64,000 nucleotides of DNA, taken from Streptantibioticus silvisoli. Its GTDB lineage: Bacteria; Actinomycetota; Actinomycetes; Streptomycetales; Streptomycetaceae. The stretch spans positions 186,001-250,000 of the forward strand of contig NZ_JAAGKO020000001.1 in NCBI RefSeq assembly GCF_027947535.2, read 5' to 3'. This document shows, one piece after another, positions 1 to 64,000 of the stretch (positions are counted from its first letter, which is position 1; each line of letters begins with the position of its first letter). A program made the translations under genes and the position numbers. Under the pieces are notes generated by a model, which was not told the origin of the DNA, made no database searches, and saw only the letters and a list, made by a program, of their open reading frames with translations.

Positions 1-400
1 CGGGCCTTGGGCTCCGATGTCGGCGAAGGATACGTCAACCGGATGTGGATGCTCGTGCGACAGATGTTCGACCGCGGGGGATTCCAACTCCTTCGGAATA
101 CCGTCCCGAGCGCTCCGGGGAATGCGATTCGGTACGCCGGAAATCAGCGGTCAACTGGACATACCGCAGGTGGGAGTTGGCCTGGACCTGTGTGGTGCTG
201 GGCCTCCTGGCCGGTGGGCTCCGCCGCGCGCCGGCGAAGACATGGGGCGAGGGTCGCGCAGCGCGTTTGTGTCTTCATTCGACTTGATGGGTTAGTGTAA
301 ACGGAAATTACCGGCTGAAGAGGGCTGCGCTATCCGCGTGCCCTTCCCCGGCTGCGTACGACACGCGTGGCCTCCCGAGAGAAAGTCAGGACCACTAGCG
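1..400. other. gene-free left edge
   Basis: I see no convincing coding region here: the short open frames in all phases have no recognisable family and overlap one another. The last 130 bases are less GC-rich than the surroundings and probably carry the promoter of the gene that starts at 401, but no clean -35/-10 pair with normal spacing could be assigned. Confidence 0.5.
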
Positions 401-1102
401 GTGGCAACGACGACTGGCGCACACAACGATATCGCCTCGACCATCAAGGCCCTGGAGGCGGAACTTCCCCAACTGGAGGACCACCAGGGGGAGCTCGAGA
501 AGAACCTCGCGGCGGTGACGGAGCGGCTCGCCGCCGTCCGTGTCGCGCTGACCAGCCTGAAGGCACTCGACGGCGCCCCCGCGCCGCTGTCCAGGCCGAC
601 GGCGCAGCAGCAGCAGGAAGCGCCGGAAACCGTTCCGGCGGCGCAGCCTCAGGCCGCCCCTGCCGAGGCGCGGACCCCCAAGCCCAAGGCGGAGGCGGTA
701 CCGGCTCCGCGTCGCACGGGCGAGAGCAAGTCACGCCAGGGCACGAAGACCCCGAAGCCCGCGGTCGGCCGCAAGAAGACCAGGGCGACGGCGACGACCG
801 CCGTGGAATCCGGCGACGACCAGGCGGCCCAGAAGCCCGCGGGCGCCGGCAGGACCGCGAAGAAGGCACCGGCGGAGGCCGCGCCGGCGAAGCGGACGAG
901 GACGCCGGGGCTGTCGCTGTCCATCGTGGCGGTTCTGACCAAGGCCGGGAAACCCCTGCGCGCGGGCGAGGTCAACGAGATCCTCGGCCGCGACAAGTCC
1001 AACGGCAACGTGAACTCGGTGCGTACCGCGCTGGAACGCCTTGTCGTCAACCAGGACATCCAGCGCGTGGGCCGCGGCCTGTACGAGGCCAACCAGGCGT
1101 AG
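401..1102 (+). CDS. coiled-coil / Lys-Ala-Pro linker / winged-helix protein
   Basis: The 233-residue product has three parts. Residues about 8-55 are a heptad-like, Glu/Leu-rich coiled coil. Residues about 60-165 are a low-complexity Ala/Pro/Lys linker like those of actinobacterial nucleoid proteins. Residues about 168-233 are a compact helix-turn-helix with a beta-wing ending, in which a GRDKSNGNVNSVRTALERL stretch looks like the recognition segment. I infer a DNA-binding, possibly chromosome-associated role; the family is common in Streptomyces but has no assigned function that I know. GTG at 401 is preferred over an upstream GTG at 338, because the extra 21 residues are compositionally foreign and the coiled coil begins right after 401. 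Confidence 0.75.
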   Translation: MATTTGAHNDIASTIKALEAELPQLEDHQGELEKNLAAVTERLAAVRVALTSLKALDGAPAPLSRPTAQQQQEAPETVPAAQPQAAPAEARTPKPKAEAVPAPRRTGESKSRQGTKTPKPAVGRKKTRATATTAVESGDDQAAQKPAGAGRTAKKAPAEAAPAKRTRTPGLSLSIVAVLTKAGKPLRAGEVNEILGRDKSNGNVNSVRTALERLVVNQDIQRVGRGLYEANQA

Positions 1103-1105
1103 GTC

Positions 1106-1334
1106 GTGTCTTGTGGATCCCGGCGGGCCCGCGACGTCCGGCACGCAGATCGCGGTGCCGCCGAGACGCCCCGATGACAGCAACTGTCGGGAAGTACCGG
1201 CGCCTTGCTCCCTCCAGCCTCCGGCTGGGAGGACGCCCCGGCGCCTTGCTCCCCCAGCCGTCGGCCGGGGGGCGGCCTCGCCGTCCCGGACGCCGCTGCT
1301 TGATCCACCCTGATCCCGCTGATCCACAAGACAC
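1106..1334. mobile_element. MITE-like element with 14-bp terminal inverted repeats
   Basis: Both ends carry a perfect 14-bp inverted repeat: GTGTCTTGTGGATC at 1106-1119 and its complement GATCCACAAGACAC at 1321-1334. The 229-bp interior has no credible ORF. It holds two diverged copies of a hairpin-forming segment that begins CGGCGCCTTGCTCCC (about 1198-1235 and 1239-1275). The size, non-coding interior and perfect ends suggest a non-autonomous miniature element, or the closed-up remnant of an IS, inserted four bases after the stop codon of the preceding gene. No target-site duplication is visible, so the call is tentative. Confidence 0.5.
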
Positions 1335-1808
1335 CTCCCGGTGCGCCTGCCGATCAAGGCGGTAGCGGCTCGCGTCATCCGGCTTCCCCACCTGGGGTCG
1401 TCGGGTGCCGCAGCGCAGGCGGGGACGGGCTCGCCGCCCCCGTCCGTGAGCGCGCCGGCGTGCGGGTGCCGTACGCGGTCGACGCCGGCGCCGAGGCCCC
1501 GCCCGGTTTCCCCACGACGACTCGGCGCGAGATCCGTGTCCACGGCCGGCGGTGCGGGGTCGGCCGAGTCGTCTCCGTACGGAACGGGTCATCACGCATG
1601 CCATGCCGCGACGTGCCACGGCGCGTCACCCGAAGCCGGCACAACCCTGTGATCCCGTGCCCGGAACCGCATGCTCCCGTAGGCGGAGCCTTCCGATCCC
1701 ATCAGTCATGGGGACCCGGATCGAACTCCCGAGTCCGCGCCGCCCAGTTGTCCGCGGCGGCGTCGAACACATCACCATGAGTCCCGCCGTGCCGAAGCAC
1801 GCCGGACG
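1335..1808. other. gene-free stretch
   Basis: No gene is supported between the MITE-like element and the end of the tetR gene. An imperfect GGAC-rich hairpin around 1709-1733 may act as the terminator of the leftward regulator gene, but no T-run follows. Confidence 0.4.
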
Positions 1809-2450
1809 TCAGCCCGGGGCGAGGAGCGTCGCGGCGAGGGTATCCGCCAGCCAGGTCCGGTAGGTGTCGGCGGGCCAGGCGCGGGTGGCGGTGAGCTGGG
1901 TGAACAGGTGCGGCCCGGTCAGGGCCCAGCACGCGTCGGCCAGCCGGGCCCGGTCCGCTCCCGGCCGCAGGAGACCCGCGGTGGCGAGGTGGGCGACGAA
2001 AGCGGTGACGCCGGTCAGCCGTTCCTCCTCGCTGGTCGCCAGCACCTGCGCGACGTCCGGACCGGCCTCGGCGAGCAGGGCGATCAGCGGGGCGAGCCGT
2101 TCGTGGACGCCGCAGACGAACGTGGCGTAGAGCCGGAGCTTGGCGTGCGGGTCGCGGGTCCGCCAGACCTCCCGCAGTTCGGGCCGCTCGCCCATGGCCA
2201 GGGGTTCGTCGTCGCCCGCCAAGGTGACGTCCCACAGCGCCTTGACCAGCCCCGGCTTGCCGCCGAACGCCTTGTAGACCGTTTCGGGGGAGACGCCGGC
2301 CTGCTCGGCGACGGCGCGGACGGTGGTGGCCCGGTAGCCGTCGCGAAAGAGCAGTTCCCGGCCCGCCGCCAGCACCGCCGCGCGGGTGCGGCGCGCGGCG
2401 TCCTGCCGGCGACTGGCGTCGTACGGCCGTCGCGGGGCATCGGACGACAT
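1809..2450 (-). CDS. TetR-family transcriptional regulator
   Basis: This 213-residue protein has the TetR_N layout. Residues about 18-65 contain AVLAAGRELLFRDGYRATTV followed by the helix-turn-helix AVAEQAGVSPETVYKAFGGK. The remainder is an all-helical ligand-binding and dimerisation domain. It is divergent from a metallo-beta-lactamase-fold hydrolase gene. The 73-bp gap between the two starts holds a perfect 6+6 inverted repeat (2478-2491), so autoregulation and control of the hydrolase by an unknown small ligand is the natural inference. Length and domain order are normal for the family. Confidence 0.93.
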   Translation of the reverse strand: MSSDAPRRPYDASRRQDAARRTRAAVLAAGRELLFRDGYRATTVRAVAEQAGVSPETVYKAFGGKPGLVKALWDVTLAGDDEPLAMGERPELREVWRTRDPHAKLRLYATFVCGVHERLAPLIALLAEAGPDVAQVLATSEEERLTGVTAFVAHLATAGLLRPGADRARLADACWALTGPHLFTQLTATRAWPADTYRTWLADTLAATLLAPG

Positions 2451-2477
2451 CGGCGCTCACTTCCCTTCCATATCCAT

Positions 2478-2491
2478 TACAGTTCACTGTA
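2478..2491. promoter_or_regulatory. probable TetR operator
   Basis: TACAGTTCACTGTA is a perfect palindrome of TACAGT arms around a 2-bp centre. It lies 27 bp upstream of the tetR start and 32 bp upstream of the hydrolase start, in the only AT-richer patch of the region. Position and symmetry are right for a TetR operator governing both divergent genes. Confidence 0.65.
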
Positions 2492-2523
2492 TCGAAAGGT
2501 GCGCCCCGCCGCTGGAGGACCAC

Positions 2524-3312
2524 ATGTCCCGTCCCGACCACCGCCTCCGACCCGAGGTGGCGCCCGGCGTGCACCGCCTCGGTGACCACGTCGTCAACTT
2601 CTACCTGGTCGAGGACCCCGAAGGCCCGGTCCTTGTCGACGCCGGACTCCCGGGCCACCTCGGGCAGTTGCTCGACCACCTGGCCGCCTCGAACCGCTCC
2701 CCGGCCGACATCCGCGCCGTGCTGCTGACCCACGGCCACCCCGACCACACCGGGCTGGCCCATGTGCTCCAGCAGGCCGGCGCCGATATCCGGATCCACC
2801 GGCACGACGCCGCGATCCTGCGTGACGGCCCGCGCAGCGCCATGCGCCACGCCGGACCGGAACGCTCCATGCTGCGGTATCTGCTGCGCCGGCCGGCCGC
2901 GATCGCCACCCCGCTGCACCTCGCCCGCAACGGAGCCTTCACGGCGCCCGCGCTGTCCGCAGGGCCCGGCCTGCGGGTCTTCGGCGCCGACCAGCGGCTG
3001 GAGGACGTACCCGGTGCGCCGCAGGCCGTCGTGCTGCCCGGCCACACCCCGGGCAGCGCCGCCTACCTGTTCCCTGAACGCGGCCTGCTGTTCACCGGTG
3101 ACGCGCTGGTCACCCACGACGGCCTGACGGGACACACCGGCCCCACCCTGGTCTGCCGCGGTTTCACCCACGACAGCGACGCCGCGCTGGCCGCCCTCGA
3201 CCGCCTGGACGAGTTGACCACCGCGACGCTGCTTCTGCCCGGCCACGGTGACCCGTTCACCGGCAGTCCCCAGGCCGCCACCGACCGGGCACGGCAACTC
3301 GGCCGGCGCTGA
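2524..3312 (+). CDS. MBL-fold metallo-hydrolase
   Basis: The 262-residue product is a metallo-beta-lactamase superfamily hydrolase. The metal motif HxHxDH is present as THGHPDHTG near residue 73. Later metal ligands are in the LPGHTPGS segment (near 165), the FTGD segment (near 184) and the C-terminal LLPGHGDP segment. The substrate is not predictable; the architecture is that of glyoxalase II/lactonase-like enzymes, with no signal peptide, so it is cytosolic. ATG 2524 is chosen because GGAGGA lies 6 bp upstream. It is divergent from, and probably repressed by, the adjacent TetR protein. Confidence 0.92.
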   Translation: MSRPDHRLRPEVAPGVHRLGDHVVNFYLVEDPEGPVLVDAGLPGHLGQLLDHLAASNRSPADIRAVLLTHGHPDHTGLAHVLQQAGADIRIHRHDAAILRDGPRSAMRHAGPERSMLRYLLRRPAAIATPLHLARNGAFTAPALSAGPGLRVFGADQRLEDVPGAPQAVVLPGHTPGSAAYLFPERGLLFTGDALVTHDGLTGHTGPTLVCRGFTHDSDAALAALDRLDELTTATLLLPGHGDPFTGSPQAATDRARQLGRR

Positions 3313-3517
3313 GCGGCAACGAGCAACTGGCGCTGCCGGCCCGGGCGTTGGCCGACCCGCATACGTTGCCGCTTCCCGGGTGCTCTCGTGACTGCTCGCA
3401 CCACGGCTCTCGTGACCTCCCTCGCAGCCACGCGGCGCCGGCGGACCGGCGGCGCGCTGCTGCCGCGGGCCGCGGATGGACAGCGGGTTGGTCGCGCCGG
3501 GCGGTGGCGACGAGGAC

Positions 3518-4771
3518 TCACGCCTCGACGAGGTCGCCCTGATCGTTCGTGGCGGCAGTCGTGGCGGCGTTGGCGCGGCGGCGTGCGACGCGGCCGGAGA
3601 GCCGGTAGCCGGCGCCCATGACGGCGATGACCGCGGCGGTTTCGGCGGTGCCCCAGACCCAGGTGGACGTGCTGCTCTCCTTGGGATCGAGCTTGGGCAG
3701 CCTGTCCGGCGCGAGGGCGACCCTGGAGTGCTCGGCCACGTCGGCCTGGTACGCCTGGTTGCGGGCCGAGCCGTGCAGGAACGGCGCGACGAAGAGCACC
3801 GCCAGCCCGAGCAGGACCTCGACGGCGAGTACGGCGGGGAACCTCCGGATGAGGATCATGTGCAGGGGACGCCGGTCACCGGCGGCCCGCAGCGCTTCGA
3901 CACGCGGGTGCAGCCAGAACTGGTTGACGGCGCCGAGCAGCAGCAGAGCGCCGAAGATGATGATCTTCACGCCGAGCACCCGCCCGTACATGGTGGTGAT
4001 CAGCTGCGTCGGCCCGTCCACGTGTTCCCAGTACAGGAACAGCCCGGAGAGCGCGATGGCCGCCACGCAGCTCATGGCCGCGGCGGAGAAGCGGCGGATC
4101 GCCGGGGACCAGAACGCGCCCCGGGCGGTGGGCGCGACGGCGCCGGGCAGGGCGAGCAGCAGCAGGCCGACCATGCCGCCGATCCAGACGGCGCTGCCCA
4201 GCAGGTGCAGCATCCACATACCGGTTTCGAAGACGGCCCGGCCCCAGTCGTCCGGGACCGCGTCCGGGAACTTGGTGGTGCCGAGCGCCACCGCCCCGGC
4301 GACCAGGCCGGCCGCCAGCAGCCACCGCCGCGCCGGCCCCGCCGCGACCTTGCGGACGGTGAGCGGGGCGAGCAGCGCGGCGCCGATCAGGACGAAGGTC
4401 AATTCCAGTCCCGACAGCCGCCCGTCGTTGCTGCCGTCGTACACCGTGTTCCATGCCGCGCCGTACGCGTAGCCGCCGCTTGCCGACGCCCCGTGCGCGA
4501 GATCGGTGAGCACCGCGGGCACGGCCAGCACGCCCAGCGCGACCGCGACCCGGGACAGCCGCGTGGTCACCGCCGTGAGCGTGTCCACCCCGATCCGCCC
4601 GGCCGCCGGCCCCGCGGCCGTCAACGCCAGGGCGGCCAGTCCGACGAATCCCATGAGCGTCGCCCAGGTCGTCCAGGCGACAACGCTGTCCACGAAGGGG
4701 CCGAGCGGCGTCGATGGCGCTGCCGCCGCGAATGGCTGGAGGCCAGGAAGCAACTGACGGGAAATGAGCAC
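3518..4771 (-). CDS. CopD-domain integral membrane protein
   Basis: The 417-residue polytopic protein has about nine hydrophobic spans and a CopD (copper resistance D) domain in its C-terminal two thirds, including WMLHLLGSAVWIGGMVGL, SGLFLYWEHV and the KIIIFGALLLLGAVNQFWLHP segment. There is no fused CopC or YcnI domain. The family is associated with copper import or handling across the membrane, but the substrate of this member is unknown. GTG 4771 is preceded by AAGGAC. The gene stands alone and is preceded by a near-consensus iron box (4815-4833), which is unexpected for a copper gene and points to iron-responsive control. Confidence 0.88.
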   Translation of the reverse strand: MLISRQLLPGLQPFAAAAPSTPLGPFVDSVVAWTTWATLMGFVGLAALALTAAGPAAGRIGVDTLTAVTTRLSRVAVALGVLAVPAVLTDLAHGASASGGYAYGAAWNTVYDGSNDGRLSGLELTFVLIGAALLAPLTVRKVAAGPARRWLLAAGLVAGAVALGTTKFPDAVPDDWGRAVFETGMWMLHLLGSAVWIGGMVGLLLLALPGAVAPTARGAFWSPAIRRFSAAAMSCVAAIALSGLFLYWEHVDGPTQLITTMYGRVLGVKIIIFGALLLLGAVNQFWLHPRVEALRAAGDRRPLHMILIRRFPAVLAVEVLLGLAVLFVAPFLHGSARNQAYQADVAEHSRVALAPDRLPKLDPKESSTSTWVWGTAETAAVIAVMGAGYRLSGRVARRRANAATTAATNDQGDLVEA

Positions 4772-4814
4772 GGCTGACCGTCCTTGCTGGCGGACCGGGG
4801 GACTCGGGGTGAAG

Positions 4815-4833
4815 TTAGGTTAGGCATGCCTAA
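4815..4833. promoter_or_regulatory. iron box (IdeR/DmdR-type operator)
   Basis: TTAGGTTAGGCATGCCTAA matches the DtxR/IdeR/DmdR consensus TTAGGTTAGGCTAACCTAA at 16 of 19 positions, and its last 14 bases form a perfect palindrome. It lies 44 bp upstream of the CopD-domain gene start, where it would block that promoter when Fe2+-loaded repressor binds. No rightward gene close by looks like an alternative target. Confidence 0.75.
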
Positions 4834-5402
4834 GTTGTACCGTCAATGTGATGAACGAAACTCGCACCGTGCTGAGTCGAAGCCGGCCGGACCCCGTATT
4901 CGTCCGTTTCGGGCGCTGGTGGCCCCGGGGGCTTTCGGCGGCCCGGGGGGTCGGCAGCTTCCGGTGGTGCGGAGCCGGGTGGGATAGCGGTCGCGACGTT
5001 GCACCCGATTGACGCGGCGGTTGTCGCGTCGTAGTCGGTCGGAACGGTGGCCGCTGTCGGCGCCTCCGGGCCGCCGCTGGTCAGGGCCGGTGTCGGGAAG
5101 GTCCGGTGGGCGGTGGCGCATCGTCCTCTCGCGGATGGTGCAACGCGGTCAACCGCGCCTCGGACCAACGCACTTGACCGGCAAATCGGGGCGACGGGAC
5201 GGCCCCGGACGGTGTCGGTGGCGGGCGCTCTCGTTTCCCGCCCGAACCGCCGCGGCCGGCCGGCGCCCGGCGCCCGGCGTCCAGGGCGCCGGCGGTCCGT
5301 AAGCCGGCACCGTTGACTTCTTCGAGGTCGGCAGCGCCCCGCAATGCCGACACGTGGTGCGACGCGGTCGTCGCCTGCGTTGTCGGTACGTCGCCGACCG
5401 CG

Positions 5403-5660
5403 TCAAGACAACGCGGATGAGACTGCCGCGCAACGCTGTTCGGGGGCGGCGGTCGGACGGGCGCTGGTGATGCGCTCACCGCTGTTGTCGTTGCACATGC
5501 CGCGCTGGCCGTCGTAGGTGATGTGCTGGGCCAGCGAGGCGACCTGGACGCCGGGGCTGAAGTGCATGGGTCCGGAGGACTGGCAGGAGATGTTCACCTC
5601 CGGTACGGCGACAGCGGGGGCCGGTGCGGTGATGGCGGCATCGACTGCACGCCGCTCGCC
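5403..5660 (-). pseudogene. possible remnant of a secreted beta-rich protein
   Basis: In one minus-strand frame, a stretch reading VPEVNISCQSSGPMHFSPG and then TYDGQRGMCN has two Cys and a pattern I associate with the N-terminal part of a common family of secreted Streptomyces proteins. Signal peptide, start codon and the C-terminal half are missing. Recognition rests on pattern memory only and confidence is low; it may be chance. Confidence 0.25.
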
Positions 5661-6135
5661 CGATCCCACGTCGGTGCCCTCGGCCGGCGGATCGGCGGTC
5701 GGCCCCAAGTGGGATGCACCGGGAGCCGCTCGGCGCTGCGGCGGCAGGTGGCGGCGGTGACCGGGGGCCTCTGGCTGCGCGGGCCCCGGTCGGCCAGGAT
5801 CGCTTGGGCCGGGCACGGACGACGGGGCAACGCCGTTACCCGTCACGGTAGTTGGCGTGGGCGACGCGGCAGGGGAGGGGCCCACCGTGGCGCCGGAGTT
5901 CCACACCTCGGTCAGCGGTACGAGACGGTCGAGGCCGAGCGCACACGTCGCCGATGTCGATGCCGATGTGGATGCCGTCGTGCCGCGACCGCCAACTGCG
6001 CCGGTGAGGCCGTGCCGACGGCCGGCGCGTCATCGCTTCGCCGCAGGCCGTTCAGGTGTCCGCACCCGACGGCGACGCTTCGACGACGACCGCGTCCTAC
6101 CCAACAGCCGCCCGCCGTAGGACAGTTCGGCCTCG

Positions 6136-6289
6136 TGACACTCCTCCGTGCGGAAGCCCCCCGTAGGACCTGCGACTCCGTGCGACGGCCCCGTACAACC
6201 TGCGACTCCGTGCGGCAGTCCACAATCTGCGACTCCGTGCCGGAGTCCCCGTACGCCCTGCGACTCCGTGCGGAAGCCCCCCGTACGAC
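6136..6289. repeat. intergenic minisatellite, about 30-bp unit
   Basis: Four units begin with the invariant core TGCGACTCCGTGC at 6171, 6201, 6228 and 6259, with unit lengths of 30, 27, 31 and 31 bp. A diverged half-unit (6136-6170) precedes them. The unit tails vary around GGAAGCCCCCCGTACGAC. The array lies directly downstream of the leftward marR gene and is not palindromic. Unequal unit lengths argue against a coding repeat, and the spacers are too short for CRISPR. Confidence 0.85.
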
Positions 6290-6330
6290 ATCCCCCGCAC
6301 CGCCGCGGGACGCGTTCCCGGTGGCGGCAG

Positions 6331-6840
6331 TCAGGCCGCGGAGACGGTGCCGGGGGTGCCGTGGTCGTCGGCGGTCGTGCTGAGTTGGCCGTGGAGTCCC
6401 GCGAGTCCTATGGCCAGTGCGCGCCGCTCGGCCGGGGGCATGGCGTCGATGGCGTGCTGGAGAACGCTCTCGCGCTGCTCGCGGATGCGTTCCAGGTGTG
6501 CCCTGCCCGCGGTGGTCAGCCGCAGGGTGACTTCCCGTCCGCTGTCGGGGCTCGGCAGCCGCTCCAGGAAGCCGATGGCCTGCAGGCGGTCGCACAGCCG
6601 GCTGACGGACGGGGGCGCGGTGCCGAGCCGCCGGCACAGGGTCCGCATCCGGATGCCCTCGTCGCGGTCGACGATGTACATCAGGCGCAGTTGGGAGGCG
6701 GAGGCCGGAGCGGTGCCGGCGGACTCCCTGGCGCGTTCCCCCATCACGTGGAGGAGTTCGATGATGCCGCTGGCGGACTGGGTGGCCTGGTGGGAGAACC
6801 CGCCCGGGACGAGATCTGGCGCTGGCATCTGCTTCCCCAT
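6331..6840 (-). CDS. MarR-family transcriptional regulator
   Basis: The 169-residue product is a winged-helix MarR protein. Residues about 45-120 contain SQLRLMYIVDRDEGIRMRTL, the recognition helix region APPSVSRLCDRLQAIGFLER, and the wing PDSGREVTLRLTTAGRAHLE. It is the last gene of a leftward set (PP2C phosphatase, B12-binding protein, STAS protein), 55 bp after the STAS gene, so co-transcription is likely. The 22-bp inverted repeat upstream of the phosphatase (10119-10140) is a candidate binding site, which would make the operon autoregulated; this is inference. Confidence 0.9.
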   Translation of the reverse strand: MGKQMPAPDLVPGGFSHQATQSASGIIELLHVMGERARESAGTAPASASQLRLMYIVDRDEGIRMRTLCRRLGTAPPSVSRLCDRLQAIGFLERLPSPDSGREVTLRLTTAGRAHLERIREQRESVLQHAIDAMPPAERRALAIGLAGLHGQLSTTADDHGTPGTVSAA

Positions 6841-6895
6841 CGGTATGTGTGTCCCCGTCCCGTGCGAGCGTTCCGTACGGGGGCGGGCAGTGGCG

Positions 6896-7327
6896 TCAGG
6901 TGGTGCCGTCCGGTCCGGTGGGGCGGGCCGCTCTCGCTTCCGCGCTGTTCTTGGGGGACTCCCCCGCGCCGGCGGGAGAGCTCGCGGCGCCGTTGGGGGA
7001 CGCCGTGAGGTGTTCCAGGGTACCGGTGATGGTCAGCAGCCGGTCCAGCCGTGCGGTGCGGTCGTCCAGATGGAGGCGGACGCCGGCTTCGCCGGTGCGG
7101 CGGTGGATCATCAGCAGGACGGACAGCCCCATGGAGTCGACGGTGCCCAGCCCGGCGCAGTGCAGGTGCAGGTGCTCCAGGCGCGGCCGGCCGGCGAGTT
7201 GCCCGGTGACGGCGGCCAGGAGGCGGTCGGCGTTGTCGTAGTCGAGGTCGCCCCGCAGCTCGATGCGGACGGTGGCCTCGGTGTCGACCGTGGTCAGGCG
7301 CAGACGGGCGGAGGGCATCATGGTCAT
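6896..7327 (-). CDS. STAS-domain anti-anti-sigma factor-like protein
   Basis: This 143-residue protein is a single STAS domain (about residues 8-112) followed by a disordered Ala/Pro-rich tail. The phosphorylatable serine sits in TVDSMGLSVL (Ser65), matching SpoIIAA/RsbV. In partner switching, unphosphorylated STAS protein captures an anti-sigma kinase and frees a sigma factor, and a PP2C phosphatase reactivates it. The start ATG overlaps the stop of the upstream B12-protein gene (ATGA), giving translational coupling. No anti-sigma kinase gene is in this window, so the partner must be encoded elsewhere. Confidence 0.9.
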   Translation of the reverse strand: MTMMPSARLRLTTVDTEATVRIELRGDLDYDNADRLLAAVTGQLAGRPRLEHLHLHCAGLGTVDSMGLSVLLMIHRRTGEAGVRLHLDDRTARLDRLLTITGTLEHLTASPNGAASSPAGAGESPKNSAEARAARPTGPDGTT

Positions 7328-8418
7328 GCTCGGTTCCCGGCGGTGGTGGCGTGGAGAGGGATGAGTGCGTCGGTGCCGCGGCGGAGGATGCGGGTGGCCC
7401 GGGGGAAGTCCTTGAGTTCACGGGCCAGGATGCCCAGGGCCGGCGGCAGGCTGTGGGCGGGCACGCCGCGCGCGGTGAGGATCTCGGCGGTCCAGGTGAT
7501 GAACCCGGTGAAGAGTTCCTCGTCGCCGAGGTACAGGGCCGTGGCGAGGAACTCCACGATGTGTGCGAGGTCCTCCGCCGTGTGCTCGCGCTGGAGTTCG
7601 CTGTACGCGCGCATGGCGGGGAACGCGTCCTCCAGGGCGGTGAAGACGGTGCGCACGAGCGAGGCGCTGCCCCGGGCGACCATGGTGTATTCCTGGTCGG
7701 CCAGGTGGGGCAGGTCGTCCAGCTGCTGGTGGTCGGGCTGCGGTCGTGCCAGCGGTTGCCCGGCGAGGCGGTCGGCCGCGGCGCGGGCGTCGGGTGCCCA
7801 GGCGTCGGCGCCGAGCCGGCGGGCGTAGCGGCCGTCGGGCCCGAAGGCGGCGCCTCCCACCAGGACGGGTGCGCCGACCGACTGGCAGGCGGTGATCGCG
7901 GCGTGCGCGGTGGGCAGCCGGGTCGCTATCGAACCGGACAGGGCGACCGCGTCGGCGGCGGTGCGGTGCAGGTGGGTGATGAGGTGCGGGGTGGGGACCT
8001 GGGCGCCGAGGTAGTCCACCCGCCAGCCGCGCAGTTTCAGCACCTCGGCCAGCAGGCGGGCGGGCAGCGCGTGCCATTCGCCGTCGACGCAGGCCACCGT
8101 GATCCGGCCGCGTTCGGGAGCGGTGCGGGCTGCGGGGTGCAGGGCGAGTGCGGCGACGGCCCGTTCGTTGACGGCGGTCGCGGCGTGTTCCTGCGCCACG
8201 CTGAGGCGGTTTGCGGCCCACTCGCGGCCCACCTTGCCCTGGACCGGGGCGATCACGTCCAGCAGCACGCTCTCCGGGTCGACACCGTCGTCCACGGCGC
8301 GCAGCACCAGGTCGGTGGCCGTGTACTCGTCGGCCGCCGAGACGGCCTCCCACAGTTCGTCGGCCAGCTGCCGGACTGCTTCGTCGCCGCGCAGGCGGTG
8401 GGACGTGCGGGTGCTCAT
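7324..8418 (-). CDS. cobalamin-binding protein, W-x9-EH photoreceptor type
   Basis: The 364-residue product has three parts. A helical-bundle cap (about 10-95) contains W67 followed after exactly nine residues by E77-H78, the W-x9-EH signature of CarH/LitR/AerR-type light-sensing cobalamin domains. A Rossmann-like B12-binding domain (about 105-225) has DGEWH (His116 as probable lower ligand), DYLGAQVP and VGGAAFG. A helical C-terminal domain of about 130 residues is of unknown role. No MerR DNA-binding domain is fused, so output is probably protein-protein. ATG 8418 overlaps the phosphatase stop, and its own stop overlaps the STAS start. The longer upstream frame is antisense-like, so 8418 is preferred. 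Confidence 0.88.
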   Translation of the reverse strand: MSTRTSHRLRGDEAVRQLADELWEAVSAADEYTATDLVLRAVDDGVDPESVLLDVIAPVQGKVGREWAANRLSVAQEHAATAVNERAVAALALHPAARTAPERGRITVACVDGEWHALPARLLAEVLKLRGWRVDYLGAQVPTPHLITHLHRTAADAVALSGSIATRLPTAHAAITACQSVGAPVLVGGAAFGPDGRYARRLGADAWAPDARAAADRLAGQPLARPQPDHQQLDDLPHLADQEYTMVARGSASLVRTVFTALEDAFPAMRAYSELQREHTAEDLAHIVEFLATALYLGDEELFTGFITWTAEILTARGVPAHSLPPALGILARELKDFPRATRILRRGTDALIPLHATTAGNRA

Positions 8419-10070
8419 GCGGTGAACCTGCCCCGGGTGTGCCCGTTCACCGCACTGAGATGCCGGGTGCGCGGTGCGGAGATCACGACGACGGCCATGT
8501 CGTCGTGGGAACCGTCGCCGACCCACTGGGAGGCGAGCATCTGGATGCGTTCCACGATGCTCTCGGACGGCATGCCCGCGCACTCCGACAGGGCGCGCTG
8601 GAGGCGTTCGTCACCGAACTGGGTGCCGCCCATCGGCCCGCCCTTGGCCTCGGTGATCCCGTCGGTGTAGAGCACGCAGGACTCGCCGGGCGCCAGGGTG
8701 AGGGCGGCGGTGTGGGTGGGCACGTTGGGCAGGGCCCCCACCAGGGTGCCGTGGGTGCGGGCCTCCTCCACCGCGCCGCTCGCGCGCAGGATCAGCGGCC
8801 TCGGATGGCCGGCGCTGGTCAGCCGCAGGTCCACCGCGTTGCCCTTGCGTACGGCGGAGGCCAGGACCAGGGTCGCGAACCGGGTGTGGTGGGAGTTGAG
8901 CAGCGCGGTGTTCAGCAGGCTGATCATCCGCTGGTGGTCGTCGGCCAGCGGGAGCAGGGCGTGCAGGGTGTTGCGGATCTTGCCGGTCAGCACGGCGGCT
9001 TCCAGCCCCTTGCCGCACACGTCGCCGAGCGCGACCAGCGACGCCTCGCCGTCGACGACCGCGGGGTGCACGTCGTAGAAGTCACCGCCGACCCGGTCGT
9101 GGTCCATCGACGGCCGGTAGCCGCCGGCGAAGTCCACCCCGGAGATCTGGTGCAGCGACGGCGGAAGCAGCTCCCGCATCAGGATCTCGGTGATCGACGC
9201 CTGCTCCGCGTACAGGCGGGCGGCCGACATCGCCGCTCCCGCACGGGCGGCGAACAGCCGGGCGAAGACTTCCTCGCCCTCGGTGAACGCCGCCGTCTGC
9301 GAACGGCGCAACAGCACGAGGGCACCGGCCGGTACGCCGTGACCGGGCAGCGGGGTGACGACTATCGAGCCGATCGGGCCGAAGCCCTCGGGCACCATCC
9401 ACTCCGGCGCGGCGGCCGGATCGATCCAGCGCGAAGGCACCGGCGGGAAGCCGCGCAGCGCCTCGCCGAGACCCGGCACGTCGTCGGGGTCCACCGACTC
9501 GTGGGACAGCACGGGGTGGCCGCCGCGCAGGCAGGTCACCACCGGCAGTTGCGGCCCCTGCGCCGGCGCGATGACCAGCGCCGCGTCGGCGAGGTTGTCC
9601 GCGGCCATCTGCGCGGTCACATCCATGCAACGCCCCAGGTTGAGGGAGGACAGCAGCATGCTGGAGACCTTGGCCAGGAACGCGGTGCGCTCGCGCTCCA
9701 TGTGCAGTGCCTCCCGCACCAGCCGGTGATCGGTGTCGTCGACCAGCCACCACACCACCGTGCCGTCGGCCCGCACGCTGGGATGCGCCTCGAAGCTGCG
9801 CTCACCGATCACCCCCGAAAGCGGTGGTTGCGCCGCCCGGTCGGCCGCCGTATCGGGGCACCGCAACGCGTCGTGCGCCACCGACAGCCAGCCCGGGGCC
9901 ACGTCCGCCAGACACGTCCCGGGACGGGCCGCCGGCAGCAGCAGTCCGGCGGCGTCGTTGCGCACGACGACCGTGCCCCGGACGTCAGCGACCAGGACGG
10001 GATACGGGGCGTCGCTCCAGGGGGAGCCAGGCTCTGTGTCGGCACCGGTTCGCGCTTGGGTGGTGACCAA
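8415..10070 (-). CDS. PAS-GAF-PP2C (SpoIIE/RsbU-type) serine phosphatase
   Basis: The 551-residue sensor phosphatase has an N-terminal PAS-like domain (about 15-120), a GAF domain (about 130-285) and a PP2C/SpoIIE catalytic domain (about 315-540). The metal-binding motifs VGGDFYDV, GDVCGKG, YTDGITEAKG and HDDMAVVVI are all present, so it should be active. There is no HATPase kinase domain and no membrane segment. Its expected substrate is the phospho-STAS protein two genes downstream. The best in-frame start is TTG 10070, but the Shine-Dalgarno match is weak. It is first in the operon and overlaps the B12 gene by 4 bp. Confidence 0.9.
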   Translation of the reverse strand: MVTTQARTGADTEPGSPWSDAPYPVLVADVRGTVVVRNDAAGLLLPAARPGTCLADVAPGWLSVAHDALRCPDTAADRAAQPPLSGVIGERSFEAHPSVRADGTVVWWLVDDTDHRLVREALHMERERTAFLAKVSSMLLSSLNLGRCMDVTAQMAADNLADAALVIAPAQGPQLPVVTCLRGGHPVLSHESVDPDDVPGLGEALRGFPPVPSRWIDPAAAPEWMVPEGFGPIGSIVVTPLPGHGVPAGALVLLRRSQTAAFTEGEEVFARLFAARAGAAMSAARLYAEQASITEILMRELLPPSLHQISGVDFAGGYRPSMDHDRVGGDFYDVHPAVVDGEASLVALGDVCGKGLEAAVLTGKIRNTLHALLPLADDHQRMISLLNTALLNSHHTRFATLVLASAVRKGNAVDLRLTSAGHPRPLILRASGAVEEARTHGTLVGALPNVPTHTAALTLAPGESCVLYTDGITEAKGGPMGGTQFGDERLQRALSECAGMPSESIVERIQMLASQWVGDGSHDDMAVVVISAPRTRHLSAVNGHTRGRFTA

Positions 10071-10118
10071 ATGTTGAGGACCCGCTGGGCGAATCCCTCA
10101 CCTCATCGACTCGAAGAA

Positions 10119-10140
10119 ATCGTTGCCTTGGGGCAACGAT
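10119..10140. promoter_or_regulatory. 22-bp perfect inverted repeat, probable operator
   Basis: The arms ATCGTTGCC and GGCAACGAT pair perfectly over 9 bp around a TTGG centre. The repeat lies 48 bp upstream of the phosphatase start, where promoter elements are expected. Symmetry and size suit a MarR-family dimer, and a MarR gene closes the same operon. Confidence 0.6.
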
Positions 10141-10483
10141 CCCGCATGTCGTGTCCTCCTGGCAACCCGCGCGCCCGCCACCGGCGTGGCGTCCGGCCAC
10201 TGTCGGTGATCACGGCCGAGCCGTCACCGCGCTGTGCGGACCGGCCCGGCGGCGGCGATCCACCGGCCGTTCCCCACCGACCGGATCGCCCGGAACGACC
10301 GCGAAGTCACCGCTGGTGACCCCGCAGGACCGGCATTCCTGCACCGCCCTGCTCCAGCCCGGCGTCGTCCTCCGCGACGCCTTCGGTGCGGCCGCGCGAC
10401 ACTTCGGCCGACCCGCCGGCCCAACGCCCATGTGTGTGGGGAAGGTGGGGGAAAATTCACCGGGCCCCACCATGATCACCACC

Positions 10484-10489
10484 TAGGAT
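10484..10489 (+). promoter_or_regulatory. -10 element for a leaderless transcript
   Basis: TAGGAT ends 8 bases before the ATG at 10498, with no Shine-Dalgarno sequence between. This spacing places transcription start at or next to the A of the ATG, a common arrangement in Streptomyces. The 400-bp region to the left (10141-10483) shows no gene. Confidence 0.5.
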
Positions 10490-10497
10490 CGCCGGTT

Positions 10498-11457
10498 ATG
10501 GTTGATCCCTATCCTCCGACCAGTCCCTACGACTCCGGATTCCTCGACACCGGAGACGGCAACCGCGTCTACTTCGAACAACTCGGCAACCCCGAAGGCA
10601 AGCCCGCCCTCAACGTGCACGGCGGCCCGGGGTCCGGCGCGTCACGGCGGCCGACGAGGGCCTGGGACCCCGACCGGTACCGCCTGATCCGCTTCGACCA
10701 GCGCAACTGCGGTCGCAGCACCCCGCACGCCAGCGACCCGGCGGCGGACATGAGCCTGAACACCACGCGGCACCTGATCGACGACATGGAGCGGCTGCGC
10801 GAGCACCTGGGCATCGAACGGTGGCTGCTGAACGGCGCGTCCTGGGGCTCGACGCTCGTCCTGGCCTACGCGCAACAACACCCCGAGCGGGTCAGCGAGA
10901 TGATCATCCCGGCGGTGACGACGACCCGCCGCTCCGAGATCGACTGGCTCTACCGCGGCGCCGGGCGCTTCCACCCCGAGGCATGGGACCGGTTCCGCGA
11001 CGGCGTCCCCGCGGACGAGCGGGACGGCGACCTGCTCGCGGCCTACGCGCGGCTGATGGAGCACCCCGACCGGGCGATCCGCGAGAAGGCCGCCACCGAC
11101 TGGCTCACCTGGGAGGACGCGGTCATCTCCGGCGAACCCAACGGCGTCCCCGGCATGTACAGCGACCGCGAGGTCGACGACCGGATCGCGTTCGTCCGCA
11201 TCTGCGCCCACTTCTTCAGCAACGGCGCGTGGCTTGAGGAGGACCAACTGCTGCGCAACGCCCACAAGTTGGCCGGTATCCCGGCGGTGCTGGTCCACGG
11301 GCGGCACGACATGGGCAGCCCGGTGCGGACGGCGTGGGAGCTGGCGAAGGCATGGCCGGACGCGCGACTGCACATCATCGAGGACTCGGGGCACGCCGGA
11401 AGCGACGCGATGCACCAGGCGATCCGGACGGCCATCGAGGAGTTCAAGGACCGGTGA
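10498..11457 (+). CDS. pip: proline iminopeptidase (alpha/beta hydrolase, S33)
   Basis: The 319-residue enzyme removes N-terminal proline from peptides. Visible motifs are the oxyanion segment NVHGGPGSGAS (near residue 40), the nucleophile elbow NGASWGSTL with Ser of G-x-S-x-G (near 118), the acid HGRHD (near 277) and the catalytic His in EDSGHAG (near 303). Length and layout fit the Pip family; the His segment usually reads GHS and here reads GHAG. No signal peptide is present, so it is cytosolic. The start at ATG 10498 is supported by TAGGAT placed for a leaderless mRNA. The gene is monocistronic. Confidence 0.93.
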   Translation: MVDPYPPTSPYDSGFLDTGDGNRVYFEQLGNPEGKPALNVHGGPGSGASRRPTRAWDPDRYRLIRFDQRNCGRSTPHASDPAADMSLNTTRHLIDDMERLREHLGIERWLLNGASWGSTLVLAYAQQHPERVSEMIIPAVTTTRRSEIDWLYRGAGRFHPEAWDRFRDGVPADERDGDLLAAYARLMEHPDRAIREKAATDWLTWEDAVISGEPNGVPGMYSDREVDDRIAFVRICAHFFSNGAWLEEDQLLRNAHKLAGIPAVLVHGRHDMGSPVRTAWELAKAWPDARLHIIEDSGHAGSDAMHQAIRTAIEEFKDR

Positions 11458-11531
11458 TCCACGCAGCACGTGGTGCGCTGCGAACGTGACCCACGGCTTC
11501 CGCGCCGAGCACGGGTTCCCAGGCCGCGTAC

Positions 11532-12036
11532 GGTCTCCCCGCCCACGCGCTGCTGGTGCACGCCGTGGTGATCCTGGTGCCGCTCGCAGCGCTGGCCCTG
11601 GTGGTGTGCGCCGTCGCCGTCCTGGATCCGCAGGCTGGGCATCGTGCTGCCGGGGCTCGCCCTGGTCGCACTCGTGAGCGTGCCGTTGACCACGCACGCG
11701 GGTGAGTGGCTGAAGCGGCGCGTGCCCGCCGACCCGCTGGTGAACCGGCGCGCCGGGCTCGGCGGCACCCTGCTCCCCTGGGCGATCGCCCTGTTCGCCG
11801 TCACGGTCGCCGTGTGGTGGTCGGGTCGCCGGGCTCCGTTCGCCTCGGAGACCGCCCGGTCGACCGGCTGGGGCGGTGGAACGGCGATCCTGCGTGTTCC
11901 GGTGCGGGTCGTCGCGATCGTCCTGTCGCTGGTCGCCGGCGTCGGATCGGTCACGCAGGTCTACCGGATCGGCGACTCGGGCGCGCAGGCCGTCTGGCAC
12001 GACAGCTTCTCCGCCCAGCCCGTCAACCAGGGCTGA
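11532..12036 (+). pseudogene. frameshifted DUF2231 membrane protein gene
   Basis: The N-terminal hallmark GLPAHALLVHAVVILVPLAA is read from 11532. The rest of the domain (LVALVSVPLTTHAGEWLKRR and two further hydrophobic spans) is read in another frame from about 11641 to the stop at 12036. The switch lies around 11625-11645. The N-terminal part also has no in-frame start codon after the nearest upstream stop. DUF2231 proteins are small four-helix membrane proteins. Two independent lesions make an assembly error less likely than decay, but that cannot be excluded. Confidence 0.7.
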
Positions 12037-12427
12037 TCCCGACCGGCGGGACTGCCCGAGGGCCGTGGGCGCCACCGTTGCGAACCCCGCAGGCAGGGGC
12101 GGCGTGTTCGGGAGCGGGCGCCGGCCAGGCAGGCCGGGCAACGGCACACCCGGCACCGGGGTCGTGCCCGGCCGTTGTGAACGCACGACCTGCTGAGATT
12201 GTCGTGAACGCACGACGTGCCGAAATGGTCGTGAACGCACGACGTGCCGAACAAGGCCCACCGTCGTCGTGGCGGTCAGCGGCCGGCGAAGTGGAATCTG
12301 GCCGGTTCGCGTCTAGTGGGGACGGACGATCCGCCCTGCTTGTTGCCAATCCGGCCACCCCCACGTCACTTTGATGGCCGGTCAGTCGGCTCGGGCGCCA
12401 CGGCGTCCTGTGGGGGAAGGAAACAAC
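12037..12427. other. gene-free stretch with minisatellite
   Basis: No gene is supported between the DUF2231 remnant and the secreted-protein gene. It holds the 27-bp palindromic tandem repeat at 12174-12254; the promoter of the following gene should lie in 12300-12410. Confidence 0.5.
12174..12254. repeat. three tandem 27-bp palindromic units
   Basis: Three contiguous units of exactly 27 bp (12174-12200, 12201-12227, 12228-12254) each contain the core GTCGTGAACGCACGAC, a perfect 6-bp inverted repeat around AACG; the first unit has GTTGTG in its left arm. The units therefore form regularly phased dyads, as in an operator array, or could be a simple minisatellite. They lie 174 bp upstream of the secreted-protein start. 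Confidence 0.85.
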
Positions 12428-12901
12428 GTGCTGAGAAGCATCTGCGTGACAGCGGCAGGGGCCGCCGTGCTGCTGACGGGAGGAGGTTCGGCCTGGGCCG
12501 CCGCGCCCTCGCCCGCCCCCTCGGTCAGCGCGTGCTCGGGGGTGATCGAGGTCGACGGCTTCGCGTTCACGCCCGCCGCGGTCCTGCCCGGCGGGGACTC
12601 CTCCGCCGTGCTGGCCGTGACGAACTGCACGGCGCAGGCACAGACGGTCAGCGAGCAGTGGACCGGCCACTTCTCCTCGCTGACCGGCACCGGCATTCCC
12701 GCCGGCTGCCCCGTCATCGACCCGCTGCCGCGCTCACAGGCCCTCCCGGCGCACACCGAGGAGACCACCGCCACGACCTACACGGTCCCCGTCGGCTGCA
12801 CCGCCGACCGGCTGACGGTGACGGTGCAACTGTCCCAGGACGGGACACCGCTGGCCACCGCCAGCACCGTGCTGACCATCAACCGGTCCACCACGGGGTG
12901 A
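12428..12901 (+). CDS. secreted small Cys-containing protein, function unknown
   Basis: The 157-residue protein has a clear Sec signal peptide (VLRSICVTAAGAAVLLTGGG, cleavage after the SAWA region near residue 25). The mature part of about 130 residues is rich in Thr and Val, with four cysteines (ACSG, NCTA, GCPV, GCTA), so two disulfides are likely. The alternating pattern suggests a beta-sandwich. I do not recognise the family. GTG 12428 is preferred over an upstream ATG because GGAAGGAAA precedes it and the signal peptide begins there. It is followed by a strong terminator. Confidence 0.75.
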   Translation: MLRSICVTAAGAAVLLTGGGSAWAAAPSPAPSVSACSGVIEVDGFAFTPAAVLPGGDSSAVLAVTNCTAQAQTVSEQWTGHFSSLTGTGIPAGCPVIDPLPRSQALPAHTEETTATTYTVPVGCTADRLTVTVQLSQDGTPLATASTVLTINRSTTG

Positions 12902-12906
12902 CCACG

Positions 12907-12938
12907 GTGGACGGCCGCTCTGCCCGGCGGCCGTCCAC
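12907..12938 (+). terminator. intrinsic terminator hairpin
   Basis: GTGGACGGCCG and CGGCCGTCCAC form a perfect 11-bp stem around a 10-base loop, 5 bp after the stop of the secreted-protein gene. No T-run follows, which is usual for Streptomyces terminators. Confidence 0.8.
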
Positions 12939-13089
12939 GCTCTGCGCATCCCGGGCCGACGCCCGGTTGGAGGACCCTGCGGTCCTCGTACTTCCTGGGG
13001 GAGCCCGTCTCGTGGGTTGAAGGCGAATACCACGTGACCCTCCGGCCCCGGCGAGGACGCGCATCGTCCGGAACGCGGCCGGCGTGCCG

Positions 13090-13335
13090 TTACTCCAGCT
13101 TCGCCAACTCGGCGCGTACGGACGCCACCGCCCGGGGATCGAGCGCCCCCGGAGCGATCGCCTCCATACGGTCGGCGTGCTCGACGTACCACTGGAAGTA
13201 CTCACGGTCCCGTTCCGGTGGCCACGGGCGGCCGGCGGCGTGGTCGGCGGTGCGTTGGGCGCCCGCGAGCTGGAGTTGCATCGCCTCGCGGACCAGCTCG
13301 TCCGCCGACTCCTCAGTACCCTCTGATGTGGTCAT
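13090..13335 (-). CDS. small acidic helical protein, hypothetical
   Basis: The 81-residue product is predicted largely alpha-helical, with an acidic N-terminus (EGTEESADELVREAMQLQLA) and a central REYFQWYVEHADRM segment. It has no Cys, signal peptide or membrane span, and I do not recognise a family. ATG 13335 is chosen because upstream extensions become Arg/Gly-rich, like non-coding sequence. The Shine-Dalgarno match is poor. It converges on the secreted-protein gene and is divergent from the GH28-type gene. Confidence 0.55.
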   Translation of the reverse strand: MTTSEGTEESADELVREAMQLQLAGAQRTADHAAGRPWPPERDREYFQWYVEHADRMEAIAPGALDPRAVASVRAELAKLE

Positions 13336-13588
13336 ACGAACCACGATGGCAGCGCCCCCGTGCCGCAGGGGAGAGCGCACGGACGCACACACCGACGCAT
13401 GCGGCACGCTCCGCGCCACCGGCCACGGCCTCGCGCGCCCGCGCCGAATCCGGTGCCCCCGCACGCCACTTGCGCCGACGCCGCTGCTCCCGGAACGCCA
13501 CCCGCGCAGACCCCGCCGCCCCCAGGAACGCCACCCGCGCGGGCCCCCGCGCCCCTGACCGGTTCGTCGCGGGTCTTGGTATGGACCA

Positions 13589-13648
13589 TTGACAGCGTTT
13601 TTCCGGCTCTTTAATGTCATGAGGAGTGTCATCAGGAAAGTCATGAAG
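13589..13648 (+). promoter_or_regulatory. strong promoter with three 12-bp direct repeats
   Basis: TTGACA (13589-13594), a 17-bp spacer and TAATGT (13612-13617) form a near-ideal vegetative promoter. Beginning inside the -10 element are three direct repeats at exact 12-bp spacing: GTCATGAGGA (13616), GTCATCAGGA (13628) and GTCATGAAG (13640). Repeats placed across the transcription start suggest a repressor that covers the start site of the GH28-type gene. Confidence 0.7.
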
Positions 13649-13724
13649 TAGGTGGCGGCGTGATGTGACGCCGCATCAGAGGACCGGCGCGTGTTCTTCC
13701 CACCTTTGACCAAAGGGACACCGG

Positions 13725-15380
13725 ATGAGATCACCGCTGATTCCGACCGCCGGAGCCCTGCGGGGCCTTCGGCGTTGTCTTGCCTTCGGGCTGACCGCTC
13801 TCCTGCTGGGGACCGCGGCGCTGCTGGGAGCCCCGCACGCCGCCCAGGCGGCCCCGGCCCCGGCCGCGGCGGGGACCGTGGGGGCGTACCCGGTCCCGTC
13901 GATCTATCCGGCGTCGACGGACTACAGACTCACCGTCAACGGCACCTCGGTGCCCGTCCAGAAGTTCACCGGGTACGACATCGCCCAGCTCGCCCTGGGC
14001 ACGGGCACCGCCACCATGGCGGTGACCAAGATCAACGACACGGCCATCGGCTCGTACAGCATCAGCCCGGAGAAGCTGGGCATCGTCGGCTCCGTCAGCG
14101 GCCCGACGCTGACCTTCACCGTGCCGAAGGACGAGTACCTGATCGTCAAGGTCGACGGCCGCCCCAACCTGGTGATCGCCGCCGACCCGGGGGAGTACGA
14201 CCCGCCCGCGACCGGCGGCACCGGGATCTTCAACGTGACCGCCGCGCCCTACTCGGCCCAGCCGAACACCGGCGACTACACCACGACGGCCTTCCAGGAC
14301 GCCCTCAACGACGCCGCCGCGTACGGGTCCGCGAACAACACCCAGGGCATCGTCTACGTGCCGGCCGGCGTGTACACGCTGGGCAACCTCTACCTGCGCA
14401 GCGACCTCGCGTTCTACCTCGCCCGCGGCGCGGTGCTGCGCTACACGGGAGACGCCGCCCACTACGTGGTGACCGGGCACAAGGACTCGCAGGGGCGGGA
14501 CCTGACCTGGTTCATCTCCACGCGGTACTCCTCGTCGAACATCAAGATCTACGGCCGCGGGATCATCGACGGGAACGGCGCGGCCTCGCTCGGCCCGTCC
14601 AACCTCGGGGTGAACCTGCTCGCCCCCATCTACACGAACGGGTTCACGGTGGACGGCATCACCTTCCGCGAGTCCAGCAGTTGGGCGGTCACCCCGCTGC
14701 GGTCGTCGAACATGACCTTCACCAACGTCAAGTTCTTCAACCGGTTCGACATGGGCGAGGACGACGGCATCGACGTCCAGGAGTCCTCGAACGTCACCGT
14801 CACCCACGCCATCGGCATCGGGCTCGACGACCCGTTCAGCACCAAGACCTGGGGCGACACCACCGACATGTTCAGCACCGTCCCCGGCACGGCCACCCCG
14901 CTGTCGAACGTCACCTTCAACGACCTGCTGTCGTGGACCTACTGCTACGGCATCAAGGTCGGCCAGGGCGTGGTCACCGGGCAGGACGGCGTCACCTTCG
15001 AGAACGTCGTCGTCTACGACGCCGCGGTGGGCATCGGCATCGACCACAAATACGGGACAGCGGCCGCGACGAACATCAAGTTCGACAACATCGACATCGA
15101 ACGACTCGACTTCGCCAATGACAACAACCGCACCTGGCTCGCCATGATGACCGAGACCTCGCAAGGCGTCGGCCCGGTCACCGGAGTCACGATCTCCAAC
15201 GTGAGGGTCCGCGACGCCGGCACCACCGCAGCCCGCATCAACGGCCAGCCCGGCGCCCTCATCTCCGGGGTCACCCTGAGCAACGTCGTGATGCCGGGCA
15301 GCACCGCCGCCGCGACCACCCTCGGCCAGCTGAACCTGACCAACGTCTCCAACAACGGGCCCATCACCATCACGTCGTAG
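13725..15380 (+). CDS. secreted GH28-type right-handed beta-helix glycosidase
   Basis: The 551-residue secreted protein has an Arg-rich signal peptide (about 1-42), an N-terminal beta-sandwich domain (about 50-145, including YRLTVNGTSVPV and KDEYLIVKVDGRPN) and a pectin-lyase-like parallel beta-helix (about 160-551). Candidate catalytic acids are in GEDDGIDVQES and GLDDPF, with YGIKVG corresponding to the RIK-type segment of GH28. I infer a polygalacturonase-like or related activity on plant or other polyuronides; the exact substrate is uncertain. ATG 13725 has AAGGGAC upstream. It has a dedicated promoter and terminator, so it is monocistronic and probably substrate-regulated. Confidence 0.82.
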   Translation: MRSPLIPTAGALRGLRRCLAFGLTALLLGTAALLGAPHAAQAAPAPAAAGTVGAYPVPSIYPASTDYRLTVNGTSVPVQKFTGYDIAQLALGTGTATMAVTKINDTAIGSYSISPEKLGIVGSVSGPTLTFTVPKDEYLIVKVDGRPNLVIAADPGEYDPPATGGTGIFNVTAAPYSAQPNTGDYTTTAFQDALNDAAAYGSANNTQGIVYVPAGVYTLGNLYLRSDLAFYLARGAVLRYTGDAAHYVVTGHKDSQGRDLTWFISTRYSSSNIKIYGRGIIDGNGAASLGPSNLGVNLLAPIYTNGFTVDGITFRESSSWAVTPLRSSNMTFTNVKFFNRFDMGEDDGIDVQESSNVTVTHAIGIGLDDPFSTKTWGDTTDMFSTVPGTATPLSNVTFNDLLSWTYCYGIKVGQGVVTGQDGVTFENVVVYDAAVGIGIDHKYGTAAATNIKFDNIDIERLDFANDNNRTWLAMMTETSQGVGPVTGVTISNVRVRDAGTTAARINGQPGALISGVTLSNVVMPGSTAAATTLGQLNLTNVSNNGPITITS

Positions 15381-15404
15381 CCACCCGCCGGACCGGCCGC
15401 CCAG

Positions 15405-15457
15405 GACCAGCCGCCGCCGTCAGCCCGGGACCACGGGGTTGGCGGCGGCGGCTGGTC
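15405..15457. terminator. bidirectional terminator
   Basis: GACCAGCCGCCGCCG (15405-15419) pairs perfectly with its complement at 15443-15457, a 15-bp stem, between convergent genes ending at 15380 and 15478. It should terminate transcription from both sides. Confidence 0.85.
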
Positions 15458-15477
15458 ACCGTCCCGGCGGCGCCGGC

Positions 15478-16632
15478 TCAGACCAGCGCGTGCGGGTACT
15501 CCTGCGCGCGGTGCTGGAAGGCCAGGACCGCGGGGTTCTGCACGGTGCCGCCGCGGATCTCGATCGCCCGGCGGATCGTGGTGTCACCGTCCCAGCCGGC
15601 CGGCCCTTCGAGGACCGGCCGCAGGAACGGGATCAGCGCCTCGCTGTTCTCCCAGGTGCTCGCGTCCCACAGGTAGGAGGGGCTGTGGTCCACGCCGTAG
15701 TAGTGGACGCGGTCGCCGACGGTGAACATCGGGTCGTTGAACGTGGTGGGCCGGGCCCACGCGAAGCCCATGCCCTCGTCGCAGGAGACGTCGATGACGA
15801 GGGTGCCGGGCGCGAGCTTCGGCAGGTCTTCCTTTATCAGGAACATCAGCGGCGCCGCGGTGTCCTGGAGCACGCAGTTGACGATGATGTCGTGGTCGGC
15901 GAGGAAGTCCGCGAGCGGCTCCGGGCCGCCCTCGGTGAACACGACGCTGCGCCGCGGGTCGAGGGTGTCGTCGGCCACGTCATGGTCGAACTGCACCATC
16001 CGCGCGGAGTGGATCGGTGAGCTGACGGCGGTGACGCCGCGGGCGGTCAGCACGTCCACGTCGTGCACGCCGAGCGCGCTGAGCGCGGTGACCGCGCCGC
16101 GGGCGGTGGCGCCGAAGCCGATCACCACCGCACGCCGCCGGCGCCCGTAGTCACCGGTGGTGCCGGTCAGCTGCATGGCGTGCAGCACCGAGGAGTAGCC
16201 GGCCAGCTCGTTGTTCTTGTGGAAGACGTGCAGGCTGAACGTGCCCTCGCGGGTCCAGTGGTTCATCGCCTCGAAGGCGATCAGCGTGAGCCTGCGGTCG
16301 ATGGCGGCCTGCGTGACCTTCTCGTCCTGCACGCAGTGCGGCCATCCCCACAGCACCTGCCCGTCCCGCAGCTCCGCCAGATCCTCGTGCAGCGGTTTCG
16401 CCAGCAGGATGACGTCGCACTCCTCGATCAGCTCCTCGCGTGGGCGGAGACCGGCGACCAGTGGGGCGAGGTCCTTGTCCGGGACGCCGAAGTGCTCTCC
16501 GTAACCGGTCTGCAGATAGATGCTGGACTGGAGATCGGCGTCGATGCGTTCGAAGTGCGCCGGGTGGATCGGCAGGCGGTACTCGTTTTCCTTGCGGGTC
16601 TGCGACATGATTCCGAGCTTGAGCTGCTGCAA
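15478..16632 (-). CDS. alanine dehydrogenase/PNT-family oxidoreductase
   Basis: The 384-residue protein belongs to the AlaDH/PNT superfamily, in the branch close to N5-(carboxyethyl)ornithine synthases rather than classic Ald. The N-terminal substrate domain carries the family signature KLGIMSQTRKENEYRLPIHP, and the Rossmann domain has VVIGFGATARGAV near residue 190. The chemistry is probably NAD(P)H-dependent reductive amination or an opine-like reaction; the substrate is unknown. TTG 16632 is favoured because AAGGGG lies 5 bp upstream. It is monocistronic, with a 13-bp inverted repeat about 30 bp upstream that may be its operator. Confidence 0.8.
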   Translation of the reverse strand: MQQLKLGIMSQTRKENEYRLPIHPAHFERIDADLQSSIYLQTGYGEHFGVPDKDLAPLVAGLRPREELIEECDVILLAKPLHEDLAELRDGQVLWGWPHCVQDEKVTQAAIDRRLTLIAFEAMNHWTREGTFSLHVFHKNNELAGYSSVLHAMQLTGTTGDYGRRRRAVVIGFGATARGAVTALSALGVHDVDVLTARGVTAVSSPIHSARMVQFDHDVADDTLDPRRSVVFTEGGPEPLADFLADHDIIVNCVLQDTAAPLMFLIKEDLPKLAPGTLVIDVSCDEGMGFAWARPTTFNDPMFTVGDRVHYYGVDHSPSYLWDASTWENSEALIPFLRPVLEGPAGWDGDTTIRRAIEIRGGTVQNPAVLAFQHRAQEYPHALV

Positions 16633-17064
16633 AATACCCCTTTGATTACTCCTTGTTTAACACACTTCCGAAGTGCGGGAACCCGAGAAGTGGCGCGTTT
16701 ACCGATCGTTTCGGAAATGATGTGTCGATGCGCCGGAGGCAGTTGATGCCGCATGCCTGGTCGGGCGGGGTCCGGCGGAGACCGGCAAGCGTTCGTGGCG
16801 GATACGGGGTCGGGTGAACAAGTGGCGCGAGATGAAGGTGCACTCGACGGTTCAGTGCGTTTTTCCCCGGCGGAATGCAGGGGCGGCCGCGACCGGAGAA
16901 CAGCCGTTCCGGTCTGTTGCGGGAGCGTCTCCGCGTTTCCCGATGGGCGGGACGGCGTCCGGCGGAGGGGGAGCCGGGTGGCGTTCCGGCCGGTTGCCGT
17001 CGGTTACGGAGACGGGAGGCGGGCCCCTGCGCTCACCGGCGGAGAGCCGTAGGCGCGGATCGGT
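16633..17064. other. intergenic region with operator-like dyad
   Basis: No gene is supported. CACTTCCGAAGTG (16663-16675) is a perfect 6+1+6 inverted repeat, 31 bp upstream of the AlaDH/PNT-family start and next to an AT-richer patch (TTTAACA) that could be the -10 region. Confidence 0.45.
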
Positions 17065-17106
17065 TCAGCCGAGGCCGTGTTCAAAGGCGTAGCGCACGGC
17101 CTGGGC
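17065..17106 (-). pseudogene. 3' tail of a LuxR-type regulator gene
   Basis: Read leftward, the last codons before the TGA at 17065-17067 encode AQAVRYAFEHGLG. This closely fits the end of the NarL/LuxR helix-turn-helix domain (typically RTQAV-YA-HGL). Everything upstream of this tail is missing; the sequence turns into the headless carotenoid oxygenase read on the opposite strand. Only about 14 codons remain, so identification is by motif alone. Confidence 0.5.
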
Positions 17107-17725
17107 CCCCGAGCACGGCGCCCGCCTAGGCGTCCTGGACCGCGCCGACCCCCACGGCCCGGTCCGCTGGTTCGACATCACGCCCTGCTACGTCTTCCAC
17201 ACCCTCAACGCCCATGAGGAGGGCGAACGCCTCGTCCTGCACGCCGTCCGCTACGACCGGCTCGGCGACGGGGTACAGGTCGACACGCACGGAACGCTGT
17301 GGCGCTGGACCGTCGACCTGGCCACCGGCACCGTCCGCGAGGAACAACTGGACGACCGCCCCGCCGAGTTCCCCCGCATCGACGACCGCCTCGCCGGCCT
17401 GCCGTCGAGGTACGGCCACGCCAGCGCCACCCACACCCCCGGCGGCGCGGACCGCAGCGGTGCCGTGTACCGCTACGACCTGCACACCGGCGCGGTCACC
17501 AGCCACCTCTTCGCCCCCGGCCGCACCCCCGGTGAGGCCGCCTTCGCGCCGGCCGACGACCGGGTCGGCGGTCCCGGTTACCTGATGGCCTTCGTCCACG
17601 ACGCCGCCCGTGACCGCAGCGACCTGGAAATCCTCGACGCCGAAACTCTCGACACCCTGGCCACCGTCCACCTGCCCCGCCGTGTTCCGGCCGGCTTCCA
17701 CGGCAACTGGCTCCCGGACCGCTGA
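17093..17725 (+). pseudogene. N-terminally truncated carotenoid oxygenase
   Basis: The frame from a stop at 17090 to the TGA at 17725 encodes the C-terminal 210 residues of a carotenoid cleavage oxygenase/lignostilbene dioxygenase-family protein. Recognisable segments are the His-containing FDITPCYVFHTLNAHEEG, RYGHASATHTPGG, PGYLMAFVHDAARDRSDLEI and the C-terminal iron-ligand segment VPAGFHGNWLP. The family is usually 450-500 residues, and the missing half includes the first iron-binding histidines, so this cannot be functional. The break coincides with the LuxR tail, indicating a recombination junction near 17100. Confidence 0.75.
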
Positions 17726-18046
17726 ACGGGCTGCCGCCCCGGACCAGGGGATCGGGTGCTGGGCAACCATGACCCCGGCTTCGCCCCCTGCCTCACCGCA
17801 CGCGCCGTCGGCGCAGGCAGGGGCGGTCGGCGGGAGGCCGGGCTCCGACGCGCCGGCGAGGCGCCCGCCCGGGTCAGGCGGACGGTCCCGGGAACGCGGC
17901 ACGTCTGACGTGCATATACCGCCCGGAAACTCCGATGAGCACACTATTGATCCGTATCTGGCGATCCGTCATATCGGGGGGCTACAGTCGTGAAGGTCCC
18001 TCCGCTTCGGAGCGGAGCGGGCGCAGATCGGAGACCGGAGAGCGGG
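17726..18046. other. gene-free stretch before the GMC gene
   Basis: Nothing coding is supported. The sequence around 17925-17985 is AT-richer than its surroundings and probably holds the promoter for the GMC oxidoreductase gene. Confidence 0.4.
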
Positions 18047-19645
18047 GTGGTGGACGTGTACGACTACGTGATCGTCGGTGCCGGTTCGGCCGGCTGCGTA
18101 CTGGCTGCCCGGCTGAGTGAGGACCCCGGCGTCCGGGTGGCCCTGGTGGAGGCCGGCGGTCCCGACACGGCCCCGGAGATCCACACACCGCTGGCCTTCC
18201 CGAGCCTCTTCAGTTCCGCATGGGACTGGGACTACCACTCGGCCCCCGAGCCCGGCCTCGACGGTCGGCGCGCCCCGCTGCCGCGCGGCCGGGTACTCGG
18301 CGGGTCCTCCTCGATGAACGCCATGATCTACATCCGCGGCAACCCCGCGGACTACGACGCCTGGTCCGCGAACGGTGCCCCCGGCTGGGCCTGGCGGGAC
18401 GTCCTGCCGTACTTCCTGCGGGCCGAGGACAACGAACGCGGCGCCACCGCCCTGCACGGTGCCGGCGGACCGCTCACCGTCAGCGACGGACGCTCCCGGC
18501 ACGTCATGATGGACGCCTTCGTCGAGGCGGCCCAGCAGGCCGGTCACCCCCGTAACGAGGACTTCAACGGACCGCGCCAGGACGGGGTGGGCCACTACCA
18601 GCTCACCCAGCGCAACGGCATGCGGTGCAGCACCGCGGTCGGTTATCTGCGTCCGGCGCTGGAGCGGCCCAACCTCGACGTGCTGACCGACACGCTGTGC
18701 GGCCCACTGCTGTTCGACGGTGACCGGGTGACCGGCGTGGAGATCGAACGCGCCCGCGAGGTGTCCGCGCTGCACGCCGCGCGCGAGGTCGTGCTCTGCG
18801 CCGGCACGTACAACTCCCCGCATCTGCTGATGCTCTCCGGCATCGGCCCGGCCGCCACCCTGGCCGCGTGCGGCATCACCCCGCGGGTCGATCTGCCCGT
18901 CGGGGAGAATCTCCAGGACCACCTGCACGCCGGCGTCTCCTACCTCTCCGGCACCGAGTCCCTCCTCACCGCCCGCACCGAGCGCAACGTAGCCCTGCTC
19001 GTCGGATCGGGCCGCGGACCCCTCACCTCCAACGTCGCCGAGGCCGGCGGATTCCTACGCACCCGCGAGGGACTCGCGGCCCCGGACGCGCAGATCCACG
19101 CGGCGCCCGTGCTGTTCACCGAGGACCTCCTCGCCGTCCCGTCGCAGCACGGCTTCGTCATCGGGGCGGCGCTGCTGTGCCCCACCAGCCGGGGAAGCGT
19201 CGTTCCGCGGTCCGCGCTGCCGTCCACCAAGCCCCGCGTCCAGCACAACTACCTCGCCACCGCCGAGGACCGCGACACCATGGTGCGAGCGGTACGGGTG
19301 GTCCTGGAGATCGCCGGCCAGCCCGCCCTCAAACCCCACCGCGGCGACCCGCTGCACGCACCGGCCTCCGCCGGGGACGCCGACATCCTGGCCTTCGTCC
19401 GGCGGCAGGCGCAGACGATCTACCACCCCGTCGGGACCTGCGCGATCGGCACGGTGGTCGACCCCGACCTGCGGGTGCGGGGCGTCGAGGGGCTGCGGGT
19501 GGTCGACGCCTCGGTGATGCCGACGATCGTGCGCGGCAACACCAACGCGCCCACGGTGATGATCGCGGAGAAGGCCGCGGACCTCCTCCGCGATCGCACG
19601 GCGGTCCCCCGAATCGCGGCGGATGCGATAGCACCGGCTTCCTGA
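18047..19645 (+). CDS. GMC-family FAD oxidoreductase
   Basis: The 532-residue enzyme is a glucose-methanol-choline family flavoprotein. Visible are the dinucleotide fold YVIVGAGSAGCVLAARLSED at the N-terminus, the GMC signature GRVLGGSSSMNAMIYIRGN (near residue 82), the second signature AGTYNSPHLLMLSGIGP (near 250) and the C-terminal catalytic region IYHPVGTCAIG to MPTIVRGNTNAPTVM. The closest functional group is choline/alcohol dehydrogenase-like, but the substrate cannot be read from sequence and no betaine-aldehyde dehydrogenase gene is adjacent. GTG 18047 has GGAG 6 bp upstream; GTG 18050 and 17990 are alternatives. Confidence 0.9.
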   Translation: MVDVYDYVIVGAGSAGCVLAARLSEDPGVRVALVEAGGPDTAPEIHTPLAFPSLFSSAWDWDYHSAPEPGLDGRRAPLPRGRVLGGSSSMNAMIYIRGNPADYDAWSANGAPGWAWRDVLPYFLRAEDNERGATALHGAGGPLTVSDGRSRHVMMDAFVEAAQQAGHPRNEDFNGPRQDGVGHYQLTQRNGMRCSTAVGYLRPALERPNLDVLTDTLCGPLLFDGDRVTGVEIERAREVSALHAAREVVLCAGTYNSPHLLMLSGIGPAATLAACGITPRVDLPVGENLQDHLHAGVSYLSGTESLLTARTERNVALLVGSGRGPLTSNVAEAGGFLRTREGLAAPDAQIHAAPVLFTEDLLAVPSQHGFVIGAALLCPTSRGSVVPRSALPSTKPRVQHNYLATAEDRDTMVRAVRVVLEIAGQPALKPHRGDPLHAPASAGDADILAFVRRQAQTIYHPVGTCAIGTVVDPDLRVRGVEGLRVVDASVMPTIVRGNTNAPTVMIAEKAADLLRDRTAVPRIAADAIAPAS

Positions 19646-20372
19646 CGAGCGGTTCCGGCGGCCGTTCCGGCGCCGGTTCCCACGGGGAGCCGCGCGTACC
19701 GTTCGGCGGCCGTCCGGGCGGTTCACGCTGCCCGTGGCCGACCCCGGCGGAGGGGGCACGCGGCAGAACAGCTCCGGGTGGTCCGGGGGCGCGAACGTCC
19801 CCACGCCTCACCGGTGTTGTCCCGGGCGGTGCCGCGCTCATGCACTCTGCGGCCCGGTCCGGTGAGTGTCCTCGGCTCCCGCTCGGCACCCGGCGCGTGG
19901 TCCCGTCGATGCGCCGACCTGTCGACCCGATCCGCCGCGCCGCCGTGCGTTCGTCGAAGCGAGGCCGCGATCCGCCCGGCGGCGTGCACGGCGGTCTCCT
20001 CGTGCGCCGGGGAAGTGGCAAGTCGTGCGCCGGGGGAGTGGCAAGTGACGGGATGCGCGCGGGTGTTGCGGAGTGCGCCGGGCCGTGACGCAATACGTCC
20101 TGTCACTTTATTCGACGTTATGTCAGCCTGGACCGGCACGCCCCGTTGTCCGACCCCAAGCCGCATCATGCCGACGCGCTGCTTCCCGACACGCCTCCCG
20201 CCCGACCGGCCTCCCACCCGGTGCGCGCCCCACGGGCCGCCACCCGACCCCCGGCGACCGGTCCACCGGGCCCCGCACCGGCCGCCCCGACGCCCCGCCG
20301 TCCTGCGGCCCTCCACTGTCCCCCGCGCCCCCGCCGTCCTTCGGCCCCCACCGCCACCGAAAGGCGTGCCTC
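19646..20372. other. intergenic region upstream of the P450 gene
   Basis: No gene is supported. It contains a 23-bp tandem duplication (20001-20046). An AT-richer patch at 20095-20130 (CACTTTATTCGACGTTATG) is the likeliest promoter area for the P450 gene. Confidence 0.4.
20001..20046. repeat. 23-bp tandem duplication
   Basis: Two adjacent 23-bp copies (20001-20023 and 20024-20046) of a unit that starts CGTGCGCCGGGG and ends GTGGCAAGT differ at one base. They are non-coding and lie 327 bp upstream of the P450 start. Confidence 0.75.
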
Positions 20373-21773
20373 ATGAATCCGCACCCCCTGTCAAACGGTT
20401 GCCCGTACGTGCTCGACGCCTCCGGTGGCGACATTCACGCCGAGGCCGCGGCGTTACGTGCGCTGGGACCGGCCGCGCGCACCGAACTGCCCGGCGGTGT
20501 GCTCGCCTGGTCCGTCACCGAACCCTCGCTGGTGCGCCGTCTGCTGACCGACCCGCGCATCTCCAAGGACGCCCGGCAGCACTGGACCGCGTACCGCGAG
20601 GGCCGGGTGCCTGCCGACTGGCCGCTGCGGATCTGGGTCGAGGTCGTCAACGCGCTGTCCGCGCAGGGCAAGGAGCACACCCGGCTGCGGCGCCCGCTGG
20701 CCGGCGCGTTCTCCACCCGGCGCGTCCGTGCCCTCGCCCCGCGGATCGAGACCATCACCCGGGCCCTCCTCGACGACCTCCGGGCGGCGGGCGACGGCGC
20801 GCCGGTCGACCTGCGCGCGCGGTTCGCCTGGCAGCTGCCCCTGCTGGTCGTCAACGCGCTCATCGGCGTCCCCGAGGAACTGCACGACGGTTTCCGGGAC
20901 GCGATGGGAGCGCTGTTCATCACCGAACGGACCGAGGAGGAGGCCACGGCCGGCTACGCCGAGGTCTACCGGTTGCTGAACGCCCTCATCGCCCGCAAGC
21001 GCGAACGGCCCGCCGACGACGTGTCCTGCGAGCTGATCGCCGCCCACGACCGCGGTGAACTCACCGAGCAGGAACTGTGCGACAGCTTTCTGCTGATCAT
21101 CGCCGCGGGCCATGAGACGACGGTGAACCTCCTCGACCACGCCGTCACCAATCTGCTGACCCATCCCGACCAACTCGCGGCGCTGCTGCGCGGCACGGTC
21201 GCCTGGGATCAGGCCGTCGAGGAGACCCTGCGCCACCAGGCCCCCATCGCGAACCTCCTGATGCGCTTCCCCATCACGGACGTCACCGACGAGCCGAGCG
21301 GCCTGACGTTCCGCCAGGGAGAGGCCATCGTCGTCAACTACGCCTCCGTCGGCCGGCATCCGGCGGTCCACGGCCCCACCGCCGACTCCTTCGACATCCA
21401 CCGCGCGACCGCCCGCGACCATCTCGCCTTCGGCCATGGCGCCCACCTCTGCCTCGGCGCCGAACTCGCCCGCCTGGAGGCCCGGATCGCGCTGCCCGCC
21501 CTCTTCGCGGCGTTCCCCCGGCTCCGGCTCGCCGTCGACCCCGCCGACCTCACGCCGCTGCCGTCGTTCGTCACCAACGGCCACCGCGGCCTGCCCGTCC
21601 ATCTGCACGGTTGCCGCCCCTCGGCGGTGGCTGACGCCGGCGTCCGGGGTCCGGCCCGTGGCGTGGTGGGCGGCGGAGCGGGGTGTCAGGTCCCCGCGCC
21701 GCCGCCCACGGCGGTGAGCAGGGCGAGCGGGGTGGCGGCCGCCCAGGCCTGCGGTGAGCACGCGTGCGGATAG
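20373..21773 (+). CDS. cytochrome P450 with TTA codon and C-terminal extension
   Basis: The 466-residue protein is a bacterial class I P450. The oxygen-activation motif AGHETT is at residues 245-250, the K-helix ExxR is in VEETLRHQA, and the heme loop [17 protein letters not shown] has Cys360. The fold should end near residue 412 (LPVHLHGC); a further 50 Ala/Gly-rich residues run into, and overlap by 88 bp, the convergent glycosidase gene, suggesting loss of the original stop. Codon 28 (20454-20456) is TTA, implying dependence on the bldA tRNA. GAAAGG precedes ATG 20373. No ferredoxin or ferredoxin reductase is nearby, so redox partners come from elsewhere. Confidence 0.9.
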
Positions 21774-23755
21774 GGCACCGGCTCGGGGTGGTGGTCGCGG
21801 CCGTAGCCCGCCATGACCTCGGGCAGCCGCCAGTCGTGCCGCCGGGCGGCCTCGGTCAGCGCGTCGGCGACGGCGCAGGCTTCGGCGGTGAGGCCGTAGC
21901 GGGCCAGACCCAGCGCGATGACCGCGTTGTCGTGGGGCCAGATGCTGCCGCGGTGGTAGGACAGCGGGTGGTAGGGGGCCTGGCCGGCGGCGAGGGTGCG
22001 GATGCCCCAGCCGGAGAAGAAGTCGGGCTCCAGCAGGCGGCGGCCGACCCGGATGCCGCAGTCGTGGTCGAGGATGCCGGACCACAGCAGGTGGCCGGCG
22101 TCCGAGGCGAGCGCGTCGGCGCGGCGGCCGTCGCCGTCCAGCGCGAGGGCGGGGAAGTCGGCGCCGGGCAGCCAGAAGTCGCGGACGAACCGCTCGCGCA
22201 GCGCCTCGGCGGCGGCCTCCAGCCGATCGGCGTACGACGGGTCGTTCCACACGTCCCGGGCCAGCCGGGCGGTGCGCAGCAGCGCGTCGTAGGCGTATCC
22301 CTGAGCCTCGGCGACCGCGACGGCTCCGGTCGCCGGGGTGCCGTCGGCGCGGCAGATCGCGCCGGCCGAGTCCTTCCAGTTCTGGTTCTCCAGGCCGCCG
22401 GCCCCGGCGTCGGAGGTGTAGACGAGGTAGCCGCGCCCGGTGAGCCCGCCGTCGCGGAACATCCACTCGACGGCGGCGCGGGCGTGGGTCTCCAGCCGGC
22501 GGGCGAGGGCGGGGTCGCCGGTGCGGCGGGCGTGCGCGTCGAGCAGGACGAGGAAGAGCGGGGTGGCGTCGACCGAGCCGTAGTAGCGGCCGTAGGGCAC
22601 CTGGCGGAAGTGGGCGAGTTCGCCGTGCCGGATCTCGTGCGGGATGCGGCCGGGCTGTTCCAGGCCGGCGGCGCGGTGCCGGGTGCCCTGGGCGGCGGCG
22701 AGCGCCTTCAAGGTGGCGGCGGCGAGGGCGGGCCGGTAGGGCAGGGCGAACAGCGAGGTCAGCAGGGAGTCGCGGCCGAACAGGGTGAGGAACCACGGTG
22801 TGCCGGCGCCCGGTACGCGCAGCACCTCACCGTCGGGACCGGTGGCCGGGACCCGCAGCCCGGCCAGGTCGGTCAGACCGGCCTCGGCGGCGCGCAGCAG
22901 GTCGGCGCGGCCCGCGGGGGCGGCCGGGCGGGGGCTCGCGGCGGTGAACTCCGCGACGTCTTCGTGCTGTTCGGCCCGCAGCCGCGCGGGAGTGGCCGTC
23001 GCGCGCGGTGGCGATCCGTGGGCGGCGAACGCCTGTACGGCGAGGGTGAGTTCACGTTCCGCGTGCGGGGGCAGGGTGAGGTGCCACACCAGGACGCGTT
23101 CGGCCGCGTGCTCGTGACGGGCCGTCAGATCCGCGGCGAGGCCGGTGCCGGCTGCCGCCGGTGCGCCGGCCGGCTTCCAGTCCGTCCCGTCACCCGGGCG
23201 AACGGCCGCCTCCGGTGCGCCGGGTGCTCCCGGAACGCGCAGCTCGTCCGGTTGCGGTCGTGCGGTGACCGTGGTGGAGGACGTCCAGTCGTCGCCGCGG
23301 CGGTAGCCGAACTCGACGCCGCCCGGGACGGGCCGGACGCTGTGCGTGGCGCCGGGCTTGTCGTAGCCGCGGCCATCGGAGCGCAGTTCGAACTGGTCGG
23401 CGAAGTCGGCCCCGGCGGTGAGTTCCAGGGTGACGCGGGCCGGCCGGCCGAGGTTGTTCACCAGCCGCAGGCGTTCGGCGAAGGTGCCGTGGCCGACGGC
23501 CTGTTCGCGCAGGACGGTGAAGGCGGGCGGTTCGTCACGGGTGCCGGGCGGCACCAGGACGGCACCGGCGTCGGTGGTGGCGAGCACCACCAGCGGTCGG
23601 CCGGCCGCCGTCAGCCGCCAGCGGCTCAGGTGGCGGGCGTCCCGCACGAACAGACCGTCCGGCGCGGTGCCGCGGCCGCCGGTGATGTCGCCGGCCGGGC
23701 CGGTGGCGGCGAACGTGCCCCGGTGGACCAGGAGGCGCTGGGCGGTGCCGCTCAC
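21686..23755 (-). CDS. amylo-alpha-1,6-glucosidase/GDE-like glycosidase
   Basis: The 689-residue protein has an N-terminal beta-sandwich (GDE_N_bis-like, about 1-215, with [17 protein letters not shown] and [13 protein letters not shown]). The rest is a C-terminal (alpha/alpha)6 barrel of the glycogen-debranching GDE_C type, with [45 protein letters not shown] and [19 protein letters not shown]. No signal peptide is seen, so it acts inside the cell on imported oligosaccharide. It is last in a four-gene leftward operon; GTG 23755 overlaps the upstream stop (GTGA). The position next to an ABC sugar importer argues for a dedicated catabolic role rather than glycogen turnover. Confidence 0.85.
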
Positions 23756-25107
23756 CGGGCACGCTCCGGGTGGCCGCACAGCAGGTCCAGGGCCAGGCCC
23801 GCGGTCCAGCTGAAGTCGCGGATGCCGCGGCCGGCGCCGTTGTGCGGGTCGACGTACTCGGCGAAGCCGGTCGCGCCCGCGTCGCGCAGGATGCCCTCGC
23901 GCAGCCGGTCCGCCTCGGCGACCGCGCCGCAGGCGAGCAGGCCGCGGTGGATCAGCCAGGCGGTGTTGAACCAGCTGGGCCCGCGCCAGTAGCGGCTGGG
24001 GTCGAACTCCGGTCCGGTCAGGTCGTAGCTGGGGACCATGTGGACCTCGCCGAGCCGGAAGTGGTCGCCGGCCGCGGTGCGCAGCAGGGCGTCGGTGATC
24101 CGCCGGGGCAGGCCGGGCACCATGAGCGGCAGCAGGCCGGCGACGCCGCGCACCGGGATCAGCCGGTCGTCGTGCAGGTCGCGGGCGGTGAAGATGCCGC
24201 GCTCCTCGTCCCACAGGCGGTCGGTGAGCGCGGCGGTGCGGCGGACCGCCCGGGCGCGGGCCGGGGCCGGGTCGGCGCCGATCGCCTCGGCGATGTCGGC
24301 GAGCGCGTACTCCGAGGCGATGAGCAGCGCGTTGAAGCCGGGGTCCTCGACGGCGAACGCGAACCGGGCGCGCGCGTCGTCGTAGCCGGCGTCGCGGTAG
24401 TCGGCGGCCAGCCGGACGTAGCGGGCGTAGTCGAGGTCGGTCGGCCGGTCGGAGGCGGCGCTGTGGTCGAGGTCGGCACGCCGGAACGAGCCGGCCGGTG
24501 CCGGGGGCACCCGGCGCAGGGCGGTGTCCCAGGCCGGGCTGTTGTCCAGGCCCGGTTCCCACGGGTGCACGATGGCGGCGAGTCCCCGGCCGCCGAGGTC
24601 GCGGTGGGCGGTGAGGTAGCGGTGCCAGGCGTCGAGTCCGGGGTGGAGCCGGGCCAGGAAGCGTCTGCGGCCGGACTCGGCCGGGTCGGCGCGGTGAACC
24701 AGCCACGCGGCCAGCGCGTGCACCGGGGGCTGGACGATGCCGGAGGTCTCCGGGGTGCTCGGGGCGCCGGCCGGGCGGCCCGCGGTGGAGGAGCGCCAGA
24801 AGTCGGGACTGGGAAAGTAGGCGCCGCAGGGCACGGCCGGGTTGAACACGATGTGCGGCACCCGCCCGTCGGCCCACTGGGCGCTGAGCAGCGACTCCAG
24901 CTCGCGCTGGGCGCGGCGCGGGGACAGGTGGCGCAGGCCGATGGCGATGAACGCGGAGTCCCAGCTCCACTGGTGGGGGTACAGGGAGCGGGACGGCACG
25001 GTGGCGTTGCCGGTCCAGTTGCCGAGCAGGACGCGTACGGCGGCGGCCCGCAGGGACCGGTGGTGCCGGCCGGGACCGTGTTGCGCGGGATCGAGCAGGA
25101 CGGTCAT
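23752..25107 (-). CDS. GH63-like (alpha/alpha)6 glycosidase
   Basis: The 451-residue protein resembles the six-hairpin glycosidases of the GH63/mannosylglycerate- and glucosylglycerate-hydrolase type. The opening LLGNWTG followed by LYPHQWSWDSAFIAIGL, LSAQWADGRVPHIVFNP and the C-terminal YWRGPSWFNTAWLIHRGLL are characteristic, and the length fits these compact members. No signal peptide is present. I infer hydrolysis of a glucosyl or mannosyl compound brought in by the divergent ABC system; glucosylglycerate is one possibility but is not proven by sequence. ATG 25107 overlaps the upstream isomerase stop, and its stop overlaps the next start. Confidence 0.82.
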   Translation of the reverse strand: MTVLLDPAQHGPGRHHRSLRAAAVRVLLGNWTGNATVPSRSLYPHQWSWDSAFIAIGLRHLSPRRAQRELESLLSAQWADGRVPHIVFNPAVPCGAYFPSPDFWRSSTAGRPAGAPSTPETSGIVQPPVHALAAWLVHRADPAESGRRRFLARLHPGLDAWHRYLTAHRDLGGRGLAAIVHPWEPGLDNSPAWDTALRRVPPAPAGSFRRADLDHSAASDRPTDLDYARYVRLAADYRDAGYDDARARFAFAVEDPGFNALLIASEYALADIAEAIGADPAPARARAVRRTAALTDRLWDEERGIFTARDLHDDRLIPVRGVAGLLPLMVPGLPRRITDALLRTAAGDHFRLGEVHMVPSYDLTGPEFDPSRYWRGPSWFNTAWLIHRGLLACGAVAEADRLREGILRDAGATGFAEYVDPHNGAGRGIRDFSWTAGLALDLLCGHPERAR

Positions 25108-25904
25108 CCGGCCGCCCGTCGCAGGAAGGCCGGGATGGCGGCGACGGCCTCGCCGGGGTCGCCGGCCAGCCGGCACTCGACGGCGAGGTGGCCCTGGTAG
25201 CCGATGGCCTCCAGGGCGCCGAGCCAGGCCGGCCAGTCCAGGTGGCCGGCACCGGGCTGGAGGCGGTTGGAGTCGGAGACCTGGGCGTGGCCGATCCAGG
25301 GCCCGGCGGCGAGGACGGCGGCCGGCGGGTCGGCCTCCTCGATGTTCATGTGGTAGCTGTCGATGCCGATGCGGACCGAGTCCAGGCCGACGGCAGCGAT
25401 CAGGTCGGCGGCCTGCCGCAGCGTGTTGACCATGTGGTCCTCGTACCGGTTGAGCGGTTCGAGGAAGAGGGTGACGCCTTCGGCGCGCGCGTGTTCGCCG
25501 AGTTCGGTCAGCGCGGCGAGCAGGACCTCCCGGTCGCGCCCGGCGGAGCGCGGCGGCTCGAACGGGGGCAGGCGGCGGGAGAACATGCCGTAGGAGGCGG
25601 GGGTCTGGGCGCCGGCGCCGCCGATCTCGGCGATGACCGACAGCTGGGACTTCATCTGCACGACGGCGTCGCGGCGCAGGTCGTCGTCGAAGGCGCCGAT
25701 GAAGTGCGGCATGTCGACGCAGACGGTCGGCATGACGACGCCGTCGGCCAGCGCCCGGCGCAGTTCGGGGAGCCGGTCGCGGAAGGACAGCCCGCCCTTG
25801 CCGCGCAGTTCGATGGCGTCGTAGCCGGCGGCGGTGGCGTGCTCCCACTTGGTCTGGAGGGTCTCTCCGGGGAGCAGTTGCTCCTGGCAGGCGATCTTGA
25901 GCAT
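25104..25904 (-). CDS. sugar phosphate isomerase/epimerase-like TIM barrel
   Basis: The 266-residue product is an AP-endonuclease-2/xylose-isomerase-like TIM barrel. Metal-ligand acids and histidines typical of the fold are visible in LFLEPLNRYEDHM (near 150), IGIDSYHMNIEE (near 178), GHAQVSDSNR (near 206) and a C-terminal AVECRL Glu. Such enzymes isomerise or epimerise free sugars, keto-sugars or hydroxypyruvate. Beside an MDR dehydrogenase and a Gfo/Idh/MocA oxidoreductase, a keto-sugar intermediate is plausible. It is second in the leftward operon, 37 bp after the dehydrogenase gene and overlapping the next gene by 4 bp. Confidence 0.87.
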   Translation of the reverse strand: MLKIACQEQLLPGETLQTKWEHATAAGYDAIELRGKGGLSFRDRLPELRRALADGVVMPTVCVDMPHFIGAFDDDLRRDAVVQMKSQLSVIAEIGGAGAQTPASYGMFSRRLPPFEPPRSAGRDREVLLAALTELGEHARAEGVTLFLEPLNRYEDHMVNTLRQAADLIAAVGLDSVRIGIDSYHMNIEEADPPAAVLAAGPWIGHAQVSDSNRLQPGAGHLDWPAWLGALEAIGYQGHLAVECRLAGDPGEAVAAIPAFLRRAAG

Positions 25905-25941
25905 GGCGTCGGGGGCCTTTCGGAACGCGGAGCGGGCGGGG

Positions 25942-26988
25942 TCAGAACTCCAGGACGACCTGGAGCGCCTCGGCGGGCCGCTCGTCGAGCAGGGTGTAGG
26001 CGTCGGCGGCCCGGGCGGCGGGCACGGTGTGGCTGACCAGGGTCCGCGGGTCGACCAGGCCGTCGCGGACCAGGCGCAGGAAGGTGGCCTGGAGGCGTTC
26101 GACGCTCCAGCGGTGCGACAGCTGCGCGGGGACGCCGCCGATCTGGGAGCAGACGAGCTGCACGCGGTTGTGGTGGAACTCGTCGCCGAGCCGCAGTCCG
26201 GTGCCGTCGCCCTGGTAGAAGCCGGAGGCGACGACCCGGCCGCCGGGCACGACCGACCGGATCGCGTCGTGCAGGGCGGGGTGGGCGCCGGAGATCTCGA
26301 TGGCGACGTCGGCGCCGCGGCCCTCGGTGTACTCGCGCAGGGTCTCGGCGACCCGGCCGTCGCGGGCGTTGACGGTGTGGGCCGCGCCGTGGGCCCGGGC
26401 GGCCGCCAGCCGGGCGTCGATGGCGTCCACGGCGGTGACCCGGGCGCCGCTGAGGGCGGCGAGCCGGGTGGTGAGCAGGCCGATGACGCCCTGGCCGAAG
26501 ACGGCGACGTCCTCGCCGAGGTGGAGGTCGGCGGCCAGGATCGCGTTGTAGGCGATCGCGCCGACCCGGGCGAAGGCGCCGGCCAGTGGGTCGAGGCCGG
26601 CGGGCAGGGTGTGCCCGGTCATCCGTGCGGCCGGGACGACGCCCTCGCTGCGGTGGCCCCAGATGCCCCAGACCAGGTCGCCGACGACGGGCAGTGCGGG
26701 GGTGCCGGCCAGCTCCGGTGAGACCTCGGTCACCTCGCCGACCTCGGAGTAGCCCCAGCCGGCCACCGGGTAGGCGATGCCGGCCACGTCGTCGCGGAAC
26801 AGCCGCACATCGGGGTCCCAGGTGCGGGTGAGGTAGGGGTTGGTGCCCCGGTAGGCGGTCAGCTCGGTGCCGGCCGAGATGCCGGAGTACCGGGTGCGGA
26901 CCCGCAGGTGGCCCGGCGGCAGGTCCTGCGCGGCGACGGTGGCGACCTCGACCTGACGGGGGCCGGTGAACTGGACGATGCGTTCCAC
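25942..26988 (-). CDS. MDR-family dehydrogenase (sugar-operon type)
   Basis: The 348-residue protein has the GroES-like N-terminal half and a Rossmann half with VAVFGQGVIGLLTTRLAALSG near residue 165. The structural-zinc cysteine cluster is absent. YSGISAGTELTAYRG replaces the usual catalytic CGSD, so zinc dependence is doubtful; this subgroup recurs in sugar and cyclitol catabolic operons. It probably oxidises a sugar hydroxyl with NAD(P)+. GTG 26988 is preceded by GGAG. It is first in the leftward operon, driven from the shared control region at 27049-27099. Confidence 0.87.
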   Translation of the reverse strand: MERIVQFTGPRQVEVATVAAQDLPPGHLRVRTRYSGISAGTELTAYRGTNPYLTRTWDPDVRLFRDDVAGIAYPVAGWGYSEVGEVTEVSPELAGTPALPVVGDLVWGIWGHRSEGVVPAARMTGHTLPAGLDPLAGAFARVGAIAYNAILAADLHLGEDVAVFGQGVIGLLTTRLAALSGARVTAVDAIDARLAAARAHGAAHTVNARDGRVAETLREYTEGRGADVAIEISGAHPALHDAIRSVVPGGRVVASGFYQGDGTGLRLGDEFHHNRVQLVCSQIGGVPAQLSHRWSVERLQATFLRLVRDGLVDPRTLVSHTVPAARAADAYTLLDERPAEALQVVLEF

Positions 26989-27048
26989 GAGAGCTCCGAA
27001 CCTGCGGCGTTACATGCTGTGTTCAGCCAGATGCCTCTGTCTTACGTC

Positions 27049-27099
27049 GAAGATATCTCAGACTTAAGTCTTGTCAACAAGCAAAAGTGGTGCTGTTAT
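27049..27099. promoter_or_regulatory. divergent promoters sharing one palindromic operator
   Basis: Rightward promoter: TTGTCA (27071-27076), 17 bp, TGTTAT (27094-27099). Leftward promoter: TTGACA (27077-27072 on the minus strand), 16 bp, TATCTT (27055-27050). Their -35 elements overlap. AGACTTAAGTCT (27060-27071) is a perfect 12-bp palindrome inside the leftward spacer and touches the rightward -35. One bound dimer, most simply the ROK protein encoded at 30474, would switch off both operons. The AT-rich island stands out sharply from the GC-rich surroundings. Confidence 0.75.
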
Positions 27100-27140
27100 G
27101 CAGGACATCGTTAACGCAAAGCTGCGAGTAAGGACGATTC

Positions 27141-28547
27141 ATGCACATGCGGTCGCTTAGGGTGAGAAGTCTGACGGCGGGCGTCGCGGCCGTGCTGGGC
27201 GCCGGCCTGCTGGCGGGCTGCTCGGGCGGGAGCGGCTCCGCCGCCCACTCGGGCAAGTCCATCACCGTGTGGAGCGAGGAGAACGCCACCGACCGGATGG
27301 CCGAGCAGCGCACGCTGGCCGCCGAGTTCACCCGGCAGACCGGCATCAAGGTCAACCTGGTCGGGGTCGACGAGGACCAGCTTCCCCAGCAGGTGGAGGC
27401 CTCGGCCGCGGCCGGCAAGCTGCCGGACGTGATGGGCGGCATCCCGCTGGCCCAGCTGTGGCAGATGTACTCCAACGGCCTGGTCAACACCGACGCCGCC
27501 GCCACGGCCCTCAAGAGCCTGGGCCGCTCCACGTTCAACGCCAACGCGCTGAAGCTGGCCAGCGACGGCTCCAAGCCGCTCGCGGTCCCCAGCGACTCCT
27601 GGCAGCAGATCCTGGTCTACCGCAAGGACCTGTTCGCCAAGGCGCACCTGCCGGTGCCCGACACCTACGCCAACATCGTCAAGGCGGCGCAGACCCTCGG
27701 CACCGGCTCGCTGAACGGCATGTCGCTGTCCACCGACCCCAAGGACGTCTTCACCCAGCAGAGCTTCGAGGACCTGGCGGTCGCCAACAACTGCCAGATG
27801 GTCGACTCCTCCGGCACCGTCCAGCTCGACAGCCCCGCCTGCCGCACGGCGTTCAAGACCTACGACCAGCTCGCGGCCACCGGACCGGCCGGCACCCAGA
27901 CCGTCGACACCACCCGCGCCACCTACCAGGCGGGCCAGTCGGCGATGGTCGTGTGGTCGACCTACCTGCTCGACTCGCTGGCCGGCCTGAACGGCGACGT
28001 GCCGCCCAACTGCCCGCAGTGCAAGAGCGACCCGGGCTTCCTGGCGAAGAACTCCGGCATCGTCACCGCGATCAAGGGCCCGAACGGCAGCACCCCGGCC
28101 CAGTTCGGCGAGATCTCCTCCTGGACGGTCACCAAGTCCGCCAACGCCCCGGCCGCGACCAAGTTCGTGGAGTTCATGATGAACCAGGGCTACGAGGGCT
28201 GGGTCGGCATGAAGCCCGAGGGCAAGATCCCGGTGCGCACCGGCACCCCCGCCGACCCGAAGAAGTACGTCGACGACTGGTACGGCATGAAGATCGGCGT
28301 CACCCGCTTCGAGCCGCTGGACCAGCTCTACCCCAAGCCGTTCCTCAACACCTTGCTGGCCGGCGTGTCCAACATGCGGCGCTGGGGCATCACCGAGGGC
28401 CAGGGCGCCCTGGTCGGCGCCACCGAGGGCTCACTGCCGGTGCCCCAGGCCATCGGCGCCATGGCCGGCGGCGACCACGTCCCGGCCGCCGCCACCGCCC
28501 AGCAGGCAGCCGCGGCCGTGACCGCGCTGAAGAAGACGCTCCACTGA
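27141..28547 (+). CDS. ABC sugar transporter solute-binding lipoprotein
   Basis: The 468-residue protein is a family-1 (MalE/UgpB-like) extracellular solute-binding protein. The N-terminus is a lipoprotein signal with lipobox LLAGC (Cys near residue 29) followed by a Gly/Ser linker. The body has the typical SITVWSEENATDRMAEQRTL start and a WTVTKSANAPAATKFVEFMM segment. It sits on the outer face of the membrane and delivers sugar to the two permeases encoded next. AAGGAC lies 5 bp before ATG 27141. It is first in the rightward operon, under the shared operator. Confidence 0.93.
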   Translation: MHMRSLRVRSLTAGVAAVLGAGLLAGCSGGSGSAAHSGKSITVWSEENATDRMAEQRTLAAEFTRQTGIKVNLVGVDEDQLPQQVEASAAAGKLPDVMGGIPLAQLWQMYSNGLVNTDAAATALKSLGRSTFNANALKLASDGSKPLAVPSDSWQQILVYRKDLFAKAHLPVPDTYANIVKAAQTLGTGSLNGMSLSTDPKDVFTQQSFEDLAVANNCQMVDSSGTVQLDSPACRTAFKTYDQLAATGPAGTQTVDTTRATYQAGQSAMVVWSTYLLDSLAGLNGDVPPNCPQCKSDPGFLAKNSGIVTAIKGPNGSTPAQFGEISSWTVTKSANAPAATKFVEFMMNQGYEGWVGMKPEGKIPVRTGTPADPKKYVDDWYGMKIGVTRFEPLDQLYPKPFLNTLLAGVSNMRRWGITEGQGALVGATEGSLPVPQAIGAMAGGDHVPAAATAQQAAAAVTALKKTLH

Positions 28548-28585
28548 CCGCGCGCACCACCGTCGCCCCTGAGGGAAGCACCGAC

Positions 28586-29557
28586 ATGAGCACAGCCACC
28601 GGCGGGAAACGCCGCCGGATGTCCCCCCTGCAAGCCCAGCAGAACCGGGCCGGCCTGGCGTTCGTCTCGCCGACGCTGCTGGTGGTCCTGGTGATCGTCA
28701 TCGTCCCGATCCTGTGGACCGTGCTGCTCTCCTTCCAGCAGGCCAAGCTGATCGACCTGCAGAGCATGAACCTGTTCGGCAACTGGACGTTCGGCAACTT
28801 CGTCCAGGTCTTCACCCAGCCCGGGTTCTGGTCCTCGCTGTGGACGACGCTCGTCTACACCGTGGGCGGCACCGTCGGGTCGATCGCCCTCGGCCTGGTC
28901 GCCGCGCTGGCCCTGCGGCGCCCCTTCCGCGGCCGGGGCATCCTGCGCGGCACCATGCTGCTGCCCTACGTGGCGCCGGTGGTGGCGGTCACCTTCGTGT
29001 GGGAGACCGCGCTGTCACCACAGACCGGCATCGTCAACAGCTGGGGACAGCACCTGCTCGGCTGGCACAAACCGATCGCGTTCCTGTCCACCAGCGACTA
29101 CCGCGCCGACCTCCTCGGCCTGCACGTCCACCTGCCGCTGGCGCTGCTGACGGTGGTGGCCTTCGAGATCTGGCGCTACTTCCCGTTCGCCTTCCTCTTC
29201 CTGCTGGCCCGGCTCCAGGCGGTGCCGGGCGGCATCGAGGAGGCCGCCACCGTGGACGGCGCCACCCTCACCCAGCGGTTCCGCCACATCCTGCTGCCGC
29301 AGCTGATGCCGGTCATCGCGCTGCTGTCGGTACTGCGGTTCATCATGACGTTCAACAAGTTCGACGACGTCTACCTGCTCACCGGCGGCGACTCCGGCAC
29401 CGACGTGGTCTCGGTACGCGTCTACGACTTCCTGACCGCCAGCTACGACGTCGGCTCGGCCGCCGCGCAGGCGCTGGTGCTGGCCGTCATCCTCATGGTG
29501 CTGCTCGGCATCTACTTCGCTTTCTTCGCCAAGCGCGTCCAGGAGGAGCAGGCATGA
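28586..29557 (+). CDS. ABC sugar transporter permease (MalF-type)
   Basis: The 323-residue membrane protein has six predicted spans. The ATPase-contact EAA loop is present as GGIEEAATVDGATLTQRFRH (near residue 215). The charged N-terminus and first span (LAFVSPTLLVVLVIVIVPIL) are typical of MalF/UgpA-type permeases. ATG 28586 has GGGAAG upstream and follows the binding-protein gene by 38 bp. Its stop overlaps the start of the second permease (ATGA). Confidence 0.93.
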   Translation: MSTATGGKRRRMSPLQAQQNRAGLAFVSPTLLVVLVIVIVPILWTVLLSFQQAKLIDLQSMNLFGNWTFGNFVQVFTQPGFWSSLWTTLVYTVGGTVGSIALGLVAALALRRPFRGRGILRGTMLLPYVAPVVAVTFVWETALSPQTGIVNSWGQHLLGWHKPIAFLSTSDYRADLLGLHVHLPLALLTVVAFEIWRYFPFAFLFLLARLQAVPGGIEEAATVDGATLTQRFRHILLPQLMPVIALLSVLRFIMTFNKFDDVYLLTGGDSGTDVVSVRVYDFLTASYDVGSAAAQALVLAVILMVLLGIYFAFFAKRVQEEQA

Positions 29558-30420
29558 CCCGCGCCCAGTTCGAGGACCGCTTCTTCGGCATCGTGCGCTA
29601 CGCCGTCATCGCGGTGCTGGTGATCGCCACGGTCTTCCCGTTCTACTACATGGTCATGCTGTCCTTCCGGTCCACCGGCGCCCTGCTGCTCGACCCCGGC
29701 GCGCTGTGGCCGAACCTGAGGGAACTGACCCTCGGCACCTACCGCGACATCCTGGAGCCGACCTCCCGGGGCGGCCAGGGGCTGCTGGCGATGCTGCGCA
29801 ACTCCGCACTGGTCTCGCTGGGCACCGTGGTGCTGACACTGGCCGCCTCGGTGCCGGGGGCCTGGGCGATCAGCCGGCTGAAGTTCGTCGGCAGCCGCCA
29901 GATATCGGCGCTGTTCCTGGCCGTCTACCTCTTCCCGGCGACCCTGCTGGCCGTACCGCTGTTCGTGATGTTCTCCCGGATCGGCCTCCAGGGCAGCCTG
30001 ATCGGCCTGGCCGTCGTCTACATCGCGCAGACCGTGCCGGTCTCCATCTACATGCTGAAGAACTACTTCACCACCGTGCCGCTCAGCATCGAGGAGGCCG
30101 CCGCCCTCGACGGCTGCTCGCGGATGACCATCCTGCGCAAGGTGGTGCTGCCACTGGCCGCCCCCTCGCTGATGGCCACCGGCCTGTACGTGTTCATGAT
30201 CGCCTGGAACGAGTTCCTCTTCGCGCTGCTGTTCCTGGCCGCCACGCCGGGCAAGTGGACGGTCTCGCTGGGCCTTTCCCAGATGAACAACGCCATCCAG
30301 GTGCCCACCACCGTCCTGATGGCGGGATCGGTCGTGCTGACCATCCCCGTGATAGTCCTGTTCTACGCCGCCGAACGGTTCCTGACCGAGGGACTGACCA
30401 GCGGCGCCGACAAGAGCTGA
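29554..30420 (+). CDS. ABC sugar transporter permease (MalG-type)
   Basis: The 288-residue product is the partner inner-membrane permease of the carbohydrate importer. It has six spans and the EAA motif LSIEEAAALDGCSRMTILRK (near residue 180), followed by the conserved VVLPLAAPSLMA helix. No ATP-binding subunit is encoded anywhere in this locus. In Streptomyces such importers are commonly energised by a shared MsiK ATPase encoded elsewhere, and that is the likely arrangement here. It overlaps the first permease gene by 4 bp and has AGGAGG upstream within that gene. Confidence 0.93.
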   Translation: MTRAQFEDRFFGIVRYAVIAVLVIATVFPFYYMVMLSFRSTGALLLDPGALWPNLRELTLGTYRDILEPTSRGGQGLLAMLRNSALVSLGTVVLTLAASVPGAWAISRLKFVGSRQISALFLAVYLFPATLLAVPLFVMFSRIGLQGSLIGLAVVYIAQTVPVSIYMLKNYFTTVPLSIEEAAALDGCSRMTILRKVVLPLAAPSLMATGLYVFMIAWNEFLFALLFLAATPGKWTVSLGLSQMNNAIQVPTTVLMAGSVVLTIPVIVLFYAAERFLTEGLTSGADKS

Positions 30421-30473
30421 CACCGCATCGGCCCCGCCGGCACCCGGCGGACCCACCAAGGAGAATCGACCGG

Positions 30474-31745
30474 ATGGCATCGCCCCGGAGCACCGCCGGC
30501 CATCTGCTGGAACTGATCCGCACCGGACAAGCCCGTACCCGGGGCGAGTTGCAGAACCTCACCGGACTGTCCCGCTCGACGGTCGGCCACCGGCTCGACC
30601 AGCTGTTCGCCGCGGGATGGCTGGCCGCCACCCCCGGCCAGCTGTCCACCGGCGGCCGCCCGTCGGTCCTGCTGACCTTCGACCCCGGCCACGCCGTCGT
30701 GCTGGCCGCCGACCTCGACACCACCCACGCGCGCGCCGCCGTACTGGACCTGGCCGGCAACGTGCTGGCGGAACGGTCCGGCGGCCTGCGGGTCGCCGAC
30801 GGGCCCGAGACCGTCCTCGACCGGCTCGGCGACTGGTTCGGCGACCTGCTGGCCACGGCCGGCCGCACCCCCGCCGCCGTCTGCGGCACCGGCCTTTCGG
30901 TGCCCGGACCGGTGGAGTTCGACTCCGGCCTGGTCATCCGGCCGCCCATCATGCCCGGCTGGGACGGCTACCCGATCCGCGAGCGGCTGCGCCGCGCCCT
31001 GGCCGAGCACGCCGGCACCGACCCCGGACTGCCGGTGCTCATCGACAACGACGCCAACCTGATGGCGCTCGGCGAGCAGCGCGCCGGGTTCCCCGGCTGC
31101 TCGACGTTCCTGCTCGTCAAGGTCTCCACCGGCATCGGCGCCGGCGTGGTGATCGACGGCCGCGTGCTGCGCGGCGTCGACGGCGGCGCCGGCGACCTCG
31201 GACACATCCGGCTGCACGACCGGGCCGACGCGCGGTGCATGTGCGGCAGTTACGGATGCCTGGCCGCCGTCGCCTCGGGCCGCGCGATCGCCGGACAGCT
31301 CACCGCCCTCGGCATCCCGGCCGAATCCGGCTGCGACGTGCGGGCCGCGCTCGACGACGGGCTGCCCGAGGCCGTCCGGCTCGCCCGGGAGGCCGGACAG
31401 CGCTGCGGCGAGGTGCTGGCCACCGCGGTCACCCTGCTCAACCCCGGCGTGCTGATGATCGCCGGCGACCTGACCGAGACCCACTTCCTGACCGGGGTCC
31501 GCGAGGTGCTCTACCAGCGCGCGCTGCCCCGGGCCACCCGCAGCCTCCAGATCGTCACCTCCAGGCTGGAGGACCACGCCGCGCTGTGCGGCGCCGCCGC
31601 CATGGTCGTCGAGCACCTCTACGCCCCCGAACAGGCCGACGCACGACTGGCGGCACCGGTCCCCGCCCGGCCCCCGGCGCCGTCGGGCACCTCCGCCCCG
31701 GCGCCCGGCCCCGAGTCCGTCCCCGCCGCCAGGAGGACCCCGTGA
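30474..31745 (+). CDS. ROK-family transcriptional regulator
   Basis: The 423-residue protein combines an N-terminal winged helix (residues about 8-60, RTRGELQNLTGLSRSTVGHR) with a ROK sugar-kinase-like body. The body has AADLDTTHARAAVLDLAGNV as phosphate-1 region, DNDANLMALGE (near residue 190) and the zinc motif CMCGSYGC (near 258). It belongs to the XylR/NagC class of sugar-responsive repressors. An Ala/Pro-rich tail ends the protein. It is encoded inside the transport operon it probably controls, with the 27060-27071 palindrome as likely operator. AAGGAG precedes ATG 30474. Confidence 0.9.
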   Translation: MASPRSTAGHLLELIRTGQARTRGELQNLTGLSRSTVGHRLDQLFAAGWLAATPGQLSTGGRPSVLLTFDPGHAVVLAADLDTTHARAAVLDLAGNVLAERSGGLRVADGPETVLDRLGDWFGDLLATAGRTPAAVCGTGLSVPGPVEFDSGLVIRPPIMPGWDGYPIRERLRRALAEHAGTDPGLPVLIDNDANLMALGEQRAGFPGCSTFLLVKVSTGIGAGVVIDGRVLRGVDGGAGDLGHIRLHDRADARCMCGSYGCLAAVASGRAIAGQLTALGIPAESGCDVRAALDDGLPEAVRLAREAGQRCGEVLATAVTLLNPGVLMIAGDLTETHFLTGVREVLYQRALPRATRSLQIVTSRLEDHAALCGAAAMVVEHLYAPEQADARLAAPVPARPPAPSGTSAPAPGPESVPAARRTP

Positions 31746-32614
31746 GCACGATCGCACCGGTCGCCGTCGGCCTCGTCGGCGCCGGCCCCTGGGCCCGCGC
31801 CATGCACGCGCGGATGCTCGCCGCCGGCCCCGAGACCCGGCTGGCCGCCGTATGGGCCCGCCGGCCGCAGGCGGCTGCCGAACTCGCCGCCGCCTACGGC
31901 ACGGTGGCCGCCGCATCGGTGGAGGAGCTGTTCGACCGCTGCGAGGCGGTGGCGTTCGCCGTGCCGCCGGCCGTCCAGGCGCCGCTGGCGGTACGGGCGG
32001 CCCGGGCTGGCAAGGCGCTGCTGCTGGAGAAGCCGCTCGGCGCCGACCTGGCCGCCGCCCGGTCCGTGGCCGACGCGGTGGCCGCGACCGGGGTGGTCTC
32101 CCAGTTGGTCCTGACGAAGCGGTACCACCCCAGCACCCGGGAGTTCCTGGCCCGGGCCGCCGGCGCGGAGATCCTCGGCGCCCGGTCGTGCTACCTGCAC
32201 GGCGCGTTCCTCGGCGGCGAGGCGGCCACCGGCTGGCGGCTGGAGCAGGGCGCGCTGCTCGACCTGGGCCCGCACCTGCTGGACCTGCTGGACGCCGCCG
32301 TCGGCCCGATCGCCACGGTACGGGCGACCGGTGACTCCCGGCAGTGGATCGAACTGACCTGTGAGCACCGTGACGGAGCCGTCAGCCAGGCGTCCCTGTC
32401 GGGCCGCGTGCGGCTGCCCAAGCCCCGCACCCGGGTCGAACTGCTGGGCCCCGCCGAGGAATTGGTCTGGGACTCCGGCGACATCGACCACGAGGAGTGC
32501 TGGACGGTACTGCGCGCCGAGTTCGCCGCCGCGGTCCGCTCCGGCCGCTCGGGCCCGATCGACGCCGCGCGCGGCCTGTACGTACAGGAACTCGTCGAAC
32601 AGGCCCGCGGCTGA
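31742..32614 (+). CDS. Gfo/Idh/MocA-family oxidoreductase
   Basis: The 290-residue NAD(P)-dependent enzyme has a Rossmann domain beginning VAVGLVGAGPWARAMHARML and the family Lys-Pro motif in LLLEKPLG (near residue 98). The C-terminal alpha/beta dimerisation and substrate domain is on the short side for the family, which usually runs 330-390 residues. It probably oxidises or reduces a sugar hydroxyl or keto group. GTG 31742 overlaps the ROK stop (GTGA), so it is the last gene of the rightward operon. Together with the MDR dehydrogenase and the TIM-barrel isomerase encoded leftward, it suggests a keto-sugar step in the pathway. Confidence 0.87.
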   Translation: MSTIAPVAVGLVGAGPWARAMHARMLAAGPETRLAAVWARRPQAAAELAAAYGTVAAASVEELFDRCEAVAFAVPPAVQAPLAVRAARAGKALLLEKPLGADLAAARSVADAVAATGVVSQLVLTKRYHPSTREFLARAAGAEILGARSCYLHGAFLGGEAATGWRLEQGALLDLGPHLLDLLDAAVGPIATVRATGDSRQWIELTCEHRDGAVSQASLSGRVRLPKPRTRVELLGPAEELVWDSGDIDHEECWTVLRAEFAAAVRSGRSGPIDAARGLYVQELVEQARG

Positions 32615-32635
32615 GCCGGCCCGACCTACCCCGCC

Positions 32636-33538
32636 TCACCCGCCGCGCAGCCGGTCGTGCAGAGCCCGTGCCACCCGTGACATGAGGGCCTCGGCGGCCG
32701 GTTGGAGGGCGGCCGGGACCGCGGACTCGGTGAGCATGGCCACGGCGAACGTGTCGCCGTCGTCGTGCTCGACCACGCCCACCTCGTGCCGGAGGTTCAG
32801 CAGGGTGCCGGTCTTGGACGACCACGTCGAGGCGTCGCAGGCGAAGTCGGGCGCCAGCCGGTGCCGGATCACGTTGCGGGCCATGAGCGAGCGCACCCGC
32901 CCGGCGACCTCGGGCGGTACGCGCGAGGGCACCCACAGGGCTTGGAGGAGGTCGACGAAGGCCCGCGCGGAACCGGAGTTGGCGCGACTCACGTCGAGCT
33001 GCTGCACCGGATGGCCGCCGCCCGCCGTGCGGGACCCGATGGCGAGCGAGTGGGCGAGGTGCGTGTCGCCGGGGCCGAACCGCTTGGCGGGAGTCTCGGC
33101 CAGATCACTCAGGCGGTGCCGTACCGCGATGCCGGCGATCCCCGCCTCCCGGACGGCCCGGTGCACCTCGGCCGGCGGTACGAGGTCGAACAGCGCGTCC
33201 GCGGCGGCGTTGTCGCTGATGGCCACCGTCAGGTAGAGCAGGTCGTCGATGGCGATGGCCGCGGGGTGACGGAACTGGCTGAGCCCCGCCGGCCCCGGTG
33301 AGGTGGTACGCCCCGGGGTTATCTCCACCCTCGTGGCTCCGTCCAGCTCCCCGCGGTGGAGGCGGTCCGAGACGGCGACGGCGAGCGGCACCTTCACCAG
33401 CGACGCGACGGGGAGCTCCCGGTCCGGGTCGATGCCGATCTCCTCGCCGGTGGCCAGGTTCCGCACCAGGAAGGACCCCGACAGACCCGCCTCGGCGAGG
33501 AGGTACCGCAGCTCACGGATCACGCGTTCGGTGCTCAT
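32636..33538 (-). CDS. blaB: BlaB-like serine beta-lactamase-fold protein
   Basis: The 300-residue protein has the penicillin-recognising fold with all three boxes: S46-x-x-K (ASLVKV), S108-D-N (ISDN) and K242-T-G (SKTGT). It lacks a signal peptide, so it is not exported like a resistance enzyme. Its gene overlaps a LysR gene by ATGA, and that gene is divergent from a genuine class A beta-lactamase. This is the arrangement of blaB-blaA-blaL in Streptomyces cacaoi, where BlaB is an internal regulatory protein needed for induction. I assign the symbol by synteny and motif, not by alignment. Confidence 0.75.
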   Translation of the reverse strand: MSTERVIRELRYLLAEAGLSGSFLVRNLATGEEIGIDPDRELPVASLVKVPLAVAVSDRLHRGELDGATRVEITPGRTTSPGPAGLSQFRHPAAIAIDDLLYLTVAISDNAAADALFDLVPPAEVHRAVREAGIAGIAVRHRLSDLAETPAKRFGPGDTHLAHSLAIGSRTAGGGHPVQQLDVSRANSGSARAFVDLLQALWVPSRVPPEVAGRVRSLMARNVIRHRLAPDFACDASTWSSKTGTLLNLRHEVGVVEHDDGDTFAVAMLTESAVPAALQPAAEALMSRVARALHDRLRGG

Positions 33539-34440
33539 CCGCCGCCCTTCGTACCGTCCGCCGTCGTCGCGCCCAGCGACCGGGCGACGTGCGCCGCCAG
33601 GCCGTCGCGGACCCGCTCCGCGTCGTCGCCGGTCAGCGCGGACAGACCGTAGCCGCGTGCGACGGGCTCGCCGGCGAGCGGCCGCCACCGCAGCCCCAGC
33701 TCCGTGGCCTGCGGCGCCGAGCACAGGAGGAATCCCCCATCGCGCAGCGTCTCGGACGCGGCGGCGACCAGCGTCGCGGCGACCGTGATCTGCGCGGAAA
33801 CGAGCGCGGCCCGGTGGCCGAGCTGCTCCAGCCGGTCGCGCACGTGCGGCACGTCGTCCTCCGGCTGGATCCGGATCCGCCGGAACGTCCGCTGCCCGCG
33901 GCCGGGCCGCAGGGTCTCCAGGCGCAACGGCCTGGCACCCTCACCGCTGCCGTCGTCCTCGCGGGACGCGACGCCGAGGGGTACAGTCCACTCGGCCTCG
34001 TTCTGCGGCAGGGCGAGGAGCGCGGCGCGCACGGTGTGGGACCGCAGCAGTTCCGCCCGCTCCGGCGGGTCCGCCGCGCGAAGATCCAGCACGGTGCCCT
34101 CGCCGCGGGCTGCCGCGTCGAGCAGTGCGAGCTGCCGCACCGCGCAGGTCCGCGGCACCGCGAGGCTGAACGGCCGGAGTCGGGCCTGCTCGGCGTCGCA
34201 CTCCATGGCCTCGGCGAGCTGTACGAGCCGTCGCGCGGACGGGAGCATGTCCCGCCCGAACGGGGTGAGCGCGGCGCGGCGCGTCGAGCGGTCGAACAAC
34301 CGCTCCCCGAAATGCTGTTCGAGCGCCGCTATCCGCCGGCTGGCCACGGGCTGGGGCACCCGGGCGGCCGCGGCACCGAGGGTGAAGCTGCCGCGTTCGC
34401 TGACGTGCACGAACACGCGGCAGGCACTGACGAGATCCAC
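33535..34440 (-). CDS. blaA: BlaA-like LysR-type regulator
   Basis: The 301-residue LysR protein has its helix-turn-helix at the N-terminus (DLVSACRVFVHVSERGSFTL, then VPQPVASRRIAALEQHFGER, residues about 1-60) and a periplasmic-binding-like effector domain. It is divergent from the beta-lactamase gene, as AmpR and BlaA are, and translationally coupled to the BlaB-like gene downstream. GTG 34440 is preferred over longer upstream starts because the HTH begins immediately. TAGGAT (34449-34454, minus strand) lies 8 bases before it, as for a leaderless transcript. Confidence 0.8.
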   Translation of the reverse strand: MDLVSACRVFVHVSERGSFTLGAAAARVPQPVASRRIAALEQHFGERLFDRSTRRAALTPFGRDMLPSARRLVQLAEAMECDAEQARLRPFSLAVPRTCAVRQLALLDAAARGEGTVLDLRAADPPERAELLRSHTVRAALLALPQNEAEWTVPLGVASREDDGSGEGARPLRLETLRPGRGQRTFRRIRIQPEDDVPHVRDRLEQLGHRAALVSAQITVAATLVAAASETLRDGGFLLCSAPQATELGLRWRPLAGEPVARGYGLSALTGDDAERVRDGLAAHVARSLGATTADGTKGGG

Positions 34441-34523
34441 GGCGACAGATCCTATGCCCAAAACGCATGGGAAGCCGCATTGCTGTCTTTGCCCGGATGA
34501 CAGGACGCCGGAAGGCTGCGTCC
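34441..34523. promoter_or_regulatory. bla divergent control region
   Basis: This 83-bp space between the LysR start and the beta-lactamase start must contain both promoters and the LysR site. The leftward -10 TAGGAT is at 34449-34454. A pair of CGCAT direct repeats (34464-34468 and 34476-34480) falls where a LysR recognition site is expected, but no perfect T-N11-A dyad was identified. GGAAGG at 34510-34515 is the ribosome site of the beta-lactamase gene. Confidence 0.5.
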
Positions 34524-35468
34524 ATGTCTTCTCCGAAGAACCGGACGGCGCTGCTCGCGGCACCTCTTCTGCTCCTGACAGGCCTGCTGGCCGGCTGCGC
34601 CGGGGGCGGCGGTACCCGGACGGCCCCGACGCCCTCCGCCGCCTCCTCGACCTCGGCCGCCGCGACCGGTACGGCGGCGTCGCCGGGCGGCACCGCCCGC
34701 GCCCTCGCCGGGCTCGAGCGCCGATTCCACGCCCGGCTGGGCGTGTACGCGATCGACACCGGGACGGGCCGCACGGTGACGTACCGGGCGGACGAGCGGT
34801 TCGCGCACTGCTCGACGTTCAAGGTCCTGGCCGCCGGGTTGCTGTTGAAGCGCAGCACGGACGCCCAGCTGGACCGGGTCGTCACCTACCACCGCTCCGA
34901 CCTCCAGTCCTACGCCCCGATCACCTCCCGGCACGTCGGCACCGGGATGAGACTGCGCGATCTCGTCGACGCCTCACTGCGGTACAGCGACAACACGGCC
35001 GCGAACCTCATCCTGGAGCAGCTCGGCGGCCCCGGAAAGGTGCAGGCGGCGCTGCGCGGCCTGGGGGACGCCACGACGGATGTCGACCGGACCGAACCGG
35101 CGCTGAACGACGCCACCCCCGGCGACACCCGGGACACCAGCACCCCGCGCGCGCTCGCCACCGACCTGCGCCGATTCGTCCTGGGAAACGTGCTTCCCGG
35201 GGCACGGCGGACGATGCTCGAAAGCTGGCTGGCCCGCAACACGACCGGCGGCCCCTACATCCGGGCGGGGGTCCCGGCGGGCTGGAAGGTCGAGGACAAG
35301 ACCGGCAACGGCGACTACGGCACGCGCAACGACATCGCCGTCGTCCGGCCGCCGCACGGTTCGCCGATCGTCATCGCCGTCCTGTCCGACCGCGGGGTCA
35401 AGAACGCCACCTCCGACGACGCCCTGATCGCGGACGCGACGAAGGCAGCCGTCGCGGCCCTGCGCTGA
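34524..35468 (+). CDS. blaL: class A beta-lactamase (lipoprotein)
   Basis: The 314-residue protein is a class A beta-lactamase with intact catalytic boxes: S97-T-F-K100 (CSTFK), S155-D-N157 (YSDN), E191-P-A-L-N (omega-loop Glu) and K259-T-G261. The N-terminus is a lipoprotein signal with lipobox LLAGC (Cys25), then a Thr/Ser/Ala-rich linker, so it is likely membrane-tethered outside. It should hydrolyse penicillins; the spectrum is not predictable. The symbol follows synteny with the S. cacaoi blaL system. ATG 34524 is preferred because GGAAGG lies 8 bp upstream. Confidence 0.92.
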   Translation: MSSPKNRTALLAAPLLLLTGLLAGCAGGGGTRTAPTPSAASSTSAAATGTAASPGGTARALAGLERRFHARLGVYAIDTGTGRTVTYRADERFAHCSTFKVLAAGLLLKRSTDAQLDRVVTYHRSDLQSYAPITSRHVGTGMRLRDLVDASLRYSDNTAANLILEQLGGPGKVQAALRGLGDATTDVDRTEPALNDATPGDTRDTSTPRALATDLRRFVLGNVLPGARRTMLESWLARNTTGGPYIRAGVPAGWKVEDKTGNGDYGTRNDIAVVRPPHGSPIVIAVLSDRGVKNATSDDALIADATKAAVAALR

Positions 35469-35672
35469 GCGTCCACTTGCCGCGGTCGCCCCCCGTCACG
35501 GCCCGCTCACGCGGCGGTGAACCAGCAGGTCGGGAGCGGTTCCCCGGTCGCCCACCGGCGGCGGTGGCCGGGCCGGCCGCGGCTTTGCGCCGTCTTCCAC
35601 ACCTTTGCCGGCGCCCACGAGGGGTACCCGGACATACCGGAAGAAGCTGAACAGATCCACAGGAAGTGGTGA

Positions 35673-36812
35673 GTGCACGTGAAGGCGCTGGTGTACACGG
35701 GCCCCCGAGAGATCTCCGTCGAGGAGGTCCCGGACGCCCGGATCGAGCGGCCGAACGACGTCCTGGTCAGGATCACGGCCACCAATATCTGCGGTTCCGA
35801 CCTGCACATGTACGAAGGCCGCACCACGATGGAGACCGGCCGGATCCTGGGCCACGAGAACCTCGGCATCGTCGTGGAGACCGGGCCCGGCGTGGAGCGC
35901 GTCAAGGTCGGGGACCGGGTGTGCCTGCCGTTCAACGTCGGCTGCGGCTTCTGCGACAACTGCGAGCGCGGGCTGACCGGCTTCTGCCTGTCGGTCGACT
36001 CCGACACCCCCGGCGGCGCGTACGGCTTCGCCGAGATGGGCAGCTACGCCGGCGGGCAGGCCGAGTACCTGCGCGTGCCGTGGGGCGACTTCAACTGCCT
36101 GGTCCTCCCGGAGGACGCGCGGGAGAAGGAGAACGACTACGTGATGCTCGCCGACATCTTCCCCACCGGCTACCACGCCACCGAACTGGCCGGGGTCTCG
36201 CCCGGTGAGTCCGTGGTGGTCTACGGCGGCGGTCCGGTCGGGCTGATGGCGGCGTACTCGGCGACGCTGCGCGGCGCGAGCCAGGTCATGGTCGTCGACC
36301 GGCAGCCGGACCGGTTGCGCCTGGCGGAGAAGGCCGGGGCGGTCGCCATCGACGACAGCGACGGCGGCCACGTCGAACGGATCCTGGAGATGACCGGCGG
36401 CCTCGGCGCCGACAAGGGCTGCGAGTGCGTCGGCTACCAGGCGCACGATCCGCAAGGGAACGAGAAGCCGGAGTCGACCATGAACGACCTGGTCGCGTCG
36501 GTGAAGGCCACCGGGGCCATCGGCGTCGTCGGCGTCTTCCTCCCGCAGGACGACGGCGCCCCGACCAAGCTCACCCGGGAAGGCAAACTCCCGTTCAACT
36601 TCGGGGAGTTCTGGTTCAAGGGCCAGCGCATCGCCACCGGCCAGGCCAACGTCAAGGCCTACAACCGCCGCCTGGCCGACCTCATCCACCACGACAGGGC
36701 CAAGCCGTCCTTCGTCATCTCCCACGAACTCCCGCTCGACCAGGGCGCCGAGGCCTACCGCAACTTCGACGACCGCGCCGACGGCTGGACGAAGGTCGTC
36801 CTCAAGCCGTGA
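35673..36812 (+). CDS. glutathione-independent formaldehyde dehydrogenase-like zinc enzyme
   Basis: The 379-residue zinc-dependent MDR protein has catalytic zinc ligands in NICGSDLHMYEG and LGHENLG. The four-cysteine structural zinc loop is GCGFCDNCERGLTGFC (near residue 89). The NAD-binding motif is VVVYGGGPVGLMAAY (near 182). The long insertion around GYQAHDPQGNEKPESTMN is typical of glutathione-independent formaldehyde dehydrogenase/dismutase. The likely reaction is NAD-dependent aldehyde oxidation or dismutation. The GTG start at 35673 has AGGAAG about 6 bp upstream. It is apparently monocistronic. Confidence 0.88.
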   Translation: MHVKALVYTGPREISVEEVPDARIERPNDVLVRITATNICGSDLHMYEGRTTMETGRILGHENLGIVVETGPGVERVKVGDRVCLPFNVGCGFCDNCERGLTGFCLSVDSDTPGGAYGFAEMGSYAGGQAEYLRVPWGDFNCLVLPEDAREKENDYVMLADIFPTGYHATELAGVSPGESVVVYGGGPVGLMAAYSATLRGASQVMVVDRQPDRLRLAEKAGAVAIDDSDGGHVERILEMTGGLGADKGCECVGYQAHDPQGNEKPESTMNDLVASVKATGAIGVVGVFLPQDDGAPTKLTREGKLPFNFGEFWFKGQRIATGQANVKAYNRRLADLIHHDRAKPSFVISHELPLDQGAEAYRNFDDRADGWTKVVLKP

Positions 36813-37172
36813 CGGCTCCACCGGAGGGTGACGGGCCCGCGCCCTGTTGCGAACACCGGGCGTGCGGACGGGGCGGCGCGAGGCCGGGCCGGTGAGGTGG
36901 CCGGCGGCGCCATGATCCACCGGGTGCGTGCCGCGCCGTCCCGGCGGCACCGGCCCGGTCGGCCCGAGAACGGGCGACCGGGCACGCGGTCGGGGCACCG
37001 CCCACCCGCTCACCCTCACCCCGTCCCGGGCGGCCCGCGGCTCGCGCCGGTCCGGGGCGATCCGCCGCATGTGCCTCCGCGGGTCGGGTACGCGGGGGGT
37101 GATGGCCGGCCCCTCCCCATCGGGATTTCGGGATATCGGGCCGGAGCAGCCAGTGGACAGCGGGAGGCCAGG
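36813..37172. other. gene-free stretch
   Basis: No gene is supported between the dehydrogenase and the HAD phosphatase. The patch around 37110-37140 (GGATTTCGGGATATCGGG) is the only AT-richer part and may be promoter. Confidence 0.4.
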
Positions 37173-37895
37173 ATGACCGAAGACGGTGCGCCGGACGGAA
37201 CGGCGGCGGTGCTGTTCGACGTCGACGGCACGCTCATGGACACCGTCCACCTGCATACCGTCGCTTGGTGGGAGGCCCTGCGGCAGCAGGACAAGGCCGT
37301 GGCCATGACGCGGATCCAGCGCGCCATCGGCATGGGCGCGGACCACCTGCTCGACGCGCTCCTCGGCGAGGACCGCGACCACGACGGCGACTCGGCCCTC
37401 AAGGCGGCCCACGACGCGGTGTACGGGCAGTACTGGTCGCGGCTGACCCCGCTGGACCGGGCCGCCGACCTGCTGCGGGCCTGCGCGGACCGGGGTCTGC
37501 GGGTGGTGCTCGCGTCGTCCGCGTCCGGTCCCGAGGCGGACGTGATGCGGCAGGCGCTCGACGCCGACGACGCGATCCACGCGATGACCACCGCCGACGA
37601 CGTCGAAGCGAGCAAGCCCGAGCCCGACCTCGTGCACCGGGCGCTGGAGAAGGCCGGAGTGCCGCCGGAGCGCGCGGTGTTCGTGGGCGACGCGGTGTGG
37701 GACGTCAAGGCCGCGCTGAAGGCGGGGGTTGCGTGCGTCGCCGTGCTGACCGGCGGTGGCTTCTCCTCCCAGGAACTCCGGGACGCCGGCGCCCGGGAGA
37801 TCTACGACGCGCCCTGCGACCTGCTCGACCACTTCGCCGACAGCGCGGTGGGGAAGCTGGCCGCCGCCCCCGCGACCCCGTCCCGCCGCTCGTAG
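37173..37895 (+). CDS. HAD-superfamily phosphatase/phosphoglucomutase-like
   Basis: The 240-residue HAD hydrolase has all four motifs: FDVDGTLMD with nucleophilic Asp (near residue 17), LASSASG with Ser/Thr (near 113), KPEPD with Lys (near 151) and GDAVWD with the acidic pair (near 173). The helical cap between motifs I and II marks it as subfamily IA, the beta-phosphoglucomutase/phosphoglycolate-phosphatase group. The substrate is a small phosphate ester, not identifiable here. GGGAGG precedes ATG 37173. Confidence 0.9.
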   Translation: MTEDGAPDGTAAVLFDVDGTLMDTVHLHTVAWWEALRQQDKAVAMTRIQRAIGMGADHLLDALLGEDRDHDGDSALKAAHDAVYGQYWSRLTPLDRAADLLRACADRGLRVVLASSASGPEADVMRQALDADDAIHAMTTADDVEASKPEPDLVHRALEKAGVPPERAVFVGDAVWDVKAALKAGVACVAVLTGGGFSSQELRDAGAREIYDAPCDLLDHFADSAVGKLAAAPATPSRRS

Positions 37896-38748
37896 GAACC
37901 CGCGATGCCGCGCCGGCTCCGGTGATCACGGCGGTGTCGGCCACGTGTTCCTCCGGCGGGTCCGGGCGTGGGACCGGGCCGCTGCCGGTGCACGCCTGCC
38001 CGTGGCCCGACGCCGGTGAACGCACCACGTCCGCCGCGGTCACGTGCGCTGCCGCCGACCAGGTCAGGACGCCGACCGGTCGGCGGCACGGTCAGGGCGC
38101 CGTCAGCTCTCCGGGGCCGGTGCCGTGCGGAGCGGCGACGCGGCGCCTGCGGGAAGATCCGATCACGGCGGCACTCCTTCTCGTCGGCCGGTCCAACGGC
38201 CATCGACCCGAGTTGACTGGTCGTCACCGTGTGCCCCGGGTGGCGGTATTCATGATCGTTCGGCAGGCGTCGCACCGATCGGCGGCGCGGACGGCCCGCG
38301 TCCTCGGCGCCGGGGATCGCGGATGCCCGACGTCACGAAGGGCGTGCCGCCGCCCCTCGTACCTCATGCGTCACGTCGCCCCGGCCCGGGGCCGGGCGAC
38401 GGATTGCGCGTGCTCCGGGTTTCCGGGGGCAGGACGACAGCGTGGGCGCGTCGCGCGAGAGGCACCCCGGTGTGAACGGAACCCGGTGAGGGAGACCGCC
38501 TCCCGAACCGGTGACCGAGGGGCGGCGCGTGCGGGGGAGTCGGCGGCGGGCTGGCCGGTCGCGCACACCTTTCCCCTCCTGCGGCGTTGCCGACGCGTAC
38601 GCCGGGGCCAACTCGGCACGGAGGGGCCCGCCGCCACCTGAAAGGGCGTTCCTTGGCGGCCGGGCGGGAGCGGGAGACGGCTCTCGGGTACGGAGAGGGC
38701 GCTCGCCGTGACACGCCGTCGGTTCATTCAGCTCAGGCAAGGGGGTAG
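37896..38748. other. 850-bp gene-free stretch
   Basis: No frame on either strand shows a recognisable family or sensible composition. The last 20 bases carry AAGGGGG, the ribosome site of the next gene. The promoter of the following four-gene operon should lie between about 38600 and 38740, but I cannot place it. Confidence 0.4.
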
Positions 38749-39783
38749 ATGATGCGATTTTCCGACCTGGGGGCCGCGTCCGGGCCCACGGCGGCCGGAT
38801 TCGATCCCGCGGCCGTCCGGCGGCGGACAGCGGAACGTTTCACGGCCCTGGTGGCCGATGAGGAATGGGCGCTCCCGCTGCCGGGCGGGGGCGATACACG
38901 GGGCCGGTTCGCCCGGCTGGCGGAGGTGGCTGAGCAGGATCTCTCCGTAGCGCGCCTGTTCGAGGGCCATGTGGACGCGGTCGCCATCCTGGCCGAACTG
39001 GGCTTCCCGGCGCCGGCCGCCGGGGAACGCTGGGGCGTCTGGGCGGCCGAGCCGCCGGGGCCCGGGCTGACCGCGACCGCCACGCCCGGCGGCTGGCGGC
39101 TCGACGGCCGGAAGCGGTACTGCTCCGGGGCCTCGAGCGTCACGCACGCCCTGGTGACCGCCTGCGCGCCGGACGGCCGCCGGCTGTTCCGGGTCGCGGT
39201 GGGCGGCGGCGGGTGCGTTCCCGTACCGGACACGTGGCAGGCGATCGGCATGGCGGGCAGCGACACGCCCGACGTGACGTTCGAGGCGGTCGCGGCCGAA
39301 GCGGTCGGCGGCGTCGAGGCGTACCTGCGCCGTCCGGGCTTCGAGCACGGCGGGATCGGCGTGGCGGCCTGCTGGTACGGCGGCGCACGCGGGGTGGCGA
39401 ACGCCCTGCTCGACTCGGCGCGCCGCCGGGAGCCCGGCCCCCATTCCGCCGCCCACCTCGGGTTCGCCGACATCCAGCTGCACGCGGCCCGGACGGTGCT
39501 GGAGCGGGCGGCCGACGAGATCGACGCCGATCCCCTGGACCGCGAGGGCGGCGCCCGGCTGCGCGGCCTGCGAGCGCGCGGTTTGGTCGAGGAGGTCTGC
39601 ACCGGCACGCTGACCCGGGTGGGCCGGGCGCTGGGGGCCGAACCGCTGTGCCACGACCTGGAGCACGCGACCCGCGTCGGTGACCTGACGGTCTACATCC
39701 GCCAGCACCACGCCGAACGCGACCTGGCGGAACTCGGCGAGCTGCTCGCGCGGACCCCCGCCGGCGCCGGGGAGCGCTCATGA
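38749..39783 (+). CDS. acyl-CoA dehydrogenase-like flavoprotein
   Basis: The 344-residue protein resembles acyl-CoA dehydrogenases: an N-terminal helical domain, a middle beta-domain (LTATATPGGWRLDGRKRYCSGASSVTHA, near residue 110) and a C-terminal four-helix part (RTVLERAADEIDAD onwards). It is about 40 residues shorter than typical family members, and I cannot identify the catalytic Glu confidently. It heads a four-gene operon with a PIG-L protein, a methyltransferase and a GT2 glycosyltransferase, joined by 4-bp overlaps. A role in modifying a specialised glycan or lipid is an inference. AAGGGGG precedes ATG 38749. Confidence 0.8.
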   Translation: MMRFSDLGAASGPTAAGFDPAAVRRRTAERFTALVADEEWALPLPGGGDTRGRFARLAEVAEQDLSVARLFEGHVDAVAILAELGFPAPAAGERWGVWAAEPPGPGLTATATPGGWRLDGRKRYCSGASSVTHALVTACAPDGRRLFRVAVGGGGCVPVPDTWQAIGMAGSDTPDVTFEAVAAEAVGGVEAYLRRPGFEHGGIGVAACWYGGARGVANALLDSARRREPGPHSAAHLGFADIQLHAARTVLERAADEIDADPLDREGGARLRGLRARGLVEEVCTGTLTRVGRALGAEPLCHDLEHATRVGDLTVYIRQHHAERDLAELGELLARTPAGAGERS

Positions 39784-40523
39784 CCCGGGCACCGCTCGAT
39801 CCGGTCCGGGCCCCCGGCACCCCCGAGCAGGCACGGCCGGCCCGCCCGGCCCCGCGACGGTTGCCCGAAACGGTGCTCCCCGACACCGGCCGGGTCGCCG
39901 TGGTCGCGGCCCACCCGGACGACGAGGCCCTCGGCCCCGGCGGGGCGCCGGCCCGGCCGGCCGCGGTGGGCGGCGCCGTGGACCTGGTCGCGGTCACCGG
40001 CGGCGAGCCGTCCCACCCGGCCGGTCACCCGCCGGCCGCCGAGCCGGCGGCCCGCCGCACCCGCGAGACCGCCCGGGCCCTGCACACCCTCGGCACGGCC
40101 GCCGTCACCCGACTGCGGCTGCCGGACACCGGCGTGTCCGGCCACGAGGACCACTTCGCCGGCACGCTGGACCCCCTGGCGGCAGGCACGGCCCTGTGCG
40201 CCGTGTCCCGGACCGGCGACGTCCCCGCCGGCCACGAGGCCGCCGGCCGCGCCGCCGTCACCGCAGCCCGGGCCACCGGGACACCCCTCGCCCTCCACCC
40301 CGGGTGGACGTGGCACCGGGCATGGCCCGACGACCCGCGGGCACCCCGGCACCGGGCGCGGCGCGTGCCCCTGCCACCGCGCGCTCGGGCCCGCGAGCGC
40401 GCAGCCACCGGCTGCTCCGCCAGCCGGACCGGGCCCCGCGGCGATCGGCCCGGGCAGGACGCCGTGCTGCCGCCCGCCGAGCCGGCCCATCATCCGCGTC
40501 CCTGGGAGGTCGTGTTCCGTTGA
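39780..40523 (+). CDS. PIG-L/LmbE-family deacetylase-like protein
   Basis: The 247-residue protein has the N-terminal metal motif AHPDDE (near residue 43) of zinc-dependent N-acetylglucosaminyl deacetylases of the MshB/PIG-L family. The second motif, normally HPDH before EAAGRAA, reads PAGH here. The distal His (a metal ligand in MshB) is kept, but the proximal His (proposed general acid) is lost. The body is also unusually Arg/Pro-rich, so activity is uncertain. The start overlaps the upstream stop (ATGA), and the stop overlaps the methyltransferase TTG start. Confidence 0.8.
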   Translation: MTRAPLDPVRAPGTPEQARPARPAPRRLPETVLPDTGRVAVVAAHPDDEALGPGGAPARPAAVGGAVDLVAVTGGEPSHPAGHPPAAEPAARRTRETARALHTLGTAAVTRLRLPDTGVSGHEDHFAGTLDPLAAGTALCAVSRTGDVPAGHEAAGRAAVTAARATGTPLALHPGWTWHRAWPDDPRAPRHRARRVPLPPRARARERAATGCSASRTGPRGDRPGQDAVLPPAEPAHHPRPWEVVFR

Positions 40524-41152
40524 GCACCGAAGCCGCGTACTTCGAGGAGATGTACCGTTCGTCCGCCGACCCCTGGCACCTGGCCGAGCGCTGGTACGAG
40601 CAGCGCAAGTACGCCCAGACGGTGGCCGCGCTGCCCGAGCGGCGCTACCGCTCCGGGTTCGAACCGGGCTGTTCCGTCGGGCAGTTGACGCTGCTGCTCG
40701 CCGAACGCTGCGACGCGTTGCTGTCGTGCGACAGAACGGCGTCCGCCGTGGCGACGGCGACCGCGGCCACGGCGGACCTGCCGCACGTGACCGTCGCCCG
40801 GATGGCCGTACCGTCGGCATGGCCGCAGGGGACCTTCGACCTGATCGTGCTGTCCGAGCTCCTCTACTACTTCGATCGCGCCGAGCGCGTCACCCTGCTG
40901 GACCGCTCGGTGGCCTCGCTGGAGCCGGGCGGCACCCTGGTCACCGTGCACTGGAACCACCCGGTCGCCGAGCACCACGGCACCGGCCATGTCGTCGCCG
41001 CCGAACTCGCGGAACGCTCCGGCCTGACCCTGCTGGCCGACCACCGCGAGAAGGACTTCACCCTCCAGGTGCACCTGCGCGACCGCCCCGGCGGAAGGGC
41101 GGCCGAGACCCCGGCGGAACGCGAGGGCCTCACCCCGGGGACGGGCCGGTGA
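40520..41152 (+). CDS. class I SAM-dependent methyltransferase (NodS-like)
   Basis: The 210-residue protein starts TEAAYFEEMYRSSADPWHLA, typical of NodS-like methyltransferases. Motif I is FEPGCSVGQLTLLLAERCD (near residue 47), and the post-I acid is CDRTASAV. FDLIVLSELLYYFD (near 104) is motif IV. It probably methylates a small substrate made or modified by its operon partners. The start is TTG at 40520, whose TTGA overlaps the PIG-L stop; its own stop overlaps the GT2 start (GTGA). The sequence before 40520 in this frame does not resemble the family. Confidence 0.85.
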   Translation: MSTEAAYFEEMYRSSADPWHLAERWYEQRKYAQTVAALPERRYRSGFEPGCSVGQLTLLLAERCDALLSCDRTASAVATATAATADLPHVTVARMAVPSAWPQGTFDLIVLSELLYYFDRAERVTLLDRSVASLEPGGTLVTVHWNHPVAEHHGTGHVVAAELAERSGLTLLADHREKDFTLQVHLRDRPGGRAAETPAEREGLTPGTGR

Positions 41153-41931
41153 GCGACCACCGCGCGGACCGGCCGCCGATCGGCGCGCTCGCCGTGATCG
41201 TCCCGGCCCACGACGAGGCGCTCCTGCTGCCCCGCGCACTGGACGCCCTGCACACCGCCGCCGGCCACCCGGCCCTGCACGGGGTCGCGCTGTCCCTCGT
41301 GGTGGCCGCCGACCTCTGCCGGGACGACACCGCCGCCATCGCTCGCACCGCCGGCGCCGACGTCGTCGAGGTCAGCGCCCGCAACGCCGGCATCGCCCGC
41401 CACGCGGCCATCCGCCACGCGCTGCGCCGGCTCGGCACGCCCGAATCCGCCACCTGGATCGCCACCACCGACGCCGACAGCCGCGTGCCGCCCGACTGGC
41501 TGGCCCACCAGCTCGCCCAGGCCGCGCACGGCTGGGACGCGGTCGTCGGCACCGTCGACGTGACGGTCTGGCCGGCGTCCTACCCGGCCGGGGCACAGAC
41601 GCGGTACACCGCCGACTACCGGCGAGCGGCCTCCCGTTCCCCCCACGCGCACCCGCACGTCCACGGTGCGAACCTCGGGCTGTCCGCCCGCGCCTACCGT
41701 GCCGTCGGCGGGTTCCCACCGCTGGCCTCCGGCGAGGACGTCGCCCTCGTCGCCCGGCTGGACCGCGCACGGTTCCGCGTGCTGCGCACCACCGCATGTC
41801 CCGTCGACACCTCCGCCCGGTTCGCCGGCCGCGCCCCCGGCGGCTTCAGCGCCCACCTGCGCCGCCTCGCCGGCGCCCACCCACCCGTCCTGGAGCCCGA
41901 CCCGCCCCTGACCTCGCGCCGGGTCACCTGA
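41149..41931 (+). CDS. family 2 glycosyltransferase
   Basis: The 260-residue GT-A enzyme has the N-terminal nucleotide-sugar segment LAVIVPAHDEALLLPRALDA, the metal-binding DxD-type motif in TDADSRVPPDWL (near residue 108) and the acceptor-region GGFPPLASGEDVALVARLD (near 190, ED for the catalytic base). No membrane span is visible. It is the last gene of the acyl-CoA dehydrogenase/PIG-L/methyltransferase operon and is translationally coupled by GTGA. The sugar donor and acceptor are unknown. Confidence 0.87.
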   Translation: MSDHRADRPPIGALAVIVPAHDEALLLPRALDALHTAAGHPALHGVALSLVVAADLCRDDTAAIARTAGADVVEVSARNAGIARHAAIRHALRRLGTPESATWIATTDADSRVPPDWLAHQLAQAAHGWDAVVGTVDVTVWPASYPAGAQTRYTADYRRAASRSPHAHPHVHGANLGLSARAYRAVGGFPPLASGEDVALVARLDRARFRVLRTTACPVDTSARFAGRAPGGFSAHLRRLAGAHPPVLEPDPPLTSRRVT

Positions 41932-41964
41932 GCACCCTGGCTCCCACCCCGTGGACGCAACGAC

Positions 41965-42592
41965 ATGCCGAGCAACGGAAAGCCCCTGACCGCCATCGCC
42001 CTGATGTGCACGCTCCACCCGTCACCCACAGCGTCCAGCAGCCGGTTGCCGGCCGAACAGGTGCTGACCGCGCCGGGCCAGGAGGGCGTCGAGGGCGAGG
42101 CCGTCCGGATCGTCGACCACGACGTGCGGCCGGGGGTGGGACTCGACAGGGGCGACGGCGACGACCGGCCCGCCCTGCGCGAACGCGTCCTGGCCGCCGA
42201 CATCCTGGTGATCGCCACCCCCATCTGGCTCGGGCACGCCTCCAGCATCGACCAGCGCGTCCTGGAACGCCTCGACGCCGAACTGTCCGAATCCGACGAC
42301 GAAGGCCGCCTGCTCACCTACGGCAAGGTCCGCCGTGGCCGTCGTCGGCAACGAGGACGGCACCCACAAGGTCAGCGCCGACCTCTTCCAGGCCCTCGAC
42401 GACGTCGGGTTCTCGCTCGCGCCGGGCGCGGTCACCTACTGGGTCGGCGAGACCCAGCACGGCACCGGCTTCCAGGACCTCCAGGAGACCCCCGGCACCG
42501 TCGTCTCCACCACCCGCACCCTCGCGGCCAACACCGCCCACCTCGCCCGCCTCGCCCGCCTGCTCAGCGAACGCCCCTGTCCGCCCGGCTGA
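41965..42592 (+). pseudogene. flavodoxin-family NADPH-FMN reductase, single-base frameshift
   Basis: From ATG 41965 the frame encodes a flavodoxin-fold reductase (IVDHDVRPGVGLDRGDGDD, LVIATPIWLGHASSIDQRVL, LTYGKV). At 42330-42331 one extra C shifts the frame. Continuing in the new frame from 42332 gives AVAVVGNEDGTHKVSADLFQ to the natural C-terminus ending at 42592. Everything else is intact, so this is either a very recent mutation or a sequencing error. No other lesion is seen. It lies 33 bp after the GT2 gene. Confidence 0.8.
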
Positions 42593-42627
42593 CCGGACGG
42601 CAGCACCGGTGCGGACCGGCACGGCGT

Positions 42628-43449
42628 TCAGGGGCGGCGCCAGCCGTCGTCGCGCAGGTGCGAGCCGGCCATGGGGCCCATGCGCAGCATCCCGCCGTCC
42701 ACGCTCCACGAGGCACCGGTCACGTAGCCGGCGTCGGGGCCGGCCAGGAAGGCGATCACACCGGCGACCTCCCGGGCGTCGCCGGGGCGGCCGAGCGGGA
42801 TGCCGGGACGCCGCTCCTGGTGGGGATCGACGTCCTCCTGGCCGGTCATGGGGGTGGAGATCTCGCCGGGCGCGACGGCGTTCACCGTGATCGCGTGTTC
42901 GGCCAGCTCCAGCGCCATGACCTGGGTGAGCAGCCCCAGCCCGCCCTTCGCGGCGCAGTACGGCGCGGCCCCGACCCGTGGCTGGTGCTCGTGGACGCTG
43001 GTGACGTTGACGATCCGCCCGCCCCGCCCGGCCGCGATCATGCGGAGGGCCACCCGCTGGCCGATCAGGAAGGGCCCGGTCAGGTCGACGTCCAGCACCG
43101 ACTGGAACGTCTCGTGGCTGATGTCCAGGAACGGCGTCGACGTCCCGGTCCCCGCGCAGTTCACCAGCACGCCGATCTCCCCGCCCAGCTCGTCGACGAG
43201 GGCGTCCACGGTGTCGGCGGCGGTCGGCAGGTCGGTGAGGTCGAGCTGCCGGACGACGGCGGTGCGCCCGTGGCGCCGCACCTCCTCCGCGGTCCGTTGG
43301 GCCCCCTCGCGGTCACCGCGGTACGTGACACCGACATCGAACCCGTCGGCGGCCAGCCGCACCGCGGTCGCGCGGCCGATCCCGGAGTCCGAGCCCGTCA
43401 CCAGCGCGACACGCGGCAGATTCCCGGTGGCGTCATCGATCCGTGTCAT
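42628..43449 (-). CDS. SDR-family oxidoreductase
   Basis: The 273-residue classical short-chain dehydrogenase has the cofactor motif TGSDSGIGRATA (near residue 18), the NCAG motif (near 97), catalytic Ser in VTSVHEH (near 147) and YCAAK (Tyr/Lys near 160), plus the C-terminal SWSVDGGMLRMGPM. It resembles glucose-1-dehydrogenase and general 3-ketoacyl reductase-like enzymes; the substrate is undetermined. ATG 43449 is chosen because upstream residues are compositionally non-coding. It converges on the frameshifted flavodoxin gene. Confidence 0.9.
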   Translation of the reverse strand: MTRIDDATGNLPRVALVTGSDSGIGRATAVRLAADGFDVGVTYRGDREGAQRTAEEVRRHGRTAVVRQLDLTDLPTAADTVDALVDELGGEIGVLVNCAGTGTSTPFLDISHETFQSVLDVDLTGPFLIGQRVALRMIAAGRGGRIVNVTSVHEHQPRVGAAPYCAAKGGLGLLTQVMALELAEHAITVNAVAPGEISTPMTGQEDVDPHQERRPGIPLGRPGDAREVAGVIAFLAGPDAGYVTGASWSVDGGMLRMGPMAGSHLRDDGWRRP

Positions 43450-43687
43450 GTGGACCGGGTGCTCCGCGCCGGCGGCCGCAAACACGAAGCGGCCCGATGG
43501 TCCCCGCGCCGACGACGCACGTCGCCTTCCCGGGCTCACCGGGGTGCGACGGGTTCCCGGGCTTACCGGGGTGCGGCGGGTCGTGGCGGATCGAGGCGGG
43601 AACGGTCGGTCATGCCCGTCGCTCCTCGTTCCGGCCGCGCCCGGAACGCCGGCGGGCCGCGGTCGGGCCGCCCTGGGGAAAACCCGC

Positions 43688-44014
43688 TCAGCGGCCTACG
43701 GCCTTGCGCAGCTCGCTCTTGTTCATGGCGGACCTGCCCTTGACGTTCTTCTTCTTCGCCTCGGCGTACAGCTGGTCCTTCGTCGGGCCCTGGGGTCCGC
43801 TGTGCGAGCGTTCGCCGCCCCGCTGGGACGCGGATTTCGGGTCCCGGGTGGAGGTCCTGCTCGCGGTGGCGGACTCGCCGGACCGCGCACGCTCCTTGTT
43901 GACGGTTCGGGCGGCGATCTCCTTGGCACGGCCTTCCGGCGTACCGCGCTTCTCGGCGCCCTCCTTGATGTGCTCGTACTGGCGTTCCCGCTTGTCACTG
44001 GCTCCTGCCGGCAT
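43688..44014 (-). CDS. small basic protein, 'plasmid stabilization'-type/Rho-N-like
   Basis: This 108-residue, highly charged protein belongs to a small Streptomyces family often labelled plasmid stabilization protein. The N-terminal KRERQYEHIKEGAEKRG and AKEIAARTVNKERAR stretches are helical. The C-terminal TKDQLYAEAKKKNVKGRSAM followed by KSELRKAVGR resembles a Rho-N/SAP-like nucleic-acid-binding helix pair. Function is not established. ATG 44014 is preceded by AAAGGAG at good spacing. No toxin partner is adjacent, so the plasmid-stability label should not be taken literally. Confidence 0.8.
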   Translation of the reverse strand: MPAGASDKRERQYEHIKEGAEKRGTPEGRAKEIAARTVNKERARSGESATASRTSTRDPKSASQRGGERSHSGPQGPTKDQLYAEAKKKNVKGRSAMNKSELRKAVGR

Positions 44015-44378
44015 CGCCGTCTCCTTTCGAACCGCGTGCGGTGCGTTCCCTGGCCGCCTGCCCGGTTCAGCCGGCCTCCCGACATCCCCCTGCACCACTT
44101 CACCCCTGAACGCCCCGCCTCGCGACCGCGGCGCCGGGCGCCACGCGGGGCCGACGCGTGGACCGGGCCAGGCCGACCGGTCGGTACGCAGCGCCCGCGG
44201 TGCCCGTTGCGCCGGGGCGTCGCCGAAACGCGTACGGACGCCATCGCCGGCGGCGCGTCGGGCGACGAGCCGCCGAGGAAGGCGTTACGCGCCGTTTGTC
44301 ACCCCAGGGCCAGGGGCACACGGCAGGTCAGGGGCACCGGGGGACAGGTCGGGGCACCGGGAGAGGAGTGACGCGATC
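44015..44378. other. divergent intergenic region
   Basis: No gene is supported between the small basic protein and the glycosylase-like gene. A short direct repeat (GGGGCACCGGG at 44333-44343 and again near 44351) lies just upstream of the latter. Promoters could not be assigned. Confidence 0.4.
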
Positions 44379-45038
44379 ATGGCGACGAAGGCGGACCGCG
44401 AGAAGGTGGAGGTGCTGCTCGCCTCGCACGGCCGAACCTATGCCGAGGACGCCGGCGTGCGGGTGAGGAACACCCCGCAGCCGCTCTACCAGCTCCTGGT
44501 GCTGGCGCACCTGTTGAGCGCGCGGATCAAGGCGTCGGTGGCCGGTGACGCCGCCCGCGCGCTGTTCGCCGCGGGAATGCGCGACCCCCGGCACATGGCG
44601 GACGCGACCTGGCAGCAGCGTGTCGACGCCCTCGGCGAAGGCCACTACCGGCGTTACGACGAACGCACCGCCACCCAGCTCGGCGACGGCGCAGAACTCC
44701 TCCTGGAGCAGTACGGCGGCGACCTGCGCAATCTGCGGGACCGGGCCGGTGAGGACGTTGAGGAGGAGAAGCGCCTGCTGCGCGAGATGCCCGGCGTCGG
44801 ACCCGTCGGCGCGGACATCTTCCTGCGCGAGGCCCAGGGCGTCTGGCCCGAGGCGGCACCGTACTTCGACGGCAAGGCCGTGCAGGGCGCCACCCGACTC
44901 GGGCTGCCGGAGTCACCCCGGGCGCTGGCACGACTCGCGGACCCCGAGGACTACCCGGCCCTCGCGGCCGGCCTGGTGCGCTCGGCGCTCGACCAGCACG
45001 TGGCCGACGACATCGCCGAACACGTCGCGGCGCACTGA
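44379..45038 (+). CDS. HhH-GPD superfamily DNA glycosylase/endonuclease III-like
   Basis: The 219-residue helical protein is of the endonuclease III/HhH-GPD type. The helix-hairpin-helix is LREMPGVGPVGADIFLREAQ (near residue 140), followed by an acidic segment with PYFDGKAV where the catalytic Asp is expected. The C-terminal Cys cluster for an iron-sulfur centre is absent. The N-terminal LYQLLVLAHLLSARIK segment matches the usual second helix. Base-excision activity is plausible, but this subgroup is uncharacterised to my knowledge. GAGAGGAG precedes ATG 44379, and a hairpin terminator overlaps the stop. Confidence 0.82.
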   Translation: MATKADREKVEVLLASHGRTYAEDAGVRVRNTPQPLYQLLVLAHLLSARIKASVAGDAARALFAAGMRDPRHMADATWQQRVDALGEGHYRRYDERTATQLGDGAELLLEQYGGDLRNLRDRAGEDVEEEKRLLREMPGVGPVGADIFLREAQGVWPEAAPYFDGKAVQGATRLGLPESPRALARLADPEDYPALAAGLVRSALDQHVADDIAEHVAAH

Positions 45039-45060
45039 AGCCGGCCGGCGCCCCCGGCTT
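45038..45060 (+). terminator. probable terminator hairpin
   Basis: AAGCCGG (45038-45044) and CCGGCTT (45054-45060) form a 7-bp stem with a 9-base loop directly at the stop codon of the HhH-GPD gene. Confidence 0.5.
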
Positions 45061-45207
45061 ACGACACGGTCCCCTTCGTCCCGCACGGCGGTGGCGTAGA
45101 GGCGCGCAGCGGTGGCGTCGAGGCACCGCGCCGGACCGCGCGGGACTGCCGGGGGTCCGCTGTACCGGGACGCGACGCGGACGGCCGTCGGCTCGGAACC
45201 GGGGCCG

Positions 45208-45420
45208 GCCCGTGCGGTGCTGCTGGGTGAGCAGCCGTGGTGACCCGGACGACCGCGAGGGCGAACGGTCCGCCGGACCGGCCGGTCGCCTGCTGAACGG
45301 GGCCTTGGACGACGCGGGGGTCGACCCCGAACAGCTCACGTCACCAACGGCGGGCGTCGACCCCGAACAGGCTCACGTCACCAACGCCGTCCAGTACTTC
45401 CCGTTCGAGGAACGCAGCAA
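45208..45420 (+). pseudogene. UdgX-like uracil-DNA glycosylase fragment with internal duplication
   Basis: The segment ARAVLLGEQPW then stop is read from 45208. One base later in frame, GDPDDREGERSAGPAGRLLN, GALDDAGVDPEQ and VTNAVQYFPFEE follow. Together they match the N-terminal active-site region of family 4/UdgX uracil-DNA glycosylases (LGEQPGD, GPAGRLL, VTNAVKHFKF). An inserted T after GEQP breaks the frame. A 35/36-bp tandem duplication (45317-45351 and 45353-45388) repeats GVDPEQ. The rest of the gene is gone. The flanking DNA to 45619 shows nothing else coding. Confidence 0.75.
45317..45388. repeat. 35/36-bp tandem duplication within the UdgX remnant
   Basis: Copy one (45317-45351) and copy two (45353-45388) share GTCGACCCCGAACAG and CTCACGTCACCAACG with three differences, including one deleted G in copy one. 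The net 36-bp step keeps the downstream reading frame. Confidence 0.85.
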
Positions 45421-45619
45421 CGCGGCAACGCCGCATCCCCACGCCTCCGACCCTGCGGATATGGAGCGCGCACGCGGGGGCCACCGCGTGCGACGCGTCC
45501 GGCGTCGGCTTCCGCCAGCGGCGCGAGGCCCGGGACCGCCGGGAGGGGTGGGGCGGCGGCGGGACCGGTGTTCGTGACGAAGTCGGGGTGACACCACGTG
45601 GCCGGGGCAGGCGGGCGGG

Positions 45620-46495
45620 GTGGGAGAGATCAAGGTGGGCACGTGTTCGTGGACGGACAAGGCGCTGCTGTCCAGCGGCTGGTACCCGAAAGGGCAGCGG
45701 GACGCGGAGGGCAGACTGCGGTACTACGCCTCGCAGTTCCCGGTGGTCGAGGTGGACGCCACCTACTACGCCCTGCCCGCCGCACGCAACGGCCAGCTGT
45801 GGGCCGAGCGCACCGGCGACGGTTTCCGGTTCGACGTGAAGGCGTTCTCGCTGCTGACCGGGCACCCGACGCGGCCCGAAGCGATGCCCGCCGACCTGCG
45901 GGACGCGCTGGTCGCCCGGGGCGGGCGTGACCCGGGCCTGCTGGACGAGGTGTGGCAGCGCTTCAGCGGCGCCCTCCAACCGCTGCGCGGCGCCGGGCGG
46001 TTGGGTGCCGTCCTGTTCCAGTTCCCTCCGTCGTTCCGTCCGGGAAGGGCCGCGACCGAGACGCTCCGGCACTGCCGCGAACGGGCGGCCGACTGGCCCC
46101 TGACGGTCGAATTCCGGCACCCCGACTGGTGGCGGCCCGACCAGTACGCCTCAACCACCGCGCTGCTGGCGGAACTCGGCGCCGCCACCGCCGCGGTGGA
46201 CATGACGCAGACCGTGCCGGCGTCGATCCCGCCCGTCACGCCCGTGACGACGCCCCGGCTCGCGGTGGTGCGCCTGCACGGCCGCAGCGCGTGCTGGGGG
46301 CGCGGTTCGAAGGAGGACCGCTTCCGCCACACCTACACACCGGACGAACTGGCCGAGTGGACGCCCCGGGTCCAGGCCCTGGCCGAGCAGGCCCGGGAGG
46401 TGCACGTCCTGTTCAACAACTGCTGCGGCGACGCCGCCGTCCGCGCCGCGGCCACCATGTGTGACCTCCTCGGGCTCCCCGTGCCCTCCTCCTGA
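45620..46495 (+). CDS. DUF72 family protein (YecE-like)
   Basis: The 291-residue protein is a DUF72 TIM-barrel-like member. The N-terminal GEIKVGTCSWTDKALLSSGW, the following FPVVEVDATYYALP, the central LGAVLFQFPPSF and the C-terminal EVHVLFNNCCGDAAVRAAAT (the family asparagine/Cys segment) are all typical. Length is normal. Biochemical function is unknown; some members sit beside DNA-repair genes, and here a UdgX remnant and an HhH-GPD gene lie just upstream. GTG 45620 is in a purine-rich context (GGGCGGGG). Confidence 0.9.
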   Translation: MGEIKVGTCSWTDKALLSSGWYPKGQRDAEGRLRYYASQFPVVEVDATYYALPAARNGQLWAERTGDGFRFDVKAFSLLTGHPTRPEAMPADLRDALVARGGRDPGLLDEVWQRFSGALQPLRGAGRLGAVLFQFPPSFRPGRAATETLRHCRERAADWPLTVEFRHPDWWRPDQYASTTALLAELGAATAAVDMTQTVPASIPPVTPVTTPRLAVVRLHGRSACWGRGSKEDRFRHTYTPDELAEWTPRVQALAEQAREVHVLFNNCCGDAAVRAAATMCDLLGLPVPSS

Positions 46496-47022
46496 GTGCG
46501 AGACAGGGACCGGACCGCACGAGCGGACCGACGGCGTCACCGCCATGGACGTCGCGCAGTACGCCGGCCGCGGACCGCACGGAACTGTCGCCGGCCACCG
46601 CGTGCGCCCGGCGCGCAGGTTCCGGTGCGGCAGGACGCCGTCGACGCGCCCGGCCGGGGCATGCCCGCTGGGCGATGTTCGTGCGATGCCCCTTCGGCAG
46701 GCCCCTGGCGGTCGGGAAGGTCGCGCAGCGGTCGCCCGGCCGACGCCCCACGCGAATGCCTGGTCCGCACACCGGCCAGGCTTCGCCGGCGGGTCGGCGG
46801 AAACCGTTCCGCGGTCGGCAATCGACGAGCGGGCGGAGTCTCCTGCCCGGCGCCTGGCCCGACGGGACGCACTCCTGCACGACACCCTCGACGAAGGGCC
46901 GATGGCGGTGTTCGGCCCGGCGGCGGCATACGAGGGCCGGGCCCGGATCCCGTCGGGGAGTTCGGGCCCGGCCGCCGGTGCCGGAACGCGACCCGTGCGT
47001 CGGACGGCGGGCCGCGCGCACG
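46496..47022. other. gene-free stretch
   Basis: Open frames exist on both strands but none has recognisable domains or coding-like composition. It separates the DUF72 gene from the convergent surface-protein gene; no clear terminator hairpin was found. Confidence 0.4.
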
Positions 47023-47871
47023 TCACCGTGCCGTGATCCGCTTTCGGCGGAGGAGGAAGACGGCGACTCCGGCCACGGCCGCGCTGGTGCCCGCTCCGCC
47101 CACGATGACCGTGGAGAGTTGGGAGGACGGCTTGGCGGCAGCGCGTCCGAAGCCGCCGGCGCGGCCCTCCCTGTCGTACTGCGAGCCGGACTCTTCGTTC
47201 GCGTAGCGGCCCTCGACGATCTCCTGGTACTCGGACAGGGACACCGAGGCCCGGCCGTCGAGGCCGTCCCGCGCCTCGTCGTTCAGGGGTTCCACGTCGG
47301 AGCCGGTGAGCTTGTAGTAGGCCTCGATCTCGGGTTCGTTGAACACCGTTGCCGCAGCGTCGCCCTGGCGGGCGTAGGTGAAGTCGGTGTCGCCCTCGCG
47401 GACGGCGGCGAATTCCCATCCCGTCGTGTCATGGGGGGAGAGCATCACCGTAGCGGCGCGCCCGTCGGAGAACTTCACGGCCGCGATCGCGTATCCGAGG
47501 GTGACCGCGGTCGAGGGATCCGGCGACACGGCTCCGGAGACGAAGTCCTCGGCGATCTCGTTCAGGGCCACCGGGCTGCCGATGGTGAAGTCGGGTACAC
47601 CCGCGCACGGGTCGGACTCGTCCGGGAGCGTTGCGACTTGTCCGGGCGAGTTGGCCGGGTCCGGTTCGTCGAAGAAGCTGCAGACCTCGGCACGCGTGTC
47701 GGCCGAATTCAGCACGTCGACAGCCGCTTGACGATTCGGCAGGTCGTCCGAGCCGGCGGCTGCGGCCAGGGGCGCTGTTCCCAGCAGGGTGCAGCAGCCC
47801 AGCGCCACGGTGACGGTCAGACGGGCGAGCCGGATGCGGCGCGGCGCGGTGGCTCGTGATCGGGTATGCAC
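47023..47871 (-). CDS. secreted, C-terminally membrane-anchored protein
   Basis: The 282-residue protein has a signal peptide (about 1-40, TVTVALGCCTLLGTAPLAAA), an extracellular domain of about 200 residues and a C-terminal hydrophobic span (VIVGGAGTSAAVAGVAVFLL) followed by RRKRITAR. No LPxTG/LAxTG sorting motif is present, so it is a type I membrane protein. Two cysteines (VCSF, PCAG) may form a disulfide. I do not recognise the domain. It follows a secreted papain-like protease gene by 11 bp with GAGGG before GTG 47871, so the two are co-expressed; it may be the protease's substrate, inhibitor or anchor. Confidence 0.78.
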   Translation of the reverse strand: MHTRSRATAPRRIRLARLTVTVALGCCTLLGTAPLAAAAGSDDLPNRQAAVDVLNSADTRAEVCSFFDEPDPANSPGQVATLPDESDPCAGVPDFTIGSPVALNEIAEDFVSGAVSPDPSTAVTLGYAIAAVKFSDGRAATVMLSPHDTTGWEFAAVREGDTDFTYARQGDAAATVFNEPEIEAYYKLTGSDVEPLNDEARDGLDGRASVSLSEYQEIVEGRYANEESGSQYDREGRAGGFGRAAAKPSSQLSTVIVGGAGTSAAVAGVAVFLLRRKRITAR

Positions 47872-47882
47872 GTCGGCGGCCC

Positions 47883-48446
47883 TCACTTGGAGATCCCGAT
47901 GCGGGAATGGGTCCAGGAGAACTGCCGGTTCCGCACGTAGCTGCTGTACTTCCACCAGGTGAAGGTGTCGGTCTCCGGCCAGGGATCCGCCACCCCGATG
48001 GTGTCGTTGGCCGTGTTGTAGGCGTAAATCACATTCATGTGGCCGCCGCCCTGCTGCCATCCGATGCGCGCGGCGACCGGTCGCGCGGCTTTGACCTCGG
48101 TCTTGATCTCGTTGAACGACGCCGCACGATTGAGGCCGATACCGGGATGCTTCATGCCGAGGTCGGCCCACGCCCCGGCCATGTCCCCCAGAGTGGCCGG
48201 GTAGTTGTCGCAGTTCACCTGGCCACTCTGCTTGGCCGCCCGCTTGCAGAAATCGTCCTGCGTCGAGCCGTAACCCTGGAACCGGGCGATGGTCAGCCCG
48301 GAAGCCACCCAGCACCACTGGGACTTCAGCTGCTTCAGCATCCTGATCTGGTCCTGACCCGCCTCTGCCCGAACCGTTGCAGCGGACGCGCCGACGATCA
48401 CCAGTGCCATGACCGATGCAATCGCGGAACGCTTCAGCCTGCGCAT
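47883..48446 (-). CDS. secreted papain-like cysteine protease (C39/C70-like)
   Basis: The 187-residue protein has a signal peptide (about 1-28) and a compact papain-like fold. Catalytic Cys45 lies in SQWCWVASGLTIARFQG, His near 136 in QGGGHMNVIYAYN, and Asp in GVADPWP near 155. This pattern fits bacterial C39_2/AvrRpt2-like peptidases. With about 160 mature residues there is no room for a propeptide, so activity may be controlled by its partner, the anchored protein encoded 11 bp downstream. GGAAAGG precedes ATG 48446. The substrate is unknown. Confidence 0.82.
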   Translation of the reverse strand: MRRLKRSAIASVMALVIVGASAATVRAEAGQDQIRMLKQLKSQWCWVASGLTIARFQGYGSTQDDFCKRAAKQSGQVNCDNYPATLGDMAGAWADLGMKHPGIGLNRAASFNEIKTEVKAARPVAARIGWQQGGGHMNVIYAYNTANDTIGVADPWPETDTFTWWKYSSYVRNRQFSWTHSRIGISK

Positions 48447-49340
48447 ATCCCCGCCTTTCCGGGATGGTTGGGGAGCTGCCCCGGGTGCATGCTCCTGCCG
48501 CGATCAACGCCGTTGCGGCGGACAAGGTCACGCCCTGCTTTCGCTGCGAAAGCCAGGATGGTCGGAGAACACGTGCTGACGCGTCCGGCAATCATGTCGC
48601 TTTCCGATCACCGGATCAGCAGCCTGTTGTCACTGACTGTCTGTGCGGAGAATCGGCACCATCCGCCCGCCGTACGTTTGCGAGGGTGCGTGCTGTCGGT
48701 TGTCGGGGTGGTGGAATGGTTTGCCGTTGTTGTTTTTCCGAGATCGAGGACTGCGTTTTCGCTTCCGCAACAGCGTGCGTGCGCCGCCCGCCGTCGTGGG
48801 GAGGAACTGCGGGAGGAAGCCGATGCGTGCCAGGACGGTGGCACAGCCGCCATCGGGCACACCCTGACCGCCCTCGTTCTGCGCCTGGTGGTGGGGTGCG
48901 GCGGCCGGCCCGTGACCGGCTCGTCCGGTGGCCGGGGCGGCCCCATCGCTTTGAACGCCGCCGACAGGTCACGCACCGGTCAGGAGCGGACAGCGTGGCG
49001 TCCGCGTTCCGCCTGACCACCGGCACCTGGGGCTCTGCCCGGAGCGGCCGGCATGCGTCGGCGCAGCGGTCGGGTCCGTCGATGGTCGGCCAAGTCGCCG
49101 GCGCAGACGCCCTGTTGCCTGCCGGGGAATCTTGACGCTCCTCCGAGGCCCGGAGTTGAATACGAACGTTGCAGCAATGTTTCCTGGCGATTCAGTTTCG
49201 TGGGACGTCTGCGGCCGCGTACGGCGCCAACTCGTCCTTGCCACAACGGTGTTCCCGTCCAGGAACGCCTCTGCTGGCAAGGAATGTCATGCACCTGACG
49301 TATGCCGCCGGTCCCCGGTGGCCCTTCCTCGGAGCCGCTC
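48447..49340. other. 890-bp gene-free stretch with an operator-like dyad
   Basis: No gene is supported. AACGTTGC-A-GCAATGTT (49165-49181) is an 8+1+8 inverted repeat with one mismatch, 160 bp upstream of the GH16 start, in an AT-richer patch that includes TTGAAT (49156-49161). It may be the control site of the glucanase genes. Confidence 0.4.
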
Positions 49341-50267
49341 ATGAGTCCCCGCACCCGACCGTCCGCCTCCGGCCGCCTGCTGCGCGCGGCCCGCCGGCTG
49401 GCCGCCCCCGCGGCCGCCGCCCTGCTCGCCGTCTTCGCCCTGTCCTCCGCGGGCACGGCCAACGCGGTCACCGTGCCCGCGCCGCCCAGCGGGTGGACGA
49501 CCGTCTTCAGCGACAACTTCGCCGGCGCCGCCAACAGTGCGCCCAACGCGTCCAAGTGGAAGTTCGACACCGGTGCCGGCTCCTCGTTCGGCACCGGCGA
49601 GATCGAGACGATGACCAACTCGACGGCGAACACCCACGTCGACGGCAACGGCCACCTGGCGATCACCGCCGTCAAGTCCGGCGGCAACTGGACCTCGGGG
49701 CGCATCCAGACCACCACCGCGAACGTCGGCGCCCCGGCCGGCGGCAAGTTGAAGGTGGCCGCCTCGATCCAGCAGCCCAACCCCGCCAGCGGCCTCGGCT
49801 ACTGGCCGGCGTTCTGGATGCTGGGCCCGGGCCAGTGGCCGGAGAACGGCGAGATCGACATCATGGAGGACGTCAACGCCCTGTCGAAGGTCGCCGGAAC
49901 CGTCCATTGCGGCACGGACCCGGGCGGCCCCTGCAACGAGAGCAACGGCATCGGCAGCGGTCTGACCGCGTGCGCCGGCTGCCAGACCGGCTACCACACC
50001 TACGCGATGGTGCTGGACCGTACCAACGCCTCGAACGAGTCGGTCGCTTTCTCCCTCGACGGCAAGACGTACTTCACCGTCACCGAGAACCAGGTGGGCG
50101 CCGCGACCTGGAAGGCGGCGTTCGACCACAAGATGTCGATCATCTTCGACCTGGCGATGGGCGGCGGCTTCCCCAACGGCGTCTGCGGCTGCACCTCCCC
50201 GGCCGCCGGCACCACCTCCGGCGGCGCGATGCACGTCGGCTGGGTCGCGGCGTACACCACCGGCTGA
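49341..50267 (+). CDS. secreted GH16 endo-beta-1,3(4)-glucanase
   Basis: The 308-residue secreted enzyme has an Arg-rich signal peptide (about 1-48) and a jelly-roll GH16 domain. The catalytic motif is ENGEIDIMEDVN, with nucleophile Glu171, Asp173 and acid/base Glu176. Supporting segments are GYWPAFWMLGPGQWP and the C-terminal IIFDLAMGGGFPNGVCG. It should cut laminarin-type beta-1,3- or mixed-linkage glucans outside the cell. ATG 49341 with GGAGCC upstream starts the signal peptide correctly. It is followed by a GH64 gene 104 bp later, making a beta-1,3-glucan-degrading pair. Confidence 0.92.
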   Translation: MSPRTRPSASGRLLRAARRLAAPAAAALLAVFALSSAGTANAVTVPAPPSGWTTVFSDNFAGAANSAPNASKWKFDTGAGSSFGTGEIETMTNSTANTHVDGNGHLAITAVKSGGNWTSGRIQTTTANVGAPAGGKLKVAASIQQPNPASGLGYWPAFWMLGPGQWPENGEIDIMEDVNALSKVAGTVHCGTDPGGPCNESNGIGSGLTACAGCQTGYHTYAMVLDRTNASNESVAFSLDGKTYFTVTENQVGAATWKAAFDHKMSIIFDLAMGGGFPNGVCGCTSPAAGTTSGGAMHVGWVAAYTTG

Positions 50268-50371
50268 CCGGCGACCGGACCGCCCGGCCGAGCCCATCGC
50301 CGCGCCCGGCCCGGGCGGCCCCGCGTGAGACACCGACAGCCGCACACGACTCCCACCGCTCAGGAGACGCC

Positions 50372-51352
50372 ATGTCCCGCCCCACCCTCCGTCCGTCCCG
50401 CCGGTCCTCGCGCCGCCGGTCGCGATCGCCGCTGGCCGTCACGCTGACGGCCGCTCTGCTGGCGGCCGCCGCGGTCGCGCTCGGCCCGTCCTCGGCGCAG
50501 GCACAGGCGCCTTCGGCCGGGAACCCCACCGGCAACGCCTTCTGGGGCGACACCAGCACGATCCCGGCCGCCAAGAACGCCGTCGAGGTGAAGATCCTCA
50601 ACCGCACCAACGGCGCGTACCCCGACAGCCAGGTGTACTGGAGCTTCAACGGCCAGACGCACTCCATCGCCGACCAGCCGTACCTGGACATGCCGGCCAA
50701 CTCCTCCGGCCGGATGTACTTCTACGTCGGCTCGCCGACCAGCCAGTACTACGACTTCATCGAATTCACCGTCAGCAACGGCGTGTTCAACGGCAACACC
50801 ACCCGCGTCGACGCCTGGGGCCTGCCGCTGGCGATGCGGCTGCACGCCAAGGACGGCTACGACGTCCAGGTGGGCGACACCCAGACGCTGTTCGACGAGG
50901 CGCGTAACCAGGTCTTCAGCGACTTCACCGGGGCGGTGCCGCAGGCGTTCAAGACCCTGGCCCAGTCCCAGTCGCCCTACCGCATCATCGCGCCGGGGAG
51001 CTCGCCCAACTTCCAGCCCGGAGGGGCCAACGCCAGCTACTTCACCGCGTATGCCAAGTCGGCCGGGATCAGCGAGACCACGCAGAACATCTTCTCGTGT
51101 GCCGGCTCGCTGGCGACCAACCCGACGGTGTGCTCGGCGCTGAACCGGCACGTCGCCACGCTGTCGGCCGCGCAGCAGGCGGACCCGTCCAACTACTACA
51201 AGGCCGGCCCCGCCAACTACTACGCGCAGTTCTGGCACGACAACGGCATCAACGGCCTGGCCTACGGCTTCCCCTACGACGACGCGGACGGCCAGTCCAC
51301 CTACGTCTCCCATGCCAACCCGCAGTGGCTGGAGGTCGCGGTCGGCTTCTGA
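50372..51352 (+). CDS. secreted GH64 beta-1,3-glucanase
   Basis: The 326-residue secreted protein is a GH64 laminaripentaose-producing-type beta-1,3-glucanase. It has an Arg-rich signal peptide (about 1-44) and then the family domain: VEVKILNRTNGAYPDSQVYW, YVGSPTSQYYDFIEFTV, GLPLAMRLHAKDG (near 150), and the ending YYAQFWHDNGINGLAYGFPY and PQWLEVAVGF. No carbohydrate-binding module is fused. It probably acts with the GH16 enzyme upstream on fungal or algal beta-1,3-glucan. AGGAGA precedes ATG 50372, and a hairpin terminator follows. Confidence 0.93.
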   Translation: MSRPTLRPSRRSSRRRSRSPLAVTLTAALLAAAAVALGPSSAQAQAPSAGNPTGNAFWGDTSTIPAAKNAVEVKILNRTNGAYPDSQVYWSFNGQTHSIADQPYLDMPANSSGRMYFYVGSPTSQYYDFIEFTVSNGVFNGNTTRVDAWGLPLAMRLHAKDGYDVQVGDTQTLFDEARNQVFSDFTGAVPQAFKTLAQSQSPYRIIAPGSSPNFQPGGANASYFTAYAKSAGISETTQNIFSCAGSLATNPTVCSALNRHVATLSAAQQADPSNYYKAGPANYYAQFWHDNGINGLAYGFPYDDADGQSTYVSHANPQWLEVAVGF

Positions 51353-51907
51353 TCCGGCCGCACCGCGCCGACCGTCCGGATCACCGCGCGCAGACCGTGC
51401 GGTGATCCGGCGGGGTCCGGTCCCTGCCGGACGAGGGCCCCGCACGGTCGAGCGGCCGACGCGGGGTCTCCGGCCGGCCGGATGAAGGACGGGCAGGGCG
51501 GCCCCGCCAGGGGTGGTGACCTTCCGCCTGCCGCCGTTCGGAATCGCCGGACCGGGCGATGTCCGAATGGGGGGCGGAACAGCGCCTTCGGAAGTGCCGG
51601 TTCAGCAGCGGCCTCCGGAGGAAGTCAGCTGTCCCATGCGTCGGACAGCTCAGGGATCACCAAGGGGCCGGACCCCTCGCCCGGCCGGGGAAACGAGAGC
51701 GCTCCCTCAAGGGAAAGCGGAATCGCCGACGGAGGAGCACCCAGCTCTGGGCCGTCGCACAGACCGACATCCCGAATAGCGGACCGCGCCAGGCTGACGT
51801 GACGGACCGCATCGCACAGGAAAGCGTCGTTCGACGTGGTCCGCGGGCTGTCGCTCGCGGTGCCGGACGCCGGTCGCCGTACGCGCCGTTGGAACGGGCC
51901 GGCGTAC
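51353..51907. other. gene-free stretch between convergent genes
   Basis: Apart from the GH64 terminator at 51378-51408, nothing is supported. Small open frames rich in Arg/Pro are present on both strands without family signatures. Confidence 0.4.
51378..51408 (+). terminator. intrinsic terminator hairpin
   Basis: GGATCACCGC and GCGGTGATCC form a perfect 10-bp stem with an 11-base loop, 25 bp after the GH64 stop codon. Confidence 0.8.
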
Positions 51908-53110
51908 CTACCGGGTGACGACCGCGCCGTCGTAGACGTTGGCGGGGGTGGCGACCGCCGTGATCGCACGGGCGAGGAGGGTGGACGGTTCCTGGCCCTG
52001 GCTGGTGGAGTCCGTGTTGATCATGATCACCAGGGTGGCCCGCTGCGGGGGCAGGTAGACGGTCACGGTCTCGTAGCCCGGGATGGAGCCGTTGTGCCCG
52101 ATCCATCCGTTGGTCTCGAAGACACCGAGGCCGTAGCCGGTGCCGGGGAAGCCGGTCGGCAGTGTCTTGAGGCGCTGTGCCTGGGTCTGCGGGCTGAGCA
52201 GTCTTCCGGTGGCGACGACGTACGCCCAGCGGCGCAGGTCGTGCAGGTCGGAGATCATCGCCCCGGCCGACCAGGCCCAACTGGGATTCCAGTCGGTGGC
52301 GTCGGCGACCGCTCCGCTCAGCGTCTGGTCGGTGTATCCGTGCGGATGCGGCTCGGGGAACCCGGCTCCGCGCGGGAGCAGCGTCGCGTGCAGGCCCGCC
52401 GGGCGGAGTACCCGCCGGTCGAGGACGTCGGCGAGCCGGCGACCGGTGACCTTCTCGATCACCAGGCCGAGCAGGACCAGGTTGGTGTTCGAGTACTGGA
52501 ACCGCGCACCCGGCGCGAAGGTGTTCGGGTGCTTGAAGCCGTAGGCGAGTACCTGGTGAGGGGTGAAGTAACGGTGCGGGTCGCTCAGCAGGGCATGAGT
52601 GAAGTCCGCGTCGGAGGTGTAGGGGAACAGGCCGCTGCGCATCTCGGCGAGCTGACGGAGCGTGATCCGGCAACCGTCCGGCACGCCGGGGACGTAGCGG
52701 GAGATCGGGTCGTCCAGCCGGACCCGGTGGCGGTCCACGAGTTGCAGGAGCGCGGTGACGGTGAAGGTCTTGGTCTCGCTGCCGATCCGCACGAAGGGGC
52801 CGACGGTCATCGGCTCGCGGGTGGCGGTGTCGGCGACGCCGGTCGCGCGGACGTAGCTTCCCCGGCCCGGCATCCACAGGCCGACGACGACACCGGGGAT
52901 GCCCGCCTGTCGGCGCACGTCCCCGATCGCCTTGTCGAGCCGGGCGGTCAGCGTGCGGCCGGGACCGCCGGCCGGCAGCGGGTTTCCCTCGTGCCGGTCG
53001 GCGCTCCCGGCACGGATGGCCGTGGTGGGCGCCGCCGTCATCGGGATCAGGACGGAGGCCAGCAGCAGCGTCGCGGCGAGCAGCCGGCGTCGGCGGAGGG
53101 TACGTCTCAT
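51908..53110 (-). CDS. secreted class C beta-lactamase-family serine hydrolase
   Basis: The 400-residue protein has a signal peptide (about 1-31, RRLLAATLLLASVLIPMTAA) and a serine-hydrolase domain of the D-alanyl-D-alanine carboxypeptidase/AmpC fold. The nucleophile box is S-E-T-K (GSETKTFT, near residue 112), the second box Y-S-N (QYSNTNLVLLG, near 206), and the third H-N-G (IGHNGSIPGYE, near 340). Such enzymes act as DD-peptidases, esterases or peptidases in the cell wall. It is monocistronic, divergent from the biosynthetic operon. Two adjacent 13-bp repeats (53123-53148) lie just upstream. Confidence 0.9.
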   Translation of the reverse strand: MRRTLRRRRLLAATLLLASVLIPMTAAPTTAIRAGSADRHEGNPLPAGGPGRTLTARLDKAIGDVRRQAGIPGVVVGLWMPGRGSYVRATGVADTATREPMTVGPFVRIGSETKTFTVTALLQLVDRHRVRLDDPISRYVPGVPDGCRITLRQLAEMRSGLFPYTSDADFTHALLSDPHRYFTPHQVLAYGFKHPNTFAPGARFQYSNTNLVLLGLVIEKVTGRRLADVLDRRVLRPAGLHATLLPRGAGFPEPHPHGYTDQTLSGAVADATDWNPSWAWSAGAMISDLHDLRRWAYVVATGRLLSPQTQAQRLKTLPTGFPGTGYGLGVFETNGWIGHNGSIPGYETVTVYLPPQRATLVIMINTDSTSQGQEPSTLLARAITAVATPANVYDGAVVTR

Positions 53111-53122
53111 GCCGTGTCCCCT

Positions 53123-53148
53123 CTTACGATCAGATCTTCCGATCAGAT
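53123..53148 (-). promoter_or_regulatory. two adjacent 13-bp direct repeats
   Basis: CTTACGATCAGAT (53123-53135) and CTTCCGATCAGAT (53136-53148) are contiguous and differ at one base. They start 13 bp upstream of the serine hydrolase ATG, so they overlap its transcription or translation start region and look like a tandem regulator-binding site. Confidence 0.55.
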
Positions 53149-53246
53149 GCTCGTACGCTCACCTCATCATCAGAACCCGCCGCACCTGCCCCTTGTGCGA
53201 ACGTGTTCCGGCGAATCCACCCGTTCGGAGCCGCCCGGGCGCAGTC

Positions 53247-53297
53247 GGTCGGAAAGCGGTCGGAAGGCGGTCGGAAGGTGGCCGGAAGGTGGCCGGA
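53247..53297. repeat. 11-bp tandem repeats, 4.6 copies
   Basis: The units are GGTCGGAAAGC, GGTCGGAAGGC, GGTCGGAAGGT, GGCCGGAAGGT and a partial GGCCGGA. They repeat every 11 bp, one DNA helical turn, about 475 bp upstream of the fatty-acyl-AMP ligase start. Confidence 0.8.
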
Positions 53298-53773
53298 GCC
53301 GCACGACGGTCCACGGTGCCGCCGGGCCGGCCTGGGCGACGCGCTCCGGGGATCGTTCTCGCGCCCCGGTTCGCCGGCGAGGTTTTCTCGCCTGCCGTAC
53401 CGTCCACGATCCCGTTGGACGGCTGCCGGGGCTTGCCCCGCGCCTTTACCCCGGTGCACGAGATCAGGCCACATGGCGTGACCGGTTAGCGTTCTTGTGG
53501 TTCCGCCTCAGGACGGCAGACTGGGGGCGAACGGTGCCGAAGGGACGGGCAGCAGGCGCCTTCCGGCCGGGGAGAGCGCCCAGGTTGCCTGTGGCTGACG
53601 GGATCGCCGGGACGGCGATCCGATGTCCGCCCCGGAAACAGGCGTTTCGCGCCGTCGCGCTCCGCCGGCCGCGGGTCCGCCAGGCCGACCCGGCGTCCGG
53701 CCGGGCCTCGTTCCGCACAGCCGCATCAACACCATCGCCGCCACCAGCTCCCTGCGAGGCACCGGAATTGACC

Positions 53774-55600
53774 ATGACACCAGCGACGACGCGATTTCTG
53801 CCGACCGCTTTCCTGGAGCTGTACGAACAGGCGCCCGAGCGCCTGCTGTTCACCTTCGTCGACGACGAGGGGCGTGACCAGGAGCGGCTCACGGTGGCCG
53901 GTCTCGCGGCGCGGGCCGACGCGGTGGCCCGCGCCTTACCCGGGTGGGGAGTGCGTCCCGGCGACCGGGCGCTGCTGGTCCATCCGCCGTCCCTGGACTT
54001 CGTGGGCGCGTTCCTCGGCTGCCTGGCGGCGGGGGTGCTGCCGGTTCCGGTCTGTCCGCCCGATCCCCGGCGGGCGCAGGGCGTGGCGGCCTTCGCCCGC
54101 CTGGCCGCCGACTGCGAGGCCGCCGTCGTGCTCACCAACGGTGAGTACGAGCGGGCCAGGAAGCTGGGGACGGTCGCCGCCGTGTTCTCCCGGCAGACCG
54201 TGCGGTGGCCCGACCTGCCGTGGCGGCGGACCGACCGCGGCCTGTCGGACGGCCCGCCGGAACTGGACTGGCGACTGCCCGGGGACCCGGCCGCGCCCGC
54301 GTTCCTGCAGTACACCTCCGGGTCGACCAGTGACCCGCGGGGTGTGGTGATCACGCACGGGAACCTGGCCGCGGAGACCGCGGCGAACGCCACCGACCTC
54401 GGGCTGGGGGCGGGCAGCCGGGGCGTTTCCTGGGTGCCGCACTTCCACGACCTGGGCCTGATCAGCGTCATCTCCTCCACGATCGCCGGCAACGCCGACA
54501 CCTGGCTGATGTCGCCGCTGAGCTTCCTGCGCCGGCCGGCGCTGTGGCTGGAGACGGCCTCACGGGTGGGCGCCACCAGCACCGCGGCGCCGAACTTCGC
54601 CTTCGACCTCGTCGTGCGCAAGACGACACCGCAGCAACGGGCCGCCCTGGACCTGAGCCCGCTGCGCGTGGTGCTGTCCGCCGGGGAACCGGTGCGGCCC
54701 GGCACCGTCGACGGCTTCCTGGCGGCGTTCGCCCCGGCGGGGCTCGCACCGGAGGCGTTCTATCCGGCCTACGGACTCGCCGAGTGCACCGTCAGCGTGA
54801 CCATGGGGGGCCGGACCCGGCTGCGCCTGGCCAAGCAGGCACTGGCCCGCGGCGAGGCCGTCCCCGTGGGCGACGACGCTCCTGACGACGCGGTGGAACT
54901 CGTCGGCTGCGGCACCGTCACCAAGCGGGACGCCCGGGTGCGCATCGTCGATCCCACCACCCGCGTCCCCTGCGCGCCGGGCCGGATCGGGGAGATCTGG
55001 GTCGACTCGGCGACCAAGGCCCTGGGCTACTACGGACGGGACGCCGAGAGCGACGAGGTCTTCCGTGCCCGGGTGGAGGGCGACGACGACCCGCGGAGTT
55101 ACCTGCGCACCGGGGACCTCGGGTTCTTCCACGGTCAGGAGTTGTTCGTCACCGGCCGGCACAAGGACCTGATGATCGTGCACGGGCGGAACCTCTACCC
55201 GCAGGACGTCGAGGAGAGCGCCCAGCAGGCTCACGAGCTGATCCGGCCCGGCTGCGTCGCCGCGTTCGCGCTGCCGGCACGGGACGGCGCGCGCGACGAC
55301 CGGGTCGTCCTGCTCGTCGAGATCAAGCAGGGCAAGCCCGACGACGACCAGCAGCGGGATGTGGTCCGAGCCGTGCGGCAGCGGGTCCAGGACGACCACG
55401 ACGTGGTCGTCCACACCGTCGTCGTCGGCCGCCCCGGCACCGTCCGCAAGACCACCAGCGGCAAGGTCCGCCGCGCCGCCTGCCGCCAGGCCTTCGAATC
55501 CGGTGCGGTCCAGCGGGCCGCGACCACCCTCACCGTCTCCGATCTGCGCGGCGCCGGTGAACCGCTGCCCACGCGGCCCGGTCAGGGAGCGCAGCGGTGA
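53774..55600 (+). CDS. fatty-acyl-AMP ligase (FAAL)
   Basis: The 608-residue protein activates a fatty acid as acyl-adenylate for transfer to an acyl carrier protein. Adenylation motifs are QYTSGSTSDPRGVVITHGNL (near residue 180), YPAYGLAECTVSVTMGG (near 335), YLRTGDLGFFHGQELFVTGR (near 440) and KDLMIVHGRNLYPQDVE. SPLSFLRRPALWLETAS and AAPNFAFDLVVRK are characteristic of FAALs rather than acyl-CoA synthetases. Codon 55 (53936-53938) is TTA, so translation should depend on bldA. The stop overlaps the next gene (GTGA), whose ACP domain is the obvious acceptor. ATG 53774 has only a weak ribosome site. Confidence 0.92.
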   Translation: MTPATTRFLPTAFLELYEQAPERLLFTFVDDEGRDQERLTVAGLAARADAVARALPGWGVRPGDRALLVHPPSLDFVGAFLGCLAAGVLPVPVCPPDPRRAQGVAAFARLAADCEAAVVLTNGEYERARKLGTVAAVFSRQTVRWPDLPWRRTDRGLSDGPPELDWRLPGDPAAPAFLQYTSGSTSDPRGVVITHGNLAAETAANATDLGLGAGSRGVSWVPHFHDLGLISVISSTIAGNADTWLMSPLSFLRRPALWLETASRVGATSTAAPNFAFDLVVRKTTPQQRAALDLSPLRVVLSAGEPVRPGTVDGFLAAFAPAGLAPEAFYPAYGLAECTVSVTMGGRTRLRLAKQALARGEAVPVGDDAPDDAVELVGCGTVTKRDARVRIVDPTTRVPCAPGRIGEIWVDSATKALGYYGRDAESDEVFRARVEGDDDPRSYLRTGDLGFFHGQELFVTGRHKDLMIVHGRNLYPQDVEESAQQAHELIRPGCVAAFALPARDGARDDRVVLLVEIKQGKPDDDQQRDVVRAVRQRVQDDHDVVVHTVVVGRPGTVRKTTSGKVRRAACRQAFESGAVQRAATTLTVSDLRGAGEPLPTRPGQGAQR

Positions 55601-58023
55601 ACCGGGGAGCCGACCACGCCCGTACCGTGCTCGTCGTCGGGGCCGGGGCCACCGGACTCACCCTCGCGCGAGCACTGCACCGGGCCGGGCACCGCCCCAT
55701 CGTGGTGGACGCCGCCGCGACCCTGGGCGGAAAGTCCGCGTCGGTCCACCTCGACGGCCGGGCCTACGACCTCGGGGGGCACTTCTGCACCTCCCGCTAC
55801 TCCGCCGTTGAACGCCTCGCCGCCGAACTCGGCGTCGCCACCGAGGACACGACGCCCTACGCCGTGCACGAGCCCGGCGCCGGCGCGTCCGTACCGCTCG
55901 GCCGGTTGCAGCAACTCGGCGAGGCCTCGGAGCGCTACGCGGCACTGCGGGCCGAGCGCTTCCCCTCGATCGCGCAACCGGGGCTCGCGCACTCCGCCCG
56001 GGCACTGGCCCGGCCGATCACCGCATGGCTGGCCGAGCACCGCCTCGAACCCCTCTGGGAGGCACTGGGCGCCGTCTACTCCGGGTCGGGCTACGGCGAC
56101 CCGGCGCGGACACCCGCCCTGTACTTCGCCAAGTTCGTCGAACTGTCCAACCTGGCCGCGGCCGGGACCGCGCCGAGCGATCGCTCGTTCACCATCGCGG
56201 GCGGCTTCGGCCGGCTGTGGCACCGGCTCGCCGACGAACTCCCCGACGTCAGGCTCGGAGTGCGGATCGAACGGATCGAGCGGAACCCCGACGGGGTCCG
56301 GGTGAAGACCGCCGACGGTCTGCTGAGCGCCGACGACCTGGTCCTCACGGTCCCGCTGGCCCCCCTGCTCCCGGTGCTCGACTCCACCGCCGAGGAACGC
56401 GAACTGGCCGCCAGGATCCGCCACATTGACTACCGCACCGTGGTGTTCACCGCCGCCGGCCTGCCGCGCTCCCGCCTGTGCCTGCTCCGCCCGCACAGCG
56501 CCCGGCCGGTTCCCGGGCGCCTGGCCGCGTTCCACCACCGCTACGACGGCAGTGACGTCTACAGCGGTTACGTCTACGACGGCCCGGAGGACGACGAGGG
56601 GCGCGTGGTCGAACGGCTCGAGGAGGACGTGACCCGGCTGGGCGGCCGGCTCACATCCGTGCTGTCGCACCACCGGTGGGCCTACATGCCGCACTTTTCC
56701 GGCGACGACCTCGCCGCCGGGATCATGGACCGGCTCGAACAGCTTCAGGGCCGACGCCGTACCTACCACGCGGGCAGCCTCGCCGCCTTCGAGCTCGTCG
56801 AGTGCAACGTGCGCTACGCCCAGCAGCTCGCCGAACGCTTCTTCGCCGCCCCCGAAACCCGCCACGCCGCACCCTCCGCACCGCACGGGCCCGTCGCCGC
56901 GCCGCGGACGCCACGGCTCGACCGGGACGGCCTCGCCGACTGGCTGTCGACCACCATCGCCACCGAACTCGACATCCCGGCCGAGGAGATGGACCCCACC
57001 GCCCCACTCGACGACTACCCCCTGGACTCCATCACCGTCGCCTCCCTCCAGGCCGCGCTGTCCGCCCGGATCGGCAGGGACATCCCCCTCGCCGAACTGC
57101 TGGACCGGCCGACCATCGCGGAGATGGCCGAACACTTCGCGCAGCGCCCCGACCCGCGTGAGCTCAACTCCCGCAAGCCGGCCGGTACTTCGCCGCTGCT
57201 GCTGAACCTGACACCCCTGCGGCCGTTCTTCTGCGCGGGCGGCGCCGTCGGCACCACGCAGTACCTGCGCCCCCTGGCCCGTGAACTCGGCCAGGGCCGG
57301 CCCTTCTACGCCCTCCAGGCCCCCGGTTACGACGGCACGGAGGAGCCGCTCGCCCGCGTCGAGGAGCGGGCCGAGCGGTACGCCGAGGCGATCCGCCAGG
57401 TCCAGCCGCACGGCCCCTACACGCTCGGCGGTCACTCCTTCGGAGGCTGCGTCGCGTACGAGACCGCGCTGCGCCTGCGCGGCGAGGGCGAGGAGGTGGC
57501 CGGTGTCGTGCTGATCGACACGTATCTGGCGGTGCCCGGGCAGGCGCCGCCCCCGGAGGACGAGACGGCCGCGATCGAGGAGCTGATGACCATGCACCGG
57601 CTCACCGACCCCGGCAGCCGTTCCCCGGCCCGCGATCCGCTCGGCGGCCCGGACGCGGACACCTCACCCGAGCAACTGCGCGAGCAACTGGCCCGTTTCC
57701 TCGGGGCGTCCGGGACGCTGCCCTTCGAGGAGTTCGTCGTCACCATGCTCAGCGTGTACCAGGCCAGCCTGGAGGCGACGGTGCACTACCGGCCGGCGCC
57801 CTCGGATCTTCCGGTGACCCTGATCAAGGCCATGGACGGCTTCCCTCCTGTGCTCCGGGGCGACCGGCAGGTCCACCTGTGTCTGGACGACCCGAACAAC
57901 GGCTGGGACCCCGAGGCGATGTCCGCGCTGCGCACCCTCCCGACACCCGGCAACCACTTCACGGTCTTCCGGCAGCCCCAACTCCGCGAGCTGGCCGAAA
58001 CACTGCGCCACTGCCTGCGGTGA
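55597..58023 (+). CDS. FAD oxidase-ACP-thioesterase fusion
   Basis: The 808-residue protein has three modules. Residues about 8-420 are a FAD-dependent amine-oxidase/protoporphyrinogen-oxidase-like domain (VLVVGAGATGLTLARALHRA, AYDLGGHFCTSRYS). Residues about 445-525 are an acyl carrier domain with phosphopantetheine Ser478 in DDYPLDSITVAS. Residues about 540-808 are a type I thioesterase with Ser614 in GGHSFGG and His787 in GNHFTVF. The simplest model is that the FAAL loads a fatty acyl chain on Ser478, the flavin domain oxidises or desaturates it in cis, and the thioesterase releases it. No ketosynthase or condensation domain is present. GTG 55597 is translationally coupled to the ligase gene. 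Confidence 0.9.
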   Translation: MNRGADHARTVLVVGAGATGLTLARALHRAGHRPIVVDAAATLGGKSASVHLDGRAYDLGGHFCTSRYSAVERLAAELGVATEDTTPYAVHEPGAGASVPLGRLQQLGEASERYAALRAERFPSIAQPGLAHSARALARPITAWLAEHRLEPLWEALGAVYSGSGYGDPARTPALYFAKFVELSNLAAAGTAPSDRSFTIAGGFGRLWHRLADELPDVRLGVRIERIERNPDGVRVKTADGLLSADDLVLTVPLAPLLPVLDSTAEERELAARIRHIDYRTVVFTAAGLPRSRLCLLRPHSARPVPGRLAAFHHRYDGSDVYSGYVYDGPEDDEGRVVERLEEDVTRLGGRLTSVLSHHRWAYMPHFSGDDLAAGIMDRLEQLQGRRRTYHAGSLAAFELVECNVRYAQQLAERFFAAPETRHAAPSAPHGPVAAPRTPRLDRDGLADWLSTTIATELDIPAEEMDPTAPLDDYPLDSITVASLQAALSARIGRDIPLAELLDRPTIAEMAEHFAQRPDPRELNSRKPAGTSPLLLNLTPLRPFFCAGGAVGTTQYLRPLARELGQGRPFYALQAPGYDGTEEPLARVEERAERYAEAIRQVQPHGPYTLGGHSFGGCVAYETALRLRGEGEEVAGVVLIDTYLAVPGQAPPPEDETAAIEELMTMHRLTDPGSRSPARDPLGGPDADTSPEQLREQLARFLGASGTLPFEEFVVTMLSVYQASLEATVHYRPAPSDLPVTLIKAMDGFPPVLRGDRQVHLCLDDPNNGWDPEAMSALRTLPTPGNHFTVFRQPQLRELAETLRHCLR

Positions 58024-58071
58024 ACGGCACGGGGGCTCGCCCGGCGGAGGTGGCGGTCCGCACCGGGCGGT

Positions 58072-58120
58072 CGCCGAGGTCGACCGGCCCGTGGATCGTG
58101 CGGGCCGGTCGACCTCGGCG
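58072..58120. terminator. bidirectional terminator, 20-bp perfect stem
   Basis: CGCCGAGGTCGACCGGCCCG (58072-58091) pairs perfectly over 20 bp with 58101-58120 around a 9-base loop. It lies between the convergent biosynthetic operon and the alginate lyase gene and serves both. Confidence 0.93.
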
Positions 58121-58149
58121 GTGTTCCCCTCGGACCTGGCCGAACGGGG

Positions 58150-58926
58150 TCAGCTGTGCGTGACGTGCAGTTGGTAGATGACGATGCGCGCGCCCTTGGT
58201 GGTGCTGCTGGAGGAGGACTGGTTGTAGTCGCCGGCCTTGAAGTACTGGTGGTACTGGTCGAACGAGGAGGGGATCGAGTAGCTCGTCGTGCTGCCGTTG
58301 ACGGTGATCTCCAAAGTGTTGCCGTTGCTGACGGCGAGGGTGTAGCCGAAGGTGCTGCCGATCGGCACGTTGCCCAGGGTGTGCGTGGTCTGGCCGCCGG
58401 ACGGGGAGTTCTCGATGCCGGCCACGACATCGCCGTTGGAGTGGTAGTACAGCTCGACGAGCGGCTTGGTGGAGCTGCCGCCCGAGCCGAGGTGGATCTG
58501 GCCGACGCAGGTGCTGGAGGTGATCGAGATCGCCCGGACCCGTGCGGTCAGGGTGTGGTTGCCGCTCAGCGCCCAGTCGGCGGCGCTGCCGTCCGAGTTC
58601 ATCTCGCGCAGTTCCGAGCGGGCGTAGTTGGAGTTGGGCGTGGTGACGCCGCTCTCCGGGTCCCAGAACGTCATCCCGCCGTCCGAGCCGGTGTAGAAGT
58701 ACGAGTCCTGGTATCCGTCGGCGCCTTCCAGCTGCGAGGGCAGGATGGTGGTCGGCGACCCGGGGGAGCCGACCGGCTCCTGCAGCTCCCACGTGGAGAG
58801 GTCGAAGTTGCCGCCGGGCGCGACCGTACTGTCCAGCGCGGCGGCGGGCGTGGCGCCCAGCACTCCGACCACACCGGACAGACAGGCGGCTGCGACGACC
58901 AAGCGGATGCGGGAGAGCTTGGACAT
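58150..58926 (-). CDS. secreted alginate lyase, PL7
   Basis: The 258-residue secreted protein has a signal peptide (about 1-30) and one PL7 beta-jelly-roll domain. All three family motifs are visible: YARSELREM (the R-S-E-L-R box), VGQIHLG (QIH, usually linked with guluronate-containing alginate) and QYFKAGDYNQ. It depolymerises alginate by beta-elimination outside the cell. No carbohydrate-binding module is fused. No alginate oligomer lyase or transporter is adjacent. A 25-bp inverted repeat centred 36 bp upstream (58950-58974) suggests substrate-responsive repression. The gene is monocistronic. Confidence 0.95.
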   Translation of the reverse strand: MSKLSRIRLVVAAACLSGVVGVLGATPAAALDSTVAPGGNFDLSTWELQEPVGSPGSPTTILPSQLEGADGYQDSYFYTGSDGGMTFWDPESGVTTPNSNYARSELREMNSDGSAADWALSGNHTLTARVRAISITSSTCVGQIHLGSGGSSTKPLVELYYHSNGDVVAGIENSPSGGQTTHTLGNVPIGSTFGYTLAVSNGNTLEITVNGSTTSYSIPSSFDQYHQYFKAGDYNQSSSSSTTKGARIVIYQLHVTHS

Positions 58927-58949
58927 GGGGGTTCCCTCCGGTCCCTGGG

Positions 58950-58974
58950 GGACTGGACCTGATAGGTCTAGTCC
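58950..58974. promoter_or_regulatory. operator-like inverted repeat upstream of the alginate lyase
   Basis: GGACTGGACCT and AGGTCTAGTCC are 11-bp arms with one mismatch around GAT. The inner GACCT-GAT-AGGTC is perfect. The site begins 24 bp upstream of the lyase start codon and would overlap its transcription start. It shares the GGTCTAG half with Streptomyces DasR boxes but is not a DasR consensus. Confidence 0.65.
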
Positions 58975-59374
58975 TTTCGTTTTCTGAGATAAACACCGGC
59001 CCCGATCCGTGTCAACGAGTCCGGCAAGCGCCGCCTCGCGAGCCGCTGATGGTTTCTCAGCGTGATCGGTTCCGTATTCCGTTGAGCGTGGGAACGGCTC
59101 CGGCGGTGTCGCCGAAGCGGTTCGGGCCGAGGCGGCGTACTGCGCTGTGCGTCGGCGCCGCCTGGGTTCTGCGGTGCGTTCTCCGAGTGCTGCGGGCGGC
59201 TCTGATCAGGCGGTTCGTGGTGCGTGTGCCGGCCTGCGGGGCTTGCTCGGACCGGCTTTTCGGGTGCCGGACCGGGGCGGCGGAGCCGATCGGTTGACGT
59301 GCTGTCAACGACGACCAGTGGTGCCCGGGTTCAGCCGACACCCGGGGATCGGGCGGCGCCAGACCACGCGTCGT

Positions 59375-59394
59375 AATGTGACGCAGCTCACATT
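59375..59394. promoter_or_regulatory. CRP-type binding site
   Basis: AATGTGACGCAGCTCACATT has perfect 7-bp arms around 6 bp and matches the core CRP/FNR-superfamily consensus TGTGA-N6-TCACA exactly. It lies 101 bp upstream of the GH79 start. A second perfect dyad, GTTCACACCTGTGAAC (59408-59423), follows. The rest of 58975-59494 shows no gene. Confidence 0.7.
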
Positions 59395-59494
59395 GGTCAT
59401 TGCATTCGTTCACACCTGTGAACAGTGGTCACTTCCATGAAATTTTGCCGTCTTCTCTCTTGCCAATGAGCACGACTCGCCCGAGGTTGGATGC

Positions 59495-60967
59495 GTGAAA
59501 CCCTCCCTGAGTACACGACACTTCGGACGCACCCGCATCGCCACCTTCGCGGTGGCCGCCGCCGTCGCCGGGGCCACGCTGATCGGCTCCGGCCCGGTCC
59601 ACGCCGCCACCGTGGCGCCCGCCGACAGCGCGTCGGCCGGCAGCCTGTCGATCACCGTGCACCCGGACGAACTCGGCAAGCAGCTCAACGCCGGGTTCGT
59701 CGGGTTCTCCTTCGGGGCGGGCACGGTCGCGACGGACAGCTACGCCAGCACGGACCTCGGCGGCTACCTGAAGACCCTGGGCGACACCGGCGTGGTCCGC
59801 GTCGGCGGCAACTCCGGCGACACCACGTTCTGGACCTCCACCGGAGAGACCGCGCCGTCCTGGGCGACCGGGGGCACGATCACCCCGGACAAGCTGCAAC
59901 ACCTCGCCACCATCGTGCAGGACGCCGGCTGGAAGGTGATCCTCGCCGTCAACCTGGAGCACCCGGACGCGGCCAGGGCCGCGGACGAGGCGAAGTACGC
60001 GCGGCAGATCTTCGGCGACTCGCTTCAGGCGATCGAGATCGGCAACGAGCCGAACTTCTACTACAGCGACGTCTCCGCGTACTACTCCGACTTCGAGTCC
60101 TACGTCGCCGCGATCGAGAAGGCGGTGCCCGGCGTGGGCATCACCGGTCCCGACGCCGAGACCAACCACAGCTCGTGGCTCGGCGGGTTCGCCGCGCTCG
60201 ACGCCGGCAACCCGGACGTCACCGAGATCTCCGACCACACCTATCCGGCGAGCGCCTGCGGCACCTCGACCGCCACCATCCCGCAACTGCTGGGCACCGG
60301 CTCGACGCAGTACGAGACGGCCAACGCGCAGGCGGCGCTCACCGCGGCCGCGCAACTGGGCGTCCCGGCGGCGATGACCGAGACCAACTCGGTGGTCTGC
60401 GCCGGCACCCCCGGGGTGAGCGACGCGTTCGCCTCGGCGCTGTGGGCGCTGGACTACAGCCTGCTGATCGCACAACAGGGCATCGTCAACGCCGACTTCA
60501 TGGACGGCACCAACGCCGCCGGCTGCGACCCGTACTCACCGCTGTGCCCCGGCACCGGCGACCTGACCGCCAAACCGCTCTACTACGGCATGCTCGCGAC
60601 CGAACTCGTCGGCACCGGCCGCTTCGCCACGCTGGACAACCCCGACCCGGCGGACGTGCGCGCCTACGCGGTGAGCGACGGCCAGCACCTGACGGTCGTG
60701 CTCGACAACGTCCAGGACCCGGCGAGCAACGGCGCGAGCACCGTCACGCTCAACCTCGGCGGCGACTTCGCCGCCGGCCAGCTCACCGCGCTGACGACCT
60801 CGTCCTCGGCGGGCCTGGCCGCGACGTCGGGCATCACGCTCGGCGGCCAGCAGGTCGGCCCGCACGGCGCCTTCCCGACGCCGCAGTCCACTCCGGTCTC
60901 CGTCGACGGTCGGACCGCGAAGGTCACGGTGCCCGCGGGCAGCGCCGCGATCATCCGGTTCAGCTGA
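59495..60967 (+). CDS. secreted GH79-type beta-glucuronidase/heparanase-like enzyme
   Basis: The 490-residue secreted protein has a signal peptide (about 1-37) and a TIM-barrel GH79-type catalytic domain. The acid/base is Glu185 in AIEIGNEPNFYY and the nucleophile Glu296 in MTETNSVVCAG. A C-terminal beta-domain (about 390-490, ending in AGSAAIIRFS) matches the GH79 C-terminal domain. Substrate is probably a glucuronide-containing polysaccharide or glycoside. GTG 59495 has GAGGTTGG upstream. The CRP-type site and second dyad at 59375-59423 suggest catabolite-type or developmental control. It is monocistronic with its own terminator. Confidence 0.88.
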   Translation: MKPSLSTRHFGRTRIATFAVAAAVAGATLIGSGPVHAATVAPADSASAGSLSITVHPDELGKQLNAGFVGFSFGAGTVATDSYASTDLGGYLKTLGDTGVVRVGGNSGDTTFWTSTGETAPSWATGGTITPDKLQHLATIVQDAGWKVILAVNLEHPDAARAADEAKYARQIFGDSLQAIEIGNEPNFYYSDVSAYYSDFESYVAAIEKAVPGVGITGPDAETNHSSWLGGFAALDAGNPDVTEISDHTYPASACGTSTATIPQLLGTGSTQYETANAQAALTAAAQLGVPAAMTETNSVVCAGTPGVSDAFASALWALDYSLLIAQQGIVNADFMDGTNAAGCDPYSPLCPGTGDLTAKPLYYGMLATELVGTGRFATLDNPDPADVRAYAVSDGQHLTVVLDNVQDPASNGASTVTLNLGGDFAAGQLTALTTSSSAGLAATSGITLGGQQVGPHGAFPTPQSTPVSVDGRTAKVTVPAGSAAIIRFS

Positions 60968-60983
60968 GAACCTGAGCCGGGCA

Positions 60984-61020
60984 GCCGGCCGGACGGCCCC
61001 GCAGGGCCTGTCCGGCCGGC
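60984..61020. terminator. bidirectional terminator
   Basis: GCCGGCCGGAC (60984-60994) and GTCCGGCCGGC (61010-61020) form a perfect 11-bp stem between the convergent GH79 and glycosyltransferase genes. Confidence 0.8.
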
Positions 61021-61057
61021 ACCCGGTGGGAGGACCCCGCCGGGGCGGGGCGCCGGG

Positions 61058-62254
61058 TCACGGCAGCCGGGCCTCCAGGGCCTCCGCGGCCCGGGCAGCG
61101 CCGCCGGCCCGTTCCAGCACGCCGGCCATGTGCCGCACCCGCTCGCGCAGCCCCTCGTCCGCGGCCGTCCGGCGTACGGCGGACAGCAGCGTCTCCTCGG
61201 TGATGTCCGCCGCGTTCAGCAGCGTGCCGAGCCCCAGCTCCACCGCCCGGTCCGACAGCACCCGGGTCTCCGGCACCTGCGGGACCAGCACCGGCGGCGT
61301 CCCCGCGTACAGCGACTCCATCAGGCTGCCCAGCCCGGCGGCGGTGACGAAGACGTCCGCCTCGCGCACCGCGGCCAGCTGCGGGATCCACCGCAGGACC
61401 TCGACGTTCGGCGGCAACGGGCCCAGCGAGTCCGGGTCCAGGCCGTTGCCCACGGTGATCACCGCGTGCCAGGGCTGGCCCTCGAACGCGCGGACGCACA
61501 GCGGGAAGAAGTCCGGCTGGTGGTTGTAGAGGGTGCCCATCGAGATGATCACCAGCGGCAGCCCGTCCCCGGGCGCCTGCCAGGTCTGCGCGGTGTACTC
61601 GGGGGAGAGGCAGGGGCCGACGAACGTCGTCTCGTCCCCGAAGGTCTCCCCGAACGGCTGGAACTCGCGGGGCGCGTAGACCACGCTCTTGTCCGCACCC
61701 CAGTCCACCAGGTACCCCGGTGAGGCGTTGATGCCCAGGTCGGCCGCGAACTTCTCGGCCCGGCTGAGCAGTTCGACGACGGCCGGGTGTTCGTCGGGCA
61801 CCCCGGACCGCAGCTGGACCGCGCGCACCTGCGAGTAGTTGGCGTTGGACGCCATCGAGGGCGTGGACTGCACCGCGGGGCGGTCCCACAGCTGTTCCAG
61901 CGCCCGGCCGGTGGGGGCGACGATCATGTCGTACAGCACCAGGTCCGGCAGGTCGCCGGCGAAGAGCTCCTGGGCCAGCGCCACCAGTTGGGTGCTCTCC
62001 TGGAGGAACAGCACGGCCGACCAGGCGAGCAGGTCGGAGGTGAGCGTCTTGTACTGGCCGGGGCCCAGGGCCTCGGTCAGCAGGCTCTCGTAACGGATCG
62101 CGGTGGCGCCGGTGGCCTTCACCGCGGGCTCGAAGCTCTCCGGGGTCAGGAAGCTGACGCGGTGTCCTCGCCGGACGAGCTCCTCGGTGACCGCCAGCGC
62201 GGGGCGCATGTGCCCCTGCGCCGGAATGGTGAGGACGAGAATGTGGCCGGGCAT
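61058..62254 (-). CDS. GT1-family (macrolide-type) glycosyltransferase
   Basis: The 398-residue GT-B enzyme is of the UGT/OleD type. The N-terminal acceptor half begins HILVLTIPAQGHMRPALAVT. The C-terminal donor half has VIISMGTLYNHQPDF (near residue 240), then PNVEVLRWIPQLAAVREADV and the nucleotide-sugar signature TAAGLGSLMESLYAGTPPVL followed by VPQVPETRVLSDR. It glycosylates a small hydrophobic acceptor. It is last in a leftward set (amidohydrolase, repeat ORF, methyltransferase), 167 bp after the methyltransferase gene, so it may have its own promoter. ATG 62254 is correctly placed before the first strand. Confidence 0.92.
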   Translation of the reverse strand: MPGHILVLTIPAQGHMRPALAVTEELVRRGHRVSFLTPESFEPAVKATGATAIRYESLLTEALGPGQYKTLTSDLLAWSAVLFLQESTQLVALAQELFAGDLPDLVLYDMIVAPTGRALEQLWDRPAVQSTPSMASNANYSQVRAVQLRSGVPDEHPAVVELLSRAEKFAADLGINASPGYLVDWGADKSVVYAPREFQPFGETFGDETTFVGPCLSPEYTAQTWQAPGDGLPLVIISMGTLYNHQPDFFPLCVRAFEGQPWHAVITVGNGLDPDSLGPLPPNVEVLRWIPQLAAVREADVFVTAAGLGSLMESLYAGTPPVLVPQVPETRVLSDRAVELGLGTLLNAADITEETLLSAVRRTAADEGLRERVRHMAGVLERAGGAARAAEALEARLP

Positions 62255-62421
62255 GCGTGTCCTTAGCGGGTGAGGCGGTCCCGGAGGACCGCGGATGCTG
62301 ATGTGCGGTCGGTCATCGGCCGTCGCCGGCCGGCGCGTCACGCGTCCGGCGGGGTGCGGGGAACGGTGGGGAGCGGGGCCCGGCGAGCTTCGAGGAGCGG
62401 CCGCCGGGCGGCCGCCCGCGG

Positions 62422-63285
62422 TCACCGGACGGCTGTCAACAGGCTGACGCGGCCCGTGCCGGGCGACGCCGGGTCGAACGCCGGGGGAACGGCGCGGCCG
62501 TGCCGCCGGGCCAGGTCGGTGAGCGGCTCCTCCGCGGCGTCCCAGCCGTAGGTGCCGAGCCAGTCGCCGGGAGAACGCGTCATCTCGTTCTTCCACAGCG
62601 TCGACAGCAGCTTCACGGCGCCCTCCGGCTCGGCGGCCGCCGCCACCTTGGCCTGGTCCGATTCGACCATCGCCCGGGTGACGTGTTCCACCGCGAGGTG
62701 GCTGCCCGGCGCCGACAGCGCGCTGATCCGGGCCAGCAGGCCGTTGGCGTCCTCCTCGGACAGGTAGACCAGCACCCCCTCGACCAGCCAGGCCGTCGGC
62801 TCGTCCGCGCGGAAGCCCTGCTCGGCCAGCGGCACGGTCCAGTCCTCGCGCAGGTCCGCCGCGATCACCTCGCGCCGGCAGCGCGGCTCCTCATCCCGCA
62901 GGACGTGTTCCTTGAAGGCGAGCAGGTCGGGCTGGTCCAGTTCGAACAGGCGGGTCCCGGCCGGCCAGTCCAACCGGTGGGCGCGGGTGTCCAGGCCGGC
63001 CGCCAGCAGCACCATCTGGCGGCAGCCCGCCGCGCCGGCCCGGGCGAACCAGTCGTCGAAGTACCGGGTGCGCAGCGCGAAGTAGTCGCCCATGGCCTCG
63101 GCGAACCCGTCGCCCCGCCCCTTGCTCCAGACCGCCTGCTGCCCGGCGCCCGCGGCGTCGAGGAAGCGCCGGGCCAGGTGGTCGTCGAACAGCCGGTCCG
63201 CCCGTTCGCTCTCGGCCGCGCGGGCCATGCCCACGACCAGTGCGGTGCTGCTGACACCGGTGAGGAGTCCGGATCCGTCGGTCAT
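62422..63285 (-). CDS. LCMT/PPM1-like SAM-dependent methyltransferase
   Basis: The 287-residue protein belongs to the leucine-carboxyl-methyltransferase-like group common in actinobacteria. Typical segments are SSTALVVGMARAAES at the N-terminus, FALRTRYFDDWFARA, motif I VLLAAGLDTRAHRLDW (near residue 92), the acidic ELDQPD, and TAWLVEGVLVYLSEED (near 165). It methylates a carboxylate or hydroxyl on a small molecule or peptide. GGAG lies about 8 bp before ATG 63285. The start also forms an ATGA overlap with the stop of the upstream repeat ORF, placing it in the operon with the amidohydrolase. Confidence 0.9.
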   Translation of the reverse strand: MTDGSGLLTGVSSTALVVGMARAAESERADRLFDDHLARRFLDAAGAGQQAVWSKGRGDGFAEAMGDYFALRTRYFDDWFARAGAAGCRQMVLLAAGLDTRAHRLDWPAGTRLFELDQPDLLAFKEHVLRDEEPRCRREVIAADLREDWTVPLAEQGFRADEPTAWLVEGVLVYLSEEDANGLLARISALSAPGSHLAVEHVTRAMVESDQAKVAAAAEPEGAVKLLSTLWKNEMTRSPGDWLGTYGWDAAEEPLTDLARRHGRAVPPAFDPASPGTGRVSLLTAVR

Positions 63286-63572
63286 GGCGTTCTCCGCTTC
63301 GTGTGGTCGCCCGTCAGGTCGATCGGGCCGTTCGCACGGCCGCCGTACGCGCTGCGGCCGCTCAAGCCGTCATCGCTGCGGCCGGCACTCAAGCAGCCAC
63401 TGCTCCGGCGGCCACTGCTCGTACCGCCGCCGCTCAAGCCGCTGCCGCTCCGGCGGCCAGCACTGCGGCCGCTGCTGCTCCGGCCGCCATTGCTCGTGCC
63501 GCCATCGCTCCGGCCGCCACTGTTCGTACCGCTACCGTTCAGGCCGCTACGGCTCGAGCCGCTGCCGCTCAT
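63282..63572 (-). CDS. Gly/Ser/Arg-rich 5-residue-repeat ORF
   Basis: A 96-residue frame begins at ATG 63572, which overlaps the amidohydrolase stop (ATGA), and ends at a TGA overlapping the methyltransferase ATG (ATGA). About 75 residues are imperfect 5-residue repeats (for example GGRSD, GGTSN, GGRSS, GGTSS, GRRSS), encoded by a 15-bp tandem repeat. The tail is NGPIDLTGDHTKRRTP. There is one Cys and no signal peptide. Third-position GC is clearly lower than in neighbours, and TTG leucines are used. It may be a true small peptide or precursor, or an in-frame minisatellite; both remain open. Confidence 0.5.
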   Translation of the reverse strand: MSGSGSSRSGLNGSGTNSGGRSDGGTSNGGRSSSGRSAGRRSGSGLSGGGTSSGRRSSGCLSAGRSDDGLSGRSAYGGRANGPIDLTGDHTKRRTP

Positions 63573-64000
63573 GACGCCGTGCGCTTGCGGTACGCCTCGC
63601 GGTCGAATCGGACACCGCCGCGCCAGATCCCCTCGATCGCCCGGGTCGCGGTGATGTCCTTCGTGGGGTCGCCGGCGACGAGCAGGAGGTCCGCGCGCCG
63701 GCCGGGGGCGATCACCCCGCGGTCGGTGAGGCCGAAGTACGCGGCCGGTGCCGAGGTGGCGGCGGCGAGCGCCTGCTCCGGGGTCAGCCCCGCTTCGACG
63801 AGCAGGGTCAGCTCGGCGTGCAGACTGGCGCCGTGGACGACCGGGCAGGCCCGCCCCGGCCGGTGGTTGGCGTCGGTCCCGGCCAGCACGGGCACGCCCG
63901 CCCGGTGCAGGCGGGCCACGCTGGACAGGGCGTGCCCGAAACGGTGCTCGGGCGAGGGGTGCTCCACGCACAGGCCCTCGCCGCCCTCCGTGATCGCGGC
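63569..64000 (-). CDS. amidohydrolase, C-terminal part (5' end beyond window)
   Basis: The last 143 residues of an imidazolonepropionase/prolidase-like amidohydrolase are present. The metal-site Asp is in VLAGTDANH, and the C-terminal LLVEAGLTPEQALAAATSAP, AAYFGLTDRGVIAPGRRADL and LLVAGDPTKDI are classic for the family, followed by IWRGGVRFDREAYRKRTAS. The N-terminal metal-binding HxH and the carbamylated-Lys region lie outside the window. It heads a leftward series in which a repeat-rich ORF, a methyltransferase and a glycosyltransferase follow, the first two linked by ATGA overlaps. The substrate is unknown. Confidence 0.85.
   Translation of the reverse strand, partial: AAITEGGEGLCVEHPSPEHRFGHALSSVARLHRAGVPVLAGTDANHRPGRACPVVHGASLHAELTLLVEAGLTPEQALAAATSAPAAYFGLTDRGVIAPGRRADLLLVAGDPTKDITATRAIEGIWRGGVRFDREAYRKRTAS

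Follow-up and report, generated by a model that had tools for sequence, protein, structure and literature searches.

The closest described system is SasPcob, the photocobilin of Saccharothrix syringae (PDB ID: 8j2w and 8j2x), which changes the activity of a separate enzyme in a light-dependent manner (PMC10979010). In its dimer interface, Trp61 and Glu71-His72 lie around the adenosyl group (PMC10979010). The function of standalone photocobilins has been called "less clear", and the same 2024 paper named STAS, SpoIIE and PP2C proteins as potential partners of SasPcob (PMC10979010); the partner set discussed here is therefore not new in outline. In phage T4, a hairpin in a split ribosome-binding site (RBS) cuts the distance between the Shine-Dalgarno (SD) sequence and the start codon from 27 to 11 nt in gene 25 and from 22 to 5 nt in gene 38 (PMC3014915).

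Here, we analyze an operon of the soil actinobacterium Streptantibioticus silvisoli within a window (the whole stretch of DNA analyzed) of 64,000 nucleotides. Its genes lie on the reverse strand and encode a 551-residue PAS-GAF-PP2C phosphatase with a SpoIIE-type PPM domain (8415-10070, TTG start), a 364-residue B12 protein (7324-8418, ATG start), a 143-residue STAS anti-sigma-factor antagonist (6896-7327) and a 169-residue MarR-family regulator (6331-6840). The gene coordinates confirm the layout given by an earlier sequence-only reading: the first three genes overlap by 4 bp each (8415-8418 and 7324-7327), and the MarR gene follows the STAS gene after a gap of 55 bp (6841-6895). We propose, with a probability of roughly 0.68, that this gene set is a photocobilin-controlled partner-switching operon, in which light would act through the photocobilin and the PP2C phosphatase on the STAS protein and a SigB-type sigma factor. 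The protein identity is firm; the gating direction and the sigma target we infer.

The photocobilin and its proposed partner genes

The B12 protein aligns over its full length with crystallized SasPcob (48% identity, E = 6e-86), and its model gives a full-length Foldseek match to 8j2w (TM 0.84/0.92). Judged by sequence and model, it is a photocobilin, combining a CarH-type B12 domain (an N-terminal four-helix cap and a Rossmann fold, with the W, the EH and the lower-ligand His) with a fused C-terminal photoglobin domain that has the Asp/Trp pocket. The W67-x9-E77-H78 signature and the pocket histidine described earlier are present, as W67, E77, H78 and H116 were all verified (the last within GEWH, 113-116), and each of the literature elements GxxW, EH, GxxH and GxxxP was found. 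Comparison of the W-x9-EH segment with CarH structures had been suggested as a check; in the alignment with SasPcob, W67, E77 and H78 match the adenosyl-contact residues Trp61 and Glu71-His72. This alignment and the signature elements support the idea of a CarH-type light-responsive B12 domain tied to a partner-switching module. Pfam detects B12-binding_2 (18-91) and B12-binding (105-214) and nothing else, in agreement with the view that the protein carries no DNA-binding domain; the MerR-type N-terminus required of CarH/LitR is missing, and the NCBIfam CarH model scores 65.6 against a cut-off of 400.

The 130-residue C-terminal helical domain had been regarded as an uncharacterized output candidate, which is ruled out by its photoglobin match in sequence and structure. 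Since the B12 protein is a photocobilin, this domain is, on the same sequence and model comparisons, the known photoglobin domain, which binds biliverdin in SasPcob. Asp270 and Trp296 of SasPcob correspond to D283 and W309, and both are kept in 81/81 sequences. The supply of biliverdin appears loosely linked to the photocobilin, because PF01126 heme oxygenase is missing from 24 of 149 photocobilin genomes and co-occurrence is weak, which counts against the partner-switch model; the genome studied here encodes one heme oxygenase.

The PAS-GAF-PP2C architecture assigned to the phosphatase holds. Pfam SpoIIE (PF07228) matches with E = 8e-39, the GAF domain falls slightly below the Pfam cut-off (20.4 vs 22.4 bits), and the PAS domain has no Pfam match. 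In the AlphaFold2 model, a PAS-like fold (25-111), a GAF domain (145-256), a 37-residue helix (264-300) and a PPM domain (312-531) can be distinguished, the names being based on secondary structure and Foldseek matches. The five metal-site Asp residues of the PPM domain are present in 79/79 sequences. The protein thus has the features of an RsbU/RsbP-type phosphatase: a SpoIIE-type PPM domain with metal-binding Asp and, in the model, sensor domains joined to it via a helical linker. The STAS protein was identified by Pfam, with the NCBIfam ant_ant_sig model slightly below its cut-off (49.3 vs 53.45). Its candidate phosphoserine, S65, was aligned to SpoIIAA, and the equivalent Ser is kept in 71 of 73 STAS sequences. 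As in RsbV/SpoIIAA antagonists, a phosphorylatable Ser follows a conserved Asp within the STAS fold.

The conservation of this trio across genomes, proposed earlier as a further check, was followed in the 80 closest photocobilin loci, which are spread over several actinobacterial orders. A PP2C gene is present in 79/80 and a STAS gene in 77/80, the latter directly after the photocobilin gene and mostly overlapping it. Because this arrangement recurs in nearly all of these relatives, and all 81 of 81 sequences share the seven chromophore residues that were compared with SasPcob, it is not due to chance. The MarR gene is adjacent in 28/80 loci and marks a sub-clade of the operons. A HATPase_c_2 (RsbW-like) kinase gene was found in 32 of the 80 loci within 5 genes upstream or 6 downstream of the photocobilin, 25 of these with a STAS gene on the same strand; as judged from the sequences, the kinase would complete a partner switch there. 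No kinase or sigma factor adjoining the operon itself was recognized in the window's open reading frame list and gene calls, with some neighbors scanned, which also speaks against the model. A paralogue is flanked by two sigma factors and three SpoIIE phosphatases, which we count as support for the partner-switch model. The trio counts and the kinase neighbors are new, and the upstream elements seem to be; some neighborhoods may already be shown in Schneider 2022 (photoglobin).

Palindrome and leader hairpin upstream of the phosphatase gene

Alignment of the upstream regions revealed a conserved GGTTGCCA block (10160-10167, reverse strand), a putative -35-like promoter element. Nearby lies the palindrome ATCGTTGCC-N4-GGCAACGAT (10119-10140, not assigned to a strand), with the core TTGCC-N4-GGCAA at 10123-10136. 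A search for perfect palindromes of at least 8 bp missed most candidate operators; a relaxed search and then a fixed motif were used. The core occurs at the promoter-like site in 35/79 loci, and in 23 of the 27 where MarR is adjacent. From this sequence pattern, the palindrome is probably a MarR operator at the promoter, and MarR is more likely a regulator of the operon than its output.

A strong SD sequence, GAGGTGA (10098-10104, reverse strand), precedes the phosphatase start codon at a linear spacing of 27 nt. A 9-bp hairpin with the triloop CCA (10077-10097, reverse strand) lies between them, and when folded it shortens the spacing to 6 nt (columns of alignment A2), the geometry of a split RBS. 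Such a hairpin is found in 62 of 78 photocobilin-operon PP2C genes versus 15 of 974 other genes, all in-frame starts being taken for every gene class. The 16 loci lacking it comprise seven Amycolatopsis (L079, L080, L082, L100, L101, L103, L121) and nine others, namely five Mycobacterium/Mycolicibacterium (L109, L110, L117, L119, L120) and L089, L093, L105 and L107. Stem pairing is standard in 221 of 232 cells, compared with a shuffled mean of 166 and maximum of 180 (29 distinct triloop sequences; a few rows, such as L113, L085, L087 and L108, are badly anchored), and covariation in alignments A2 and A3 is a better test of the hairpin than this count. These alignments were used because MAFFT misregistered clade B in A1; A2 (33/55 matched loci) is without some loci having insertions or near-duplicate sequences.

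Other readings of the leader did not hold. No Rfam family matched 9900-10500 at E ≤ 5. Frame-breaking length changes, seen by eye in L104 and L106, speak against a coding sequence. A PP2C start further upstream meets an in-frame TGA inside the SD, with no other ATG, GTG or TTG before residue 36, and an ATT start just after the SD was rejected because relatives carry GTT, GTC or ATC at that place. As a side observation, a near-variant search for the leader in its own genome gave one exact match, the operon itself, and 76 more with 1-3 mismatches, and plasmids gave three weak Streptomyces matches.

In A2 and A3, the hairpin between SD and start codon is the conserved, covarying part of the leader. 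It is conceivable, at somewhat less than even odds, that actinobacterial photocobilin operons carry a dedicated split RBS, in which folding, temperature, a ligand or a protein would tune phosphatase translation through the hairpin, together with a private MarR-type operator. Alternatively, the hairpin could occlude the SD and/or the start codon and serve as an off-switch rather than a bridge. In ensemble folds, which are ambiguous, the median unpaired fraction over 63 sequences is only about 31% for the SD and about 37% for the start codon, and in clade B the minimum-energy fold of L094 pairs the SD with a C-rich tract. However, the covarying element is the SD-start hairpin, which gives the 6-nt spacing once folded, and occlusion seems a doubtful reading, although one to be taken seriously. 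Both the palindrome and the leader hairpin seem to be undescribed.

Proposed mechanism

We propose that the photocobilin binds adenosylcobalamin, responding to green light, and probably also biliverdin, responding to red light. It would be dimeric in the dark, with W67, E77 and H78 keeping the adenosyl group in place, and the dimer would open once light breaks the Co-C bond. Much as RsbQ does with RsbP, and RsbT with RsbU, the photocobilin may attach to the PAS-GAF-PP2C phosphatase; the helical linker of this enzyme would then relay the change into its PPM domain. The phosphatase would then dephosphorylate the STAS protein at S65, as well as an RsbV-like STAS protein where one is encoded nearby, and the dephosphorylated antagonist would capture an RsbW-type kinase and release a SigB-type sigma factor. 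Two elements would set the expression of the operon, the promoter-located palindrome as a probable MarR operator and the SD-start hairpin. The sign of the light effect is not predictable, because that of SasPcob was reversed without biliverdin (PMC10979010).

The position of the STAS gene straight after the photocobilin gene, usually with an overlap, may point to the STAS protein as the photocobilin's target, alone or in a three-way complex, so that light sets the availability of the phosphatase's substrate and not its activity. The stressosome protein RsbR likewise has a non-heme globin domain together with a STAS domain. RsbR has also served as a globin outgroup (PMC10151467). However, the PP2C gene is linked equally tightly, and the control of PAS/GAF phosphatases by a partner protein has precedent (PMC12143880), which makes direct action on STAS unlikely. 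Even less probable is that the photocobilin senses cobalamin status or a bilin, its light sensitivity being incidental. The activity of AbDPcob is shifted by the presence of the adenosyl group alone (apo vs AdoCbl dark; PMC10979010), but the light-signature and dimer-interface residues are all invariant in 81/81 sequences, and the nearest relative with a solved structure is a dimer switched by light. A metabolic corrinoid methyl-transfer protein in an accidental neighborhood, prompted by weak similarity to MtbC/MtgC and MetH corrinoid domains, is very improbable given the far better whole-length photocobilin match, photoglobin domain included, and the trio's conservation across orders.

Significance and comparison with known systems

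With the photocobilin-controlled partner switch, standalone photocobilins would gain concrete, testable partners, namely one phosphatase and one antagonist, plus a kinase in relatives, in genetically tractable Streptomyces. Under this model, light should control SigB-type programs of stress or development in non-photosynthetic soil bacteria, via protein contacts and not DNA binding. A functional leader hairpin would provide a clean natural case of a split RBS in bacterial chromosomes and, if the split-RBS reading is true, would define a widespread chromosomal class tied to one light-signaling system.

Compared with SasPcob, the protein shares full-length homology, the fold and the adenosyl, cobalt and biliverdin pocket residues, as read here from sequence and model. 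In contrast, the three genes here directly overlap, and many relatives add a kinase, a second STAS, the palindrome and the leader hairpin. As in the RsbQ/RsbP and RsbT/RsbU pairs of Bacillus subtilis, a small partner protein is proposed to control a SpoIIE-type phosphatase, which shares with RsbP and RsbU an N-terminal sensor domain and a helical linker and would likewise act on a STAS antagonist (PMC12143880). However, the partner is a B12/bilin photoreceptor and not an alpha/beta hydrolase or kinase homologue, and the phosphatase has both PAS and GAF domains. The cap helices, B12 fold, W-x9-EH and lower His are shared with CarH/LitR (Foldseek TM ~0.47 over ~205 columns), whereas this photocobilin has a photoglobin domain, lacks a DNA-binding one and would act through proteins. 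As in T4 genes 25 and 38, a hairpin would bring a distant SD to a working distance; here, the setting is chromosomal, in actinobacterial operons known from sequence, where SD occlusion is also possible.

Identity of the B12 protein and conservation of its operon

The B12 protein (gene at 7324–8418, minus strand) is a member of the already known photocobilin family. A phmmer search of the PDB returned the Saccharothrix syringae photocobilin SasPcob (8j2x, 8j2w) as the top match (E = 6e-86, residues 20–352), followed by AbPcob (8j2y) at 6e-43, with CarH only at ~1e-11. The AlphaFold2 model (pLDDT 87, pTM 0.83) matches 8j2w with a TM score of 0.84 by the query and 0.92 by the target; sequence identity is 48%. 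In the SasPcob report, Trp61 and Glu71-His72 lie at the adenosyl group, His108 is the lower ligand, Asp270 and Trp296 belong to the biliverdin pocket, and His137 faces the biliverdin across the dimer (PMC10979010). Counted along the phmmer alignment, the equivalents are W67, E77, H78, H116, D283, W309, and H145. All seven are invariant in 81/81 sequences (the window's and those of 80 relatives) and are kept in a second photocobilin of the source genome, 61% identical to the window's. The sequence-only reading had pointed to W67-x9-E77-H78 and a pocket His in a protein lacking a DNA-binding domain, and these features are borne out: the His is H116, and the W67/E77/H78 segment aligns with the SasPcob residues at the adenosyl group. 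Its view of the C-terminal helical domain as an uncharacterized output candidate has to be given up. Because the match to SasPcob is full-length and the seven residues are conserved, this domain is the photoglobin domain, with a predicted biliverdin pocket. AbPcob, which has a His in place of the pocket Asp, is described as binding biliverdin poorly (PMC10979010).

The PP2C gene (8415–10070) and the STAS gene (6896–7327), both on the minus strand, each overlap the photocobilin gene by 4 bp, and the MarR gene (6331–6840, minus) follows STAS after 55 bp, as had been read from the sequence. Just 3' of the MarR gene, the intergenic segment 6148–6300 (plus strand) contains recurring phrases such as 'CTGCGACTCCGTGCGG' and by eye resembles a small tandem-like repeat array.

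The trio is widely conserved, as a genome search suggested earlier now indicates. The relatives' loci were the best 80 of 441 from one scan of named genomes, picked by closeness to the window protein, with more distant photocobilins unrepresented; they come from Streptomyces, Actinacidiphila, Amycolatopsis, Saccharothrix, Kutzneria, Actinomadura, Nocardioides, Mycobacterium, Mycolicibacterium, and Pseudonocardia. By tblastn, PP2C lies upstream in 79/80 and STAS downstream in 77/80, with MarR following STAS in 28/80. Among called genes, PP2C is directly 5' in 78/80 and STAS directly 3' in 72/80, most with 4-bp overlaps. In the family sample, 149/394 genomes encode a photocobilin at E ≤ 1e-30. 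Nine Streptomyces loci carry an extra gene of ~310–400 aa directly 5' of the photocobilin-linked PP2C, its product clustering with PP2C proteins, and in one relative's locus (L081) the photocobilin gene is followed, a few genes 3' and on the opposite strand, by another, shorter photocobilin-like gene.

The PP2C model agrees with the proposed PAS-GAF-PP2C architecture: a helix separates the PAS-like domain from the GAF domain, and a second helix, of 37 residues, leads from the GAF domain to the PPM domain. The closest solved folds are those of Rv1364c RsbU/RsbW, RssB, SiaA, and SpoIIE. The five metal-site Asp residues are retained in 79/79 PP2C sequences. In the STAS proteins, the Ser following the conserved Asp, which in an alignment to SpoIIAA falls at that protein's phosphorylated Ser, is retained in 71/73.

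Candidate operator and leader hairpin

Upstream of PP2C lies the palindrome ATCGTTGCC-N4-GGCAACGAT (10119–10140), with a conserved GGTTGCCA ~20 bp further upstream in the aligned regions. Its core, TTGCC-N4-GGCAA, searched within 600 bp upstream of PP2C, occurs in 35/79 loci, always 59–108 bp ahead of the start; 8 other copies occur in 1.56 Mb of locus sequence, and shuffled windows contain a mean of 0.02. The source genome has two copies, the second in a stretch that by eye resembles ribosomal-protein coding sequence. Across 31 relatives the motif occurs 1–8 times per genome, almost always less often than the reversed control pattern, and is thus not rare everywhere. The core is present in 23/27 loci with an adjacent MarR gene vs 12/52 without (p = 1.5e-7, kinship of loci ignored). 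The simplest reading is that the palindrome is a candidate MarR operator at the promoter; those 12 loci carry it with no MarR gene adjacent. An exact-arm search of the paralogue's promoter found no palindrome; by eye, one with a single mismatch can be recognized.

The aligned PP2C leaders share GAGGTGA (the Shine-Dalgarno sequence, SD), a hairpin, ~6 nt, and a TTG/GTG/ATG start. Scanning with every in-frame start allowed and a hairpin MFE ≤ −9, we found this arrangement in 62/78 PP2C genes vs 15/974 other genes; in the same loci it occurred in 0/81 photocobilin, 0/81 STAS, 0/38 MarR, and 0/12 other PP2C genes. The palindrome lies 27–61 nt 5' of the SD at at least 16 of 21 tabulated hairpin sites, the other five having none among the matches listed. 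Folded singly, the sequence scores modestly (z = −2.06 over the 37-nt element and −1.29 over 60 nt), so that support for the hairpin is comparative. Across a clade-A set of 33 distinct sequences, pairing in the stem reaches 99.7%, and sliding the stem gives no more than 57.2%. A single pair is changed on both sides, in 10 sequences, with a covariation score matched by 0/500 shuffles; the remaining variation is mostly one-sided, and pair and type counts do not exceed shuffles. A two-clade set of 12 sequences shows three pairs changed on both sides. A covariance model gave 36 matches in 33/388 family genomes, some possibly conspecific with the loci used to build it. By hand comparison of coordinates, 33 of the 36 lie ~1.7–2.3 kb upstream of a photocobilin on the same strand, and the remaining three have the weakest scores (E 0.001–0.003). 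The region 9900–10500 matched nothing in Rfam at E ≤ 5.

The SD end and the start codon are 27 nt apart linearly, far beyond the usual range, and 6 nt apart with the hairpin formed (alignment columns). We favor, at a probability of roughly 0.6, a hairpin that bridges the SD to the start codon. The same arrangement, with spacing shortened by a hairpin, is described for T4 genes 25 and 38 (PMC3014915). It is also possible that the region represents an off-state in which the SD, the start, or both are occluded, since in ensemble folding the SD is only ~31% and the start only ~37% unpaired.

Kinase neighbors and a proposed partner role

The HATPase_c_2 kinase family (one representative scanned) is a recurrent neighbor: in 32/80 loci a member lies no more than 5 genes upstream or 6 genes downstream of the photocobilin gene, and 25 of these loci have a same-strand STAS neighbor. 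At least six Amycolatopsis loci show the order STAS, kinase, PP2C, photocobilin, STAS. This is a complete RsbV/RsbW/phosphatase set and the strongest indication that a sigma switch is what the trio acts on. At seven loci, a pair of RsbV-like STAS and RsbW-like kinase genes is divergent from PP2C, placing the palindrome, where present, between both units. The source genome's second photocobilin locus (L134, C47:42500–62400) sits in a signaling island. Genes within ~8 kb on either side of it encode two MarR regulators, two sigma-70 factors, three phosphatases of the SpoIIE type, one of which also has a response-regulator domain, and an RPE65-family carotenoid oxygenase.

A single heme oxygenase is encoded in the source genome, on a contig other than either photocobilin's. 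In the family sample, heme oxygenase occurs in 125/149 photocobilin genomes vs 184/245 others (p = 0.044, hand count), and some species may do without biliverdin.

The SasPcob paper already suggested a link to STAS/PP2C for one species, naming STAS, SpoIIE, and PP2C as possible partners (PMC10979010). A literature search, with the 2022 photoglobin paper outside its reach, found no published account of the order-wide operon with kinase neighbors, the candidate operator, or the leader hairpin. SasPcob is described as changing the activity of a separate enzyme in a light-dependent manner, with the effect reversed without biliverdin (PMC10979010); the direction of the light effect is therefore not predictable here. 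In RsbU, the bound partner is described as rigidifying a helical linker and dimerizing the PPM domains, and the same mode is proposed for RsbP/RsbQ (PMC12143880). By analogy, we infer that the photocobilin would act on the PAS-GAF-PP2C protein in the RsbQ/RsbT role. In RsbQ/RsbP and RsbT/RsbU, the phosphatase is controlled by its partner; here, the proposed partner is a photocobilin.

Follow-up and report, generated by a model that had tools for sequence, protein, structure and literature searches.

A probable DasR-repressed HrdB-type promoter upstream of a GH28-related glycoside hydrolase gene

The published operator of DasR reads A(G/C)TGGTCTAGACCA(G/C)T (PMC4398421), and the targets named in its table are chitin, GlcNAc, PTS, tRNA/ncRNA and antibiotic genes. 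The Streptomyces chitinase promoters have a longer history: direct repeats were once proposed to be their repressor sites, and specific binding was later found for DasR at dre sites, as recounted in PMC6097792. Promoters of S. coelicolor are described as having a TANNNT -10 element and an NTGACC -35 element (PMC4895711), and in the HrdB regulon the conservation of the -35 element is generally weak (PMC6344877).

The locus described here lies in a 64-kb window (the whole stretch of DNA that was analysed) from a genome of 8.7 Mb in 130 contigs. Judging from its sequence, we consider it likely that positions 13577-13617 are an HrdB-type promoter, repressed by DasR, from which the glycoside hydrolase gene starting at 13725 is transcribed. 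The features on which the argument draws are the following.

13090-13335, minus strand: probable short divergent gene of about 80 aa without a Pfam match; its start was picked by eye within a longer ORF
13577-13588, no strand: DasR-type (dre-like) palindrome TGGTATGGACCA, 17.9 bits by matrix; its 16-bp frame, 13575-13590, enters the -35 box
13589-13594, plus strand: -35 box TTGACA, read from the letters and from the genome pattern count
13612-13617, plus strand: -10 box TAATGT, read from the letters; fits TANNNT
13616-13622, plus strand: repeat copy 1, GTCATGA, read from the letters; missing from the orthologous loci
13628-13634, plus strand: repeat copy 2, GTCATCA, read from the letters
13640-13646, plus strand: repeat copy 3, GTCATGA, read from the letters
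13624-13724, plus strand: predicted 5' leader, given a transcription start some 7 bp past the -10 box
13725-15380, plus strand: ORF of a GH28-related enzyme, 551 aa, with a signal-peptide-like start (PF00295 at 52.1 bits, cut-off 22.9; fold)
58150-58926, minus strand: PL7-type lyase gene (PF08787, 192.8 bits), downstream of the DasR-type site at 58962
59495-60967: gene of a GH79-type hydrolase, pointing away from that of the PL7-type lyase, with a weak DasR-like match of 10.1 bits at 59404

An earlier note on this DNA had called TTGACA-N17-TAATGT a near-ideal promoter, rare in Streptomyces. The letters are there as it wrote them, with the 17-bp spacer at 13595-13611, and the promoter type is indeed uncommon: the two strands of the 8.7-Mb genome together hold 15 instances of TTGACA-N17/18-TANNNT, more than chance would give, the reversed control pattern occurring once. 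"Near-ideal" suits the TTGACA -35 box and overstates the -10 box, since TAATGT has three of its six bases in common with TATAAT; for the same reason a sigma-70 consensus scan demanding at least 9 of 12 bases passed over the promoter and returned no site in 5000-22000. Read instead as an HrdB-type promoter, positions 13589-13617 combine an NTGAC -35, a spacer within 16-18 bp and a TANNNT -10.

Orthologues of the enzyme gene were sought in 297 family genomes (five matching, that of the window included), in 392 genomes of one genus (seven matching) and in 35 of another (one matching). A further search of genome contigs gave four loci, and removal of overlaps left 13 loci besides the window; the named ones among them belong to records of Streptomyces (two) and Catenulispora (two). 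The start offsets of L005, L006, L009, L010 and L011 were set by eye, that of L010 lying off any start codon. TTGACA or TTGACT stands within 200 bp upstream in six of the 13 loci (L004, L006, L009, L010, L014 and L015); judged by 384 kb of DNA of the window's own genome, 200 bp of a single strand should hold about 0.004 TTGACA. L014 and L015 pair TTGACA with TAGCGT over spacers of 18 and 17 bp, and their promoters lie at -115 and -113 relative to the start codon, that of the window at -136. The promoter at 13589-13617 is very probably genuine and serves the enzyme gene at 13725-15380. A structured leader or riboswitch was considered and rejected: the folding z-score is 0.08, with 100 of 200 shuffles equally well folded, and the 64-kb window has no Rfam match at gathering thresholds.

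The palindrome TGGTATGGACCA directly adjoins the -35 box and ends one base before the coordinates to which the earlier note was confined. It agrees with TGGTCTAGACCA at ten of the 12 core positions and differs at two. We scored it with a matrix of 35 published sites, hand-picked from those rows of the PMC4398421 table that deal with primary metabolism; one chiJ site, a weak one, was omitted, as were the sites inside nagE1, the nagE2 site at -236 that is related to them, and the other sections of the table. Scored leave-one-out, the training sites have a minimum of 14.1, a lower quartile of 17.3 and a median of 20.7 bits. The 17.9 bits of the palindrome thus fall within the range of published DasR sites, and are second in the window after the site at 58962. 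On the reverse complement strand the palindrome has the 10-bp core GGTCCATACC in common with the chiI site attggtccatacctat, itself a member of the training set and listed with gel-shift support in the table of PMC4398421.

Such scores are uncommon in the surrounding genome: the 320 kb of own-genome DNA outside the window hold no site of at least 17.9 bits and one of at least 14. Among 4,000 random 380-bp pieces the fraction reaching at least 14 bits was 0.0005, and among 3,000 random 300-bp pieces of the window and own-genome loci the fraction with at least 12 bits was 0.010. The background also bears on another explanation, a plain unregulated HrdB-type promoter beside which palindrome and repeats stand by chance. 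That no regulator gene was recognised beside the enzyme gene among the scanned neighbours would agree with it; a palindrome score unmatched in 320 kb, and a palindrome that recurs upstream of orthologous genes, do not, and we hold this explanation to be very improbable.

The recurrence is partial. DasR-type sites lie within 300 bp upstream at six of the 13 orthologous loci, scoring 21.5 (L004), 20.8 (L006), 18.7 (L012), 18.7 (L013), 14.6 (L005) and 11.9 bits (L011), and at L006 the arrangement of site and promoter is the same as in the window, GGTCTAGACCATTGACT. L005, L011, L012 and L013 have their upstream surroundings in common, as judged by eye, so that four of the six positives are not independent and the positives, with the window set aside, come down to three kinds of surroundings. 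The other seven loci (L007, L008, L009, L010, L014, L015 and L016) have no convincing site within 300 bp: six of them stay below 6 bits, L009 and L010 being the Catenulispora loci, and the 13.2-bit match of L008 falls in the last part of the gene before it. Three of the loci, L007, L008 and L016, sit close behind another gene, and L014 and L015 have their TTGACA promoters without a DasR-type site. About 3.1 kb upstream of the L016 hydrolase, a 20.8-bit DasR-type site (L081:1924-1939) enters a TTGAC; between the two lies a GH97 gene, which in a Pfam run shows ricin-type lectin domains and which precedes the hydrolase gene. In L080 the gene before the hydrolase starts with letters nearly identical to those of the L081 GH97 gene, and a GH59-type gene comes before that.

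Some of the same upstream regions carry a different palindrome. A sequence of the form (G/T)G(A/G)(C/A)AACGTT(T/G)CC occurs at or near the promoters of L005, L011, L012, L013 and L014, and L015 carries GACAAGGTTGTC, an AAGGTT form. Sequences of this AACGTT type resemble LacI operators. A regulator other than DasR may be at work, either a LacI-family protein at the -35 box and spacer or another GntR/HutC repressor, which could equally use a palindrome such as that at 13577. The letters of the window at the corresponding place, GACAGCGTTTTTCC, make a poor palindrome, and the score of the one at 13577 is comparable to those of published DasR sites; on balance we think another regulator unlikely. 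The LacI-operator-like palindromes of L005 and L011-L015 each come after a single GTCATG.

The repeats are as the earlier note had them: three GTCATSA copies exactly 12 bp apart, starting at 13616, 13628 and 13640, the first of them within the -10 box, at the last two bases of TAATGT. Its interpretation, that they are the operator of a repressor, fared less well. Several features speak for a repressor or activator binding the repeats over the -10 box and start site: the spacing is exact, the 7-bp core is better conserved than the spacers, and the array lies across the -10 and start region. With arrays defined, after the repeat had been seen, as three copies of a 7-mer with at most one varying column at an equal spacing of 8-30 bp, first-order Markov models put P at 0.001 over 67 bp of the local base composition and at 0.04 over the whole intergenic region of 390 bp. 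Six orthologous loci (L005 and L011-L015) also carry single GTCATG copies in the neighbourhood of their promoters.

The wider counts are less favourable. Arrays of this definition number 45 across the whole window against a simulated mean of 8.0, and 290 in 384 kb of the own genome, window included, 27 of them with a 12-bp period. Among 12-bp-period arrays below 60% GC, the 384 kb yield 18 rows, or nine places after merging by hand, with the GTCATSA array among them; 31-bp positions below 60% GC number 20,308, or 5.3% of the 384 kb. No other array is as low in GC as that at 13616-13646. To meet one of this kind in some AT-rich promoter of a 64-kb window is nevertheless unsurprising. A 27-bp tandem array around GTCGTGAACGCACGAC, of low GC for this genome, lies at 12174-12234.

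The comparative evidence points the same way. The triple array is present at none of the 13 orthologous loci, and among 61 genomes it was found in two, the window's own and one with identical spacers. The earlier note had proposed looking for the repeats before other polysaccharidase genes; the own genome has a single further 12-bp-spaced GTCATSA pair, within the coding 5' part of a GH16 gene. Nor does GTCATSA occur within 80 bp of ten other loose-pattern dre-like sites in that genome. We rejected the array as a regulon motif on its lack of recurrence in the genome, the 61 genomes and the orthologous loci, and likewise a mini-ORF that the repeats form in frame (ATG to TAG, ten codons, 13619-13651): transcription is expected to start downstream of its start codon, and orthologous loci have no such array. 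To the repeats as operator we give the least credence of the explanations considered; they are probably not the regulatory switch. They look like a local array of this lineage or strain, mildly unusual, unconserved and, on the genomes compared, without a regulon.

For DasR, in turn, a protein is at hand. The genome encodes a DasR orthologue (L053:1686-2501) with GntR and UTRA domains that matches the solved DasR structure 4zs8 at 470 bits, and its gene is divergent from a solute-binding-protein gene (the dasA-dasR pair), with one or more DasR-type sites between them. A loose dre-like pattern finds 41 sites in the own genome against 19 for a control. We inspected 14 of these 41, in 13 regions chosen by eye, so that their gene list is no fair sample. 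Among these 14, sites lie within 150 bp upstream of GH18, GH25, GH3 and C39-peptidase genes, the DasR-type site of L051 is 700 bp from its GH25 gene, and the rest, apart from dasA-dasR, have no clear amino-sugar gene nearby, several sites in the 13 regions being in or near genes without an amino-sugar link.

Under DasR control the promoter would work as follows. The TTGACA/TANNNT promoter is good by itself; a DasR dimer on TGGTATGGACCA, the 16-bp frame of which overlaps the -35 box by two bases, would keep the sigma factor away. Once the amino-sugar phosphates GlcN-6-P and GlcNAc-6-P accumulate, DasR would release the site, and transcription would then begin at about 13624. The sequences themselves show the promoter elements and the palindrome, a motif score that stands out from real background, its recurrence at some of the orthologous genes and a DasR orthologue in the genome. 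We infer that DasR binds, that it acts as a repressor, where transcription starts and any link of the enzyme to amino-sugar polymers, and we take the 12-bp repeats to be a lineage-local array without a demonstrated role. Repression until a sugar signal arrives, the logic that the earlier note had suggested, is retained as the likeliest; what changes is the candidate operator, now the partly conserved DasR-type palindrome in place of the repeats, and the expected inducer, an amino-sugar phosphate in place of a pectin breakdown product. In place of a speculative repressor that binds the repeats, this offers an assignment open to test, to a global regulator that has been well studied. For chitinase genes, PMC6097792 describes minor expression differences only between the wild type and a dasR deletion; the small effect weakens a simple on/off picture here too.

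GH28 enzymes are marked by catalytic aspartates together with His-Gly and Arg-x-Lys motifs, and GH49 enzymes by an N-terminal beta-sandwich plus a beta-helix. For the product of the gene at 13725, a predicted model (pLDDT 71, pTM 0.79) was matched across both domains, among the matches listed, only by the dextranase/isopullulanase entries 3wwg, 1wmr, 6nzs and 1ogm: model residues 46/47 to 550/551, Z 21.9-24.1, rmsd 3.4-3.5 over 414-419 residues, at 16-17% identity to the enzyme. The first three are presumably GH49. Polygalacturonases, alginate lyases, epimerases and others among the matches listed align mainly with the beta-helix, at Z up to 26.6. Asp347, Asp368 and Asp369 are invariant in 14 of 14 sequences and fall opposite aspartates of the exo-polygalacturonosidase 3jur; the GH28 His and Arg/Lys positions seem to be replaced, in what is a weak alignment. 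No Pfam GH49 match was obtained for the enzyme. The earlier label "GH28-type" stands by Pfam (PF00295), and needs the qualification that in its predicted two-domain fold the enzyme is no less like dextranase/isopullulanase.

The highest score for a DasR-type site anywhere in the 64 kb, 23.5 bits, belongs to 58962-58977, which precedes the PL7-type lyase gene; a further match of 7.5 bits is at 58947. Of 200 genomes, 42 have relatives of this lyase, at 44 places in all, and we scanned 30 of these places over a stretch beginning 350 bp before the match and ending 30 bp within it. A site of at least 14 bits is present at 16 of the 30, the window included, which makes DasR-type control of such enzymes in the family more plausible; ten of the 14 without a site match from query residue 22-24, inside longer frames. 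The distance between the GH28-related hydrolase and the PL7-type lyase is about 13 kb in genome G018 (contig C20, loci L006 and L092) and about 43 kb in the genome of the window. It is conceivable, though we put it forward tentatively and with some doubt, that in this family of bacteria DasR controls, beyond chitin, the GH28/GH49-like hydrolase and the PL7-type lyase, with its GH79-like neighbour, for polymers containing uronate or amino sugars. If so, the hydrolase, which seems to be without the galacturonate-binding residues of GH28, would cut a polymer containing amino sugars. Enzymes of the GH28/GH49-like and PL7 types would then be possible additions to the DasR regulon, which would hint at the substrates on which they act in nature.

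The table of PMC4398421, where many entries carry an SCO number only, names no GH28/GH49-like or PL7 enzyme. A search of the open-access literature, with most subscription journals outside its scope, found no work on DasR together with polygalacturonase; DasR with alginate lyase appeared there in one paper, on natronoarchaea.

Against the described systems, the locus compares as follows. With the GH28 polygalacturonases and the GH49 dextranase and isopullulanase the enzyme has in common a beta-helix, a Pfam GH28 match and a two-domain alignment; it differs from GH28 in the apparent replacement of its His and Arg/Lys positions, and from GH49 in its Pfam result and low identity. HrdB-type promoters (PMC4895711, PMC6344877) are like that of the window in their TANNNT -10, NTGAC-type -35 and usual spacing, whereas its TTGACA is an unusually complete -35. 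The likeness to the DasR regulon and its dre sites (PMC4398421, PMC6097792) lies in the same type of operator, in a genome with a DasR orthologue, and in a promoter-proximal site before a secreted polysaccharide-degrading enzyme. The chitinase promoters described in PMC6097792 likewise have direct repeats at the promoter of a secreted polysaccharidase; in the window, however, the GTCATSA repeats are unlike dre and stand apart from the dre-like site, itself one lone palindrome.

Follow-up and report, generated by a model that had tools for sequence, protein, structure and literature searches.

Architecture of the gene pair

What can a two-gene operon do with a fatty acid if it encodes a loading enzyme, a flavin domain, a carrier protein and a thioesterase, but nothing that would extend the chain? 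The question arose from an original prediction made on a 64,000-nucleotide stretch of the Streptantibioticus silvisoli genome (the window), which described a fatty acyl-AMP ligase (FAAL) gene followed by a gene for a fused FAD oxidase, acyl carrier protein (ACP) and thioesterase (TE). The reading frames, a 4-bp overlap and the Pfam domains bore out this two-gene arrangement. The FAAL gene (53774..55600, + strand) encodes 608 amino acids between an ATG start and a TGA stop; its product is predicted to turn a free fatty acid into an acyl-AMP and to pass the acyl group to the ACP encoded by the gene that follows. The fusion gene (55597..58023, + strand) starts with GTG and encodes 808 amino acids, and the FAAL stop and the fusion start share four base pairs (GTGA). 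The neighbours of the pair are a beta-lactamase-family gene (51908-53110) on one side and an alginate-lyase gene (58150-58926) on the other. Both flanking genes lie on the - strand, and the operon therefore consists of two genes.

The domain search proposed for the 808-residue protein recovered, in order, Amino_oxidase (1.7e-23), PP-binding (4.3e-14) and Thioesterase (1.5e-33). No chain-extending domain was present in the FAAL gene or in the fusion gene, so that the claimed lack of chain extension holds for these two genes. The residues listed as intact, Ser478, Ser614 and His787, were found at those positions, and the FAAL motifs were present. The pair is not a chance arrangement, because other actinomycete families contain it too, with 47-52% identity across the three domains.

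The 608-residue protein matched Pfam AMP-binding (2.5e-58), and its adenylation motifs were intact. FAAL families headed the NCBIfam ranking, with PRK05850 at 362 bits against 125 bits for the acyl-CoA ligase family PRK06187; none of them reached its curated cut-off. The top PDB matches were FAALs, the closest being 7r7e (E 1.1e-102), a FAAL labelled as a polyketide synthase. When compared with FAAL structures alone, the FAAL insertion region aligned without a large gap. The protein was 54-59% identical to the FAALs that adjoin homologous fusions, and 34% identical to a paralogue from its own genome. It ranks with FAALs, not with acyl-CoA ligases, and is predicted to transfer an acyl group to an ACP.

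The ACP domain (56938..57135, + strand; residues 448-513) carries its phosphopantetheine serine, Ser478, in the motif LDSIT, and this serine was kept in all fusions aligned. The type I TE domain (57223..58011, + strand; residues 543-805) contains Ser614, Asp641 and His787. Asp641 completes a plausible Ser614-Asp641-His787 triad, the residues of which aligned in all intact fusions. As judged from these residues, the TE is an alpha/beta hydrolase with a Ser-Asp-His triad placed after the ACP.

The FAD domain and its isomerase relative

The FAD domain (55597..56850, + strand; residues 1-418) is a full-length relative of the polyunsaturated fatty acid isomerase (PAI) of P. acnes. The structure of PAI, 2b9w, was the only PDB entry matched from end to end (phmmer, 6.4e-29 over residues 11-416), and the next family scored 1e-13 over residues 10-254 only. 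A profile built from 21 sequences gave 2.9e-58 for 2b9w against 4.8e-27 for the next entry (hmmsearch). In the profile search, the alignments to monoamine and putrescine oxidases ended near residue 252. An AlphaFold model of the domain (pLDDT 87.4, pTM 0.89) was compared with known structures using Foldseek; the best match was again 2b9w (E 4.2e-33, TM 0.87, about 24% identity), followed by a match with an E-value of 1.4e-22 and a TM of 0.68. The superfamily neighbours in this fold search were oxidases. Membership of the flavin amine oxidases was considered and rejected, as no full-length relation was found; the sequence matches ended at about residue 255, leaving only the superfamily fold in common.

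The conversion of linoleate by PAI involves no net oxidation. An isomerase is the better reading of the FAD domain than an oxidase, its closest characterised full-length relative being redox-neutral. The substrate clamp of PAI (Arg88, Phe168 and Phe193) was replaced in the window copy and in every actinobacterial homologue compared, and the domain is therefore termed PAI-like rather than a PAI. A thioester on a carrier would presumably need no carboxylate-binding arginine. The domain had been described as an amine-oxidase-like domain by which the tethered acid is oxidised. Its place in the amine-oxidase superfamily stood; oxidation is only weakly indicated, given that the full-length relative, in sequence and in predicted fold, is a redox-neutral isomerase. 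Oxidation was kept as a candidate reading because some relatives have peroxide-handling domains (OsmC, catalase-like).

Recurrence among actinomycetes

Relatives were found by an alignment-based scan in which each species was represented by one genome, and then by family-level searches. A single FAD sequence used as the query of genome contigs gave no match, and an alignment of seven sequences gave 32 loci. No relatives were found in the viral contigs searched, and tblastn against plasmids returned nothing beyond ACP-TE pieces of NRPS/PKS.

The co-occurrence of the fusion with FAALs was confirmed: a FAAL lies directly upstream of FAD-ACP-TE in 12 loci, spread over Micromonospora, Lentzea, other Pseudonocardiaceae and the window. 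The 11 loci outside the window are in Micromonospora sp. CB01531 (L047), Lentzea sp. NBRC 105346 (L048 and L091), L. terrae (L055), L. flava (L056), a further Lentzea genome (L102) and five more Pseudonocardiaceae genomes (L122-L126). The domain order of the window fusion was seen in L047, L048, L053, L055, L056, L091 and L122-L126; a locus in L. aerocolonigenes (L076) begins in the same way and is then interrupted by a contig end. Matches were present in 5 of 24 Lentzea genomes (one partial), in 11 of 150 Pseudonocardiaceae genomes (some with a standalone FAD gene only) and in 2 of 151 genomes of the Micromonospora family (one interrupted by a contig end). Among 298 genomes sampled from the family to which the window belongs, six further close matches to the FAD domain were found, and each of these was a standalone gene. 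The pair is conserved yet sparse among actinomycetes.

Two fusions, L053 and L072, have no adjoining FAAL. L053 (8004-11540) is one of three FAD-ACP-TE-P450 genes in Lentzea sp. NBRC 105346; given the lack of a neighbouring FAAL, it may be served by a FAAL in trans. L072 (6847-10058), found in a separate scan in Streptomyces sp. cf386, is the only other Streptomyces fusion found. It is degraded, with a truncated TE joined to unrelated sequence, and is accompanied by a separate catalase-like gene in which the distal His position looks replaced.

Standalone FAD relatives

No FAAL was found beside the standalone FAD relatives examined. FAAL adjacency thus goes with the ACP-fused form only, which supports loading of the fused ACP by the FAAL. 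Around 20 Streptomyces genomes contain a standalone gene whose product shares about 50% identity with the FAD domain (L041 9282-10598, - strand; L042-L045, L049-L052 and similar loci). Its conserved neighbours are of an inositol/sugar type and include Gfo/Idh/MocA dehydrogenases, an SDR, a PhyH dioxygenase and an IolB-like protein; the fold therefore need not act on lipids. In another Streptomyces (L046, 6258-10319), a 43% identical FAD homologue adjoins a beta-ketoacyl synthase gene and a divergent acyl-ACP desaturase gene.

The FAD tree groups the standalone genes of Streptomyces with a fused form, at a support of 100/99. In Crossiella and two other genomes (L067, L128 and L129), the standalone FAD gene adjoins the same regulator and transporter genes as do the complete FAAL-fusion loci L122-L125 and L100-L102, and it looks as though a fusion has been reduced at one chromosomal site. 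From the tree placement and the common neighbourhood of the Crossiella-type genes, the standalone forms may be later reductions.

Additional domains and PUFA synthases in relatives

Most fusions of the relatives end in a C-terminal P450. One fusion, from Micromonospora, carries an OsmC domain at its N-terminus (7.4e-16). Allene oxide synthase (AOS) is an enzyme of PUFA hydroperoxides, and an N-terminal domain resembling it was present in two intact fusions, L091 and, by inspection, L126. The best PDB match of the L091 heme domain was coral AOS (1u5u, E 2.8e-27). Its distal His and Asn and its proximal Arg/Tyr aligned with those of the coral enzyme as named in PMC5617202. A conserved protein of about 230 amino acids follows the fusion in L122 (7586-8284, - strand), L123 (12432-13115), L124 (12554-13246) and L125 (12299-12991); it hit no Pfam family, and BLAST matched it to a segment of a P450 (approximately residues 236-390).

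In three genomes (Micromonospora sp. CB01531, Lentzea sp. NBRC 105346 and G606), a PfaA/C/D-type PUFA synthase is encoded in the same operon as the pair. The gene order in Micromonospora and Lentzea is PfaD, PfaA, PfaC-like, FAAL and fusion. PfaD scored 654 and 645 bits, respectively (cut-off 449), and the Lentzea PfaA scored 1603 bits (cut-off 1010); the Micromonospora PfaA was assigned from its position and BLAST. The PfaC-like protein has the architecture KS-AT-FabA-FabA. In G606, where the synthase was identified from BLAST matches to its Lentzea and Micromonospora counterparts, the genes lie on one strand in the order FAAL, heme-FAD-ACP-TE, PfaD, PfaA and PfaC-like. The PfaD and PfaA genes of a second Lentzea locus are divergent, and no PUFA synthase was found within the stretch examined around the Pseudonocardiaceae loci L122-L125. 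The biosynthetic neighbours in the PUFA-synthase loci would fit polyunsaturated acyl chains as substrates.

The window copy

The window fusion has neither the P450 nor the heme domain. When these were sought elsewhere in the window genome, the best P450 was only 40% identical and there was no convincing homologue of the heme domain (E 5e-4). PfaD was not found in this genome, and the FabA region of the PfaC-like synthase gave no match; no internal source of PUFA was thus found. The best KS match was to an ordinary-looking PKS pair on another contig, without a match to the FabA region. The pair is not part of a PUFA synthase (Pfa) cluster in the window genome, whereas it is in relatives. The term minimal assembly line accordingly suits the window copy and not the family, whose other members can have P450, heme or OsmC domains and a PUFA synthase besides.

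The mean identity of the window copy to the family was 57% for the FAAL, 50% for the FAD domain, 38% for the ACP and 54% for the TE, against 64, 60, 58 and 65%, respectively, among the other members; the ACP is thus its most diverged domain. Several FAD residues that are constant in the family are altered in the window copy, among them Cys47 (to Ser) and Ala164 (to Ser). The window copy forms a long branch in the FAD tree, where its place is not resolved because of long branches. It is a divergent member of the family, possibly with a different substrate, in which the frames and catalytic residues are intact.

Proposed function and alternatives

We give even chances to a reading in three steps: loading of an unsaturated acid by the FAAL, migration of its double bonds at the FAD domain while it is bound to the carrier, and release by the TE. 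As suggested by its family and its co-occurrence with the fusion, the FAAL would turn a free, probably unsaturated, fatty acid into an acyl-AMP and pass it to the phosphopantetheine on Ser478. The FAD domain would then move double bonds along the tethered chain, turning for instance a methylene-interrupted arrangement into a conjugated one. Its full-length relation to PAI in sequence and fold suggests that the flavin would take up a hydride and give it back, so that the chain undergoes no net oxidation. The TE would free the product, most simply by hydrolysis. The window copy, reduced or divergent, would have to draw its acid from another source in the cell or from the surroundings. The core of the relatives is fused in addition to a P450 and sometimes to an AOS-like heme or OsmC domain, and in some of them the adjacent PUFA synthase would supply the acid. 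The predicted loading, tethering and release, which were already part of the original prediction, are well supported by the intact motifs and by a FAAL adjacency that is confined to the ACP-fused form.

The flavin step is where the alternatives diverge. The FAD domain could instead be an acyl-ACP oxidase or dehydrogenase that adds either oxygen or a double bond, using O2 as the acceptor and forming H2O2, before the TE releases an oxidised acid. The Pfam Amino_oxidase match and the oxidases among the fold neighbours agree with such a role, and the OsmC domain in Micromonospora or the catalase-related domain in other relatives would be sensible if peroxide forms. However, there is no peroxide-handling domain in the window copy or in most relatives, the catalase-related domain is nearer to AOS than to catalase, and the coral enzyme (cAOS) does not scavenge H2O2 (PMC5617202). 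With the oxidases aligning by sequence to residues ~10-255 only and the full-length relative being an isomerase, we consider an oxidase rather unlikely. We regard it as improbable that PAI is only a distant cousin and that the domain is redox-active on a non-lipid or hydroxylated acyl substrate, or redox-neutral without double-bond migration. The loss of the PAI clamp residues and the occurrence of close standalone homologues in IolB/Gfo-Idh-MocA/SDR/PhyH clusters are in its favour, whereas the FAAL partner points to acyl chains, as do the PUFA synthase, acyl-ACP desaturase and cAOS that accompany relatives. The standalone genes also carry less weight if they are later reductions, as the Streptomyces genes join a fused form and the Crossiella-type genes lie in a fused-form neighbourhood.

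A different kind of explanation is that a larger PUFA-tailoring locus has broken down, leaving in the window a copy that is decaying or no longer functional. The P450 domain and PUFA synthase are missing, the branch in the tree is long, and the Streptomyces fusion L072 is visibly degraded. Against this, both long frames are intact and coupled by 4 bp, every catalytic residue is present, and the G606 relative (1222 amino acids), situated in a full PUFA operon, likewise lacks a P450, which makes decay very improbable. Returning to double-bond shifting on the carrier, we tentatively raise the possibility that the family forms an undescribed actinobacterial oxylipin-like line on one carrier, in which PUFA made by Pfa enzymes would be loaded by the FAAL, conjugated by the PAI-like domain, processed as hydroperoxide by the AOS-like domain, hydroxylated by the P450 and released or cyclised by the TE. 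The window copy would be the smallest core of such a line.

Relation to known systems

All of the parts belong to known families, and any novelty lies in their combination. PAI, the linoleate 10,12-isomerase of Propionibacterium acnes (2b9w), resembles the FAD domain over its full length in sequence and fold and is an FAD enzyme of fatty acids. However, it is free-standing and converts free linoleic acid to the trans-10,cis-12 conjugated isomer (PMC2885616), whereas the window domain is fused to ACP-TE, has a FAAL partner and lacks the PAI clamp residues. In lipopeptide and PKS assembly lines, for example those of the daptomycin type (PMC9113097), a FAAL activates a fatty acid and loads it on an ACP. 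Activation and ACP loading are common to both systems; the window differs in having no NRPS/PKS elongation and in its ACP being fused between an FAD domain and a TE. The operons of relatives contain PfaA, PfaC-like and PfaD proteins of the PUFA and secondary lipid synthases covered in PMC3098273, and the window genome does not. The association of FAAL with FAD-ACP-TE was not found in the passages of that source that were consulted. Some relatives, like the coral and cyanobacterial fusions of catalase-related AOS with lipoxygenase, join a cAOS-like heme domain to a second fatty-acid enzyme. The partner here is a PAI-like FAD domain with ACP-TE(-P450) and not a lipoxygenase, and the window copy has no heme domain. 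In the open-licence literature searched, no description was found of a PAI-like flavoenzyme joined to ACP and TE and partnered by a FAAL, and the statement that this exact fusion is uncharacterised still stands.

If correct, the proposed function would make the FAD domain a carrier-bound counterpart of a free-acid isomerase. It would also link bacterial PUFA synthases to conjugated or oxidised lipids of the kinds that signal in plants and animals. To our knowledge, most products of actinomycete PUFA synthases are unknown. The pair offers a testable core of two genes (FAAL and FAD-ACP-TE), and the relatives named above hold the pathways to substrate and product in one operon. A small separate cluster, which includes an ACP-like gene and an AMP ligase gene, was noted approximately 7-15 kb downstream of the pair, just past the end of the window (L093, 10835-19268).
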